The translations under genes and the position numbers were made by a program. This document shows, one piece after another, positions 1 through 43,130 of a stretch of 43,130 nt of DNA. The stretch covers positions 1-43,130 of IMG/VR virus record IMGVR_UViG_3300027506_000005. One strand, given 5' to 3'. The stretch comes from a virus. The first letter of the stretch is position 1, and each line of letters opens with the position of its first letter. Below the pieces are notes generated by a model. That model worked only from the letters and a program-made list of their open reading frames with translations. It was not told the DNA's origin and searched no databases.

Positions 1-32
1 GCTTTGAAATCATCTACTCCGAGAATTGCCAT
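1..32 (-). CDS. 19: Tail tube protein (gp19-like), first codons only
   Basis: Only the first ten codons are present; the gene runs off the left edge. The start at 32 is preceded by a strong AAGGAG Shine-Dalgarno sequence about seven bases upstream and lies 11 bases after the tail sheath stop. The visible residues are MAILGVDDFK. The tail tube gene follows the sheath gene in T4-like phages, so position is the main reason for the call; ten residues cannot prove the family. Confidence 0.6.
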   Translation of the reverse strand, partial: MAILGVDDFK

Positions 33-43
33 TTTTTATCTCC

Positions 44-1795
44 TTACACCGTGCCTACGACTTCTTCGAAGTCAACACCTGTACGAACAGCAACAAAGTT
101 CAGAGTAACATAGTTGATTGAGCGAGCAGGTTTAATGAAAATGTTAGCAATAAACTCGTTGCGATCAACAATCTCTGCAGTGTTATTTGTTGCATCACAT
201 ACGACTTTGAAGTCTGTAATACCACGACGACCCTTTACTTCACGAAGTACAGGTTCTACAATGTTTACAAATTCTGCCCGAGTGAACTCATCGTTGAATT
301 CAAACATAACTTGTTCTGCCGCACGACCGATTGCTCTTTCAAGCACTAGGAATAGACGACGAACGTTGATACGATCGAATGCTGATGGGCGACCGAGTTT
401 AGTTTTATCACCGAACAACAGTACTCCTTGACCAGGAATATTTGCAATCGGGTTAACACCTGCTTTGTACAACGTATCACGCTGTGCTTTAGTAGCAGAG
501 TAAGAGATTGCAGTAATTCCAAGATACTGACCACGACGTGAACCAGCAGGAGAGAACCATGGAGCGCGATTAAGATCAGTTGCTGCCATGATACCTGCTG
601 TTGAAGATGCCGCAGGAATATGAATGTACTGATCGTTAAACTTATCATAGATCTTGAGATAGTTATTATCTGCTACAAGATAAGATGATGAGGTGAAGGT
701 ATTACCAGTTGTGACAATGTTAGTTGTCATTGTTGCTGTGTTAGTTAGGTTTACAACATCTGAACGAGCAGGTGATGCAGCAACTACACAGTCTTTACGA
801 AGTGATTGAGCAGTTGAAATGAGATCATTTACCACAGTTGTTTGATCTGAGCGTGATGTCATTCCAGGAGCGATTAAGAAATCAACTTCTACGATATCTT
901 TATCTTCAAAGAGATCAAATCCAGTTAGGTACTCAGAAGTTCCGAGAGAACCAGAATTTGCTCCGCTAGTGAAGTGGTGCGTTGACGCTGAATTTGTACT
1001 TGCATAATCTGCTGCGCCATCGATTGCTGTTCCAGCACCTGCTGTTTTAAAGTCAGAATCGAAACCTGCCATCCATACAAAGTCGGAACGATCATTGATA
1101 GCATTGATTGCGTAATTAGTAGTTCCGTCTGTATTTTTGGCATTGCTGCCTACTGATACAAAAGGATATCTTTCTAGGATCGTACCGCGAGTTCCGGAAA
1201 ACTCACCGCCAGAATCGATAACAACAATATGCATTTCATCATTAGATGCACCTGCTGCTGAGGCATAAGACGAAGTTCCAGGAGATGTGTCGAACTCAGA
1301 AGCATATGCCCATGCAGCAAATGCTGATTCTGATGCAGGACAGATTGATACTGCGATGCCGTTTCCTAGTTCGCCAGGATACTTAGCGACGAAAGTTTGA
1401 GATGCTGCAGCAAGTGATGCTTCCTGAGCGTCCCAGTCTGTTCCGTTTTTGACGGTTGGTACTGAAAGACCACCATCAGAATCTGTTGCGAGTTGCCCAG
1501 TGATTGACCGAGCATTTTTTGCTGATGACGTTACTTCCCGAACGACTTGGAGTGACCCTGAGTAGCGTAGGAAATAAGCAGCAGAATGAAAATCTATAGT
1601 GCTTGCGGAGTCTGGTGTAGCAAAAGTATTTGCGAGAGTTGTCTCGTTGTCAATTAATACTCTTTGCTCAGCAGGTCCCCAACGAAAGTTACCAACAATT
1701 GCGCCAGTAGTTGACTGCACGTTTGGAACGCCACCAGTCAGATCTATTTCTTTGACGACAACCGCTGGACTTGCAGACGGTGTTGAGAGTGCCAT
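44..1795 (-). CDS. 18: Contractile tail sheath protein (gp18)
   Basis: This is the sheath subunit that polymerises around the tail tube and contracts to drive it through the host envelope. The 583-residue length is somewhat below the 659 of T4 gp18. The N-terminus (SPAVVVKEIDLT, then VGNFRWGPAEQ) and the C-terminal domain from about residue 500 (FEFNDEFTRAEFVNIVEPVL, then GITDFKVVCD and IFIKPARSINYV) follow the usual sheath pattern of conserved ends with a variable middle. The variable region, about residues 90-330, is rich in Ser, Ala and Gly. A TATAAATA late promoter sits upstream at 1857-1864, so sheath and tube can be transcribed separately from the terminase genes. Confidence 0.96.
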   Translation of the reverse strand: MALSTPSASPAVVVKEIDLTGGVPNVQSTTGAIVGNFRWGPAEQRVLIDNETTLANTFATPDSASTIDFHSAAYFLRYSGSLQVVREVTSSAKNARSITGQLATDSDGGLSVPTVKNGTDWDAQEASLAAASQTFVAKYPGELGNGIAVSICPASESAFAAWAYASEFDTSPGTSSYASAAGASNDEMHIVVIDSGGEFSGTRGTILERYPFVSVGSNAKNTDGTTNYAINAINDRSDFVWMAGFDSDFKTAGAGTAIDGAADYASTNSASTHHFTSGANSGSLGTSEYLTGFDLFEDKDIVEVDFLIAPGMTSRSDQTTVVNDLISTAQSLRKDCVVAASPARSDVVNLTNTATMTTNIVTTGNTFTSSSYLVADNNYLKIYDKFNDQYIHIPAASSTAGIMAATDLNRAPWFSPAGSRRGQYLGITAISYSATKAQRDTLYKAGVNPIANIPGQGVLLFGDKTKLGRPSAFDRINVRRLFLVLERAIGRAAEQVMFEFNDEFTRAEFVNIVEPVLREVKGRRGITDFKVVCDATNNTAEIVDRNEFIANIFIKPARSINYVTLNFVAVRTGVDFEEVVGTV

Positions 1796-1856
1796 TTTTA
1801 TCTTCCTCTATTAAAATTATATGGTTCCATAATACGATTAGTCAAACTTATACCGT

Positions 1857-1864
1857 TATTTATA
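1857..1864 (-). promoter_or_regulatory. T4-type late promoter core upstream of the tail sheath gene
   Basis: Read on the minus strand this is an exact TATAAATA, the core recognised by gp55-type late sigma factors. It lies in the 80-base gap between the terminase stop at 1876 and the sheath start at 1795, about 60 bases before the start codon, which leaves room for a leader. Confidence 0.8.
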
Positions 1865-1875
1865 ATATTCTTAAA

Positions 1876-3483
1876 TTAAAGATTCGGATCAAAAACTACC
1901 GTTGTCGACCAACGATCATCCGCATCTTCTCGTTCTATTTGATCTATATAACTACTGCCATCGTCTATCACGCCAAAGGGAACCATATCATCTTCAATCG
2001 CTTTCATTTTTTGTTCAAATAGCATTTGTTTTAAATTAATATCAGTCATATCCGCAAAATATTGAGTAGAAACAAAATAACCGAACATAACTAGATTCAT
2101 CATTAGGTCGTCATGGTTTCCGTCACTCGCGGCATACGATGTACCCCTTGATTCAAACGTAGATATTTCAAGGATGGTTTGCTCGTCTACGATCTCTAGT
2201 TTGTTGCCTTCTAATATGTCTTTGATTGCGGAACAACCGAGTCTTTTACTTTTACGAGTTATTTCTATTCCGATAGCATTTGCTTTAATTTGTGATTCTA
2301 CATGAACGTTTTCATATTCTAAATCGTGATATAACCCATTACACACTACAGCACCTTGATCATTCGATTCTATAACAACGTATGCTTCGTTGTATAATTT
2401 CGCGAACTTATATATAATATTAGGGAAGAGAATAGGCGAGATAGTGTTATTGCGATATACAGCAACCTGTTTAAACGGTCTAGTGCTAATGTCGAGTATA
2501 TTAAAAGTAGAATAGTCCTGTCCTCTTCCCTTCGCAACATCAACGCACATGATGTACTCATGATCCTTTATAGGTTCATCGTAGACTAGGAAACTTCCAC
2601 CTTCTAAATTTCTTACTGGATCTTTTGCCCTTAAACCTAATAAGGTTTCGGCACCGATTAATGTATCTCCAGTACCAAAGAATGTATTACCAAACTCTTG
2701 GTCAAACTGAAGTTGACTTGTATTAGAAATTGTTTGCTTTTTCCAGTTCTCATCACGTCCAGGAACGTCAAACCAATCTACGCGAAACGATTTGAACTCG
2801 TTTATTTTCTGGACAGATCCTTCCCAAATTTTATGAAACTGGTTGCCAATTCCGTTTGCTGTTGATGTAATGATAACTTTAGTATCCTTACCCGACGATA
2901 CAACTGGATATGTCGAGGTATAAAATTCTGAAGCACGCTCAACAAAAGCAAACTCGTCAAGATAAAGAAGATTAACTGACATACCACGAATACTACTGCC
3001 GGAAGTAGCAGCAGCGAGAATACGGGAATTATTGCTGAATTCCAAAGAACCCTTATTAAGTGCTTTGGATCCTGGTTGAAGAAAGAACGGAATGTTTTCC
3101 AACATGAGCGTAATACGCGAGAGCATTTCCCGAGCAGTCGCACCCTTGTTCGCCAAGACGGCAATAGTTTTTTCACTATTGAAAAGCGCGAACCAGAGTA
3201 GGTACGCACAGGCACTGATAGACTTACCTGATTGACGACATGCGAGAACAATGTTAAACCTATTTTCGTTAAAATGTTCGAACATATTCTTTTGATAATC
3301 ATATAATTCGAACGGAACCAAACCTTCATCTAATGCAATTACCTTTACATATTTTTCGCAAAAGTATGTAGGGTCTTTCATGCATCTCTTATATTCCTTT
3401 AGTAAAGCAGGCGTCCATTGCTGAAGAACACCGTCTCTTTTTACATTAGGATTCCCGAGATACGATTCTTTCTGGTTCAACAT
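1876..3483 (-). CDS. 17: Terminase large subunit (gp17), ATPase and nuclease
   Basis: This motor packages concatemeric DNA into the prohead and cuts it to length. The ATPase half shows a Walker A-like motif ACRQSGKS at residues 81-88, Walker B LLYLDE at 172-177 and a coupling motif TSTANG at 206-211. The RNase H-like nuclease half shows Asp in CVDVAKG (about 315), Glu in VVIES (about 372) and the GNHDD cluster ending at 459. At 535 residues it is shorter than T4 gp17 (610). The start overlaps the gp16 coding end by 38 bases with no strong Shine-Dalgarno sequence, suggesting translational coupling to the small subunit. Confidence 0.97.
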   Translation of the reverse strand: MLNQKESYLGNPNVKRDGVLQQWTPALLKEYKRCMKDPTYFCEKYVKVIALDEGLVPFELYDYQKNMFEHFNENRFNIVLACRQSGKSISACAYLLWFALFNSEKTIAVLANKGATAREMLSRITLMLENIPFFLQPGSKALNKGSLEFSNNSRILAAATSGSSIRGMSVNLLYLDEFAFVERASEFYTSTYPVVSSGKDTKVIITSTANGIGNQFHKIWEGSVQKINEFKSFRVDWFDVPGRDENWKKQTISNTSQLQFDQEFGNTFFGTGDTLIGAETLLGLRAKDPVRNLEGGSFLVYDEPIKDHEYIMCVDVAKGRGQDYSTFNILDISTRPFKQVAVYRNNTISPILFPNIIYKFAKLYNEAYVVIESNDQGAVVCNGLYHDLEYENVHVESQIKANAIGIEITRKSKRLGCSAIKDILEGNKLEIVDEQTILEISTFESRGTSYAASDGNHDDLMMNLVMFGYFVSTQYFADMTDINLKQMLFEQKMKAIEDDMVPFGVIDDGSSYIDQIEREDADDRWSTTVVFDPNL

Positions 3484-3799
3484 CTACTATATCATCTTCT
3501 TGTAAAAGTTTTTGAATGTCAGCAGTAGATCCGAGGAAATAGTTATTTTGCTGATTCTCAACTTGTTTCACATCATCGTTTTTATCGATGTCTTTTTGCT
3601 TTTTATTTAGGTCCATCAACTTATCGTTTACGTCCGATATGTTTTTGATCATTCCTGAAAGAACTTCATATGCTCTAGGGTGTTCACTTTCCCGAGCGAC
3701 CTCTACCATCATTTCAAGTGATTCTTTGCCTTTTTCAATCAATTCATAATATGTATCGCGAGAATAATCGTAATCATTCTTAACATTACTATCAGACAT
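3446..3799 (-). CDS. 16: Terminase small subunit (gp16)
   Basis: A 117-residue acidic helical protein. The segments YYELIEKGKESLEMMVEVA, EHPRAYEVLSGMIKN and DVNDKLMDLNKKQKD match the DNA-recognition and oligomerisation helices of T4-type gp16, with the characteristic EHPRAYEV. It is expected to form a ring that regulates gp17 and DNA recognition. A GGAGG Shine-Dalgarno sequence about nine bases upstream supports this start. It ends inside the gp17 gene (38-base overlap), the usual tight 16-17 pairing. T4 gp16 is longer (164), the difference being mainly at the ends. Confidence 0.93.
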   Translation of the reverse strand: MSDSNVKNDYDYSRDTYYELIEKGKESLEMMVEVARESEHPRAYEVLSGMIKNISDVNDKLMDLNKKQKDIDKNDDVKQVENQQNNYFLGSTADIQKLLQEDDIVDVEPERIVSRES

Positions 3800-3802
3800 A
3801 GG

Positions 3803-4135
3803 TTAGAAACCTCCGCCGCCACTAGGAGCAACACCGAATGAAATAATTTTAAATTCACCGTTGGCACTATCTTTCACCCCTAAACAAGGATCACCGCCAT
3901 CACCGTCATTCAAGAAAATAACTGTTCCAGCACCAAACAAATTATAAGTTGCGCTATCCGCTTGGTTGAATGCCTGAAGCAAAGGTGTTTGTGCTGTAGT
4001 TGATGTTTTGTTAGCAATATATGCTGAGTCAACAATACCTGTAATGGTTGCAGAATCTGCTAGTCCAGCGAAGTTTGCATCTAATTCGCTATGAGTAAGG
4101 GGACCACCCTTAGTAGATCTGAGTGTAATCGCCAT
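3803..4135 (-). CDS. Small DS-rich protein between gp15 and gp16
   Basis: A 110-residue protein with no function I recognise. It opens MAITLRSTKGGPLTHSELDANF, which resembles the short N-terminal lead of phage fibre proteins (TKG..LT..ELD.NF). It carries the window-wide motif DSATITGIVDSAYI at residues 27-40 and ends in a Gly-rich tail (APSGGGGF). AAGGAG lies about ten bases before the start. It sits inside the conserved 13-14-15-16-17 block and is probably co-transcribed from the promoter before gp13, which suggests a small virion or fibre-associated component. Membership in the DS-repeat group is visible; the role is inference. Confidence 0.75.
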   Translation of the reverse strand: MAITLRSTKGGPLTHSELDANFAGLADSATITGIVDSAYIANKTSTTAQTPLLQAFNQADSATYNLFGAGTVIFLNDGDGGDPCLGVKDSANGEFKIISFGVAPSGGGGF

Positions 4136-4145
4136 CTGTATCTCC

Positions 4146-4943
4146 TTATGACAATCCGCTATCGAAAGTCAAATCGATATCTGTAGAGAATCCAAAGTCG
4201 CTATCTGGTAAACCGATAACTCCGCTTGGGTTTGGTGTAACTGTTATTGTTTCTATTTTAATATCGCTATCTGCTAGACCTTGATCCATCATGAATACAT
4301 CTGCCTTTGAAGTGCGAATAACTCCACCTGTGTTGATTCCGCCATAGAATGAAAGTTTCATCGTAAAATCTAATGTGTAGATAATAGTTCTACGAGATGC
4401 TAGATCTCCATCGAAATCATCAGAAAATGAAGTCCCCCCTAAAATTACAGGGATATCTTCTTTGAAGTCTGGATACTCACTCGGAAAAGGTTTAATGGTC
4501 AGAGTGTACTGTGGATTAAACGTAGGAAGAATCTGCTCAACAAGTTGTAAAGCATCATCTTGATTCTTAGCAATAATATTTAATTGAAATGAGATATCAT
4601 AGGGAACAGGTGAATAAAATTTCTGCCTATCATTATCTGTTAATCCTAGAGTCTTAAAATTACTGACTTTAGTGAGTTGCCTTGTATTATCATACGCGAT
4701 ACTCGTCATTTCAAAAGACATACGAGGAAGTTTCAAAGCAACCTTAGAGTCGTTTAAAAGATCTGGATTAGTCCTAATTCTTTCTAGGTACTTCGCTCTT
4801 GGACCATATGCTAATGGAACCTTCATCTGATTCAGTACAGAACCATCTTTAGCAAGTCTCACAACATACAGGTCATTGAACAGTCTACCGAATATAGAAA
4901 CTGCTTTTCTTATTTTTTGATGATAGAAATATGTACCGAACAT
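4146..4943 (-). CDS. 15: Tail sheath stabilizer/tail terminator (gp15)
   Basis: gp15 caps the finished tail and forms the docking surface for the head neck. The N-terminus MFGTYFYHQKIRKAV, then GRLFNDLYVVRL, matches the T4 gp15 opening (MFG.YFY...). Later segments VPLAYGPRAKYL, QLVEQILPTFNPQYTLTI and SRRTIIYTLDFTM correspond to VPITYASKEH, QIVEQILPYFQPHFN and SRRRIEWSLTFEV of T4. The 265-residue length is close to T4 (272). The start overlaps the gp14 stop as TAATG, so translation is coupled to gp14. The C-terminus contains DS-rich stretches like other virion proteins here. Confidence 0.95.
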   Translation of the reverse strand: MFGTYFYHQKIRKAVSIFGRLFNDLYVVRLAKDGSVLNQMKVPLAYGPRAKYLERIRTNPDLLNDSKVALKLPRMSFEMTSIAYDNTRQLTKVSNFKTLGLTDNDRQKFYSPVPYDISFQLNIIAKNQDDALQLVEQILPTFNPQYTLTIKPFPSEYPDFKEDIPVILGGTSFSDDFDGDLASRRTIIYTLDFTMKLSFYGGINTGGVIRTSKADVFMMDQGLADSDIKIETITVTPNPSGVIGLPDSDFGFSTDIDLTFDSGLS

Positions 4944-6100
4944 TAACTAGGATCTCCGAATGGGTTAGTTTCAGAGAAGTCAATGAAGTCATCTACATAT
5001 TGTTTTTCAAACTCTTGGTTTTGTTCAGTCTCTGACATTTGATTTATTTCTATTACCGCATTTGAAGTAAGACCAGTTGTTGCCCCTAATGTACTATTTA
5101 GTATCGCAGTTCCGCTGACAAACGTGTGGAACTTACCATCGTCTGCGCCAACATTAGCAAGGAATAAGTGTATCGAAGAATCAGAAGATGAATCCATAGT
5201 TATCGCTGTTATTTCACCGCTCATCTTCACGCCACCAGCAATCGTCTGATTAACTTCGTCACCTATATTGTAGGCACTGTCAATAGCAGAACCGCCAATA
5301 AACTGAATCGTGACTGCCGAGTCTGTAGTATAACCCCCACCGCTCGTGAGTGTTATAGCATTAACTGCTCCATCCGCAACAGTTGCTGTTGCTGTTGCTA
5401 TACCTGCGGAATCTGCTGTTCCGCCGTTGAATAGGATAGTTGGAGGTGTAGTGTAATAAGTACCACCTTGAGTTAATGATATTGTTGTGACTGTATTGCT
5501 ATCGTTTTGTGTAAGAGAAGCAGTTGCTTTCTTAGGAGCAATCATAGAAACTTTATAAAGATATGCATTATCTGTTTCAATATCTTGAACATCTTTAACT
5601 TGATTATCAAAGTCTTCACCAGCATATTCAAAGAGAGTACAACGCATTTTAAATACAGGAAGATTTTCTAACTGATAGAAAGGTTGCTCATGTTCAACCA
5701 TTCTGATCTCGAACATTTTATTCGTGAGCGGTAGGTATATCAGGTCGCCTTCGGTAGGACGATCTAGATCAATTCCACTACCTGCCATTCTATTTACTTG
5801 AGTCTTAAATCTAGACTTTGATACTACGAAAGTTGCTTCGTCTCGTATCTCTACGCCAAATCTAGTAAATAGGTCACCTTCACCGTCAAACCCTTCAGAG
5901 TTTTCGATGTACATTTCAATCTTATGAGAACTTGGGAATTTAGAAGTAGGATCATCTCCAAGTAACATATCTTCGTTTACGATATGTCTCGGTAGATAGT
6001 AAATATCTTGACCATAGATCTTCAATGCCTCAATGACTAGATCTTCATAGAGATTTTGTTCAGATCTTATTTTCTCTGAAAAGTAAAAATTTCTCGCCAT
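4943..6100 (-). CDS. 14: Neck protein gp14 with a beta-repeat insertion
   Basis: A head-completion neck protein joining portal and tail. Residues 1-185 carry the gp14 core (MARNFYFSEKIRSEQNLYED, then YGQDIYYLPRHIV, RFGVEIRDEATF and FEIRMVEHEQPFYQL), and the end (QNQEFEKQYVDDFIDFSETN) is also typical. Between them, from about residue 195 to 275 with a DS-rich continuation to about 345, there is extra sequence. This contains two repeats, GGTYYTTPPTILF and GGGYTTDSAVTIQF, each followed by an Ala/Thr strand. The protein is 385 residues against 256 in T4, and the insert explains the difference. A similar repeat pair occurs in gp8. The start lies four bases after the gp13 stop. Confidence 0.94.
   Translation of the reverse strand: MARNFYFSEKIRSEQNLYEDLVIEALKIYGQDIYYLPRHIVNEDMLLGDDPTSKFPSSHKIEMYIENSEGFDGEGDLFTRFGVEIRDEATFVVSKSRFKTQVNRMAGSGIDLDRPTEGDLIYLPLTNKMFEIRMVEHEQPFYQLENLPVFKMRCTLFEYAGEDFDNQVKDVQDIETDNAYLYKVSMIAPKKATASLTQNDSNTVTTISLTQGGTYYTTPPTILFNGGTADSAGIATATATVADGAVNAITLTSGGGYTTDSAVTIQFIGGSAIDSAYNIGDEVNQTIAGGVKMSGEITAITMDSSSDSSIHLFLANVGADDGKFHTFVSGTAILNSTLGATTGLTSNAVIEINQMSETEQNQEFEKQYVDDFIDFSETNPFGDPS
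5276..5518 (-). repeat. GGxYYTxPPT beta-repeat insertion in gp14
   Basis: Residues about 195-275 of gp14: GGTYYTTPPTILFNGGTADS and GGGYTTDSAVTIQFIGG, each with an ATATAT- or AVNAIT-type strand. Absent from T4 gp14 and matching in pattern the insertion in gp8. Confidence 0.7.
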
Positions 6101-6104
6101 AAAT

Positions 6105-6863
6105 TTATCCTAAGAAGAAGTCAGGTGGCATTTCGTTTTCTAACCTGATCCGCTCCCTCAGTTGCGTTATTTCATTAGTAGCATCATCAAATATCTGACG
6201 ACCGTTAAAAGTAACTCCTCCTGGCAACTGTACACCTTCGAATTTCATAAGGTTTGATCCCCACTGCAACTTAATCAGCGCAGTAGCATATTCTTTCAAC
6301 CACATATCATTATATACGGAAGTGTGTGTATCTGGATCGACTATGGAATAAATTTCAGCGATAATATAATCACCTGCTTTTATATCGTCTGCTTTGAATT
6401 CACCGAAGATATGAAGTCTGTCCTGATGCCGTGACCATTGAACTTGTGGTGTGCCATTCAACTTCATATCTAACATAGATAGGTATTGTTGCATCTGCTC
6501 GTAATATGCTAGATCTCCCGCAAAGTTCTGCAGGTCAGCAATATCATTAAGCATCATTTGATATTTGATATCGAAGAAGTTTCCTTGTGATCCGTTAAAT
6601 GAACTGGATACAGGAAACATTTTAGTAACGGTCATCACGTTACTAGAGATAGGAATATATTCGTTAGTCACGTCTTCTGACGTTACTTGGTGCTTTAAGT
6701 ATGTGCGGACGGTAGCATCAGAATGATACTCTTGATAATATTCTAATGCTTCGTCAATACGATCTTCAACCTGATCATCGTCAACGTTGATCTCGATTAC
6801 TGGGTCACCTAGTCTTCTTTTACAATAATCAATAAGATCTTGTCTGGATGATGGAACTGCCAT
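6105..6863 (-). CDS. 13: Neck protein gp13
   Basis: gp13 acts with gp14 to close the filled head and provide the tail docking site. The N-terminus (RQDLIDYCKRRLGDPVIEINV, then QVEDRIDEALEYYQEYH) is the conserved gp13 signature. The end, IRLENEMPPDFFLG, is the usual gp13 C-terminus. It has 252 residues against 309 in T4. GGAG lies nine bases before the start, and an exact TATAAATA late promoter lies 35 bases upstream. It is therefore likely the first gene of a 13-14-15-x-16-17 transcript. Confidence 0.95.
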   Translation of the reverse strand: MAVPSSRQDLIDYCKRRLGDPVIEINVDDDQVEDRIDEALEYYQEYHSDATVRTYLKHQVTSEDVTNEYIPISSNVMTVTKMFPVSSSFNGSQGNFFDIKYQMMLNDIADLQNFAGDLAYYEQMQQYLSMLDMKLNGTPQVQWSRHQDRLHIFGEFKADDIKAGDYIIAEIYSIVDPDTHTSVYNDMWLKEYATALIKLQWGSNLMKFEGVQLPGGVTFNGRQIFDDATNEITQLRERIRLENEMPPDFFLG

Positions 6864-6897
6864 ATCAAATAGTCTCCAAGTAAATAACTCTTTACCC

Positions 6898-6905
6898 TAT
6901 TTATA
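6898..6905 (-). promoter_or_regulatory. T4-type late promoter core upstream of gp13
   Basis: The minus strand reads TATAAATAGGGTAAAG in the 53-base gap between the LamG protein stop (6917) and the gp13 start (6863). The core is exact, and the GGGT extension is shared with the gp25 promoter at 37467-37474. Confidence 0.82.
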
Positions 6906-6916
6906 TGTTTTTTATT

Positions 6917-9544
6917 TTATAGTCCTACACCTAATTCAGCAGTTGGCGCAGTAAAGTTGGCAGTATATACTGCTTTCTTTACAAACCTGAAGTCTTGAAT
7001 ATACCCATTCCAATACTCACCCGAATTTGCTGCCAGATATGATGATCCAGGAGAATTATTAGCAGTATCACCAAGCATGAAGGTATCGCCTGTAAAGTTA
7101 TTTGTTGTTGCCCAATCATCTGCGTATGCAGTTCCGTTCTCATAAAATGTTATGGTTCCATTATGCCTAACCAAAGCAACATGAATCCATGTATTAAGGG
7201 CAAAAGCACTAGTCCCTACAATCGGAGTTGATGGTGATGTTGCATATATACTGAGTTTCTTTTGACTGTTGATACCCATGTTGAACCCAACATTTGTTGC
7301 TCTGTTACATGACCAAAATGTTTGGTTAACAGGTCCACCAGTAAGAATGTATATCCACATTTCAACGGTGAAATCTCCGCCACCTAGACCTCCTGGTTGA
7401 TACCATTTGATATAATCACTATTTCCATCAAACTTCATTGATGAGGATGTAGTGAATTTTCTAACAGAAGTGTCAGTTTGAGCAGTACCTGCAGTCACTA
7501 ATGTTGCATTTCCTGTATTGGAATAAATTGCAAAATCTGATGTATTGTTCATTAATAGTTTTGTGTTTGTGACATGAGTATGCGCTTGTGTCGGCACAGT
7601 GATAGTTGTCTGGGTTGGATCATAAGGAGTTGAACCTTTTATCCATCTCATATCAGCAGTGAAATTTTCACTAGCATAACCACCACCAGTAGCAGATTTA
7701 TGTATTTGAGCACCACTGAAATTAAATGCCGTAGAGTTTGTAACAGCAGACCCTTGCCTTTTGCCGTTAACAAACATTGACATATTATTTGATCCATCCC
7801 TACAAACAACAAAGTGATGCCATGCTCCTGGGAATAAATTTTCTCCGTTACTCGCGATTATATTAGATCCGTTTTGATAGAAATACCAGTCACGTCCACC
7901 AGATCCTGGAGTATCATAACCAATTTGTAAATTGCTATTGCCCCATGCTTCAACCAGTACCTTAATTACAGGATTACGATCAGTTGGGTGATACCAGAAT
8001 TCTAAAGAAAATGCGCCATCAAAATTAAAGTCAGTGGTTGTTGGAAGTGTTATGTAGTTATTGCTAGATCCATTGGTATTGGAATTAGGAAAGTACATAG
8101 AACCGCCATGTGTTGCTGCAGTCCAAGGTTCACCGTCAAACGGTGTTTCTGGTTTAGTAAATTTACCTTCATAGACAGTACCTGATGCAGGATATATTGG
8201 ATGAGGAATTGCAGTTTGAGAAGTCGAGAAGTTATCAATGTAAGGTTGCCCAGTTCCCATAAGAACTTCTGTAGTGCCTGAACTATGTATTCCTGGCGCT
8301 TGTGTTGGCATTGTAAGTGAAGCAGCATTAGAATATACACTTGCTCCGTTTACTGCTCTCATTCCAAAATAGTCAGCAAATGCTTGAAAATATCCTGAGG
8401 TATAGTTACCGTGTTGACCAATGACCCATGTACCAAGATCTGTTGAGTTTTCAGAAAATGCTTGTGTCTTAACTTCTACTCCATCAACATAGATTTTAAT
8501 ATTATTGTTGTATCTGTCATAAACAATCCAATGCCATTCACCATCATTAATTACTTGTCCAGTAGTTTGTGCAACATCATTAGTTCCTGACGTAAATGCT
8601 AATGTAAGTCTACCAGCATTATATTTAAGTGCATTGAATGCTGAATTGCCTGATGGATAGTTACAGAACATAATCCCTTCATCAGTTTGAGTGGTTCTAA
8701 TCCACGTTTCGAATGTCCAGTCACCAGTAAACGCAAACGAAGCAGACGTATCAATAGCATAATCATTCGTAGTGGTTGAGATACAATATCCCTTAGATTC
8801 ATCTTTGTAAGGTGAGAATGAACCAGCGTCTATTGTACCAGTTTCCGTTGTTGCTGTTTCTGCCTGAGAAGCATTAAGATATGTTATTCTATTAGTGTTT
8901 GCAAGAGTATTGCCTGTTGCTTTAACGCCAATCATAGTATCAGAAGAACTATCGACGATTGCAGAAAATGCTAGAGTGAAAGTGTTTGTGCCAGCACCAA
9001 ATGCTACACCATCTGATGCCTTAAATGTGAGTGTAGCACTACCATCAAATCCTAATGCCGTTGCCGAATCTTCTGATCTTGGTGTAATAGTAAACACCGA
9101 TGAATCTTGACTCAAGGTTGCAAGTTTAAAGAAGTCACCACCAGATTCTACACTTAATACAAGGGATGCGTCAGCATTATCAGAATCCGTAGCAGTAACA
9201 GTAACTGTTTGCGCTACACCTTCAGAAGATAACGCGATTGTTCCTGAAGGACTGAGAGATAATGTCGGAGTCGCATTAATCAAAGCGACGTTATACCACC
9301 CAGATCCAGTAGAAAGATATAATCTACTGCTTGCTGTTATGTATGCTTGATCACCAGCAGTTAAACCTGATGTTGGTAATGCTCCGATAGAATCGTAAAC
9401 AGTTAATGAAGATGCCGCAGCGATAGTAGAAACTTGAGCAGAATCTAATCCTACACTAGAAGATACATTCAACAAACTATTGTTATTAGTATTTGCTTGT
9501 TCTGTGGCGCCTAAGATTGCTGCTAGGTCTCTAGTTCTACTCAT
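6917..9544 (-). CDS. Large adhesin-like tail protein with three LamG/ConA-like domains
   Basis: A probable receptor-binding or virion decoration protein of 875 residues. The N-terminal 45 residues (MSRTRDLAAILGATEQANTN, then VGLDSAQVSTIA) match the start of the protein at 11103-12026 and probably form a shared attachment module. Residues about 90-200 resemble a cadherin/Ig-like beta sandwich (SDNADASLVLSV, LTFKASDGVAFGAGTNTFTL). Three LamG/concanavalin-like jelly rolls follow at about 250-410, 480-650 and 695-875, each with a strand like DWTFETWIRT, FSLEFWYHP or DFTVEMWIYI, a W(I/H)H(W/F/V)-type core and a VDG/VNG/ENGT turn. These folds bind carbohydrates in many proteins. The exact receptor is unknown. 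Confidence 0.85.
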   Translation of the reverse strand: MSRTRDLAAILGATEQANTNNNSLLNVSSSVGLDSAQVSTIAAASSLTVYDSIGALPTSGLTAGDQAYITASSRLYLSTGSGWYNVALINATPTLSLSPSGTIALSSEGVAQTVTVTATDSDNADASLVLSVESGGDFFKLATLSQDSSVFTITPRSEDSATALGFDGSATLTFKASDGVAFGAGTNTFTLAFSAIVDSSSDTMIGVKATGNTLANTNRITYLNASQAETATTETGTIDAGSFSPYKDESKGYCISTTTNDYAIDTSASFAFTGDWTFETWIRTTQTDEGIMFCNYPSGNSAFNALKYNAGRLTLAFTSGTNDVAQTTGQVINDGEWHWIVYDRYNNNIKIYVDGVEVKTQAFSENSTDLGTWVIGQHGNYTSGYFQAFADYFGMRAVNGASVYSNAASLTMPTQAPGIHSSGTTEVLMGTGQPYIDNFSTSQTAIPHPIYPASGTVYEGKFTKPETPFDGEPWTAATHGGSMYFPNSNTNGSSNNYITLPTTTDFNFDGAFSLEFWYHPTDRNPVIKVLVEAWGNSNLQIGYDTPGSGGRDWYFYQNGSNIIASNGENLFPGAWHHFVVCRDGSNNMSMFVNGKRQGSAVTNSTAFNFSGAQIHKSATGGGYASENFTADMRWIKGSTPYDPTQTTITVPTQAHTHVTNTKLLMNNTSDFAIYSNTGNATLVTAGTAQTDTSVRKFTTSSSMKFDGNSDYIKWYQPGGLGGGDFTVEMWIYILTGGPVNQTFWSCNRATNVGFNMGINSQKKLSIYATSPSTPIVGTSAFALNTWIHVALVRHNGTITFYENGTAYADDWATTNNFTGDTFMLGDTANNSPGSSYLAANSGEYWNGYIQDFRFVKKAVYTANFTAPTAELGVGL

Positions 9545-9545
9545 T

Positions 9546-9860
9546 TTAGTACCATCTCTCGATCGGGTTTATTGTTATATTTTGAGTTAGTTCAACTTTA
9601 ACATCAGGATTAGAACCAAGCGTAGGATTTTCAATCACATCATTAGCATTTAATTTAAATGATCCTATTGTCTCTGCAATAGTAATGCTGATTGGATTAT
9701 CTACCCTATTTCCTAAAGTTTGCCAACTATATGCTTTAGTGAGATGCCCAGCACTATCAATATCAGTGCTTGCAGAATCTAAAAGATTTATGCCGTACCA
9801 ATCGGAGTCTACGTCTCCGACCATACTAAACTCTAATTTTGAAAGTGCTGGACTTGCCAT
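9546..9860 (-). CDS. Small structural candidate, unknown function
   Basis: A 104-residue protein without a recognised family. It has DSD and DSASTDIDSAG motifs at about residues 18-37 and ends NITINPIERWY. Mixed polar and hydrophobic alternation suggests a beta-rich fold. GGAGAG upstream supports the start. It lies one base from the start of the LamG protein and one base from the preceding 411-residue gene, so it is within a tail-protein operon. It could be a small adaptor or fibre chaperone; nothing in the sequence decides. Confidence 0.72.
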   Translation of the reverse strand: MASPALSKLEFSMVGDVDSDWYGINLLDSASTDIDSAGHLTKAYSWQTLGNRVDNPISITIAETIGSFKLNANDVIENPTLGSNPDVKVELTQNITINPIERWY

Positions 9861-9861
9861 T

Positions 9862-11097
9862 CTAGTCTCTCCGAATCATCATTGCATTAACAGATGTCAT
9901 TGGGAAGTATTGGTATGTGACCCCATTAATTGTTGCACTATCACCCCAGAAACCAGCATTACCTACAGTGTGATATACGCCTGCCTTTGCTGACATATTA
10001 ATCTCGTCACCACCAAGAGCAGAGAAATCCATATATGATGGTCTCAGACGAATTGCTTTATTTCCGTTTGAATCAATATCATAAGCATTACCATTAATTG
10101 CATCCCATGCTTCGATATCGTTAGAAGCAACACCACCCCATTCTGTAGAGTAGAAGAATCCACGGTGTTGTGTGTATGAGGTGTAGTACGATGAGAATGG
10201 ATTTGGATTTGCTAGAGCAGTAGGTCTTGCAGTAGTATTATCATCGGAAGTAGAACCTACAATACTCATCGTTGTATTTCCGTGTAAACCAACATTTCTT
10301 AACTTATCACCAATACGTTCATTGTAGATATTTCCTGGGAACATAACAATAGGTGCTTTACTGCCAGTGTTATCCCAAGTTGATGTATAAGCACCGCCAT
10401 CACGATAGCAGAAATCTGCAGACGTTGTGCCAGTTCCGTTTGTAATGAACATAGCACATACAGGTACATTACTATCAGCGATTACGTTTATCTTATCTCT
10501 GTATTTCATTGCAGATGTTTGTGTAAACTGATAAATCGCACAAACATTTCTTTGGTCTTGACCATGTTGATCACTGCCTGTGAGTACTAATTTAGTTTGG
10601 TCAGCGAAAATATGAATTTCTCTGTTAGGAACATGACTTACACCCATGCCTCTAATATCAGCATCTATTGGGTTGGTCATGCTAGTGTTACCATACTGCA
10701 TGTCCTCAATTCCTGTACCAACACGATTTCTAACCACTAATGTTGTCGCTGATCTAGGGTCATTGTATATGGCAGCGTTATCATGATCGCCTCTAAGACG
10801 CACATCACAATAAACTGTATGTCCAGTATCGTATGTGGATCTAAGTGTATATTCTGCACCATAATCTGCATCACTAGAATTGTAATCTAATGCAGTTGAA
10901 GAAAGTGTGCCCTTATCAGCAAAGGTCCAATGCGAACTATCCTTTGAATAGAATTCTGTTGCTGCCGAATCAATACCAGCATATCCATCAAGGTTAGCAG
11001 GTCCTGTGCCATCGTAACAATCTGTGATTGCTTTCACAATCATTCTATTTCTTGTAGCAGCAGTTGTTGCCGACAGAAATCTCATTTTTGCGTACAT
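9862..11097 (-). CDS. Virion structural candidate, 411 residues
   Basis: I do not recognise a defined domain. The N-terminus MYAKMRFLSATTAATRNRMI is followed by a soluble, Asp/Asn/Ser/Thr-rich body with repeated beta-like segments and aromatic pairs (FYSTEWGGV, TYQYFPMTSVNAMMIRRD). There is no signal peptide or membrane segment. A good AAGGGAT site precedes the start. It lies between two proteins sharing an MSRxRD N-terminal module, which makes a tail-fibre or baseplate-decoration role the best contextual guess. A secreted enzyme cannot be ruled out, but no catalytic motif is apparent. Confidence 0.72.
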   Translation of the reverse strand: MYAKMRFLSATTAATRNRMIVKAITDCYDGTGPANLDGYAGIDSAATEFYSKDSSHWTFADKGTLSSTALDYNSSDADYGAEYTLRSTYDTGHTVYCDVRLRGDHDNAAIYNDPRSATTLVVRNRVGTGIEDMQYGNTSMTNPIDADIRGMGVSHVPNREIHIFADQTKLVLTGSDQHGQDQRNVCAIYQFTQTSAMKYRDKINVIADSNVPVCAMFITNGTGTTSADFCYRDGGAYTSTWDNTGSKAPIVMFPGNIYNERIGDKLRNVGLHGNTTMSIVGSTSDDNTTARPTALANPNPFSSYYTSYTQHRGFFYSTEWGGVASNDIEAWDAINGNAYDIDSNGNKAIRLRPSYMDFSALGGDEINMSAKAGVYHTVGNAGFWGDSATINGVTYQYFPMTSVNAMMIRRD

Positions 11098-11102
11098 TTT
11101 TT

Positions 11103-12026
11103 TTATCCCTTATTAAATGTCAAATTAACGTAAAGATCAGATCCTGCGGTATTAGATCCAACTTGAGTTATGTTTACTGTTAAATAATCATCTTTAGCAA
11201 GATTGATTGTATCGTTAGTAGTCCCGCTATTTAATGCGCCATCTGCGATTGTTACGGTTTTTACTGTAGTGGTACTATTCTTCACTATATTTATACTGAT
11301 TGCTGCTCCTGCTGGAGCACCTTTTACGTATGCTTCAACATTTTTTAATATAGAAGCACCCTGTAAATAAAATCTTTGGACACCATCATACACACTTATG
11401 GTACCATTTTTATGATATGATTTGAAAAATTCTGTAACCGATTTTTCGAAAAGCATATTCACAAATAAATTTGATCCTGCAGTTTGAGAACCAACCTGCG
11501 TTATATTAACTGTAGCAAAGTCATTCTTCGCGAATGCTGTAGAGGATCCTGCTGATACGGTAGAAGCACCAGATGCTAATGTAATCGTATCTGTAATATC
11601 GCTATCATTCTTTTTAACATTTACAATTAAACTGCTACCAACTGGAGCGGTGGCCACCGTTGCAAGAATTGATTTAAGGTTTGTGTCCTTGTTAAAATAA
11701 AATCTTTGATCACCAGCAGCAACTTTAAGTCCTCCAGAATATTGAAATGTTCTTTCAAATTCATAACCGAGTGTAGCAGTACCAGAATCTGCACTAGCAG
11801 CAGGAGCACGGGCAGTAACATAATCACTGTCAACAAGAGATAAAACTGTAGCAGAGTCAACCCTTCCAGTGCCAGCAATTGCAAGAACATAATCTGAATC
11901 GATAAATGCTAATACTGTTGCAGAATCTAATCCTCCTGCTCCGCCACTACCAAACACTGACACATTTCCAGTGTTTTCTGCTTCAGTGAGTCCGAGTATT
12001 TTTGCGATGTCTCTATTTCTACTCAT
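11103..12026 (-). CDS. Tail protein with MSRxRD module and duplicated beta domain
   Basis: Residues 1-32 (MSRNRDIAKILGLTEAENT, then GGLDSATV) match the N-terminus of the triple-LamG protein. Residues 33-75 carry three copies of the DS motif (FIDSDYVLAI, RVDSATVLSL, LVDSDYVTAR). The rest is two tandem copies of a roughly 103-residue domain, at about 94-196 and 202-307. Both have the marks GDQRFYF/GVQRFYL, AP(V/A)G, VTI/ITL, then TVNITQVGS(Q/N)TAGS(N/D)L(F/Y)VN. This is a small fibre or decoration protein built by internal duplication. The ligand is unknown. AGGAAAAG lies 11 or so bases before the start. Confidence 0.8.
   Translation of the reverse strand: MSRNRDIAKILGLTEAENTGNVSVFGSGGAGGLDSATVLAFIDSDYVLAIAGTGRVDSATVLSLVDSDYVTARAPAASADSGTATLGYEFERTFQYSGGLKVAAGDQRFYFNKDTNLKSILATVATAPVGSSLIVNVKKNDSDITDTITLASGASTVSAGSSTAFAKNDFATVNITQVGSQTAGSNLFVNMLFEKSVTEFFKSYHKNGTISVYDGVQRFYLQGASILKNVEAYVKGAPAGAAISINIVKNSTTTVKTVTIADGALNSGTTNDTINLAKDDYLTVNITQVGSNTAGSDLYVNLTFNKG
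11410..12026 (-). repeat. N-terminal DS motifs and first copy of a duplicated domain within the 307-residue tail protein
   Basis: The interval covers the shared N-terminal module, the three DS motifs and the first of two tandem domain copies; the second copy occupies the remaining 3' part of the gene down to about 11106. Alignment by eye rests on QRFYF/QRFYL and the nearly identical TVNITQVGS-x-TAGS-x-L segment near the end of each copy. The copies are clearly diverged elsewhere, so the duplication is not recent. Confidence 0.6.
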
Positions 12027-12027
12027 T

Positions 12028-13272
12028 TTACACCACTTTTCCTGAAATGTTATTGGTAACTAATGTTGTTATCTCTGCATTTGTTAGTGCCGATGAATAA
12101 AGCGCAACCTGTCTTACTGCACCTCCACCGACATCGCTATAATAACCACCTCGCCTTGCACTCACACCAAAGAATACATGACCAGTATCATTACCCAAAG
12201 GTCCAGCAACACCACCTGCTCCAAAGTTCGCATCAGTGTTAGTAAAGGAATCAGTTACGAGTGCACCAGTTAAAGCATTAAATTCTAAAAGTTCAAATGG
12301 ACCTGTCGCAGTTCCTCTTGCTACAAGTACAGAACCCCAACCACCAGTTGAACCCTGATTGTGCAATGTTGTTTGAGTAGCATTTAAGTTAGTATTAGAT
12401 ACTAACCAAATATTATCACCATCAGAACCACCATCCTGTCTTACAAATGGGTTACCACCTGCCCAGTCATATAAGTGTCTGTTTGGAGTATAACTATGTC
12501 GGAAGTCAGTTGTACTGGAATATGCTTTACCATCTTTCCAGTGCATAATAAGAGTAAAGTTTGAATTGAGAATCTGTGCTTCAGCACCAGCCATAGCATA
12601 ATGGTTAGTTGTAGAACCAGGAAGATGAGAGTAACCACCCTCTGCTGCAAACGTGCCTCCAGTAAAGACATTTGATGCTATGCTTGACGTTGCAGTACCG
12701 TATGTTTCTACAGAACCACTAGTAAAGTCGATTGCCTGCCATGATCCTGCCCATCCAGCAGAAATTCTAATTGTAGCAGTTGATGATATTTTATGAGTTC
12801 CATCAGTAGCAATACCTCTAAACAAGAAATCACCGAGATGTTGTTTTGTTGATGCTTTAAGGTGGAATATTCCAGCAGATGAAGTACTGCTATCAATTAC
12901 TTGATGAGCACTATCTAGTTGTATAGGGTTTTCTGGAACTGTTTGAAATGAATATGATATTGGAAACCCTTCACGGTCGGGTGCTGCGGATACTCGTAAA
13001 GTAAATGCATCATCCCCTACTGCAGAAATTATAGGTTGAGTGGATAAACTAGAATCAAATGTAAGTGATTCATTTGGTCCAGAAAATACTCTGTCGTATT
13101 CATTACCATCATAAAGGTATAGTGCTTTAGTGTTTTTAGCATAGTGCAGTGTTCCGGAATCAGGTACTGCCGCAAATGCTCCTAATGAATCAGCATTGGT
13201 TACACCACTGCCGCCACCACCGCCACCTGATGCAGTAACAACCAAACCTCTTATTGTAGTTAATAATGTCAT
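12028..13272 (-). CDS. Tail fibre/adhesin-like protein with ConA-like C-terminal domain
   Basis: I place the start at 13272 (MTLLTTIRGLVVTASG), one base from the preceding stop, rather than at 13326, which would overlap the upstream gene by 53 bases. This gives 414 residues. A Gly-rich linker is followed by LHYAKNTKALYLYDGNEYDR (about residues 40-60), similar in layout to the YITASSRLYLSTGSGWY region of the triple-LamG protein. An Ig/cadherin-like stretch ends IATDGTHKISSTATIRI. A C-terminal LamG/ConA-like domain has FTLIMHWKDG and the closing VRQVALYSSALTNAEITTLV typical of such lectin folds. It is probably a receptor-binding or decoration protein. Confidence 0.78.
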   Translation of the reverse strand: MTLLTTIRGLVVTASGGGGGGSGVTNADSLGAFAAVPDSGTLHYAKNTKALYLYDGNEYDRVFSGPNESLTFDSSLSTQPIISAVGDDAFTLRVSAAPDREGFPISYSFQTVPENPIQLDSAHQVIDSSTSSAGIFHLKASTKQHLGDFLFRGIATDGTHKISSTATIRISAGWAGSWQAIDFTSGSVETYGTATSSIASNVFTGGTFAAEGGYSHLPGSTTNHYAMAGAEAQILNSNFTLIMHWKDGKAYSSTTDFRHSYTPNRHLYDWAGGNPFVRQDGGSDGDNIWLVSNTNLNATQTTLHNQGSTGGWGSVLVARGTATGPFELLEFNALTGALVTDSFTNTDANFGAGGVAGPLGNDTGHVFFGVSARRGGYYSDVGGGAVRQVALYSSALTNAEITTLVTNNISGKVV

Positions 13273-13273
13273 A

Positions 13274-16200
13274 TTAGTTCTCTGTAAGTAACCAACCTTG
13301 TGTCGCATCGTAGTAGACGAGACCAAGTGCTGTTCGATTAATATTTATAGTCAAGTCAGAAGCAACACCTTGTATGTTATGACCACTTCTTCCGATTGTA
13401 ATATTGTTTGTTGCTGCATTTCCTGTTACATCGATGATTCTAATTTCATCACCTTGTGAAGCAGTAGAAGGTAGATTGACCGCTCTAGCACTGCCAAAAG
13501 TATCTATAAAGATTTTCTCACCTGCTGATGCAGAAACTGTTCCTGTGCCAACTTTCCAAGCATTGGTTGGTCCAGTCAGAGGTCTTCCTCTAGCGAATGC
13601 TGATACTTTCAATTCATCATTCAGATTAGCAGCATCAAGAAGTGTTACCGATTTTCCACCAATAGCAGTGTAGTCATCACTATCGTTTAACAACAAACCG
13701 TTCAAGAATACTTGTATGTTATCATTTTCGTAATTCAGATGCTTCCCAGCAGTATCTTCGCCACTGAAGTGAGTCTGTCCAGCACTAGCAGTAAATTTGT
13801 ATGTTGTTAAATCTGCGTTACCTATTCCTGAGAATGCTGAAACAACAACGTCATCATTCGCTATTGTTGCTTCTGTTAGAACTATAGAATATCCATTTGA
13901 TGCAGTATAGTCTGAGAAGTTTTTCAGAAGAATACCGTTTACATGAACTTGAACTGAATTAGGGTTGTAAGATAACGTTTTACCGTTTTGATCTACACCA
14001 GTAATTACAGTTGCTGGAGATGACGTAACGTATTCAAACTGATCGACGTGTGGCGTTACTACCGTTCCTGTTTGATTACTGATTATAATTCCATCGCTTG
14101 CATCTGCGCCAGTCGTAAGAGTAACTGTTGTTCCAGCACCATTGATAGAATAGTCATCTGAGTCTACAAGCAATATACCATTTAAGAATACATCAGTTGA
14201 ACCATTTGGAACACTGAGCGTTACCCCTGCATTATCAGCACCAGTAAAGATTGTCTGATTTAATGTTGCGGTATATGTAAATTTATTAGTTCTGAGTGAC
14301 TGTACTGCAACTTGCTTATGTACGACATCGCGATCTACGATGCTGATAACATCACCTGCACCTGCGGCAGATACTAAACTGATAGAAGCAGAATCTATAG
14401 TGTAATCTGTCGTCAACACCATCAAGATGCCGTTTACAAACACATCGGCATTCACTACTGGTTTAGTAGCAGGGAACAATACCTGACTAGCAGTTGCTGT
14501 GATAGTAGTTGTAACGGTTGTTAGTTCTCCTGCCCGAGAACTGACGATAGATGCCACATAGTCACTATCGATCAATTGAGTCGTTAGAGCAGAATCTAAT
14601 CCTCCTGCTCCACCACCACCGCCACCTGAGATTGTGATTGTTTTTGTAGCACCTGTTCCAGATGCAACTACGCCAGAACCTACAAAATTAAGAGTTGTAG
14701 CAGAAGTTGATAATGCGGACCCTTCATCTTGAACGGTAACTGCTCCGCCAGACTGGCGAAGTTGAATGTAATCGGAATCAACAATAGCACTTATGCCAGC
14801 AGAATCTTGGAATCTATCTCTTAGTGCGACGTATGCGCTATCAACAAGTGTTGTTACATGTGCATCGCTATATGGATTTATGTCAGCATAATTCGCTAGT
14901 TTGACCCAGTTGCCAGCGTGTGCAAAGTAACCAGCGCCAGTACCATGAACATGAGCAAACATACCATGATAGTCAGAGGCAGAAGGAAGATCACCTTCGA
15001 CAGAATACACGTTTGAATAAAGGATCTTATTTGATCCAAAGTCAATATCAGAATCACCGATACGAGTTTGAAGTCTTACATAAGCAGAATCAATTATAGA
15101 TGTTACTGTACCAGAATCTTTAATATTATAACCAGCAACGGTTATTGTAGCACCATTATCACCTTCAATTGATAAGTTCTTTGATGCAATGATTTTTGAA
15201 CTACTGGAATCACCTTGAAGACGAAGTGATCTTCTTATCACATCTGCGCCACTGTATACTGTTTGTCCATTATATGTCCAAAAGTTAACATTTGTGCTTA
15301 GTTGTATAAGATTTGCGTTACCATTAACATTTGTAATATATCCACCAGTCCATGTAACACTACTCGGATTCGTGAAGTTTACTCCATCACTTGATACCCA
15401 GATTGCTTCACCTGAATCCATGCCTGCTAAGAAATTAGTAAGACTGCTCACTTGTAAATATGGATGAGCGGTGCCTGTGCCGCTCGTACTACCGTCAGCA
15501 TATCTAGAACCTGTAACTGTTGCATTGACAGAAGTGTATGTATTCTGTGTTACGTTTTTACCAAGACCTAATTCTACTAAATTGTTTAGATTAATCGCAA
15601 CGTCAGAATCATGAACTGTAGAATTAATAAGAGATATTACAGTTGCAGAATCTGTTCCGCCGCTACCAGACTGTCTTGCTTGAACGTATGCTGCATCTAC
15701 AACTAATGAAACAGTGCTTGAATCTAAGAAGTCACTTGTGTTGTAGGAAATCTGCCTTGCTTGAACGTATGCGCTATCAACAATAGCATTGATACCAGCA
15801 GAATCTTGGAAACGATCTCTTAGTTGAATATATGCGGAATCGACAAGAGCGATTGTAAGGTCTGAATCAAGTGCTTCATTACTGATTAAACGAATTACTG
15901 CAGCAGAGTCAACGAAGTCAACCCCTAGTGTTGGAATAGTAGGAGTCCCTTGCAGATTTGAATATTGAAGATAATGTACACCTTGGAATCCATCTAGAGT
16001 GTCAGCATTAGTATTCAAAGCATCTACGAAGGACTTAGTGACCTGCTCTAGTATAGCAGAATCAATCATTGCACCTGCTAATGTAGAATCAACGAAGTCA
16101 ACCCCTAGTGTCGGTACAGAAGGAATCTGTGAAGTGACATATGCGCTATCAGCGAAGTCTGATGTGTTATACTTTATTTGCCTTGCTTGTACATAAGCAG

Positions 16201-16756
16201 AGTCAACAATATCTGTTGTAAAAGCAGAATCTCTTTGTAAATCTACCTGACGTGCCTGAACATAATCAGAGTCAATAATGGTCGTTATAAATCCAGAGTC
16301 TCTTTGTAAATCTGCCTGACGTGCCTGTACATATGCTGAGTCTACAATCGCAATCACTTGATCTGAATCTACGAAGTCGCCGAGTGCAGGAATAGTAGGT
16401 GCACCTGTCAGTGAACTATAAGCAAAGTCTTGTGCAGTTTGTCTTGCCTGAACATATGCAGCATCAATAATGGTTGAAAGGTATGTTTCGGGAACTAGGA
16501 CTTGTACATATGCTGAGTCAATTAGGTTTGTGACTTCACTTGAATCTAGTTGAGCATTGGCAACAACTTCAACGGCATTAGCAATCTCTTCAACTCGTGC
16601 TGAATCGATAAATGCTTTTATGTTATTAGAAGCATCTTTATAATAGACTTTTCCGTCTTGATAGTTAATGGCGAGTTCGCCGTAATCAAGATCTCCTGCT
16701 GTAGGGATTCTTCCTGCGACGGAAGAACGTTTAATCAGTACCTTTGGTGTTGCCAT
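13274..16756 (-). CDS. Giant tail fibre protein with DSAYVQARQ and FLNG repeats
   Basis: A 1,160-residue modular fibre. Residues 1-50 resemble an Mtd_N-like attachment domain (LIKRSSVAGRIPTAGDLDYG, then GKVYYKD). Residues 50-370 and 550-740 carry about twenty copies of DS(A/D/S)xV, many as IVDSAYVQARQ. A spacer near 590-630 has the common marine-phage pattern GDLPSASDYHGMFAHV...YFAHAGNWVKL. Residues 745-1055 hold four tandem beta repeats of about 75-80 residues, marked VFVNGILM, VFLNGILL, VHVNGILL and VFLNGLLL, each followed by DYT or DYS. The C-terminal 90 residues (ARAVNLPSTASQGDEIRIID, then NITIGRSGHNIQG) form a widespread phage fibre tip domain. AGGACA precedes the start. Confidence 0.88.
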   Translation of the reverse strand: MATPKVLIKRSSVAGRIPTAGDLDYGELAINYQDGKVYYKDASNNIKAFIDSARVEEIANAVEVVANAQLDSSEVTNLIDSAYVQVLVPETYLSTIIDAAYVQARQTAQDFAYSSLTGAPTIPALGDFVDSDQVIAIVDSAYVQARQADLQRDSGFITTIIDSDYVQARQVDLQRDSAFTTDIVDSAYVQARQIKYNTSDFADSAYVTSQIPSVPTLGVDFVDSTLAGAMIDSAILEQVTKSFVDALNTNADTLDGFQGVHYLQYSNLQGTPTIPTLGVDFVDSAAVIRLISNEALDSDLTIALVDSAYIQLRDRFQDSAGINAIVDSAYVQARQISYNTSDFLDSSTVSLVVDAAYVQARQSGSGGTDSATVISLINSTVHDSDVAINLNNLVELGLGKNVTQNTYTSVNATVTGSRYADGSTSGTGTAHPYLQVSSLTNFLAGMDSGEAIWVSSDGVNFTNPSSVTWTGGYITNVNGNANLIQLSTNVNFWTYNGQTVYSGADVIRRSLRLQGDSSSSKIIASKNLSIEGDNGATITVAGYNIKDSGTVTSIIDSAYVRLQTRIGDSDIDFGSNKILYSNVYSVEGDLPSASDYHGMFAHVHGTGAGYFAHAGNWVKLANYADINPYSDAHVTTLVDSAYVALRDRFQDSAGISAIVDSDYIQLRQSGGAVTVQDEGSALSTSATTLNFVGSGVVASGTGATKTITISGGGGGGAGGLDSALTTQLIDSDYVASIVSSRAGELTTVTTTITATASQVLFPATKPVVNADVFVNGILMVLTTDYTIDSASISLVSAAGAGDVISIVDRDVVHKQVAVQSLRTNKFTYTATLNQTIFTGADNAGVTLSVPNGSTDVFLNGILLVDSDDYSINGAGTTVTLTTGADASDGIIISNQTGTVVTPHVDQFEYVTSSPATVITGVDQNGKTLSYNPNSVQVHVNGILLKNFSDYTASNGYSIVLTEATIANDDVVVSAFSGIGNADLTTYKFTASAGQTHFSGEDTAGKHLNYENDNIQVFLNGLLLNDSDDYTAIGGKSVTLLDAANLNDELKVSAFARGRPLTGPTNAWKVGTGTVSASAGEKIFIDTFGSARAVNLPSTASQGDEIRIIDVTGNAATNNITIGRSGHNIQGVASDLTININRTALGLVYYDATQGWLLTEN
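13342..13349 (-). promoter_or_regulatory. Possible in-gene late promoter before the 414-residue fibre gene
   Basis: An exact minus-strand TATAAATA lies within the last 80 bases of the giant fibre gene and 70 bases before the start at 13272. It encodes part of the NINI stretch, so it may be coincidental, but its position is right for separate transcription of the downstream fibre gene. Confidence 0.4.
13592..14524 (-). repeat. Four tandem FLNG beta repeats in the giant fibre
   Basis: Four protein-level repeats of about 75-80 residues (residues 745-1055). Each contains a V(F/H)(V/L)NG(I/L)L(L/M) strand, then (S/T)DY(T/S), then a V(T/V)L or ISLV strand, and ends in a (D)VV(V/S)S or ELKVSAF-type strand. 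The copies are diverged at DNA level. Similar repeats stack as beta units in other phage fibres; stacking here is inference. Confidence 0.7.
15647..16609 (-). repeat. DSAYVQARQ repeat region of the giant fibre
   Basis: Residues about 50-370 of the fibre hold more than a dozen copies of a hydrophobic-x-DS(A/D)Y(V/I)Q(A/L)R(Q/D) motif at irregular spacing. The local period is 23 residues in the most regular part. Serine codons differ between copies (AGC near 15770-15778, TCT near 16196-16204, TCA near 16334-16342), so the repetition is conserved as protein rather than as DNA. Confidence 0.8.
16231..16368 (-). repeat. Tandem 69-bp repeat, two copies
   Basis: Copies begin at 16231 and 16300. Their first 28 or so bases are almost identical (CTCTTTGTAAATCT, then CCTGACGTGCCTG), after which they diverge. 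They encode two units containing QARQ(A/V)DLQRDS. This is the only DNA-level near-identity I see within the longer protein repeat and could be a recent duplication. Confidence 0.6.
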
Positions 16757-16778
16757 AATAGTGTTGTCCTAATAAAAA

Positions 16779-18308
16779 TTAGTATGTTCCGCAATCAATA
16801 GTTGCTATTTCCACGTTTCCGCCTGATACAGCGAAATCTATCGCATCAAAAGAAGCGATACCTTTATTATTCGAGTCTGCGTTTTCGCCTGATACAGTTA
16901 AGTTACCGCCAGCAAAAGATAAATCCATACCTTCACCTGCCGCCATAGTTAATTGTAAGTCAGAATCAAAATTTGCTTTTGTATAAATTTCTTCAACATC
17001 AATACTGAATTGACCAGTACCAGAATTGTAAGTTAAATCCCCACCACCACTGAAGTGCGCTCTTACTTCTGCGGCACTTGGACCTGTATAGGTAAACCCA
17101 CCAGTTGAATTATCATAAGCGAATGAACCGTCACCGCCAGCATCCGTAATACTTAATGCTGCTCTTGCTCTTGCATCAGTGTAATAAAGGTTGCTTCCTT
17201 CGGTTAGATCACCAGTAGTTTTAGTTGCTATCCGTGTATCAAAGTCAGCATTCGCTCTGGCAGTTGTGTAGTAAAGGTTAGTTCCTTCAGATAAATCTGT
17301 TGTAGACTTAGCATTGAAGTCAGAATCAAACCCAAGATATCTACCAGTTAATCCGCCTGATAAGAAGATACTTTGAGCACTGATATCTTTATTGAAGTTC
17401 CATCTATCTGTACCTGACTTATAGAAGATATCTGCATTAGCACCTTCTACATGGATACCAGCAGAGTCTGCTGCTGCGGCATTGATTGCGCCATCAGCGA
17501 GGGTGATATTCTTGTCAGCAACATCAACAACAGTAGAATTAACTGTAGTTGTCGTACCGTTGACTTGTAAATTACCAACGATAGTTACAGTTCCACCGAC
17601 AGCATCTAGATTCAAGTTGCCAGAGGTTGTTGTTATAGTATTAGCATTGATATCAATATTATCAACAGTAAGTCGTGATAATCCAAGAACGTCAGAATCA
17701 AGTGCAAGTTCTACTCTAACAGAATTGCCTGATATATCGGTTCTTGAGGTGTTGAAGTTGAAACCACCTTGAAGGAGTATGCTTGAACCTGTTTGTACGT
17801 TACCTAGTCCGTCAGCATTTGTGTCACCAGAAACGAATACGATATCTTTTGTATCTACATAGTTTTTAGTAGCAACATCTTGCGCGGCAGAAGGATCTAT
17901 AACATTAGAAATGGTAGAAGTTGATGCATCAATTATAGATGTTGCGGGATTGATTGTAACATTACCAGAGGAAGTTGAAAACGAATTTCCGTCGATAGTG
18001 ATGTTATCAATAAGAAGTTGATCAATCTTATTATCAGCACCAGTGACAATAGCACTGGATGCTTTGACCGTTCCTTTAGGGTGATCCAACATATCGGTGA
18101 AATATTTACCACCGATCTGATGTACTACACTTGCCGCACCGTTAGTATTACCGCCAGCACCTATGAATAAACGATCACCACCTGCTGAATCACCTGCGGT
18201 GTAAGTATAACCAAGTTCACCTGTAAGTAGAATCTTTGCACTAGCATTTATAGAAGTGCTAATGACTGGGGTTCTATCAGAGGATTTTATTAAAATTCTG
18301 TTTGACAT
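16779..18308 (-). CDS. Tail fibre-like structural protein with TEGxNLYYT repeats
   Basis: A 509-residue soluble beta-rich protein. The N-terminus (MSNRILIKSSDRTPVI, then LLTGELGYTYTAG and DRLFIGAGG) resembles the Mtd_N-like attachment domain. Residues about 150-155 have the fibre motif AATKNYVD as DVATKNYVD. About 190-270 there is a ladder of short strands (LTVDNIDINANTITT, NLNLDAVGGTVTIVGNLQVN), and about 340-385 there are two copies of DL(S/T)EG(T/S)NLYYT(T/D)AR. These elements are common in marine T4-like fibre or baseplate-fibre proteins. The start overlaps the preceding stop as TAATG. It is likely a fibre shaft component next to the giant fibre. Confidence 0.82.
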   Translation of the reverse strand: MSNRILIKSSDRTPVISTSINASAKILLTGELGYTYTAGDSAGGDRLFIGAGGNTNGAASVVHQIGGKYFTDMLDHPKGTVKASSAIVTGADNKIDQLLIDNITIDGNSFSTSSGNVTINPATSIIDASTSTISNVIDPSAAQDVATKNYVDTKDIVFVSGDTNADGLGNVQTGSSILLQGGFNFNTSRTDISGNSVRVELALDSDVLGLSRLTVDNIDINANTITTTSGNLNLDAVGGTVTIVGNLQVNGTTTTVNSTVVDVADKNITLADGAINAAAADSAGIHVEGANADIFYKSGTDRWNFNKDISAQSIFLSGGLTGRYLGFDSDFNAKSTTDLSEGTNLYYTTARANADFDTRIATKTTGDLTEGSNLYYTDARARAALSITDAGGDGSFAYDNSTGGFTYTGPSAAEVRAHFSGGGDLTYNSGTGQFSIDVEEIYTKANFDSDLQLTMAAGEGMDLSFAGGNLTVSGENADSNNKGIASFDAIDFAVSGGNVEIATIDCGTY

Positions 18309-18550
18309 TAAAAGTCGCCCCCTGCGGAATCTGCTGATGCTGCTCCACCACCTGCGATGATGACATTATCAACTTGTCCTATAGAAGTGAATTTACCTGT
18401 ACTTGCCTTAAAGACCAACAGGTTTCCATCCGCATTAGAATCAGCAGTTACATCGATAAGATCGTTGATGCTCTGTACCGAAGCACCTGTAACTTTTCTA
18501 ACAGGTGTTCCAATGGTAATCTTTTTAATGTGTGTAATATTTGTTGCCAT
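18308..18550 (-). CDS. Small fibre-associated protein, 80 residues
   Basis: A short protein without an assigned family. It has the motif SINDLIDVTADSNADGNLLV followed by FKASTGKFTSIG (residues about 27-58), a pattern seen in phage fibre proteins as 'LxDV...xDGxxLVyxxxTGkW'. A Gly/Ala-rich tail contains SADSAGG. It directly abuts the 116-residue gene upstream and overlaps the 509-residue gene downstream as TAATG, so it is translated as part of the fibre operon. It may be an adaptor between the baseplate and the fibre. Confidence 0.72.
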   Translation of the reverse strand: MATNITHIKKITIGTPVRKVTGASVQSINDLIDVTADSNADGNLLVFKASTGKFTSIGQVDNVIIAGGGAASADSAGGDF

Positions 18551-18901
18551 TTATGTCACCGATGGACTAACTCTAATTTTTCCTTCAAGGATTCTCTCAA
18601 CCACTGTCGCTCCGTTAGAGTCAACAAAAGAGATCTCCGCATCATAAACATAGTTGCCGACTTTTAGAGTGTCTGTTTGCAAGTTTGTTAAGGAAAGAGT
18701 TACTATACCATCGGTTTGGGGCACATTAATTGCCGCAGAAAAGGCGAGTGTATCGGAATCCGTGCTATTATAGTTCCGCTTCATTTTAGCAGCGGCACTG
18801 TAGTTATTAAGATCTTTGGGATTTCCTAGATGATCAATTAGGTCTAGTTGTATTGCTACATCCGACCCTTTGTCGATCGTAAATTTTTCGTATTCTGCCA
18901 T
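18551..18901 (-). CDS. Baseplate upper protein-like (BppU_N-type) beta protein
   Basis: A 116-residue protein whose pattern (KGSDVAIQLDLIDHLGNPKD, then NYSAAAKMKRNY, GIVTLSLTNLQTDTL, GNYVYDAEISFVD and VVERILEGKIRVSPSVT) matches the beta-sandwich domain found at the start of phage baseplate upper and fibre-attachment proteins. The closing ...EG.I.VSPSVT is typical. It is likely a collar or adaptor on which fibres mount. It is the first gene after a TATAAATA late promoter and leads the fibre operon 18901 to 6917. The assignment rests on pattern recognition only. Confidence 0.72.
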   Translation of the reverse strand: MAEYEKFTIDKGSDVAIQLDLIDHLGNPKDLNNYSAAAKMKRNYNSTDSDTLAFSAAINVPQTDGIVTLSLTNLQTDTLKVGNYVYDAEISFVDSNGATVVERILEGKIRVSPSVT

Positions 18902-18946
18902 TTTCCACTCTCGATGCTGAGTAACTCGGTCATGATATTATACGTT

Positions 18947-18954
18947 TATTTATA
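18947..18954 (-). promoter_or_regulatory. T4-type late promoter core upstream of the fibre operon
   Basis: An exact minus-strand TATAAATA in the 64-base gap between the methyltransferase-like stop (18966) and the start at 18901, about 46 bases before the start codon. It would drive the 116-, 80-, 509- and 1,160-residue genes and those beyond. Confidence 0.8.
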
Positions 18955-18965
18955 ATTTAATCGTT

Positions 18966-19514
18966 TTATAAACCGATCAACATGAAACGATTATATTTTT
19001 CGAGAGGAAGGGTGTGCTCTTCTAAGACTTTCATATCAATTTTATTTGCAAAATCTGACGAATTTACTTTACAATTGATGTGATCCGTGATATAATAGTA
19101 GTCATTGCTTTGTAGAACAACGACACTATCTTTTCTTTTTTTGGATATGAACCCATTTATAACATCATCTGTAATATGCTCGCATGAAGTGCATATAATA
19201 ATATCATAAGGAGTAGGATCAAAATCTTCTATAGTTGAAGTTTGATATGTAACATTTGAAAAGAGTTTGACTTCTTTACACATAGGATCCATGTCAAACG
19301 ATACGGCATTACCAATCATATGCGCTGCTAATCCGTGCCAACCTGCTGCTACGCAGACCTTTGGTTTTTCCTTATACATATCTATGTATGGTTGGAGTTG
19401 ATTGACCAACCATAGTTTATTTAACACCTGATTGCTATTGACAGAGTTGGCGATTGACCTTGCTGTTTCAATATTATCACATGACTGGATTTTATCTATT
19501 GCGATTTGTAGCAT
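18966..19514 (-). CDS. SAM-dependent methyltransferase-like protein
   Basis: A 182-residue protein with a class I methyltransferase-like Rossmann pattern. Motif I-like KVCVAAGWHGLAAHMI spans about residues 52-67 (with GWHG replacing the usual GxGxG). An acidic strand end FDMDP at 73-77 could bind the cofactor ribose. Residues about 102-112 read YDIIICTSCEH, resembling the 'DxIxxxxxxEH' motif of this fold. The N-terminal 45 residues are helical. The substrate is unknown; the next-door glycosyltransferases suggest a sugar or surface modification. Its ATG overlaps the divergent glycosyltransferase ATG by two bases, and a TATAAATA sits only ten bases upstream. No good Shine-Dalgarno sequence is visible, so the true start is somewhat uncertain. 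Confidence 0.72.
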   Translation of the reverse strand: MLQIAIDKIQSCDNIETARSIANSVNSNQVLNKLWLVNQLQPYIDMYKEKPKVCVAAGWHGLAAHMIGNAVSFDMDPMCKEVKLFSNVTYQTSTIEDFDPTPYDIIICTSCEHITDDVINGFISKKRKDSVVVLQSNDYYYITDHINCKVNSSDFANKIDMKVLEEHTLPLEKYNRFMLIGL

Positions 19515-20421
19515 GACAAAAGTTATTTATAGTCTTTATATAGACATACCGAAAGATGAACTGGATCCACAACCAGCATACCATGGCGACACTATCTCAA
19601 AAACTTTGAGGACAAAGGAAAGGATGTCGGACTATTATGTTTGGTTGAGGAAAAGGCAAGAGGAGTATGCCGAAAGCATAGGTGTAGAATATAAACTCTT
19701 TCAATACGATAATCAATACTTAGAGTTCAAAGAAACCTTTGCAGATAAACCCTATATTACAACATACAATATAATAAATTTTTATAAAATCCATTTGATG
19801 TATGAACTTGCCAAAACATATGACGAGATACTCTATCTAGACTTTGATGTAGTACCCCTTAAAAATGAATGTTTCTTTGAGCGTTGGAAATTAAAACAAA
19901 ATGGAATGGCGATACTTTCAAACAGGAAGTATATAAACATTTCGCTTCATAAGATGATGCTAGATAGAGAGTTTCATGAAGAGTTCGGAGCGAACCCTAC
20001 ATATACATCAAACCGTTCACCGACTGCAAAATACTGGAACTGTAGGGCACTTCTTACCGAAAACGATATGTCAGGTGCTAATGATGTATACAATACTGGT
20101 ATCGTAGGAATAACGAAAGATCAATTAAAACAGTTGAACTACTTTGAAAACTTCGATGAACTATTACTAGAGATGAAAGGTTTAAAAGAAGATCCGTTCA
20201 GTATGTACCCACCGCATATCACTGACTTGTTCGGATATGATAACGAAACGATATGGAGTTTTAAGGCGAGGATGAATAATGTTACTGCTCAATTACTTGA
20301 TTCAGAGTGGCATCAATTTATGGATAAAATTAGTTTTGTTTCAAAAAAGACTAAATTAGTTCATGTCATCAATAAAGACTTTGCATATGTGAAAGACTGG
20401 TATGAAAAGAATAATATTTAG
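19513..20421 (+). CDS. DXD glycosyltransferase, first gene of the plus-strand island
   Basis: A predicted nucleotide-sugar glycosyltransferase of the GT-A fold. The ORF is open from 19432, but ATG at 19513 (MTKVIYSLYIDIP) begins with the expected first beta strand and avoids 82 bases of overlap with the divergent gene, giving 302 residues. The strand-plus-acidic motif YDEILYLDFDVVP places DFD at 110-112, the probable metal/UDP-sugar site. VYNTGIVGI (residues 192-200) matches the NTG loop of GT8-like enzymes, and LVHVINKDF near the end resembles the terminal H..K element. No membrane segment is seen, so it is cytosolic. It is a paralogue of the next gene. Donor and acceptor are unknown. Confidence 0.85.
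   Translation: MTKVIYSLYIDIPKDELDPQPAYHGDTISKTLRTKERMSDYYVWLRKRQEEYAESIGVEYKLFQYDNQYLEFKETFADKPYITTYNIINFYKIHLMYELAKTYDEILYLDFDVVPLKNECFFERWKLKQNGMAILSNRKYINISLHKMMLDREFHEEFGANPTYTSNRSPTAKYWNCRALLTENDMSGANDVYNTGIVGITKDQLKQLNYFENFDELLLEMKGLKEDPFSMYPPHITDLFGYDNETIWSFKARMNNVTAQLLDSEWHQFMDKISFVSKKTKLVHVINKDFAYVKDWYEKNNI
19524..19531 (-). promoter_or_regulatory. Late promoter core placed almost on the methyltransferase start
   Basis: An exact minus-strand TATAAATA lies within codons 4-7 of the plus-strand glycosyltransferase. T4 late transcripts begin about six bases past this core, which would leave only a few bases before the ATG at 19514. Either the message is nearly leaderless, the true start is further in, or the match is fortuitous. 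Confidence 0.5.
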
Positions 20422-21178
20422 CACATACACCAATACGGTAGATAATCACGCATCAGCGACTGATTTTAAAAAGTCTCAGTTCGAAAAGTTCAAAGGAGAC
20501 TTAGAAAGATCACAGAAAGAATATGCCGCACTATGCGGTGCTGATTATGATTTGTATGTGACCAAAGAAAGAGACTATGCGACTATCCAGTTTGATAAAC
20601 TGAGAAGAATGGAATACTTCGCTAATTTCTATGACGAGGTTGTTTATCTTGACTTTGACGTAGTACCGAGAACAAATAAAAATATGTTCAATCATTTTGA
20701 TTTACAGACGATATGCGCATATGGTATTGATAGAACTCCTCCTGTAGAAACTTTGAAGTGGGCATTAGAAAAGGATAAGTTCGATCTGATGAATATGTAT
20801 TCTAAGACCTGTGCTAAAAATGCGATGCTACTGTTGGATGAGATATACGGTTCTGCTGAAATAATAAATACTGGAGTTGTTGCTGCTAATAGCGAGGCAA
20901 TCAAGAACCTCAACTTTTCTGAAAACTTTGAGATGATGAATGGTAAGATATACGAGGCAATGGCAGACAATTTATATCCTGAAGAAATTAGTAGAAACTG
21001 GCACCCGAATAACGAAGTTTATATCTCTTATATGATTGAAAGGTTTAACATACCATATACGAATATTGGTTTACAATGGAATCTTCTTATAGACCGTGCT
21101 TGTCCGGAACCAACAGATGCTGCTTATATGTGGCATCATGTCAATAAAGAATTTGAGTTAAGTTATGGCGAAAAATAA
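20402..21178 (+). CDS. DXD glycosyltransferase, paralogue of the upstream gene
   Basis: A 258-residue GT-A type enzyme. It shares with its upstream neighbour the motif YDEVVYLDFDVVP (DFD at 84-86), the loop IINTGVVAAN (residues 154-163) and a late histidine element (MWHHVNKEF, near residue 243). The start overlaps the preceding gene by 20 bases, so the two are translationally coupled. Divergence in the central region (residues 100-150) suggests a different acceptor or donor. As two enzymes in series they could add successive sugars. A host cell-surface or virion target cannot be distinguished from the sequence. Confidence 0.85.
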   Translation: MKRIIFSTYTNTVDNHASATDFKKSQFEKFKGDLERSQKEYAALCGADYDLYVTKERDYATIQFDKLRRMEYFANFYDEVVYLDFDVVPRTNKNMFNHFDLQTICAYGIDRTPPVETLKWALEKDKFDLMNMYSKTCAKNAMLLLDEIYGSAEIINTGVVAANSEAIKNLNFSENFEMMNGKIYEAMADNLYPEEISRNWHPNNEVYISYMIERFNIPYTNIGLQWNLLIDRACPEPTDAAYMWHHVNKEFELSYGEK

Positions 21179-22385
21179 ACTGAAACGAATAAACGAGTTC
21201 ATGAAAAGGAATAAGTCTTTTTGCCCTGCTGCTTTTCACGAGATATACGCAGATAACTCAGGTAGATATAGACTATGTTGTCACGCCAGACCTATACCTG
21301 AATTCAAAAACATGGACTTCAAAGAGGAAAAGCATTTACCATTTGACTATTTTCTGTCTGATGCTATGGAAGAAGTAAGGCAAAAAATGTTAGAAGGGGA
21401 AACGATTCCTGCGTGTAAAACATGTTATTCTATTGAAAAGAAAAGTCCTGATGGTTCTTCCTATAGGCAAAAAATGTTTGAAAAACATGGTATGAACACT
21501 GAAGTAAATAGGGTCAATTTGAAAGTAAGGTTCTTTGGTAATTACTGCAACCTATCTTGCTACATGTGCCACCCATTCAACTCTACATCTAGAGGAAAAG
21601 AATTAAAAGAGATATTCCCGAAGTCAAATAAAGAAGATTATGATAACTTTATTGCTAAACAACTAGCGAATGATGAAGGCATTAATATAAAATACAGCGA
21701 TTGGGATAATTATTTTAATCACATTTTAGAAAACATAGATCTTATAAGAACTTTTCAAATGATGGGTGGTGAAACTCTACAACTTCCAAAGTACTGGGAG
21801 ATGCTAGATAGAATACCAAAAGATAAAGCAAAAAATATCAGAGTAAGTGCACAAACAAATCTTACTGAAATACGATATAAAAACTTTAGTGTGTTTGATA
21901 CTGCGGATAAGTTTGAGCAATTAACGCTGGGTGCATCCGTAGATCATTATGGTGATAAGTTAAGTTTCATGAGATATCCTATTGATCCTCAAGTGTTTGA
22001 AAATAATTTACAAGAGATAATAGATGGTGGGGTTAGATACTCTTTAGACTTAACTGTTTCTATTCTCAACATTGATGAACTAGATGAGATAAGAAAGTAT
22101 TACAAAGATAAATTCAGCATTCCTGAGCATATAAACTTGCACTTCAGCAACGTAGTAAGAGGTCCAGAATATCTCAGCATTAGAAATTTACCACAGAGAA
22201 TGAAGGATAGGTATCTAGAAAAGTACCACGACCTGACATATGTTGTTGCTGAATTAAGGGAAGAACCGAATCAACCAGTCGATAAGTTTATTGCGTACTG
22301 TGACAAACTTTGGTTACACAGAGGTGGGACTGATTGGAAAATATTATGGAAAGATTTTTTAGATGATTTACATCAGCAACGATAA
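21165..22385 (+). CDS. Twitch-type radical SAM protein
   Basis: A 406-residue radical SAM enzyme. The cluster-binding motif is C128-x3-C132-x2-C135 within GNYCNLSCYMCHPF, preceded by a hydrophobic strand (NLKVRFFGN). MMGGETL at about 199-205 gives the GGE motif that contacts SAM. The N-terminus holds a second Cys set (C20, C38, C39, C84, C87: FCPAAF, LCCHARP, CKTCY), as expected for a SPASM/twitch auxiliary iron-sulfur site placed before the barrel. Such proteins occur in marine phages and in surface-polysaccharide clusters. The substrate is unknown; peptide modification or sugar chemistry are both possible. It overlaps both neighbours (14 and 23 bases). Confidence 0.87.
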   Translation: MAKNKLKRINEFMKRNKSFCPAAFHEIYADNSGRYRLCCHARPIPEFKNMDFKEEKHLPFDYFLSDAMEEVRQKMLEGETIPACKTCYSIEKKSPDGSSYRQKMFEKHGMNTEVNRVNLKVRFFGNYCNLSCYMCHPFNSTSRGKELKEIFPKSNKEDYDNFIAKQLANDEGINIKYSDWDNYFNHILENIDLIRTFQMMGGETLQLPKYWEMLDRIPKDKAKNIRVSAQTNLTEIRYKNFSVFDTADKFEQLTLGASVDHYGDKLSFMRYPIDPQVFENNLQEIIDGGVRYSLDLTVSILNIDELDEIRKYYKDKFSIPEHINLHFSNVVRGPEYLSIRNLPQRMKDRYLEKYHDLTYVVAELREEPNQPVDKFIAYCDKLWLHRGGTDWKILWKDFLDDLHQQR

Positions 22386-22770
22386 AACGAAGATAGTATC
22401 TTTTACAATTAAAAAGATAATTACTTGCATAGACGAAGAGTCTGCTCGTACTATCGAACAAAACATGATGCAACTGGCGAATGCTAGTTTCGGTGATATC
22501 AAGATACCTGTATTCAGTTTCGGTAGGAATCAAACGAACGTATGGTATATTTCTGATTATGTAAAGGGAAAGATCCTAAAGAAAAAAGAAATGGGAGTCG
22601 TTTATGAAAACGTGGTAAAACGATCACCGCTTTTCACTTTGACTAATTTCAGTCATGAAAACTATATCAGGTGTCAAAACACAGGATTGATTTACTACAT
22701 TGATTTGAATGACTGTGGGGATATGGCGCACTTAGAAAGAGAAGATTTATTTGAGCGGTACAATGCTTAG
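22363..22770 (+). CDS. Small kinase-like protein, 135 residues
   Basis: I do not recognise a named family, but the pattern recalls a shrunken kinase of the aminoglycoside/choline/LPS kinase type. An N-terminal beta portion is followed by a hinge-like VWYISDYVKGKIL (residues 60-72). Then come TNFSHENYIRC (94-104), in the position of a catalytic loop, and LIYYIDLNDCGDM (109-121), in the position of a DFG-like metal site (IDxxDxG). The catalytic Asp of HxD is replaced (SHEN), and the helical C-lobe is absent. It could be a pseudokinase, a binding partner for a neighbouring enzyme, or an unrelated fold. It overlaps the radical SAM gene by 23 bases and the next gene by eight. Confidence 0.7.
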   Translation: MIYISNDKTKIVSFTIKKIITCIDEESARTIEQNMMQLANASFGDIKIPVFSFGRNQTNVWYISDYVKGKILKKKEMGVVYENVVKRSPLFTLTNFSHENYIRCQNTGLIYYIDLNDCGDMAHLEREDLFERYNA

Positions 22771-23356
22771 AGTTATCTGCGTAAATAATGGAGACAAATA
22801 CAATCAATGGTACACCGATAATCTTCGGCACATGGTTGATAAGTATTCGGGACTAGAGTATGATTCTTTTGAAGTTTGTACCGAAGAAATATATGGTGGC
22901 GTCTACGATAAACTGCAGATGTTTGATTTATTCCGTGATGGTCAGAATATTTACTTTGACCTAGACGTTCTTATCAAAGGTGACTGTAATAAGTTTTTAA
23001 AAGAAAAATTTACTGTATGTCACGCATGGTGGCGTAAAGCATGGCACACTCCACTGAACTCAAGCATCATATCATGGGAAGGTGATAAATCAAATATGTT
23101 TAAGTTTTGGGATGATGATTGGGCAAACATGATGCGTAAATATAACAGAGGCATAGACCAATACTTTTGGGAAGTCTACAATGTAGATACCTTCGCTAAT
23201 AAACGATATTGCTCTTATCAAACGGTTAAGGAAGAAGAAGACTATGACGTCTATTTCTTTAACCAAACTCACGAATACATGAAAACTACTGACTGGTGCC
23301 AGAAATACTTTCTACAATCTCAATCGCGACCTTTGTCGCCTCGACAATATTTGTAG
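22763..23356 (+). CDS. DXD glycosyltransferase-like protein, last gene of the island
   Basis: I choose ATG at 22763 (MLRVICVNNGDKYN) over an upstream TTG at 22751. This yields 197 residues and an ATGCTTAG overlap of eight bases with the preceding stop. A first strand LRVICVNNG, the helix CTEEIYGGVYDKLQMFDLF and then QNIYFDLDVLIKGD (DLD at 66-68) are typical of GT-A enzymes in the same broad group as the two upstream enzymes. An aromatic, Trp-rich middle (HAWWRKAWH, WDDDWANMM) may form the acceptor site. GIDQYFWEV resembles the DQ motif of related enzymes. Its 3' end overlaps the convergent gene by 71 bases. Confidence 0.8.
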   Translation: MLRVICVNNGDKYNQWYTDNLRHMVDKYSGLEYDSFEVCTEEIYGGVYDKLQMFDLFRDGQNIYFDLDVLIKGDCNKFLKEKFTVCHAWWRKAWHTPLNSSIISWEGDKSNMFKFWDDDWANMMRKYNRGIDQYFWEVYNVDTFANKRYCSYQTVKEEEDYDVYFFNQTHEYMKTTDWCQKYFLQSQSRPLSPRQYL

Positions 23357-23804
23357 ATCTACGAAGTTTAGTCTTGAGTTCTTTATCAGTGCAGTTTTTA
23401 ATTTGATCTGCCTCAAACAAAGAAATCTTATACATGAATAATTTATCTTTGTCTTTCTCATCATCAAAGTCAGCAAAGACGCAATGAGCAATCGCCTTGT
23501 AGATATCGGTATTGATGTTGTCGATATCGTAGATTAGACCTTCTTGTTTACCGATCTCAACAATCGCCTCTCTATAGATAGCATCTTGTTGGGCGATATG
23601 TTTAAAGGTTGATTCATGTAATTCGTCAATGGTAATTTGCGTCAGCAACCAATCATATACTTCATCACCGTCTTCGGCAGGGCAAAATTCTACACGCATT
23701 TCATCATCTACGTTTTGAGGATTATCGTTCCTAAAATATAATTCTACTTCTGTGCGTTCGTTGTTAGAAAAGTATGCCTTTTCAAAAGTATGACCATCTA
23801 TCAT
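23286..23804 (-). CDS. Unknown acidic protein, 172 residues
   Basis: No family recognised. The protein is strongly acidic (segments DDEMRVEFCPAEDGDEVYDW, CVFADFDDEKDKDK), helical in the second half, and lacks signal peptide or membrane segments. AAGGAC precedes the start, and the start lies three bases from the 332-residue gene stop, so it ends the operon running from the baseplate. Its last 23 codons are antisense to the island's terminal glycosyltransferase gene. The low-Gly, non-repeat composition differs from adjacent fibre proteins and suggests a non-virion role such as chaperone or assembly factor; this is only inference. Confidence 0.7.
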   Translation of the reverse strand: MIDGHTFEKAYFSNNERTEVELYFRNDNPQNVDDEMRVEFCPAEDGDEVYDWLLTQITIDELHESTFKHIAQQDAIYREAIVEIGKQEGLIYDIDNINTDIYKAIAHCVFADFDDEKDKDKLFMYKISLFEADQIKNCTDKELKTKLRRSTNIVEATKVAIEIVESISGTSQ

Positions 23805-23807
23805 TTT

Positions 23808-24806
23808 TTATGTCCTTTGTAATTTCAAGTCGTAAGATTCTCTTACAACCAATGTTCCGTTAGGGAATTCCTGTGCGCGATAGTCATCAATGGTTGCTTT
23901 GTATTGAGTGTATTTACCAGAAACGCCAGTCATTTCACGATTTGTTATTCTAGTTCCTTGCCTAGTGCCACTTCCGTTTACATTATATCTAAGCGTGAAT
24001 CCGCTATAATCAAAGACTGCACGTTTAGCGAGTGGAGCGAACAAAGCATCAAACTCAGCATATGTCATATGCCTTAAACCTGCTGGCGTGATCCCATGTT
24101 TGTTACTAGAATAATCAATACAAAGAGGAGTTCTATACCCAGAACCTTGCGAACTTAAATTTGAATTCACTCTAAATAATCTAAATGTTGTTGTGCTGAA
24201 TACATCTTGACGAGTGTTAGCAGTACCGATATTTTCTGCTAAGTAACCGCCAGCATTTGCTCTTGTATCAGCGAACACTGTTCCTAAGTTTGTAGAGTTA
24301 GATTCAGATGATGCCGTACTGACAAAATGGGCACCACCTGCTTCTACGCCAGTGTTATTAGTAGCAGTCAAGTTATTAACCCAAGGATCAATAAAATAAG
24401 TTAGGACGTTCGAAAAGGACATTTCTCTAAGACCACCCTGCTCTGCTAGATAAACAGGTTTAGCAGTCATTGAATTATAATCAGATGAACCAAATGCAGC
24501 AGGTTCACTTACAACTTGATCGATCTTATCGTAGGTAACGCCAGTCACGATTTCTGGTTCGCCAGTTGCCGCCTGTGATGGAAAAGCAGTACCTTCTCCA
24601 GTCGTATCTCTTTTAGCAGTACCAGACTTGTATCTTCTATCAGTCATATTAGGTGATATGTTGCCATTAGATGTGACTACATTAAGAATTACAGTTGGAT
24701 CTTGTTGATACAAGTAAGCAATTCTTGCAAGCATAGCATTGAACTCAGAATCCGATGGTTCTTTGATACCAGCATTTCCATTTTCTATAAATGGTTTATT
24801 CGCCAT
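23808..24806 (-). CDS. Virion structural candidate, 332 residues
   Basis: A protein of unknown fold without a recognised catalytic motif. The N-terminus (MANKPFIENGNAGIKEPSDS) and a Ser/Asn/Thr-rich middle with SNGNISPNMTDRRY resemble structural proteins of marine T4-like phages. Residues about 245-270 read TYAEFDALFAPLAKRAVFD, and the end is TLVVRESYDLKLQRT. The start overlaps the preceding stop as TAATG. It follows two DS-rich paralogues in the operon leading out of the giant baseplate protein, suggesting a peripheral baseplate or fibre-connector component. Confidence 0.72.
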   Translation of the reverse strand: MANKPFIENGNAGIKEPSDSEFNAMLARIAYLYQQDPTVILNVVTSNGNISPNMTDRRYKSGTAKRDTTGEGTAFPSQAATGEPEIVTGVTYDKIDQVVSEPAAFGSSDYNSMTAKPVYLAEQGGLREMSFSNVLTYFIDPWVNNLTATNNTGVEAGGAHFVSTASSESNSTNLGTVFADTRANAGGYLAENIGTANTRQDVFSTTTFRLFRVNSNLSSQGSGYRTPLCIDYSSNKHGITPAGLRHMTYAEFDALFAPLAKRAVFDYSGFTLRYNVNGSGTRQGTRITNREMTGVSGKYTQYKATIDDYRAQEFPNGTLVVRESYDLKLQRT

Positions 24807-25498
24807 TATGCAATTCCTATATCCGAATTAGTGGTCAGGAAGTATCCAGTAAGAACAATCGTACCTGCCTCATTTTTCACCGTTAAGAGGTGTGTATCAG
24901 TAAATACTTTGTTATCAAACGTAAATGTTCCACCAGAAGGAATCAACAAATCATTAATCGTAGCACTATCAAACGTTCCGCTATCGGCAATGATGCTACT
25001 CGCGCTCAAGTTAGTGATTGAAGCACTATCGATAACAATATTCGTAGCATTCAAAGTGTTGATAGTAGCACTATCAATGAAAAGGTTTGCGCCAGGAAGT
25101 AGGTCAATCTGGTTTACATTAATCCGATCAAAATGTGCGCTCTCCGCGATGAGTTTACCTGTCACAGTTAAATTTGCTATGTTAGCACTATCTATGGTTG
25201 CGCTATCAGCGACTAGCATACCTGTGCGAATAATTCTAAATGTAGCAGAGTCAGCAGTTAATGTTTTGAGTGATAGGGATCCTTGAGATAATAGAGTGTT
25301 AATACTATCAACTGTATCCCAAAGGTAATTGATTGCCATAACTACGCTAGAGTCGTGGTGTTTCGCTGAGTCTAAATCGTATTCTCGGAATCCTGAGTCT
25401 AATTCGTCCAGATCACCGATATAATCTGACATCAAGTTTGTTTTAGTCAACCATTGACCGATAGGTGCGTTGGTTACAATTGTTTCTTTTCTAGTCAT
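24806..25498 (-). CDS. DS-rich structural protein, paralogue B
   Basis: A 230-residue protein that shares an N-terminal block (APIGQWLTKTNLMSDYIGDL, about residues 10-30) and a C-terminal block (GGTFTFDNKVFTDTHLLTVK, then EAGTIVLTGYFL) with the gene immediately upstream. Between them is a ladder of short strands alternating with DSATI, DSANI, DSASI and DSGTF, about nine times, at intervals of 9-20 residues. The ladder suggests a beta-helical or trimeric shaft. It is likely a small fibre or baseplate spike component that arose by tandem duplication. Four bases separate it from the upstream stop. The ligand is unknown. Confidence 0.78.
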   Translation of the reverse strand: MTRKETIVTNAPIGQWLTKTNLMSDYIGDLDELDSGFREYDLDSAKHHDSSVVMAINYLWDTVDSINTLLSQGSLSLKTLTADSATFRIIRTGMLVADSATIDSANIANLTVTGKLIAESAHFDRINVNQIDLLPGANLFIDSATINTLNATNIVIDSASITNLSASSIIADSGTFDSATINDLLIPSGGTFTFDNKVFTDTHLLTVKNEAGTIVLTGYFLTTNSDIGIA

Positions 25499-25501
25499 TT
25501 T

Positions 25502-26392
25502 TTACACCGAATCTAATTTGTACGCAGCAAAAAGATTTGTTCCAGCATCATCTTTGATTCGAAACGGACTTGCGTCCGTATGTACCCTACCATCAAATCT
25601 GAACTTATCTTCCACTATGAGGTTATTTATAGTTGCTTTCTTGAAATGAGCACTGTCTGCCATTACGTTTGTTGTTCTAAAAATATGAAAATGTGCAGAA
25701 TCAATAGAACCAGAACTGCCGCCATCTGTAGGAAACTCGTTAATCTTCACAGATCCGAAAGTAATGGTAGCACCATCAGGTACTTCTATTCTACCGATCT
25801 TAGCACTATCTTTTATGAGTATCCCATTGAACGTAGCACTTTCAAGACCAGTAGTATTAAAGGCACTATCGACTCTTATATTCCTAAACGTACCGCCACT
25901 CTCAACAAAGAAGTCGAAATCAAAGGAAGGTATGTTATATGTTGCACCATCTTTAATAATATTGATTAGTCCAGTTGATCCTGGCGAATCACCGTCACCA
26001 TAAGAGTCTCTCATGTGAGCGTCTGAAGCAAAGAAGTGTGAAGTTTTTTGAGGGAACGTTCCGCCATAACTTTCACCAAGTGGTTCTAATCTTACGATAT
26101 CAAACACAGCAGAATCAATGAGCATTTCTAACTTTTCAAAGTCAGTCGCCCCTTCTCCTGTGAACATATCCTCAACCTTTTTCATGAAAGGATCTTTGAC
26201 ATAGTTCAGTGCGTGTATGAAGTCTCTACCACCAGACTCGGCAAAATGTAATGAGTATGGATTGTTGACATAACCAGATAAGATATTTGGACGTAAACTA
26301 TCCAGATCTCCCATAAAATCTGACATTCCGTTTTGACTGTCGATCCATTGACCAATAGTAGCATCACTGTCTGTTTGTATTTTTCTTACCAT
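25502..26392 (-). CDS. DS-rich structural protein, paralogue A
   Basis: A 296-residue relative of the next gene downstream. The shared ends are DATIGQWIDSQNGMSDFMGD near the N-terminus and FRFDGRVHTDASPFRIKDDA at the C-terminus. The DS ladder is shorter (VDSAFN, KDSAKI, DSAHFH, DSAHFK), and an extra region around residues 45-170 includes a Gly/Ser/Asp-rich loop (DSYGDGDSPGS). The start overlaps the coiled-coil gene stop as TAATG. The layout, a conserved base and tip with a variable ladder shaft, fits a fibre or spike protein. Neither paralogue has a catalytic motif that I can see. Confidence 0.78.
   Translation of the reverse strand: MVRKIQTDSDATIGQWIDSQNGMSDFMGDLDSLRPNILSGYVNNPYSLHFAESGGRDFIHALNYVKDPFMKKVEDMFTGEGATDFEKLEMLIDSAVFDIVRLEPLGESYGGTFPQKTSHFFASDAHMRDSYGDGDSPGSTGLINIIKDGATYNIPSFDFDFFVESGGTFRNIRVDSAFNTTGLESATFNGILIKDSAKIGRIEVPDGATITFGSVKINEFPTDGGSSGSIDSAHFHIFRTTNVMADSAHFKKATINNLIVEDKFRFDGRVHTDASPFRIKDDAGTNLFAAYKLDSV
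25624..25631 (-). promoter_or_regulatory. Possible in-gene late promoter before paralogue B
   Basis: An exact minus-strand TATAAATA lies inside the coding region of paralogue A, 126 bases before the paralogue B start at 25498. It may allow extra expression of paralogue B, or be a chance result of the ATINN codons. Confidence 0.3.
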
Positions 26393-26592
26393 TACAGTCT
26401 ATCCAGTATTTCTCTCATCATAGATTTGAGTTCACCCACTTCGTGTTTCAATTGATCTATTTCTTGTTTATCAGTTTTTCTTGCTCTTTTTACTCGCTGA
26501 GCATTTTTGATAGAAACATTATCGATATTCAAAATTGCATTATTATTCAAATCACGAATAAGGGTGTTGTGGTTTTCAACCTTCGCTTTCAT
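26392..26592 (-). CDS. Small coiled-coil protein, 66 residues
   Basis: A 66-residue basic-to-acidic protein. The C-terminal half (KQEIDQLKHEVGELKSMMRE) has clear heptad spacing of Leu, Val and Met and should form a coiled coil. The N-terminus contains Asn/Ile-rich turns (NNNAILNID). It is joined to both neighbours by TAATG overlaps, so it is translated with the giant baseplate protein and paralogue A. It may trimerise or act as a clamp for the adjacent spike proteins. It is short, but coupling on both sides argues it is a real gene. Confidence 0.75.
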   Translation of the reverse strand: MKAKVENHNTLIRDLNNNAILNIDNVSIKNAQRVKRARKTDKQEIDQLKHEVGELKSMMREILDRL

Positions 26593-29500
26593 TATACCGC
26601 CAATGCAATCACACGAAGGTCTTTGAATGATGGAACCAAAGCACTACTTGTAGACTTCATAACGATCTTAATAGTGAACTTATCAAATGGATCCACGAAA
26701 CCTTCTTTCCCGCCAATGAGATATGTGTAATCTCTAAACACCGCAGGATTCTCATCACTTTGAACATTTTCTTCAGACCCGATTTCAGTCCAGTTCATAT
26801 CGTCAAAGTTTGCATCTTCTGTAGCAACCTTGTAGTACAGATCAAAGTCTGCGACCGAAGGTTTGTTTGCAGAAAGAAGAATCTTTACTCCAACTGATGG
26901 TGACTCAAGGATAACAGTTTTTACAATATGCTTAGACATATGTGAACCACCGTTAGGGTCAGTTTCGTCAGCATATGATATTGGAGCATTTCTGTTAAGA
27001 TTAACGGTCACACCCACAGATCCTGGTGAATCTTGGAAGTCGATGTTATTGTGGAACATCCACATACCTGCTCGTTGAAGGTCAATTACAGGAGTAAGAT
27101 CACTATCTGCAGTTGTAAGATTCAACCTAATTGTCGCAGACTTAGCACCACTCATAGCATTCGTTTGACGCTCACTATTTGCTAGAAGTTTAGGTGTCGC
27201 GAAGTAGTTATCTTCATTTAACACCAATCGTGAATACCCGACTTCTTTAGTGTACTGAGTTTCGTTACCTGCCTGAGATTTTGCTTCAGTTAGTTTGGCA
27301 TCGATTGTTACGTCAGTCCGTCTAGGAACCAGAGTTTGGATCTTAGGAATCATGATTTCGTAACCGATATTCTGAGTCGCCTTTACAGTATCACCGCCAA
27401 AGATTAAAGCAGCAGTACAAGCATCACCAGCAGTGATTCTATAACTGTTTTCATCTACAGCAGTAATAGTTCTATTGCCGTTTATGCTCGCTCCTGTTTG
27501 ACCCTGACCAAAGTTTTCTCCATCAGTAAGACCACTAATTGTTACAGTATCCCCTACTATGAATCCATGATTTGGTTGAGATATAATAACGGTTGAAGCA
27601 TCTGATTCAGAAAGTATTGGATTTACAGGAAGTAGATCTAATGGAAGATCAATGTTTTCCAGCACCACTTCTCCGCTCGTATTAGGGAACTTCGCCTGAA
27701 TCAATTCAAACTTCATATCTTTATTTTGTGCAGGAGTCCATGTAGAACCGTTCTGCGATAAGAATAATGAACCAAGTGTAGGTTGTTTAGCAATCTTTCT
27801 TGCAGTTGAACCGATCTCAAACTTTTCAGTTTCAGCAACATATACAAGATAATCTACTGATTGAGCAAGAAGAACTACAGCGAACTCTGTTAGACCAGTT
27901 AGATATACTGGTTCATCAAACTCAAACTCAGTCGCTAAACTTGCATCATCCGAAATATTGATTCCTGATGGTTCAAGGAATTTAACTGCTCCAGGAACGG
28001 GAATGTTATCGGGAACACCAGCATCCATAGGACGGATCTGAAGTTGAGCAGGAATGTTAGCATCTTTCGTTTTAAAGAAAACTTTTACTTTCGTAATGAA
28101 CACGCCATTAGGTTTATTCACGAAGAATGATTGCGCCAACGGATCTGCTGGGTTAGGATCATCTGGCACCTGTTGTGGTGGTTGAATTCTTGAACGACCA
28201 GTTACGATAGATCTGATTGAAATCTGACGAGTTGCTCTTACTGTACGATCTACTGTTTCAAGAACACCGTTTGCGTCAAAGAATCCTTTAGAGAATGATG
28301 TAGAGAATTCTGTATTTCCGCCAGTCACATCCATAAGTTGGAATGCACGAGTTCCTGTTCTGAACCGAATAGCAGAAGTATTAGGAACGAAGAATGAACC
28401 TTCAATCTTACCAGCAGCAGTTGAAGTCAGTACTCTATCTGCTGCATTTGGCGCATCAGGGTGATTCGTTGCACGATTATGTTCGTTACCAACTGCAGTT
28501 GTACTAGAAGCATGGCGACTAAATGATACTGTTCCATCAACCCAATCAGCGACAGATACACCATCAAAGAAAGCATAGTGACGAGTATTAGGTTTTAAAC
28601 CTTGTACACGGAAGAACATTTTAATAGAACGCATGAACGGAATCAATGCAACATCAACAATCTTTTCGTCTATCACTTCGCGAATAGTTTGCTGAGATAC
28701 CACACGATTTACACGTGTTACATTATCATTGCCTTCTTGAGCAGTTCTCGCAGCACCTACATTAGATCCTACAGTTACGCCACCCCAGTTCCAATTCCAG
28801 TTACCAAACAATCTGTTAGACTGATTATCAAGACGAGTACCGCCACTGATAACTTTAGTATGGCGAACTTTAGTTTCTTTCCAATGATCAGAGGAAGGTG
28901 AAAGGTCGGTATAACCTTCGTTTGTGATAACTGCGAATGGGTTAATATTCTCAGTTCCACTTGCTAGGTCTTGATTGATATATGAAACATGATTATAGTT
29001 AAGATAAACATTATCACCCATCAGTCTAACGTTTGTAGACAGAGATGAATCATAAAGAAGTTTCATTTCTTCTTCTGAGAAAAGAGGTCTCATGATTTTA
29101 TTTTGTGGATCAATAGATGCTCTGTATTCTGAATTATTGATATCAGATGACTGATGATCTACAAAATTATCCACTAAGAAACCTGACTTGGTACGGTCTA
29201 GACCGCCAGAGTCAAGGACTGAAAAGTTCTTTAGATCAATTTCTAATAAACTCAGAGCAGTCATTTCTTCTAAAGTTTCAAGACGATCTTCCATTCGGGA
29301 GATGTCTTTCATTGTAAACCCTTTAGCATCGATACGTCTCATTGACATATCACTGTCGTTAATAGACCCAGGACCCATTTTAATTTGATAGAGTTCTAGT
29401 GAACCTCCTGGAGTAGAAGGAAACTGAGGTGTGAAACTAGAATTACCTTCTAAATAAGTTAAGACGCCATCGTTTGCAGCAATCAACTTATCGTGACGTG

Positions 29501-31673
29501 GTAGAAAATAAGTAACGTCAGCAGTCACCAAAGAAGTGTTTGATGGCAGAGCATTATACCTTGCAGTTCCACCACTGAAGTTAGCACCTGTGTCATCTTT
29601 CCGTGAACGGAAGTCAAAGATATCTTTTAGGTCATACACTTTACCAGTTCTGCTTGTGTATGATGGTATTTTGTTATATGGTGCAGGATAAGAAGTAGCA
29701 GCAAAGAAGTTGCCTGAACTACCGTGCGCATAATAATCAAATCTAGCAAAGATAGGTTTAGTCGGTGCGGTTGTATTACCGATAAGAACCAAACGTCCTG
29801 CGTCGTAGAAGTTATCTCTCTGACCATTATCAAGAACGAAACTACCTGATACGTCTAGACCATCTGAGTCAGTAATTCTAACCCTTGAAACATCTATGAT
29901 ATCTGCCTTACCTAATGCAAGGTATGGCGCACCAGTTGCTGGTGTTGTAAGAGTCGCTGTTACAGTTGCGTTTGTTATAGTTTTAGTTCTTGCAACAGCA
30001 TTGATTGATTTTTTGAAAATAATCTCTAGAGGAGCACTCGCTGGTGCACCAGAAATAGTAGCACCTGCTCCAGCACTGACGAGCGTGATTGTTGGATTAA
30101 TGATAGCACCTGTATCAGTTCTAGCAATAATCCAATCAGTAGTGTCAGAATATAGTTCACCGCCAGATAATGTAGGAAGAGCGGCATTACCAGAACCGTC
30201 TGCGGATCTAGAATCTCTTCTCACAACTACATATGAAGCGTTGGCGATTGCATTTATACGAGGATAACCGAAAGCATAAAGTAAATTAGTGTTTAATTTA
30301 TCTTTCAATACTGGTGCTGAGTTTTCAAGAATAGGGTTAGCATAGTTAGTAGCATCTTTGGCAAGCGACCGAACTAATCTGAAATCCTTTCCAGCATTCA
30401 TTTGAATATCCATCAAATAATAACGTAGATTCGCACCATCTTCTTCAATAGATTTAATTCTTGTTGTGCCGATAGTTGTACCAGTATTACGGTATCCAGT
30501 TTTTAAATTGTATTGTTCGAACTCGTCGATATTTGGAACACCAAGTGAACTATCACAAACAAGATAATTACCGATACCGACTGAAAGAACGTCGTTTACC
30601 ACTTGCTCGGTATCATCTGCTCTGTTTACGTTCACAGAAGAGAAACCAGTAAATTCGTTCCTATACCCATTTAGATATACTAGTCCAGGAGAAACTCTCA
30701 GGTTGTATAGGTTCGCTGAATCTGTAGGATGCTGTTCATAGTTAATTTTAAATTGCTTTTTAATAAAGTCGCCGTTGATTTCCTGAACACGTCTTGCATT
30801 AAAATCTGCAATTTTATTATATGAATTATCAGGAGTTACCTGCTCAATCACTTTACCCTTTTGAATCTTTGAATAGAATACAAAGATCTCATCTGAATCA
30901 ACTTCAGAAGCAAGAGCAAGTGTCATATCAATCCGTAGACGATCCGCTCCTGGAGCAGTCAAGTTTGGTTGCGCTCCCTGATTATCATATAGAGCAACGT
31001 TATCGTCTATTCCGAATATTTTTTGCTGAACTCTGAATCCGATATCAAGTGAAGGTGTGTCACTATATTTAGAAATAACTTTTGACTGGGCATCTGCTTG
31101 TACGAAATGACCTTGCGTAAAGAAGATACCAGTATTAACAGATGCTCTAGTTCCTCTTCCTAATGCTGGATTAACAGCAGTGTTGATAGTTTGTATTGTA
31201 AGAGTTTTAACTGAGTTAGTCAAGTTTTCCCCAGCAGTAAATCTTACAGGTGCCTCTGCGGATGCTGTTCCGCTTGATGTATCGGTGTATTGAACGAAAA
31301 GAGTAGCAGGATCACCATCTGCAGCAGGAAGAACTTCAACGATTTTTCCTATCACACTCGACGATGCACCAGTAATAACTGCGCCAAGCAAAGATGCTGT
31401 TGAAGCAGGAAGAGTATTTGTTGTTGTATCAAGTTTAACAAATTCATATTTATTGTTTACTGTTACACCACCACCTAATACAGCAGCACCTTCTTTAAAT
31501 ATATTCGTGCCGAATCTTTCGATTTCCTTTTGGATAATCGTCTGCATCTGTGTAAGTTCTCTTGCTTGTAGAACTTTACCACTGTTGAATAATATCCGAT
31601 GATAATGATCACTATCTTTGAAATCATCTTTGTATTTGGTTTGGAATAGCGTTTCCGTTACATTACTTGACAT
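26592..31673 (-). CDS. Giant baseplate structural protein (DUF4815-like), 1,693 residues
   Basis: The largest gene in the window. The first 60 residues (FQTKYKDDFKDSDHYHRILF, then GKVLQARELTQMQTIIQKEI and ERFGTNIFKEGAAVLGGG) match the DUF4815 pattern of large phage baseplate proteins. The middle has FDFRSRKDDTG and ARFDYYAHG. Around residues 1040-1250 there is a section with MRSIKMFFRVQGLKPNTRHY and DPLAQSFFVNKPNGVFITKV, a motif common in marine myophage peripheral baseplate proteins. The C-terminal 200 residues are a beta sandwich (VGVKILLSANKPSVADFDLY, FTIKIVMKS, LRVIALAV). It follows gp8, where T4 has gp9-gp12, so it may provide the outer baseplate that anchors fibres. AAGGGAT precedes the start. 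Confidence 0.87.
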   Translation of the reverse strand: MSSNVTETLFQTKYKDDFKDSDHYHRILFNSGKVLQARELTQMQTIIQKEIERFGTNIFKEGAAVLGGGVTVNNKYEFVKLDTTTNTLPASTASLLGAVITGASSSVIGKIVEVLPAADGDPATLFVQYTDTSSGTASAEAPVRFTAGENLTNSVKTLTIQTINTAVNPALGRGTRASVNTGIFFTQGHFVQADAQSKVISKYSDTPSLDIGFRVQQKIFGIDDNVALYDNQGAQPNLTAPGADRLRIDMTLALASEVDSDEIFVFYSKIQKGKVIEQVTPDNSYNKIADFNARRVQEINGDFIKKQFKINYEQHPTDSANLYNLRVSPGLVYLNGYRNEFTGFSSVNVNRADDTEQVVNDVLSVGIGNYLVCDSSLGVPNIDEFEQYNLKTGYRNTGTTIGTTRIKSIEEDGANLRYYLMDIQMNAGKDFRLVRSLAKDATNYANPILENSAPVLKDKLNTNLLYAFGYPRINAIANASYVVVRRDSRSADGSGNAALPTLSGGELYSDTTDWIIARTDTGAIINPTITLVSAGAGATISGAPASAPLEIIFKKSINAVARTKTITNATVTATLTTPATGAPYLALGKADIIDVSRVRITDSDGLDVSGSFVLDNGQRDNFYDAGRLVLIGNTTAPTKPIFARFDYYAHGSSGNFFAATSYPAPYNKIPSYTSRTGKVYDLKDIFDFRSRKDDTGANFSGGTARYNALPSNTSLVTADVTYFLPRHDKLIAANDGVLTYLEGNSSFTPQFPSTPGGSLELYQIKMGPGSINDSDMSMRRIDAKGFTMKDISRMEDRLETLEEMTALSLLEIDLKNFSVLDSGGLDRTKSGFLVDNFVDHQSSDINNSEYRASIDPQNKIMRPLFSEEEMKLLYDSSLSTNVRLMGDNVYLNYNHVSYINQDLASGTENINPFAVITNEGYTDLSPSSDHWKETKVRHTKVISGGTRLDNQSNRLFGNWNWNWGGVTVGSNVGAARTAQEGNDNVTRVNRVVSQQTIREVIDEKIVDVALIPFMRSIKMFFRVQGLKPNTRHYAFFDGVSVADWVDGTVSFSRHASSTTAVGNEHNRATNHPDAPNAADRVLTSTAAGKIEGSFFVPNTSAIRFRTGTRAFQLMDVTGGNTEFSTSFSKGFFDANGVLETVDRTVRATRQISIRSIVTGRSRIQPPQQVPDDPNPADPLAQSFFVNKPNGVFITKVKVFFKTKDANIPAQLQIRPMDAGVPDNIPVPGAVKFLEPSGINISDDASLATEFEFDEPVYLTGLTEFAVVLLAQSVDYLVYVAETEKFEIGSTARKIAKQPTLGSLFLSQNGSTWTPAQNKDMKFELIQAKFPNTSGEVVLENIDLPLDLLPVNPILSESDASTVIISQPNHGFIVGDTVTISGLTDGENFGQGQTGASINGNRTITAVDENSYRITAGDACTAALIFGGDTVKATQNIGYEIMIPKIQTLVPRRTDVTIDAKLTEAKSQAGNETQYTKEVGYSRLVLNEDNYFATPKLLANSERQTNAMSGAKSATIRLNLTTADSDLTPVIDLQRAGMWMFHNNIDFQDSPGSVGVTVNLNRNAPISYADETDPNGGSHMSKHIVKTVILESPSVGVKILLSANKPSVADFDLYYKVATEDANFDDMNWTEIGSEENVQSDENPAVFRDYTYLIGGKEGFVDPFDKFTIKIVMKSTSSALVPSFKDLRVIALAV

Positions 31674-31683
31674 TTTTTATCCC

Positions 31684-33033
31684 TTAAAACGAAATGATGA
31701 TCTTTACATCTTCAGTTTGAGTAGCATCTCTTAATATTGCTGCACGATTATCTATATACAAAATATCACCTGTGCGATCGTCATATTTTGGACTGATAAG
31801 TGCGGAGTCAATAATAGCATCCCCAGCACCGTTTGTTTCTTGTAGTGCTTCACCGTCTTGGAAAGCAAGGAATCCTGTGCTATCTGTTTGGTGATAATAG
31901 ATTTCATTAGAGTCAATGTGATCTACATAGGCAACTGCTAAACTGGTTTGCCCTTGCATTTTCTTATCTCTAGTGAAAGAAGTTATTGTACTGCTCACAG
32001 TTAATTTATCGAGAGCATTACCTGTGAGGTCTGTAAACAACACACCATTTTGTTGACGTGGATCACGCCATAGTGATACCTGACGGAAGTCTTGACCTAC
32101 AATAAAGTCGCTATCGTTAGGTAGAAGTTGTGAGTGGAACATAACCGCAGTTGATCTTAGATCTTCACGAGCGTCTCTACCGACTCCTGAGTCTGGAGCA
32201 ACTACTGCACGAGCAGTAGCACCTGATCCACCGCCACCAGCAATAGTGACATTAGGAACGTTGAAATAATTACGACCATGAGCAAGAGTTGAACTATCGC
32301 CTTTCATCTCAATATGAGTAACGATACCAAGACCAGAATCGATGTAAGCATATGCTGACGCACCTGTACCTGATGGCGAAGTAATAGTAACAGATGGAAC
32401 ATTAGTAAAACCAGTACCGCCATCTGTTAAGATAAGACTTGTAATCATCGCAGGTTTGGTATGATTCTGAACAGATGCATGCCGTATCTCAATGCCAGTT
32501 GAGTTAGAATCAGTCGCACCCTGTACTTTAACAGGCATAAAGTTTGATGACATAAACGAGTTAGCATCACCTGCTGAAATAGTGTATAAAAATTTCCAAA
32601 CGTAGTTATCACCGAGACGGAACGAATCATCATTCGGAGTCAAAGGTTCAACAGTAGAAGGAACGATATTACCGTTTGCGTCTCTACCAGTTTCAAGACA
32701 AATATAAACTTGGTTTTGATCGTTCTTGATATAGTAAGGATTCGCAGGATAACCTGAAACCAGATCATCGTACTGCGAGTAGATACTACCACTAGACCAG
32801 TTGTTACGAGGAACGACCTGTGATACTGCCTGAACTCTTTTCACGGAAATCAGTTGATCACGAACCTGACCAATATCAGTAATAGTATCTTCTGGCGCAG
32901 GAACGTTATCTGAAGAGTCCCACTGTTCAGGTCTACCGATACCAACATAATAGTTATTGCTATTCAGGTTGAAACCGTCGAAGAAATTTCTCGCTAGGAT
33001 TTTTCTTAATTGTCTTGTAATAATTGCTGGCAT
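31684..33033 (-). CDS. 8: Baseplate wedge subunit gp8 with a beta-repeat insertion
   Basis: gp8 dimers form part of each baseplate wedge. The N-terminus (NYYVGIGRPEQW, then VKRVQAVSQVVPRNNWSSGS) corresponds to T4 FITFGRSEPW and the VIPRRDWG region. GDNYVWKFLYTI matches GDGYVWEYLFEI. The end, GDILYIDNRAAILRDATQTED, matches GEMIYMENRPPIIMAMDQTEE. At 449 residues it exceeds T4 gp8 (334). The excess is mainly a segment at about residues 195-285 with two GG-x(G/Y)-type repeats (DGGTGFTNVPSVTITSPSG and the later NYFNVPNVTIAGGGGSG). AGGAT precedes the start. Confidence 0.93.
   Translation of the reverse strand: MPAIITRQLRKILARNFFDGFNLNSNNYYVGIGRPEQWDSSDNVPAPEDTITDIGQVRDQLISVKRVQAVSQVVPRNNWSSGSIYSQYDDLVSGYPANPYYIKNDQNQVYICLETGRDANGNIVPSTVEPLTPNDDSFRLGDNYVWKFLYTISAGDANSFMSSNFMPVKVQGATDSNSTGIEIRHASVQNHTKPAMITSLILTDGGTGFTNVPSVTITSPSGTGASAYAYIDSGLGIVTHIEMKGDSSTLAHGRNYFNVPNVTIAGGGGSGATARAVVAPDSGVGRDAREDLRSTAVMFHSQLLPNDSDFIVGQDFRQVSLWRDPRQQNGVLFTDLTGNALDKLTVSSTITSFTRDKKMQGQTSLAVAYVDHIDSNEIYYHQTDSTGFLAFQDGEALQETNGAGDAIIDSALISPKYDDRTGDILYIDNRAAILRDATQTEDVKIIISF
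32179..32451 (-). repeat. GGxGF/VPxVTI beta-repeat insertion in gp8
   Basis: Protein-level repeat pair inserted in gp8 at about residues 195-285, marked FTNVPSVTI and FNVPNVTIAGGG, each followed by GATARA- or GASAYA-type strands. The insertion in gp14 at 5276-5518 is of the same type. Confidence 0.65.
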
Positions 33034-33042
33034 GGTTTAATC

Positions 33043-34095
33043 CTATAAGTTTCCTATTCTAGTTTTGAATGCTGCGAAATCAGCACTTGCCGCGACTTCT
33101 GTTTTTAGTTCAGTCATTGACATAAAGACGTCTGAATCAATAAATCCAGTTACAAAGGCAGAATCCATATGGGTGTTACCTTTAGCAAATAAACCGCTCA
33201 CATATTCCTCATTAGTCCTGAACTGAATATATGCACTATCTATAACACTTATTGCTGAAGCAGAATCAAGAAGATATGTTGATGTACCATTATTACTGTC
33301 TTTTGTTCTTACAGAATAGACGTTGAAAAATGTAAGTTCATTGTTTGTATCATTGAAATTAAATCTTGCACTATCAAGATGAATATTCCTAGAAAGGTTT
33401 AAGTCACGGAATCTTGTAGTGTTGCTACCCAAGTCAGGAGTTCTTCCTGGATATGGATTTATGGTTTGTTGAATAGCACCCAAGTCCGAATCAACGTCAT
33501 GTGCATTAAGAATGAAGTTAGAATCAATGCCCATTTTTAGATTAAGATATGACTTGGTCAGGTATTCATCTGCTTCTTGGTTCGCTAATGCGGAGTCAAA
33601 TCCGATAGTAACACGTGCTAAAATATAATCAGTGTTAATCATTTCAATAACGCCGACAGAGTCAATTGATCCTACTTTAATGAGTTCATTTACTGCGGCA
33701 GAATCAACGCCCACACCTATCATCTGCAAAATTTCTGCTGAGTCAAGGATATTTTTATTTACGGCAAAGTCTTCACGGAATGCAAGAGTACCTGAACTAT
33801 CTGGCAAAAGAATGATGTTATCTTTAGTAGGTTCAATGGCGCGAAGGAACGTTTCGTTGTTATCTGCTACTGCTGAGTTTGCACTTTCTACTCCAAAGAA
33901 TACAACACTTCTTTGGTCAAATGCTAGACCTTCAAGATTAAGACCGCCAGCACTATCCGATACCAACACTCCGAGATTTGCCACGGTGTTGTATAACTCA
34001 GAAAAGTTATTATTTATCTTCTCGGCACCAGCACGGAGGGTATCACCTGATCCGTCATTGGCACTGGTGCCAGTTGCTATAATTTCTCTTGCCAT
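33043..34095 (-). CDS. Baseplate/fibre protein with gp10-like N-terminal module
   Basis: A 350-residue protein. Residues 5-36 (IIATGTSANDGSGDTLRAGA, then EKINNNFSELYN) match the opening module of T4 gp10 (NVVDDGTGDYLRKGG.KINENFDELY), which attaches to the baseplate wedge. The rest is a DS-rich shaft with VDSAAVNELI, IDSVGVIEMI, VIDSAYIQFR and GFIDSDVFMSM. The segment TPDLGSNTTRFRDLNLSRNI is the common 'DLGSxxxrFrdlyLs' fibre element. It lies between the gp7-like gene and gp8, and a TATAAATA late promoter overlaps the end of the gp7-like gene just upstream. It is likely a short fibre or fibre base. It is not a full gp10. Confidence 0.8.
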   Translation of the reverse strand: MAREIIATGTSANDGSGDTLRAGAEKINNNFSELYNTVANLGVLVSDSAGGLNLEGLAFDQRSVVFFGVESANSAVADNNETFLRAIEPTKDNIILLPDSSGTLAFREDFAVNKNILDSAEILQMIGVGVDSAAVNELIKVGSIDSVGVIEMINTDYILARVTIGFDSALANQEADEYLTKSYLNLKMGIDSNFILNAHDVDSDLGAIQQTINPYPGRTPDLGSNTTRFRDLNLSRNIHLDSARFNFNDTNNELTFFNVYSVRTKDSNNGTSTYLLDSASAISVIDSAYIQFRTNEEYVSGLFAKGNTHMDSAFVTGFIDSDVFMSMTELKTEVAASADFAAFKTRIGNL

Positions 34096-34121
34096 TACTT
34101 GTTATTCCTCTTTAATATAGT

Positions 34122-35168
34122 CTATTTATAATAGTTATACAGGGTGACTGTGCCATCACTGTCGGTTGTTTGAATATGGAATTCTTGGTCGAATGTAGTC
34201 AATGAAGTACTGCTTGAGAACTTCGTAAGAGTATCGTCCATAGAAAGACGGAATCCTGCCCAACGATCGACGTTTGCGTAGTTCGTATCTGTGTAACGTA
34301 TTGTCTTATCAAGACCGAATCTTGCTGGAGTTGAGTAAACATTAAGACGTTCAAGAGCATTATCAGCATCCGCTTCGCCTAGTGCATAGTTCGGTTCCAC
34401 ATATCCTGGGAATACATACGAACCTGCTTGATTATTATTATCAGCATAAAGACCTGTGACTTCTCCAACGATTGGTCCGAAGGTATAGTATGCCGCATCC
34501 ACAACTTTGAGTCTTGGATCAAGGATAGGCATTGATTCTTCGGTTGTAACGTTTACAGGAACGTCTGAAACGATAACAACTTCACCTGCTAAATGATATC
34601 CTGAGGGGTGTACATACTTTCTCCACAAAGTTTCCCAAACGTGAATAGGGAAAGGTGAACTGACCAACAAAGAAAATACCTGATAGATTTGACCGTCATG
34701 AATTTTCTTAGATTGTTCAACGCCAATAGCACCTGAACCAACATATAAAATATCATTTTTAGGATATAGGATTTCAACATTCTCTTCATTGAAGAAAGAT
34801 CTGAAGAACCCATAACCAGAATATTCTGAACCTTTTACTCTGAAAAAGTTACCGAAGTTTCTAATGACTTCTCTAGGAAACTTAAATACTTCTCCGGATA
34901 TCCCAAGTCCTACTTCATCAAATAGGAAATCAAGTCTCGCTAAGTCAGTGTCTTCATAATCACGAATTGTTTGTAATTCATTGATTATACCACCCCACTG
35001 CGCATCAGAATCCAGATAATCATAATAACCCTCTAAGAAGGTTATCAGATTAGGATAATCCTGTTGAAAGTATTCCGGAAGAACCTCTTGAACTAGACTT
35101 TTCCTGAGATTTACAGGAAGTCTATTAAGATCCTTTAACGTTTCTGAGTTGTTAGGAGAATATGCCAT
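34122..35168 (-). CDS. 7: gp7-like baseplate wedge protein, reduced
   Basis: A 348-residue protein matching the C-terminal part of T4 gp7 by pattern. LITFLEGYYDYLDS recalls FCEAYIQYLSDGYG. REVIRNFGNFFRVKGSEYSG, then FRSFFNEENVEILYP, recall RDAVARFFESRSYDFYSTKGIEAS with KFLFKVLYNEEVEIE. WRKYVHPSGYHLAGEV recalls IRFVHPVGFGF. T4 gp7 has 1,032 residues; the large N-terminal beta domains are absent. The start overlaps the gp6 stop as TAATG, as expected for the 6-7-8 wedge block. The relationship is remote, so the name is a functional inference; marine phages carry this protein as an unnamed structural component. Confidence 0.78.
   Translation of the reverse strand: MAYSPNNSETLKDLNRLPVNLRKSLVQEVLPEYFQQDYPNLITFLEGYYDYLDSDAQWGGIINELQTIRDYEDTDLARLDFLFDEVGLGISGEVFKFPREVIRNFGNFFRVKGSEYSGYGFFRSFFNEENVEILYPKNDILYVGSGAIGVEQSKKIHDGQIYQVFSLLVSSPFPIHVWETLWRKYVHPSGYHLAGEVVIVSDVPVNVTTEESMPILDPRLKVVDAAYYTFGPIVGEVTGLYADNNNQAGSYVFPGYVEPNYALGEADADNALERLNVYSTPARFGLDKTIRYTDTNYANVDRWAGFRLSMDDTLTKFSSSTSLTTFDQEFHIQTTDSDGTVTLYNYYK
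34123..34130 (-). promoter_or_regulatory. T4-type late promoter core before the gp10-module gene
   Basis: An exact minus-strand TATAAATA overlaps the stop of the gp7-like gene (34122-34124) and lies 28 bases before the start at 34095, whose GAGGA Shine-Dalgarno sequence follows. Position and leader length are right for transcription of gp8 and the DUF4815-like gene as well. Confidence 0.78.
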
Positions 35169-37006
35169 TAACTCACTTTCAGAGTTTCAGTTTGTCTATC
35201 TAATATCGCAGTCGCGGATGAGTTGTCAAGTTCTAATTTCAATATGTAATTTCTAAGAGGTTGGACAGTTGCGTCATTTTTAGGTGAAGCATTGATTCTG
35301 ATAAAGTTATCGCCGCTCAACATTCTAGTTGGATTAAATCCTACAATTTCTACAACACCTGTAAGAGCGGTATAGTTACCAACATTATCCAATACAATAT
35401 TATCATCTAGATCCATAATAGCAAGTTGATTAGAATTCAATCTATTTTTTATTTTACATACGGTAGAACCAAATTCAAATGCATCAGACGTTACTCTATA
35501 AAAAATATCATCTGGTTCTATAATAGCATTCGGGAACTGTAGAGTGAATGTGTTCAATATTCCAGCGGTGACCTCTTGTCGCATCTGTATCACAGTTTCT
35601 ATTTGAGTGTTCAAAATACTTTTGCCGATAGCATCAATCTCAGTTAATAGATTAGATTTTCTATAAACCTTACCGAATGCTTCTAAATTGTTTTTAAAGT
35701 AATTAACAACAAACGACATAATATCACCCTCTTGAGTTGCTGGGGTGAGACCTGTAAGAGCAGGATCAAAGTTGAAACCGATATCAAGTGCTAAGAATAC
35801 TTCTTTAGGATCAACGAATTTAGGGGTCATTGACATAGTAGAAAGGTTCTTTACATAGTTAGCACGGATCTGATCCTGAACCAGTTGCTTCGTAGCAGCA
35901 GCAGTGTTATCTTTAAAGTTCAAAGAGATATAAACGGAACCATAATCGATAGGAACGTTTTCGTCACCTGACCAAACTGCTGTTTCTTTTACGTCAGCAA
36001 AGTTAGTCTCGATGATACCCTTATAATCAAGTGAAGTTACCAGACGCTGTTGAGAAGCAAAAGTGATAGGTGCTAGTTGACGGATTGACTCAATAGTTTG
36101 TTTTTCTGCGCCACCACTTGATTCAGCGACGGTTGTTGCAGTTAAAACGTATTGAATCCCATCTACTGAAATTTGATTCTGTGCAGTAAATAGAGTTCCG
36201 TTGTTCGCCTCTATACCTTTTGATGATAGATACGTTACAACAACCTTTTCGCCAGGATCAGGTGATTTACCGAAAGAAGTACCGTCGCCAAAGTTTAATT
36301 CGAAATATCCGTTTGGTGATTCGTGAATGCTGTAGTAAGTTGTTTGGGAATCAACACGGATTGCTTCTGAAAGAGGAAGATATTCTTCAAAAGTGCTAGA
36401 GTTCAATCCGGAATAAACTCTGACGATGGCAGTGGACTTATCCATAGTTTCATCAGGAATAACATAAACCTGACGTTCTTCTTTTTGACCAACAATAAAT
36501 GTTTTTGTTTTTTCTACTCCTTCAAAGATAGGAATAGACTCTGAACCAGAAGATGTGAGGAATGTATAACTACCAGATCCATTATCTCTAGCAGAGTATT
36601 GTTCAAGTGTACGGAACGTGAATGTAGTTCCGTCGATGCTAGAAGAAAACTGAGTTCCTCTTGGTAGATTGATTGTAACAGGGCGACCGACAACGTTAGT
36701 CAAGTTCAAACTGATATCTACCAATGCTTTTGCTGATGTACGAGAACGTGTCTCATATCCTAGCATACCTGCGTGTGATAGCACAGAACTACGGAGTTGA
36801 GCAGTTGGCATGAATGCTTCGTTTAGGGCAAAGTTTGCTGTAAGAGCATTGATGTGAGTATTGTAAGCGAGAACGTCTAGTAAGTTATTGAGTCCTGCAC
36901 CTTCAAAGTCATACGCATTAAACTCTGGTTTACTTTTGAAGTAATCTTTCAGGCGACTCTTGATAACATTGAAATCAAGATCTGAGGATTTAGTCGTAGT
37001 TGCCAT
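35168..37006 (-). CDS. 6: Baseplate wedge subunit gp6
   Basis: gp6 forms the ring that links the six wedges around the hub. The N-terminus (DLDFNVIKSRLKDYFKSKPE, then FEGAGLNNLLDVLAYNTHIN and ANFALNEAFMPTAQLRSSVL) is the hallmark of the family. A J-protein-like core follows with YFELNFGDGTSFGKSPDPGE, ESIRQLAPITFASQQRLVTS and DYKGIIETNFADVKE. The C-terminal part carries the dimer domain. The 612-residue length is near T4 gp6 (660). GAGAT precedes the start two bases from the gp25 stop, consistent with the conserved 25-6 order. Confidence 0.96.
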   Translation of the reverse strand: MATTTKSSDLDFNVIKSRLKDYFKSKPEFNAYDFEGAGLNNLLDVLAYNTHINALTANFALNEAFMPTAQLRSSVLSHAGMLGYETRSRTSAKALVDISLNLTNVVGRPVTINLPRGTQFSSSIDGTTFTFRTLEQYSARDNGSGSYTFLTSSGSESIPIFEGVEKTKTFIVGQKEERQVYVIPDETMDKSTAIVRVYSGLNSSTFEEYLPLSEAIRVDSQTTYYSIHESPNGYFELNFGDGTSFGKSPDPGEKVVVTYLSSKGIEANNGTLFTAQNQISVDGIQYVLTATTVAESSGGAEKQTIESIRQLAPITFASQQRLVTSLDYKGIIETNFADVKETAVWSGDENVPIDYGSVYISLNFKDNTAAATKQLVQDQIRANYVKNLSTMSMTPKFVDPKEVFLALDIGFNFDPALTGLTPATQEGDIMSFVVNYFKNNLEAFGKVYRKSNLLTEIDAIGKSILNTQIETVIQMRQEVTAGILNTFTLQFPNAIIEPDDIFYRVTSDAFEFGSTVCKIKNRLNSNQLAIMDLDDNIVLDNVGNYTALTGVVEIVGFNPTRMLSGDNFIRINASPKNDATVQPLRNYILKLELDNSSATAILDRQTETLKVS

Positions 37007-37007
37007 T

Positions 37008-37448
37008 TTATCTCAACCTTGTAAGTGATAGTTCTAATGAAACTGGATCAACCGAGTTTATAACTTGGAATGTTATCGAAACGTTAATCAAATTCTTTTC
37101 TGGATCTAAAAAGATCGCCACGCTCTGCATATTTGCACGTGGTTCGTGTAATATAATAGTCTCAAATATTTGATCTCGAAGAATATCTGCTTCAACATTA
37201 GTATCAAGTTCAAATAGAAAACTGTTTAGGTTTCCACCGTATGTGGTGTTAAATGGTTTCTCAAGAAAGTTAGTCATCAGGATATTTTTGACTGACTGTT
37301 TTACTGCTGCCGCATCTGACTTCTTGAAGATATCCCCAGAAGGTTTAGCAGCAAAGAACAAATCAATATCCTGATACAAAACTGATTTTGTAGCAGTAAT
37401 CGACCTAGTGTTTAAATTGCCATCTTCTAGCGCAAATGCTCTTGCCAT
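37008..37448 (-). CDS. 25: Baseplate wedge subunit gp25
   Basis: A lysozyme-like-named but structural wedge protein that with gp6 forms the inner baseplate core and helps start sheath polymerisation. The 146 residues include SVKNILMTNFLEKPFNTTYG, then GGNLNSFLFEL, and the conserved HEPRAN motif near residue 110, the EPR core of the gp25 family. The C-terminus ends SLELSLTRLR as usual. AAGGAAA lies a few bases before the start and TATAAATAGGGT about 20 bases before it, so gp25 heads a wedge operon. Confidence 0.95.
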   Translation of the reverse strand: MARAFALEDGNLNTRSITATKSVLYQDIDLFFAAKPSGDIFKKSDAAAVKQSVKNILMTNFLEKPFNTTYGGNLNSFLFELDTNVEADILRDQIFETIILHEPRANMQSVAIFLDPEKNLINVSITFQVINSVDPVSLELSLTRLR

Positions 37449-37466
37449 TTAATTTTCCTTTGACCC

Positions 37467-37474
37467 TATTTATA
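37467..37474 (-). promoter_or_regulatory. T4-type late promoter core upstream of gp25
   Basis: The minus strand reads TATAAATAGGGTCAAAGGAA in the 32-base gap between the needle protein stop (37481) and the gp25 start (37448). The Shine-Dalgarno sequence follows almost immediately, giving a short leader. Confidence 0.8.
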
Positions 37475-37480
37475 ACGTTT

Positions 37481-39457
37481 TTATGCAAAGATTTCTACTA
37501 GTTCGCCTGTTGCTTGGTTATAATTATTGTATCTTGTTTCTAATTTATTTACATATTTTCCTTCGAAACCATTCAGTTCAGGTAGAACAACAATGATCTG
37601 AACATTCAAAGAACCATCAAAATTATAAGTATCATAATCCAATATCATCTTTTCATATTGTAGACTATCTTTCCACCACGCTGCTAGTTGGAAAGTTTGT
37701 TTTGTAGCAATTTTACCTTTACGATCTCGAAGTTCGTAAACAATAGCACGACCATATGTTCTATAATCGTTCACGCTACCAGCGGCAAGAATTTCATCTG
37801 AACCTTGTTTATAAATTCCTTCTGAAACGATAAGTCTAAACTCATCAAAGTCACCCTCATCTTCTACCACAGAACGTAGTATCTGAGCATGTAAGTAAAG
37901 ATATTTTGACATTTCAAATTTATCTTCTTCTAACATATGGTCTAGAGTGATAGAATCACCGTGCCCACCTAAGAACTTCGCTACTGTAATTCCTCTTGCA
38001 AGTTTTGTATTTTTTGTGATAGTCTTTTTCAGCAAGGGATTGTATATTGGATTAGGAACAGTTGTGATAGTATCATTTTGAACTGAACCTTTGAAACGTT
38101 TTGCCTCAGCACCCACTAATCTACCGAACACTTCTTTAGGGTTTGCGAAGCGAGGACTAGCATCATTGGATATAATAGATCCCAGTGAGATAGGAACAGC
38201 ATTAGAATATGACGAATGTAAAATACCTTCGGTCAAAGCACTACCTATAAAGGATTCATTCGCTTGTGTTGCTGCATTCCGTAGTTTGGATCTGACCTCC
38301 TGAGTAGTCAATGATCTATCAGAAACCCCTCCGTAATCAACAAGTCTATTGATAGAATTATAAATTACGTTGCCAACGTCAATAGCAACTTTGAATAAAC
38401 CATACTGACTATTGAACCAATCATTACGGATAATGCTATTTGTTGCTTGTACCGTATCTTTGTTTGTTGCCGTTTCAACAGATGTCGTATATCCGCCAGG
38501 AGATGCAGAACCTAGTCCTGCTGTTCCTGCTCTATTTGAATTAAGTGCTTCTTTCGCAGTTCCTTCTAGATCACCATGAAAAGTAGTAGCATGAATTGAA
38601 GTAGAGTTAACACGAGGAATATGTGCGGTGTGACCGTAATATACCATATTCTCACCGCCGATAGTTCCGCTGTCACCAATGAAAGTTAAGTTAGATGCAC
38701 CCATATTGATGTCGACACTAGTCGCGATATATTTGTTTTCAGCAGATATCTGATATACAGCGCCAACGATATCTTCTTTGTTAGTACCGATAGTTGTACT
38801 TTGGTTTTGTTTAATAATATTGTTTTGATCACCAGATATGAAGTTAGTTTCTGTGCCTGTTATAGTCTTAGAAAGGTTTCTATTTACGAACGTCTGGTGA
38901 TTCCCATTCACGTCTTGACGCAGACCACCTCTGATATCTTCTATCTTATCGCCACCAGCACTCACGTTTATATTGCCGCCAACGTCTAGATCGAAGTCGC
39001 CATCAACTTTCAGTTTTAGATTTCCGTGATAAACCAGTTCGCCATCACCTTCGATGATAACTTTTTCACCACCTGCTGCAACACGAACTATGTTATTAGT
39101 CGCGTTGATAATAACACTTCCGTCTGCCCTGAGTTCTATACCAGCACCCGTCTTATGCTTGAACAACATACGTTCACGTCCTGGAGTATCGTCTACTTCA
39201 GTCACATGACCAGATACGGTTCTTTTCACTTGATTCAAAGGAGCGGTAGAAGAAGGATAATCTTTTATTTCTAAATCTAAGTCTACATCACCGCCACCGA
39301 GTAAAAGATCGTTTTCTTCAATCCCTCTCGCTTCTAAATTTATGGAAGGAGCATTAGCATATTCACGTTTAGGGAACGCATTTTTAGGATCAGAGAACGG
39401 ATCGTCTCGTCTATTACTACCAAATATTGGCGGTTGACTTTGAAGTTTATCTACCAT
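37481..39457 (-). CDS. gp5 C-terminal-like needle protein with extra C-terminal domain
   Basis: A 658-residue protein. Residues about 75-120 (VKRTVSGHVTEVDDTPGRER, then KTGAGIELRADGSVIIN) match the start of the VgrG/gp5 needle domain. Residues 120-260 form repeats of short strands such as ELVYHGNLKLKVDGDFDLDV, DVNGNHQTFVNRNLSKTI and NIIKQNQSTTIG, as in the triple-stranded beta helix of gp5. The C-terminal 150 residues (about 500-658) have KYLYLHAQILRSV, DEFRLIVSEGIYKQ and DYRTYGRAIVYEL, faintly like an M15 peptidase fold without its metal ligands. The start overlaps the 731-residue gene stop as TAATG. It probably forms the membrane-piercing spike shaft. Confidence 0.82.
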   Translation of the reverse strand: MVDKLQSQPPIFGSNRRDDPFSDPKNAFPKREYANAPSINLEARGIEENDLLLGGGDVDLDLEIKDYPSSTAPLNQVKRTVSGHVTEVDDTPGRERMLFKHKTGAGIELRADGSVIINATNNIVRVAAGGEKVIIEGDGELVYHGNLKLKVDGDFDLDVGGNINVSAGGDKIEDIRGGLRQDVNGNHQTFVNRNLSKTITGTETNFISGDQNNIIKQNQSTTIGTNKEDIVGAVYQISAENKYIATSVDINMGASNLTFIGDSGTIGGENMVYYGHTAHIPRVNSTSIHATTFHGDLEGTAKEALNSNRAGTAGLGSASPGGYTTSVETATNKDTVQATNSIIRNDWFNSQYGLFKVAIDVGNVIYNSINRLVDYGGVSDRSLTTQEVRSKLRNAATQANESFIGSALTEGILHSSYSNAVPISLGSIISNDASPRFANPKEVFGRLVGAEAKRFKGSVQNDTITTVPNPIYNPLLKKTITKNTKLARGITVAKFLGGHGDSITLDHMLEEDKFEMSKYLYLHAQILRSVVEDEGDFDEFRLIVSEGIYKQGSDEILAAGSVNDYRTYGRAIVYELRDRKGKIATKQTFQLAAWWKDSLQYEKMILDYDTYNFDGSLNVQIIVVLPELNGFEGKYVNKLETRYNNYNQATGELVEIFA

Positions 39458-41652
39458 TATAAATCCTCCGGACTTGGTTCAGAAAATTCTGCGGAAAAAA
39501 TTGCATCACCGTTTGCTGGGTACTGTACTCGTCTTTGATCTTTTTCATAAAGAACCGTCCATCTTCCACGAACTTCATCATAGTAAACTTTGTTTGTGAA
39601 ACCGTCTTCGGTTTCGACTAATATTTCTTCATTTTTATTATTGATGACTTCGCTGTTCAAGTAATTATCAGAAATATCACCGTATGGATCTTCTGCGATA
39701 TCTTCTATCTCACGTTTCTTTGATAGATAGGCATCAACATCAAATCCTGGACCATTCACTTCAGATCCACCTACAAATTCACCAGTAGATTGTAAAATTA
39801 ATAAATCTTCTCCGATATAAATCCCGCCAGGACTATGCCTCATCATAACGTCTGCAATCATATCAAACGATTTCCATTGCTCAGCAGTTATGCTTTTTGA
39901 AGATAATCTATTATATTCTGCAAACGCATATTGACTAAATCGTGAGTAAGAACCTTCTTCGTTTCCAAGTAACCCTGCATCAAAGGTAACTATCACTGCT
40001 TCAAAGTTAGTGTTTTTTAATTTTGACTGACCAGTAAATCCACCTGCTAATAAAGCACCTTTAGCATTTTGTCTATTCGGCGAAATCTTTTGATTGATAG
40101 GTTGCACCCTTTGAACCGTACCATCTTTATTTATCCAATAATGACATTTCCAAAAATTATTTTTATCTTCAGCGAATTGACCTTCTTGTTCTTTTTGAAA
40201 TGCAGTCCACTTTGGATTATATTGATCTGGCGTTGCAAATTCACTTTCTTGCGTCAATGTCCAGTTTACAATTAGATTCTTAATAACCCTAGATGAAGAT
40301 TTAATTTCTAATTCTAATTCTTTTTTAGAATTTACTATTTCATAAGTAAGGTCGGCGAGAGTAATCGCTTCTTGCGTCTTACCAACTTCAAAGACTGGTG
40401 TAGTGGGTTCTTCTACTATGACTTTAGAACCTTTGTTTACTGTTTTTGCAAGTTGAGTATCACCAGTTTCCGTTACGATATTAGGAGCAGGAAGTTTAGT
40501 TACTGGATCAATTCCTCCTATAACACTTTCTTGTATTTTACCAAGTTCAGAAAACGAACCGACCCCAGCAACTGCTCCTGCTACAGATGCAAGAATATTA
40601 CCGAAGTCTACACCCAAAGACCCGAAAGGATTTCCTGCTGCGAATGCGTTCGCCCCATTAGAAAATGCTTCCACAGCACCTCCGATACTCGATGCGACAC
40701 TTTTAAATGGATTCTTACCGACTTTCGCTTGAAGTGAAGTCAATGGATTAGGAAGACCCCCTAGATCAGGAATGTTAGCACCTTGAGACCCTATAGGATT
40801 TCCTAGATCTCTAAACTGCGCAGTAGAAAACTCTTTCGCTTTCGCTGTTGCTTGTTGCGCTGCAGGTACAGCAGTTGCTACTTTAGAAATATCGCCATCA
40901 ACTTTAGTATTGAATTCAGTGATTTCTTCATTAGTTAAACCGATATCCCGCATTTTCTGCTGTAAAAATGGACTGTTCTTTACGTCTTGTGATTTATTCA
41001 CTACATCTTGAACATCATTGTTTTTTATATCATATTGCGCAGCGATTGCAGGATCTTCTAAAGTATTTTTAATTCCTTTTGGACTAGCAGAGGAAATAAC
41101 TTTATTGAGTTTGGTACTCGTTGAAGTGACTTGTCCTGTTAAGGTATCAACGTTTGTTTTAACCGAAGGTGTATTGGTAACTGTAACGTCAGGAACATTT
41201 GCAGTCATTTCTGATATCGCTGGATCAGGTTTATTGATCATTGCAGTTTTTGGTTTTGTTGACTCAGTAAGCGATTTAAATCCAGCATTCTCCTCGCCCA
41301 AAGTTTCTGAGTTCGGTGAAGTATTTAATGCTGCTTCTTCTGCTGCGAGAAGTTTATTAACTTTTTCGGCACGTGCTCTAGCAGCAGGTGCTGATGAACC
41401 CTTCGCCTTAGAGTCAAGAGTTTGACTTTCGATTTTTTTTGCTTTAGCATTAGTTTGTTCTAGACGAGTGTTTCTTACGAGATTTAAGTATCTCCGTGCT
41501 TTTGCTTCGATATCTTCGAGTTTTGCCAAGCGTTCAGGATCTACGCCAAAACGTTTATTTTGTTTCCTAAGAGAACTTCTTTCTCGCCTTAGTGCTGTGC
41601 GTTCTGCTCGACTTAAATAATCGGGATGATTTACATCAAGTGTATTGGGCAT
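39457..41652 (-). CDS. Baseplate hub-region protein with amidase-like domain
   Basis: A 731-residue protein between lysozyme and needle genes. Residues 1-115 are charged and helical with coiled-coil character (RAERTALRRERSSLRKQNKR). Residues 115-430 are a low-complexity Ala/Ser/Thr/Asn-rich linker with a Gly/Ala-rich hydrophobic stretch at about 345-365. Residues about 440-625 resemble an amidase_2/PGRP fold: VIKNLIVNWTLTQ takes the place of the (V/I)xxHHT strand, WKCHYWINKDGTVQRVQP matches YHYVIDRDGT..R, and NFEAVIVTFDAGLL matches the SIGIxL strand. The first zinc His is replaced by Asn. The C-terminus (EEILVETEDGFTNKVYYDEV) is beta-rich. It overlaps both neighbours as TAATG. Enzymatic activity is uncertain. 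Confidence 0.75.
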   Translation of the reverse strand: MPNTLDVNHPDYLSRAERTALRRERSSLRKQNKRFGVDPERLAKLEDIEAKARRYLNLVRNTRLEQTNAKAKKIESQTLDSKAKGSSAPAARARAEKVNKLLAAEEAALNTSPNSETLGEENAGFKSLTESTKPKTAMINKPDPAISEMTANVPDVTVTNTPSVKTNVDTLTGQVTSTSTKLNKVISSASPKGIKNTLEDPAIAAQYDIKNNDVQDVVNKSQDVKNSPFLQQKMRDIGLTNEEITEFNTKVDGDISKVATAVPAAQQATAKAKEFSTAQFRDLGNPIGSQGANIPDLGGLPNPLTSLQAKVGKNPFKSVASSIGGAVEAFSNGANAFAAGNPFGSLGVDFGNILASVAGAVAGVGSFSELGKIQESVIGGIDPVTKLPAPNIVTETGDTQLAKTVNKGSKVIVEEPTTPVFEVGKTQEAITLADLTYEIVNSKKELELEIKSSSRVIKNLIVNWTLTQESEFATPDQYNPKWTAFQKEQEGQFAEDKNNFWKCHYWINKDGTVQRVQPINQKISPNRQNAKGALLAGGFTGQSKLKNTNFEAVIVTFDAGLLGNEEGSYSRFSQYAFAEYNRLSSKSITAEQWKSFDMIADVMMRHSPGGIYIGEDLLILQSTGEFVGGSEVNGPGFDVDAYLSKKREIEDIAEDPYGDISDNYLNSEVINNKNEEILVETEDGFTNKVYYDEVRGRWTVLYEKDQRRVQYPANGDAIFSAEFSEPSPEDL

Positions 41653-42617
41653 TATTGAAACTTCCTATAGATTTCTTCAGCAAAGGCGATACGTTCTTCT
41701 TCACCTAGTCGCTTGTAATTACCGTCTTCGCCTTTGATCTTCAGGTTCTCAGGAGTGCCTCCTTCGATTATCGTCCCTCGCTTAGTTTGATATCCTGGTC
41801 TTTCAAATTTTCTCATGAATATCTTTGCTGCTTCGGCAGGAGTTTTTGATCTCTTGAGTTCAGCATAACCGAGATATGGCAACGAAGTTAATTCTTTTCT
41901 AGTCCATAACAACTGAGCATATAAACTTGTGTATGTTAAGTTAAGTGAAGACGCGAAGTCTTGTAATGCGCCAAGTCTATTACCTGCTGCTGGTGCAGGA
42001 TTCCACTGAGCGATACCGAATGAATTTTCTCCTGCAATACCAGATAATGCAGTTGGGTTTATATCACCGCCATTAGCATTAGCACCAGATTCTTCACAAA
42101 AATTTCCTATTACACCTGCTGCCGCCATAGGTGATAAACCACACCCTTCTTTTGTAATCAAGAAATTAAATGCCCTCTCAATATTTGTTTCTCCCACTAG
42201 GTTTGCTTCGTCAACAATCTGAGGTGGTTGCAAGTTTTTATTTATAGCAGGATCTTGATGAGGCGGTATTTTAGGTTGGAAGGCACTTCCTCTAGTCGCC
42301 CTTATTGATGCTTCATATTTAGGCATTGAACCTAGAATCATAGGTAACTGTGAATGCGTACCGTCAAGGAAAATACCATATACTTGCGCTTGTTCTTTGA
42401 TACCTGTACTTGCGCCAAGACCAGAACTACCACCTTCTGTAACAGGAACAACTATCGTCGCCCACGGCAAGTCTCCATCAGGTATTTCATTATTGTCATG
42501 AACACCAACGATTCTTACTTTTACTCTACCCATTTCAAGAGGATCGTTAATGTTGATAACTCTACCAACAAACCAACGAGTTGTATCCCCATAGAACTCT
42601 TTATTACTTGGAATCAT
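41652..42617 (-). CDS. 5: gp5-like hub protein: OB fold plus phage tail lysozyme
   Basis: A 321-residue protein. Residues 14-100 (RWFVGRVININDPLEMGRVK, then DLPWATIVVPV and VYGIFLDGTHSQLPMILGSM) form the gp5 N-terminal OB fold that binds the hub. Residues about 145-275 (ERAFNFLITKEGCGLSP, then AAAGVIGNFCEES, SFGIAQWN and PAEAAKIFMRKFERPG) match the phage tail lysozyme type, with Glu in NFCEES (175/176) as the likely catalytic acid. It cuts peptidoglycan during penetration. Unlike T4 gp5 it lacks the needle, which is in a separate gene. The start overlaps the upstream stop as ATGA. Confidence 0.9.
   Translation of the reverse strand: MIPSNKEFYGDTTRWFVGRVININDPLEMGRVKVRIVGVHDNNEIPDGDLPWATIVVPVTEGGSSGLGASTGIKEQAQVYGIFLDGTHSQLPMILGSMPKYEASIRATRGSAFQPKIPPHQDPAINKNLQPPQIVDEANLVGETNIERAFNFLITKEGCGLSPMAAAGVIGNFCEESGANANGGDINPTALSGIAGENSFGIAQWNPAPAAGNRLGALQDFASSLNLTYTSLYAQLLWTRKELTSLPYLGYAELKRSKTPAEAAKIFMRKFERPGYQTKRGTIIEGGTPENLKIKGEDGNYKRLGEEERIAFAEEIYRKFQ
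42239..42246 (-). promoter_or_regulatory. Possible in-gene late promoter within the gp5-like gene
   Basis: An exact minus-strand TATAAATA inside the gp5-like coding region (AINKN codons), nearly 600 bases before the next start. It falls at the linker between the OB fold and the lysozyme domain. It is probably coincidental. Confidence 0.2.
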
Positions 42618-43130
42618 ATCAGTGCTGCCTCACTTGTGAAACTCTTTAACTTTGCGCATGTAAGATGAATATCATATCTCTCAGTGCTGAAAACATGTTT
42701 CGCTGCATACACAACATAATCACCAGAACGTTTGGTATCAAAATTGTTTGTTCCTTTATCATCGGCAGGTTTGTTTGCCATGAAATAAATTCTTACAGTA
42801 TTACCGATTGTCATATTAGTATTAGGTTTTAGAAACCCTACACCAGAAACTCTGATTGTAATAGGTGCTTTGAGTAGATGCGATTTGAGAGCAGACCCTA
42901 CAATCTTTTTAGCATGATCCGATCCTTCTTTTTCTTCACCATATGACTTGAATGAGTTTATCCCTTGATTGTAAACTCCTGCGCTTGATATCTGCGTTAT
43001 CGTTTTAGATGACTGCTCATTAAGTATGTCACCGTCAATTTCAAACTCCGCGAAATCATATTTTTTATCATGTGTGTAGGCATTAGATTCACCATAATTA
43101 AATTTTACTTTCTTGGTGTTGTTTAATTCT
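42614..43130 (-). CDS. Baseplate hub protein (gp27/gpD-like), C-terminal part
   Basis: The reading frame is open to the right edge, so the start is missing; 171 residues are visible. The segment KAPITIRVSGVGFLKPNTNM, then TIGNTVRIYFMANKPADD, is followed by KRSGDYVVYAAKHVFSTERY, ending DIHLTCAKLKSF. This 'PG..V.I......SGDYLV....H.F....Y.T.L.L.K' pattern is typical of gpD/gp27-type hub proteins at their C-terminus. Its place directly before the OB-fold/lysozyme gene, with a four-base ATGA overlap, fits gp27. An internal Met at 42814 is not the start because coding continues upstream without a stop. Confidence 0.7.
   Translation of the reverse strand, partial: ELNNTKKVKFNYGESNAYTHDKKYDFAEFEIDGDILNEQSSKTITQISSAGVYNQGINSFKSYGEEKEGSDHAKKIVGSALKSHLLKAPITIRVSGVGFLKPNTNMTIGNTVRIYFMANKPADDKGTNNFDTKRSGDYVVYAAKHVFSTERYDIHLTCAKLKSFTSEAALI

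Follow-up and report, generated by a model that had tools for sequence, protein, structure and literature searches.

An opposite-strand cassette of glycosyltransferase-like and radical SAM genes, apparently exchanged between phages, in the tail region of an uncultivated T4-like virus

We analysed 43,130 bases of an uncultivated virus record (hereafter the window, meaning this whole stretch). Its minus strand encodes homologues of tail sheath, terminase, neck, tail-fibre-like, VrlC, gp8, gp6, gp25 and hub proteins; the structural homologues include a sheath stabiliser (4146-4943), the neck protein Ad2 (6105-6863, minus) and VrlC (26592-31673, minus), a name that we took from the annotation of Mosig and HTVC008M. 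These homologues place the window in the late structural part of a T4-like marine myovirus genome. Every convincing gene in its 43,130 bases lies on the minus strand, apart from a cassette of five plus-strand genes, g1 to g5, at 19513-23356. The first-pass annotation had described such a run of overlapping genes within an otherwise minus-strand structural cluster, and we recovered it as described, with overlaps of 20 (g1/g2), 14 (g2/g3), 23 (g3/g4) and 8 bases (g4/g5).

On one side the cassette diverges from uMT (18966..19514, minus), a late-strand gene that reads as methyltransferase-like but has no Pfam match; on the other it converges on d172 (23286..23804, minus), a gene present at the equivalent place in most loci. 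The start codons of uMT and g1, both ATG, share 2 bases, and the ends of g5 and d172 share 71 bases; no spacer is left on either side of the cassette. We consider the five genes real because relatives number in the dozens for each of g1, g2, g3 and g5 and come to seven or more for g4. Beyond uMT, the tail-fibre-assembly-type gene u1084 (18551..18901, minus; phrog_1084, 5.7e-21; phrog_3304, 1.2e-13) bounds the far side of the slot. A weak terminator-like hairpin lies at the end of g5 (23333..23347, plus), although such sites are no commoner than in shuffled sequence, and an Rfam search gave no match.

Two of the genes encode GT8-like glycosyltransferases, g1 (19513..20421, plus, 302 aa; DFD and NTG motifs) and g2 (20402..21178, plus, 258 aa; DFD motif). 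Their scores against PF01501 straddle its curated cut-off of 24.3 bits, with g2 above (24.4) and g1 below (23.9); within the g1 family, 15 of 24 members match this profile at E<=0.01. The product of g5 (22763..23356, plus, from an ATG; an alternative TTG start is listed at 22751) carries a DLD motif, has no Pfam match and was assigned from its predicted fold. Its AF2 model (pTM 0.71, mean pLDDT 67) has a GT-A fold, with the PBCV-1 A64R capsid glycosyltransferase among the best Foldseek matches (2p6w; 2.6e-4, TM 0.55) and VIA-align Z-scores of ~10 to Skp1 galactosyltransferase, glycogenin and UGGT (GT8/GT24; rmsd 4-5 over 165-190 aligned residues). On this model, g5 is a third GT-A enzyme. Profile searches with g1, g4 and g5 against PDB sequences returned nothing significant. 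The three DXD motifs picked out in the first-pass annotation are all present, and each is invariant across its family (D110/D112 in g1, D84/D86 in g2 and D66/D68 in g5); the NTG of g1 is nearly so.

The third gene, g3 (21165..22385, plus, 406 aa), encodes an N-terminal-twitch radical SAM enzyme that scores 255.9 bits against NF033640 (N_Twi_rSAM), well above the curated cut-off of 170 bits. The CX3CX2C core and additional N-terminal cysteines that had been reported for it are there: the core is C128-x3-C132-x2-C135, and the extra cysteines are at 20, 38, 39, 84 and 87. Four of these form a twitch pattern (C20-x17-C38 and C84-x2-C87) that precedes the core, and this N-terminal region aligns with the BtrN twitch domain (E 3e-4), in which the C-x17-C and C-x2-C spacings are the same. 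Scanning viral contigs for close relatives with g3 alone, and likewise with g4 alone, yielded no true relative; L083, a candidate from the close-relative scan, was rejected as a chance match. Unlike these single-sequence scans, profile scans built from alignments recovered relatives of both genes. Those of g3 turn up as well in other phages where the neighbouring genes are quite unlike those here (L169-L171, L181, L191-L199), so this enzyme is not bound to the cassette slot.

The remaining gene, g4 (22363..22770, plus, 135 aa), had been called kinase-like. That description suits the family, about eight members of which align around a DxKPxN...VDFE motif (also read as DLKPEN...VDFE) and one of which, L078, matches the ABC1 kinase profile PF03109 weakly (4e-4, under its cut-off). 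It does not extend to activity in the window copy, whose loop reads TNFSHEN: Asn replaces the catalytic Asp, which is kept in L091, L093, L072 and L078, and an active kinase is therefore unlikely as judged from this residue. The AF2 model of g4 was unusable (pLDDT 44). We describe it as a kinase-like remnant, which may serve as a helper without catalytic activity or may be in decay. With the glycosyltransferases and the radical SAM enzyme in place, the earlier suggestion of a pathway modifying a glycan or a protein is well supported.

To compare the slot among phages we fetched contigs with g1, with VrlC and with g3, using degenerate peptide patterns that returned at most 80 loci each; the counts given here are not prevalences. 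In the contigs examined, the slot is edged by a phrog_1084 tail-fibre-assembly gene on one side and by d172-d332-VrlC on the other, and in most of them it is filled by an opposite-strand island. The smallest islands had two or three genes and the largest over a dozen, and gene order was largely colinear across loci apart from missing or additional parts. The first-pass annotation had proposed looking for the window's gene order at the equivalent place in related phages, and this check was passed: uMT, g1, g2, g3 and g5 recur in order in L157 and L159, and partial runs occur in L160 (g1-g2-g3-g5, on a contig that starts at the cassette) and L158 (g3-g4-g5). Among more distant phages, L104, L121 and L128 lack a reverse island, and L108, L126 and L134 have glycosyltransferases in the slot but encode them on the late strand. 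Among cultured relatives, HTVC008M carries oxygenase genes as a reverse island in broadly that region, and Melnitz has no reverse island at that place.

The relatives' islands contain further recognisable enzymes, namely a DegT aminotransferase, a carbamoyltransferase, nitroreductase-like proteins and several radical SAM proteins; SGNH-like and PP-loop proteins were assigned by motif reading, except for one weak QueC match. DegT, carbamoyltransferase, nitroreductase-like and QueC-like genes would fit a pathway unrelated to surfaces, with a glycosylated, soluble small molecule or a modified nucleic acid as the product of the cassette, and the twitch enzyme BtrN itself acts on an antibiotic precursor. 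We regard this as very unlikely, given that the cassettes contained no recognisable base-modifying enzyme, that the glycosyltransferases are GT-A/GT8-like and that the cassette sits among fibre and baseplate genes. Probably the cassette decorates either the host surface or the tail of the phage itself.

The islands also link the two chemistries directly. In relatives, a gene for a radical SAM core (~215 aa) often adjoins a free SPASM gene (~120 aa), and in L174 and L201 core and SPASM occur in one chain, which identifies the separate genes as halves of one enzyme. Elsewhere the SPASM half is found at the N-terminus of a fusion protein, joined to glycosyltransferase GT3 (L148, L167/L168, L172, L173) or to g5 (L075/L077), and these loci keep a radical SAM core gene close by in the same cassette. 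That one SPASM half is joined to two different glycosyltransferases argues, at the level of gene architecture, that radical SAM chemistry and glycosyl transfer share a substrate or a complex. We found no report of a SPASM-glycosyltransferase fusion in the literature searched, which lay mostly outside subscription journals. A stronger version, in which the two activities form one machine that equips virion proteins jointly with a glycan and with a side chain or sugar altered by radical chemistry, appears rather unlikely.

Comparison of trees revealed that the cassette and the phage backbone have different histories. In the VrlC tree the window clusters with L090, L091, L093, L035 and L060 (up to 77% identity), and grouping it with L157 is rejected (p 5e-7, with a large likelihood gap of 1080 units; the window/L157 pair was spotted before the tree test, and this p is not that of a blind hypothesis). 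In the g1 tree, L157 is the nearest row to the window (support 85, unstarred), and keeping the backbone clade together is rejected (p 1e-4). Phages with ~76% identical VrlC carry other cassettes. By these comparisons the cassette moves independently of the backbone, with its nearest relative (L157) in a distant phage. The swapped block seems to include uMT, which is 66% identical in L157; of the six window genes with the lowest GC content, five are uMT, g1, g2, g3 and g4. The fibre genes beside the cassette, on their identities, track the backbone: between L093 and the window, u509 and u1084 are 85% and 90% identical, whereas g1 is just 39% identical.

The surrounding genes carry a late-promoter signature that the cassette lacks. 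The T4-type late promoter motif TATAAATA occurs in exact form ten times in the window, always on the minus strand (4.9 copies expected over both strands), and seven of the ten copies sit 10-62 nt ahead of minus-strand starts; the plus strand is thus free of exact copies, as the first-pass annotation had stated. The copy for uMT (19524..19531, minus) lies within the coding sequence of g1, in L157 as in the window. Where uMT diverges from g1, 12 of 17 loci have the motif on the uMT strand at the junction, versus 0 of 47 where a methyltransferase-like gene is co-oriented with g1 (Fisher 2e-9, which is descriptive only, the loci being related). A published search for late promoters in pelagimyophages had failed (PMC7029224).

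Upstream of the cassette, inside uMT, lies a candidate sigma70 promoter, TTTACA-17(TG)-TATAAT (19068-19096, plus). It is the sole 11/12 sigma70-like site on the plus strand over 43 kb, and such a site with TG has a chance of about 0.004 per 500 nt. Identical hexamers lie upstream of the cassette in L159, and L148, L157 and L163 have no sigma70-like site at >=10/12 there. The TATTAT previously offered as the closest promoter element is present at 19472-19477, but we dropped it as the cassette promoter in favour of this better-matching site. From these features, the cassette may be expressed early.

Early expression would suit a cassette acting on the host, and the opposite strand, the missing late promoter and the sigma70-like site all fit a scenario in which host LPS or its O-chain is modified early in infection, altering receptors and shutting out competing phages (superinfection exclusion). 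GT8 enzymes are typical of LPS synthesis, the DegT aminotransferase and carbamoyltransferase genes of relatives are as found in surface-sugar synthesis, and cassette type is uncoupled from the adjacent fibre genes; an O-chain change is also the published proposal for this region (PMC7029224). The slot nevertheless sits between fibre and baseplate genes, some lineages keep its glycosyltransferases on the late strand, and no flippase, polymerase or ligase was recognised among the island proteins scanned. Relatives of g1 in the cell-genome collection amounted to four MAG contigs, themselves phage sequence with the phage flank genes, and none in a bacterial O-antigen cluster; we accordingly rejected g1 as a host-derived gene, and its matches do not point to recent acquisition of an LPS gene from a host. 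Modification of host LPS is plausible, but we hold it to be clearly less than an even bet.

We lean slightly, and short of an even chance, toward a virion acceptor, a tail-fibre or baseplate protein. The low g1 identity beside well-conserved fibre genes in L093 counts against it, being unexpected of a fibre-tailored glycan, as does the fact that BtrN-type twitch enzymes use a non-peptide substrate. In its favour are the slot, which in many phages keeps its place beside fibre and baseplate genes, and the late-strand glycosyltransferases of L108, L126 and L134. Peptides are frequent substrates of SPASM/twitch radical SAM enzymes (PMC11002830), a bias that also favours a virion protein.

For a virion acceptor, the pathway could run as follows. 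Host sigma70 RNA polymerase would transcribe the cassette ahead of the late genes; g3 would act on a side chain or sugar, g1, g2 and g5 would all add sugars to one common acceptor, and the divergent, late-transcribed, methyltransferase-like uMT would complete the modification. The acceptor would most likely be a tail-fibre or baseplate protein from the neighbouring genes, and the cassette would vary the outer surface of the virion. Sequence or predicted structure shows a compact, horizontally exchanged cassette that pairs three glycosyltransferase-like proteins with a twitch radical SAM enzyme and occupies a fixed slot without late promoters. The overall picture, in which this cassette modifies the virion by such a pathway, is one that we put forward tentatively, with a little under half of our confidence.

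This type of region is already published as the pelagimyophage host recognition cluster (HRC), and the window is a compact case with some new detail. The HRC of Zaragoza-Solas et al. 2020 (PMC7029224) is a large island without synteny, lying between gp14, a neck gene, and VrlC, that carries GT8 glycosyltransferases and radical SAM cassettes beside tail fibres. The window resembles it in having a variable island between VrlC and a neck gene, in a T4-like structural region with fibre genes, and in its GT8-like g1 and g2 and hypervariable content. Its island differs in being a compact run of five genes that includes a kinase-like remnant and an N-twitch radical SAM enzyme, and the passages of the HRC account considered here do not describe the strand inversion, fixed ends, block exchange or promoter pattern seen here. 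Moreover, the window's VrlC is just ~33% identical to that of cultured pelagimyophages, and its host may or may not be SAR11. The Pelagibacter phage Mosig EXVC030M (MT647606, 60990-71305) has an opposite-strand island at the equivalent place, with relatives of g1 (Mosig_00091, 42% identity) and g5 (40%). Its 13 genes include nitroreductase-like, aminotransferase, carbamoyltransferase and methyltransferase genes and several short radical SAM proteins, but neither g4 nor a one-chain N-twitch enzyme was found among them. Marine T4-like environmental viral genomes are rich in radical SAM genes, with 12 in one (PMC5332604), which that study treated as Fe-S metabolism and did not link to glycosyltransferases. 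Relative to the literature searched, the compact five-gene form, the exchange shown by trees, the junction promoter pattern and the SPASM-glycosyltransferase fusions in relatives are new.

T4-like phages are reported as a dominant fraction of marine viral communities (PMC7029224). For the island that some of them carry, our analysis adds a defined slot, a recurring gene order, exchange independent of the backbone, a surrounding late-promoter signature and a link between radical SAM enzymes and glycosyltransferases through fusion. Mosig is a cultured phage with a homologous island, and the target is hence open to direct testing. Were the two chemistries indeed one machine, the twitch enzyme and three glycosyltransferases of the window would be its compact, one-chain version, and this would amount to a new type of post-translational modification of virion proteins.

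The motif TATAAATA, which occurs on only the minus strand of the window (positions 1857, 6898, 11288, 13342, 18947, 19524, 25624, 34123, 37467 and 42239) and in the majority of cases lies shortly upstream of a gene start, is a T4-type late promoter motif. An earlier published search for late promoters in this phage group was unsuccessful (PMC7029224). Elsewhere in the window, two separate genes match phrog_430, a baseplate hub/lysozyme family, one at the family's start (41652-42617) and the other farther along it (37481-39457), with a 731-aa gene between them that has no PHROG match. Together, 37481-42617 is a split gp5-like hub.

Relatives of g4, the kinase-like remnant of the window's plus-strand cassette, retain the catalytic Asp in four loci (L091:21041-21523, L093:14806-15294, L072:4250-4786 and L078:2006-2500), in each of which the gene lies on the late strand and adjoins the fibre-assembly gene. 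The copies within a reverse cassette (window, L158 and L190) have lost this residue.

Some of the relatives' cassettes encode a glycosyltransferase with a SPASM domain fused at its N-terminus (L148:7797-8843, L167:11816-12907, L172:8924-9982, L173:11783-12910 and L075:5903-6832), two different glycosyltransferases being involved. Each of these cassettes also carries a radical SAM core gene without SPASM. L148, like L149, L150 and L151, comes from a metagenome-assembled genome (binned as Gammaproteobacteria, Flavobacteriaceae and Rhodobiaceae); all four carry the phage flank genes and the island, and are therefore phage contigs that had been binned with cells.

In the cultured pelagimyophage HTVC008M, a reverse-strand island adjoining the neck genes (L152:19403-22682, HTVC008M 56402-59681) holds 2OG/phytanoyl dioxygenases and a putative ferrochelatase in place of glycosyltransferases. 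In other phages (L191-L199), a relative of the radical SAM enzyme g3 (37-40%) is flanked by conserved 337-aa and 587-aa genes, a second setting for N-twitch radical SAM enzymes that differs markedly from the first.
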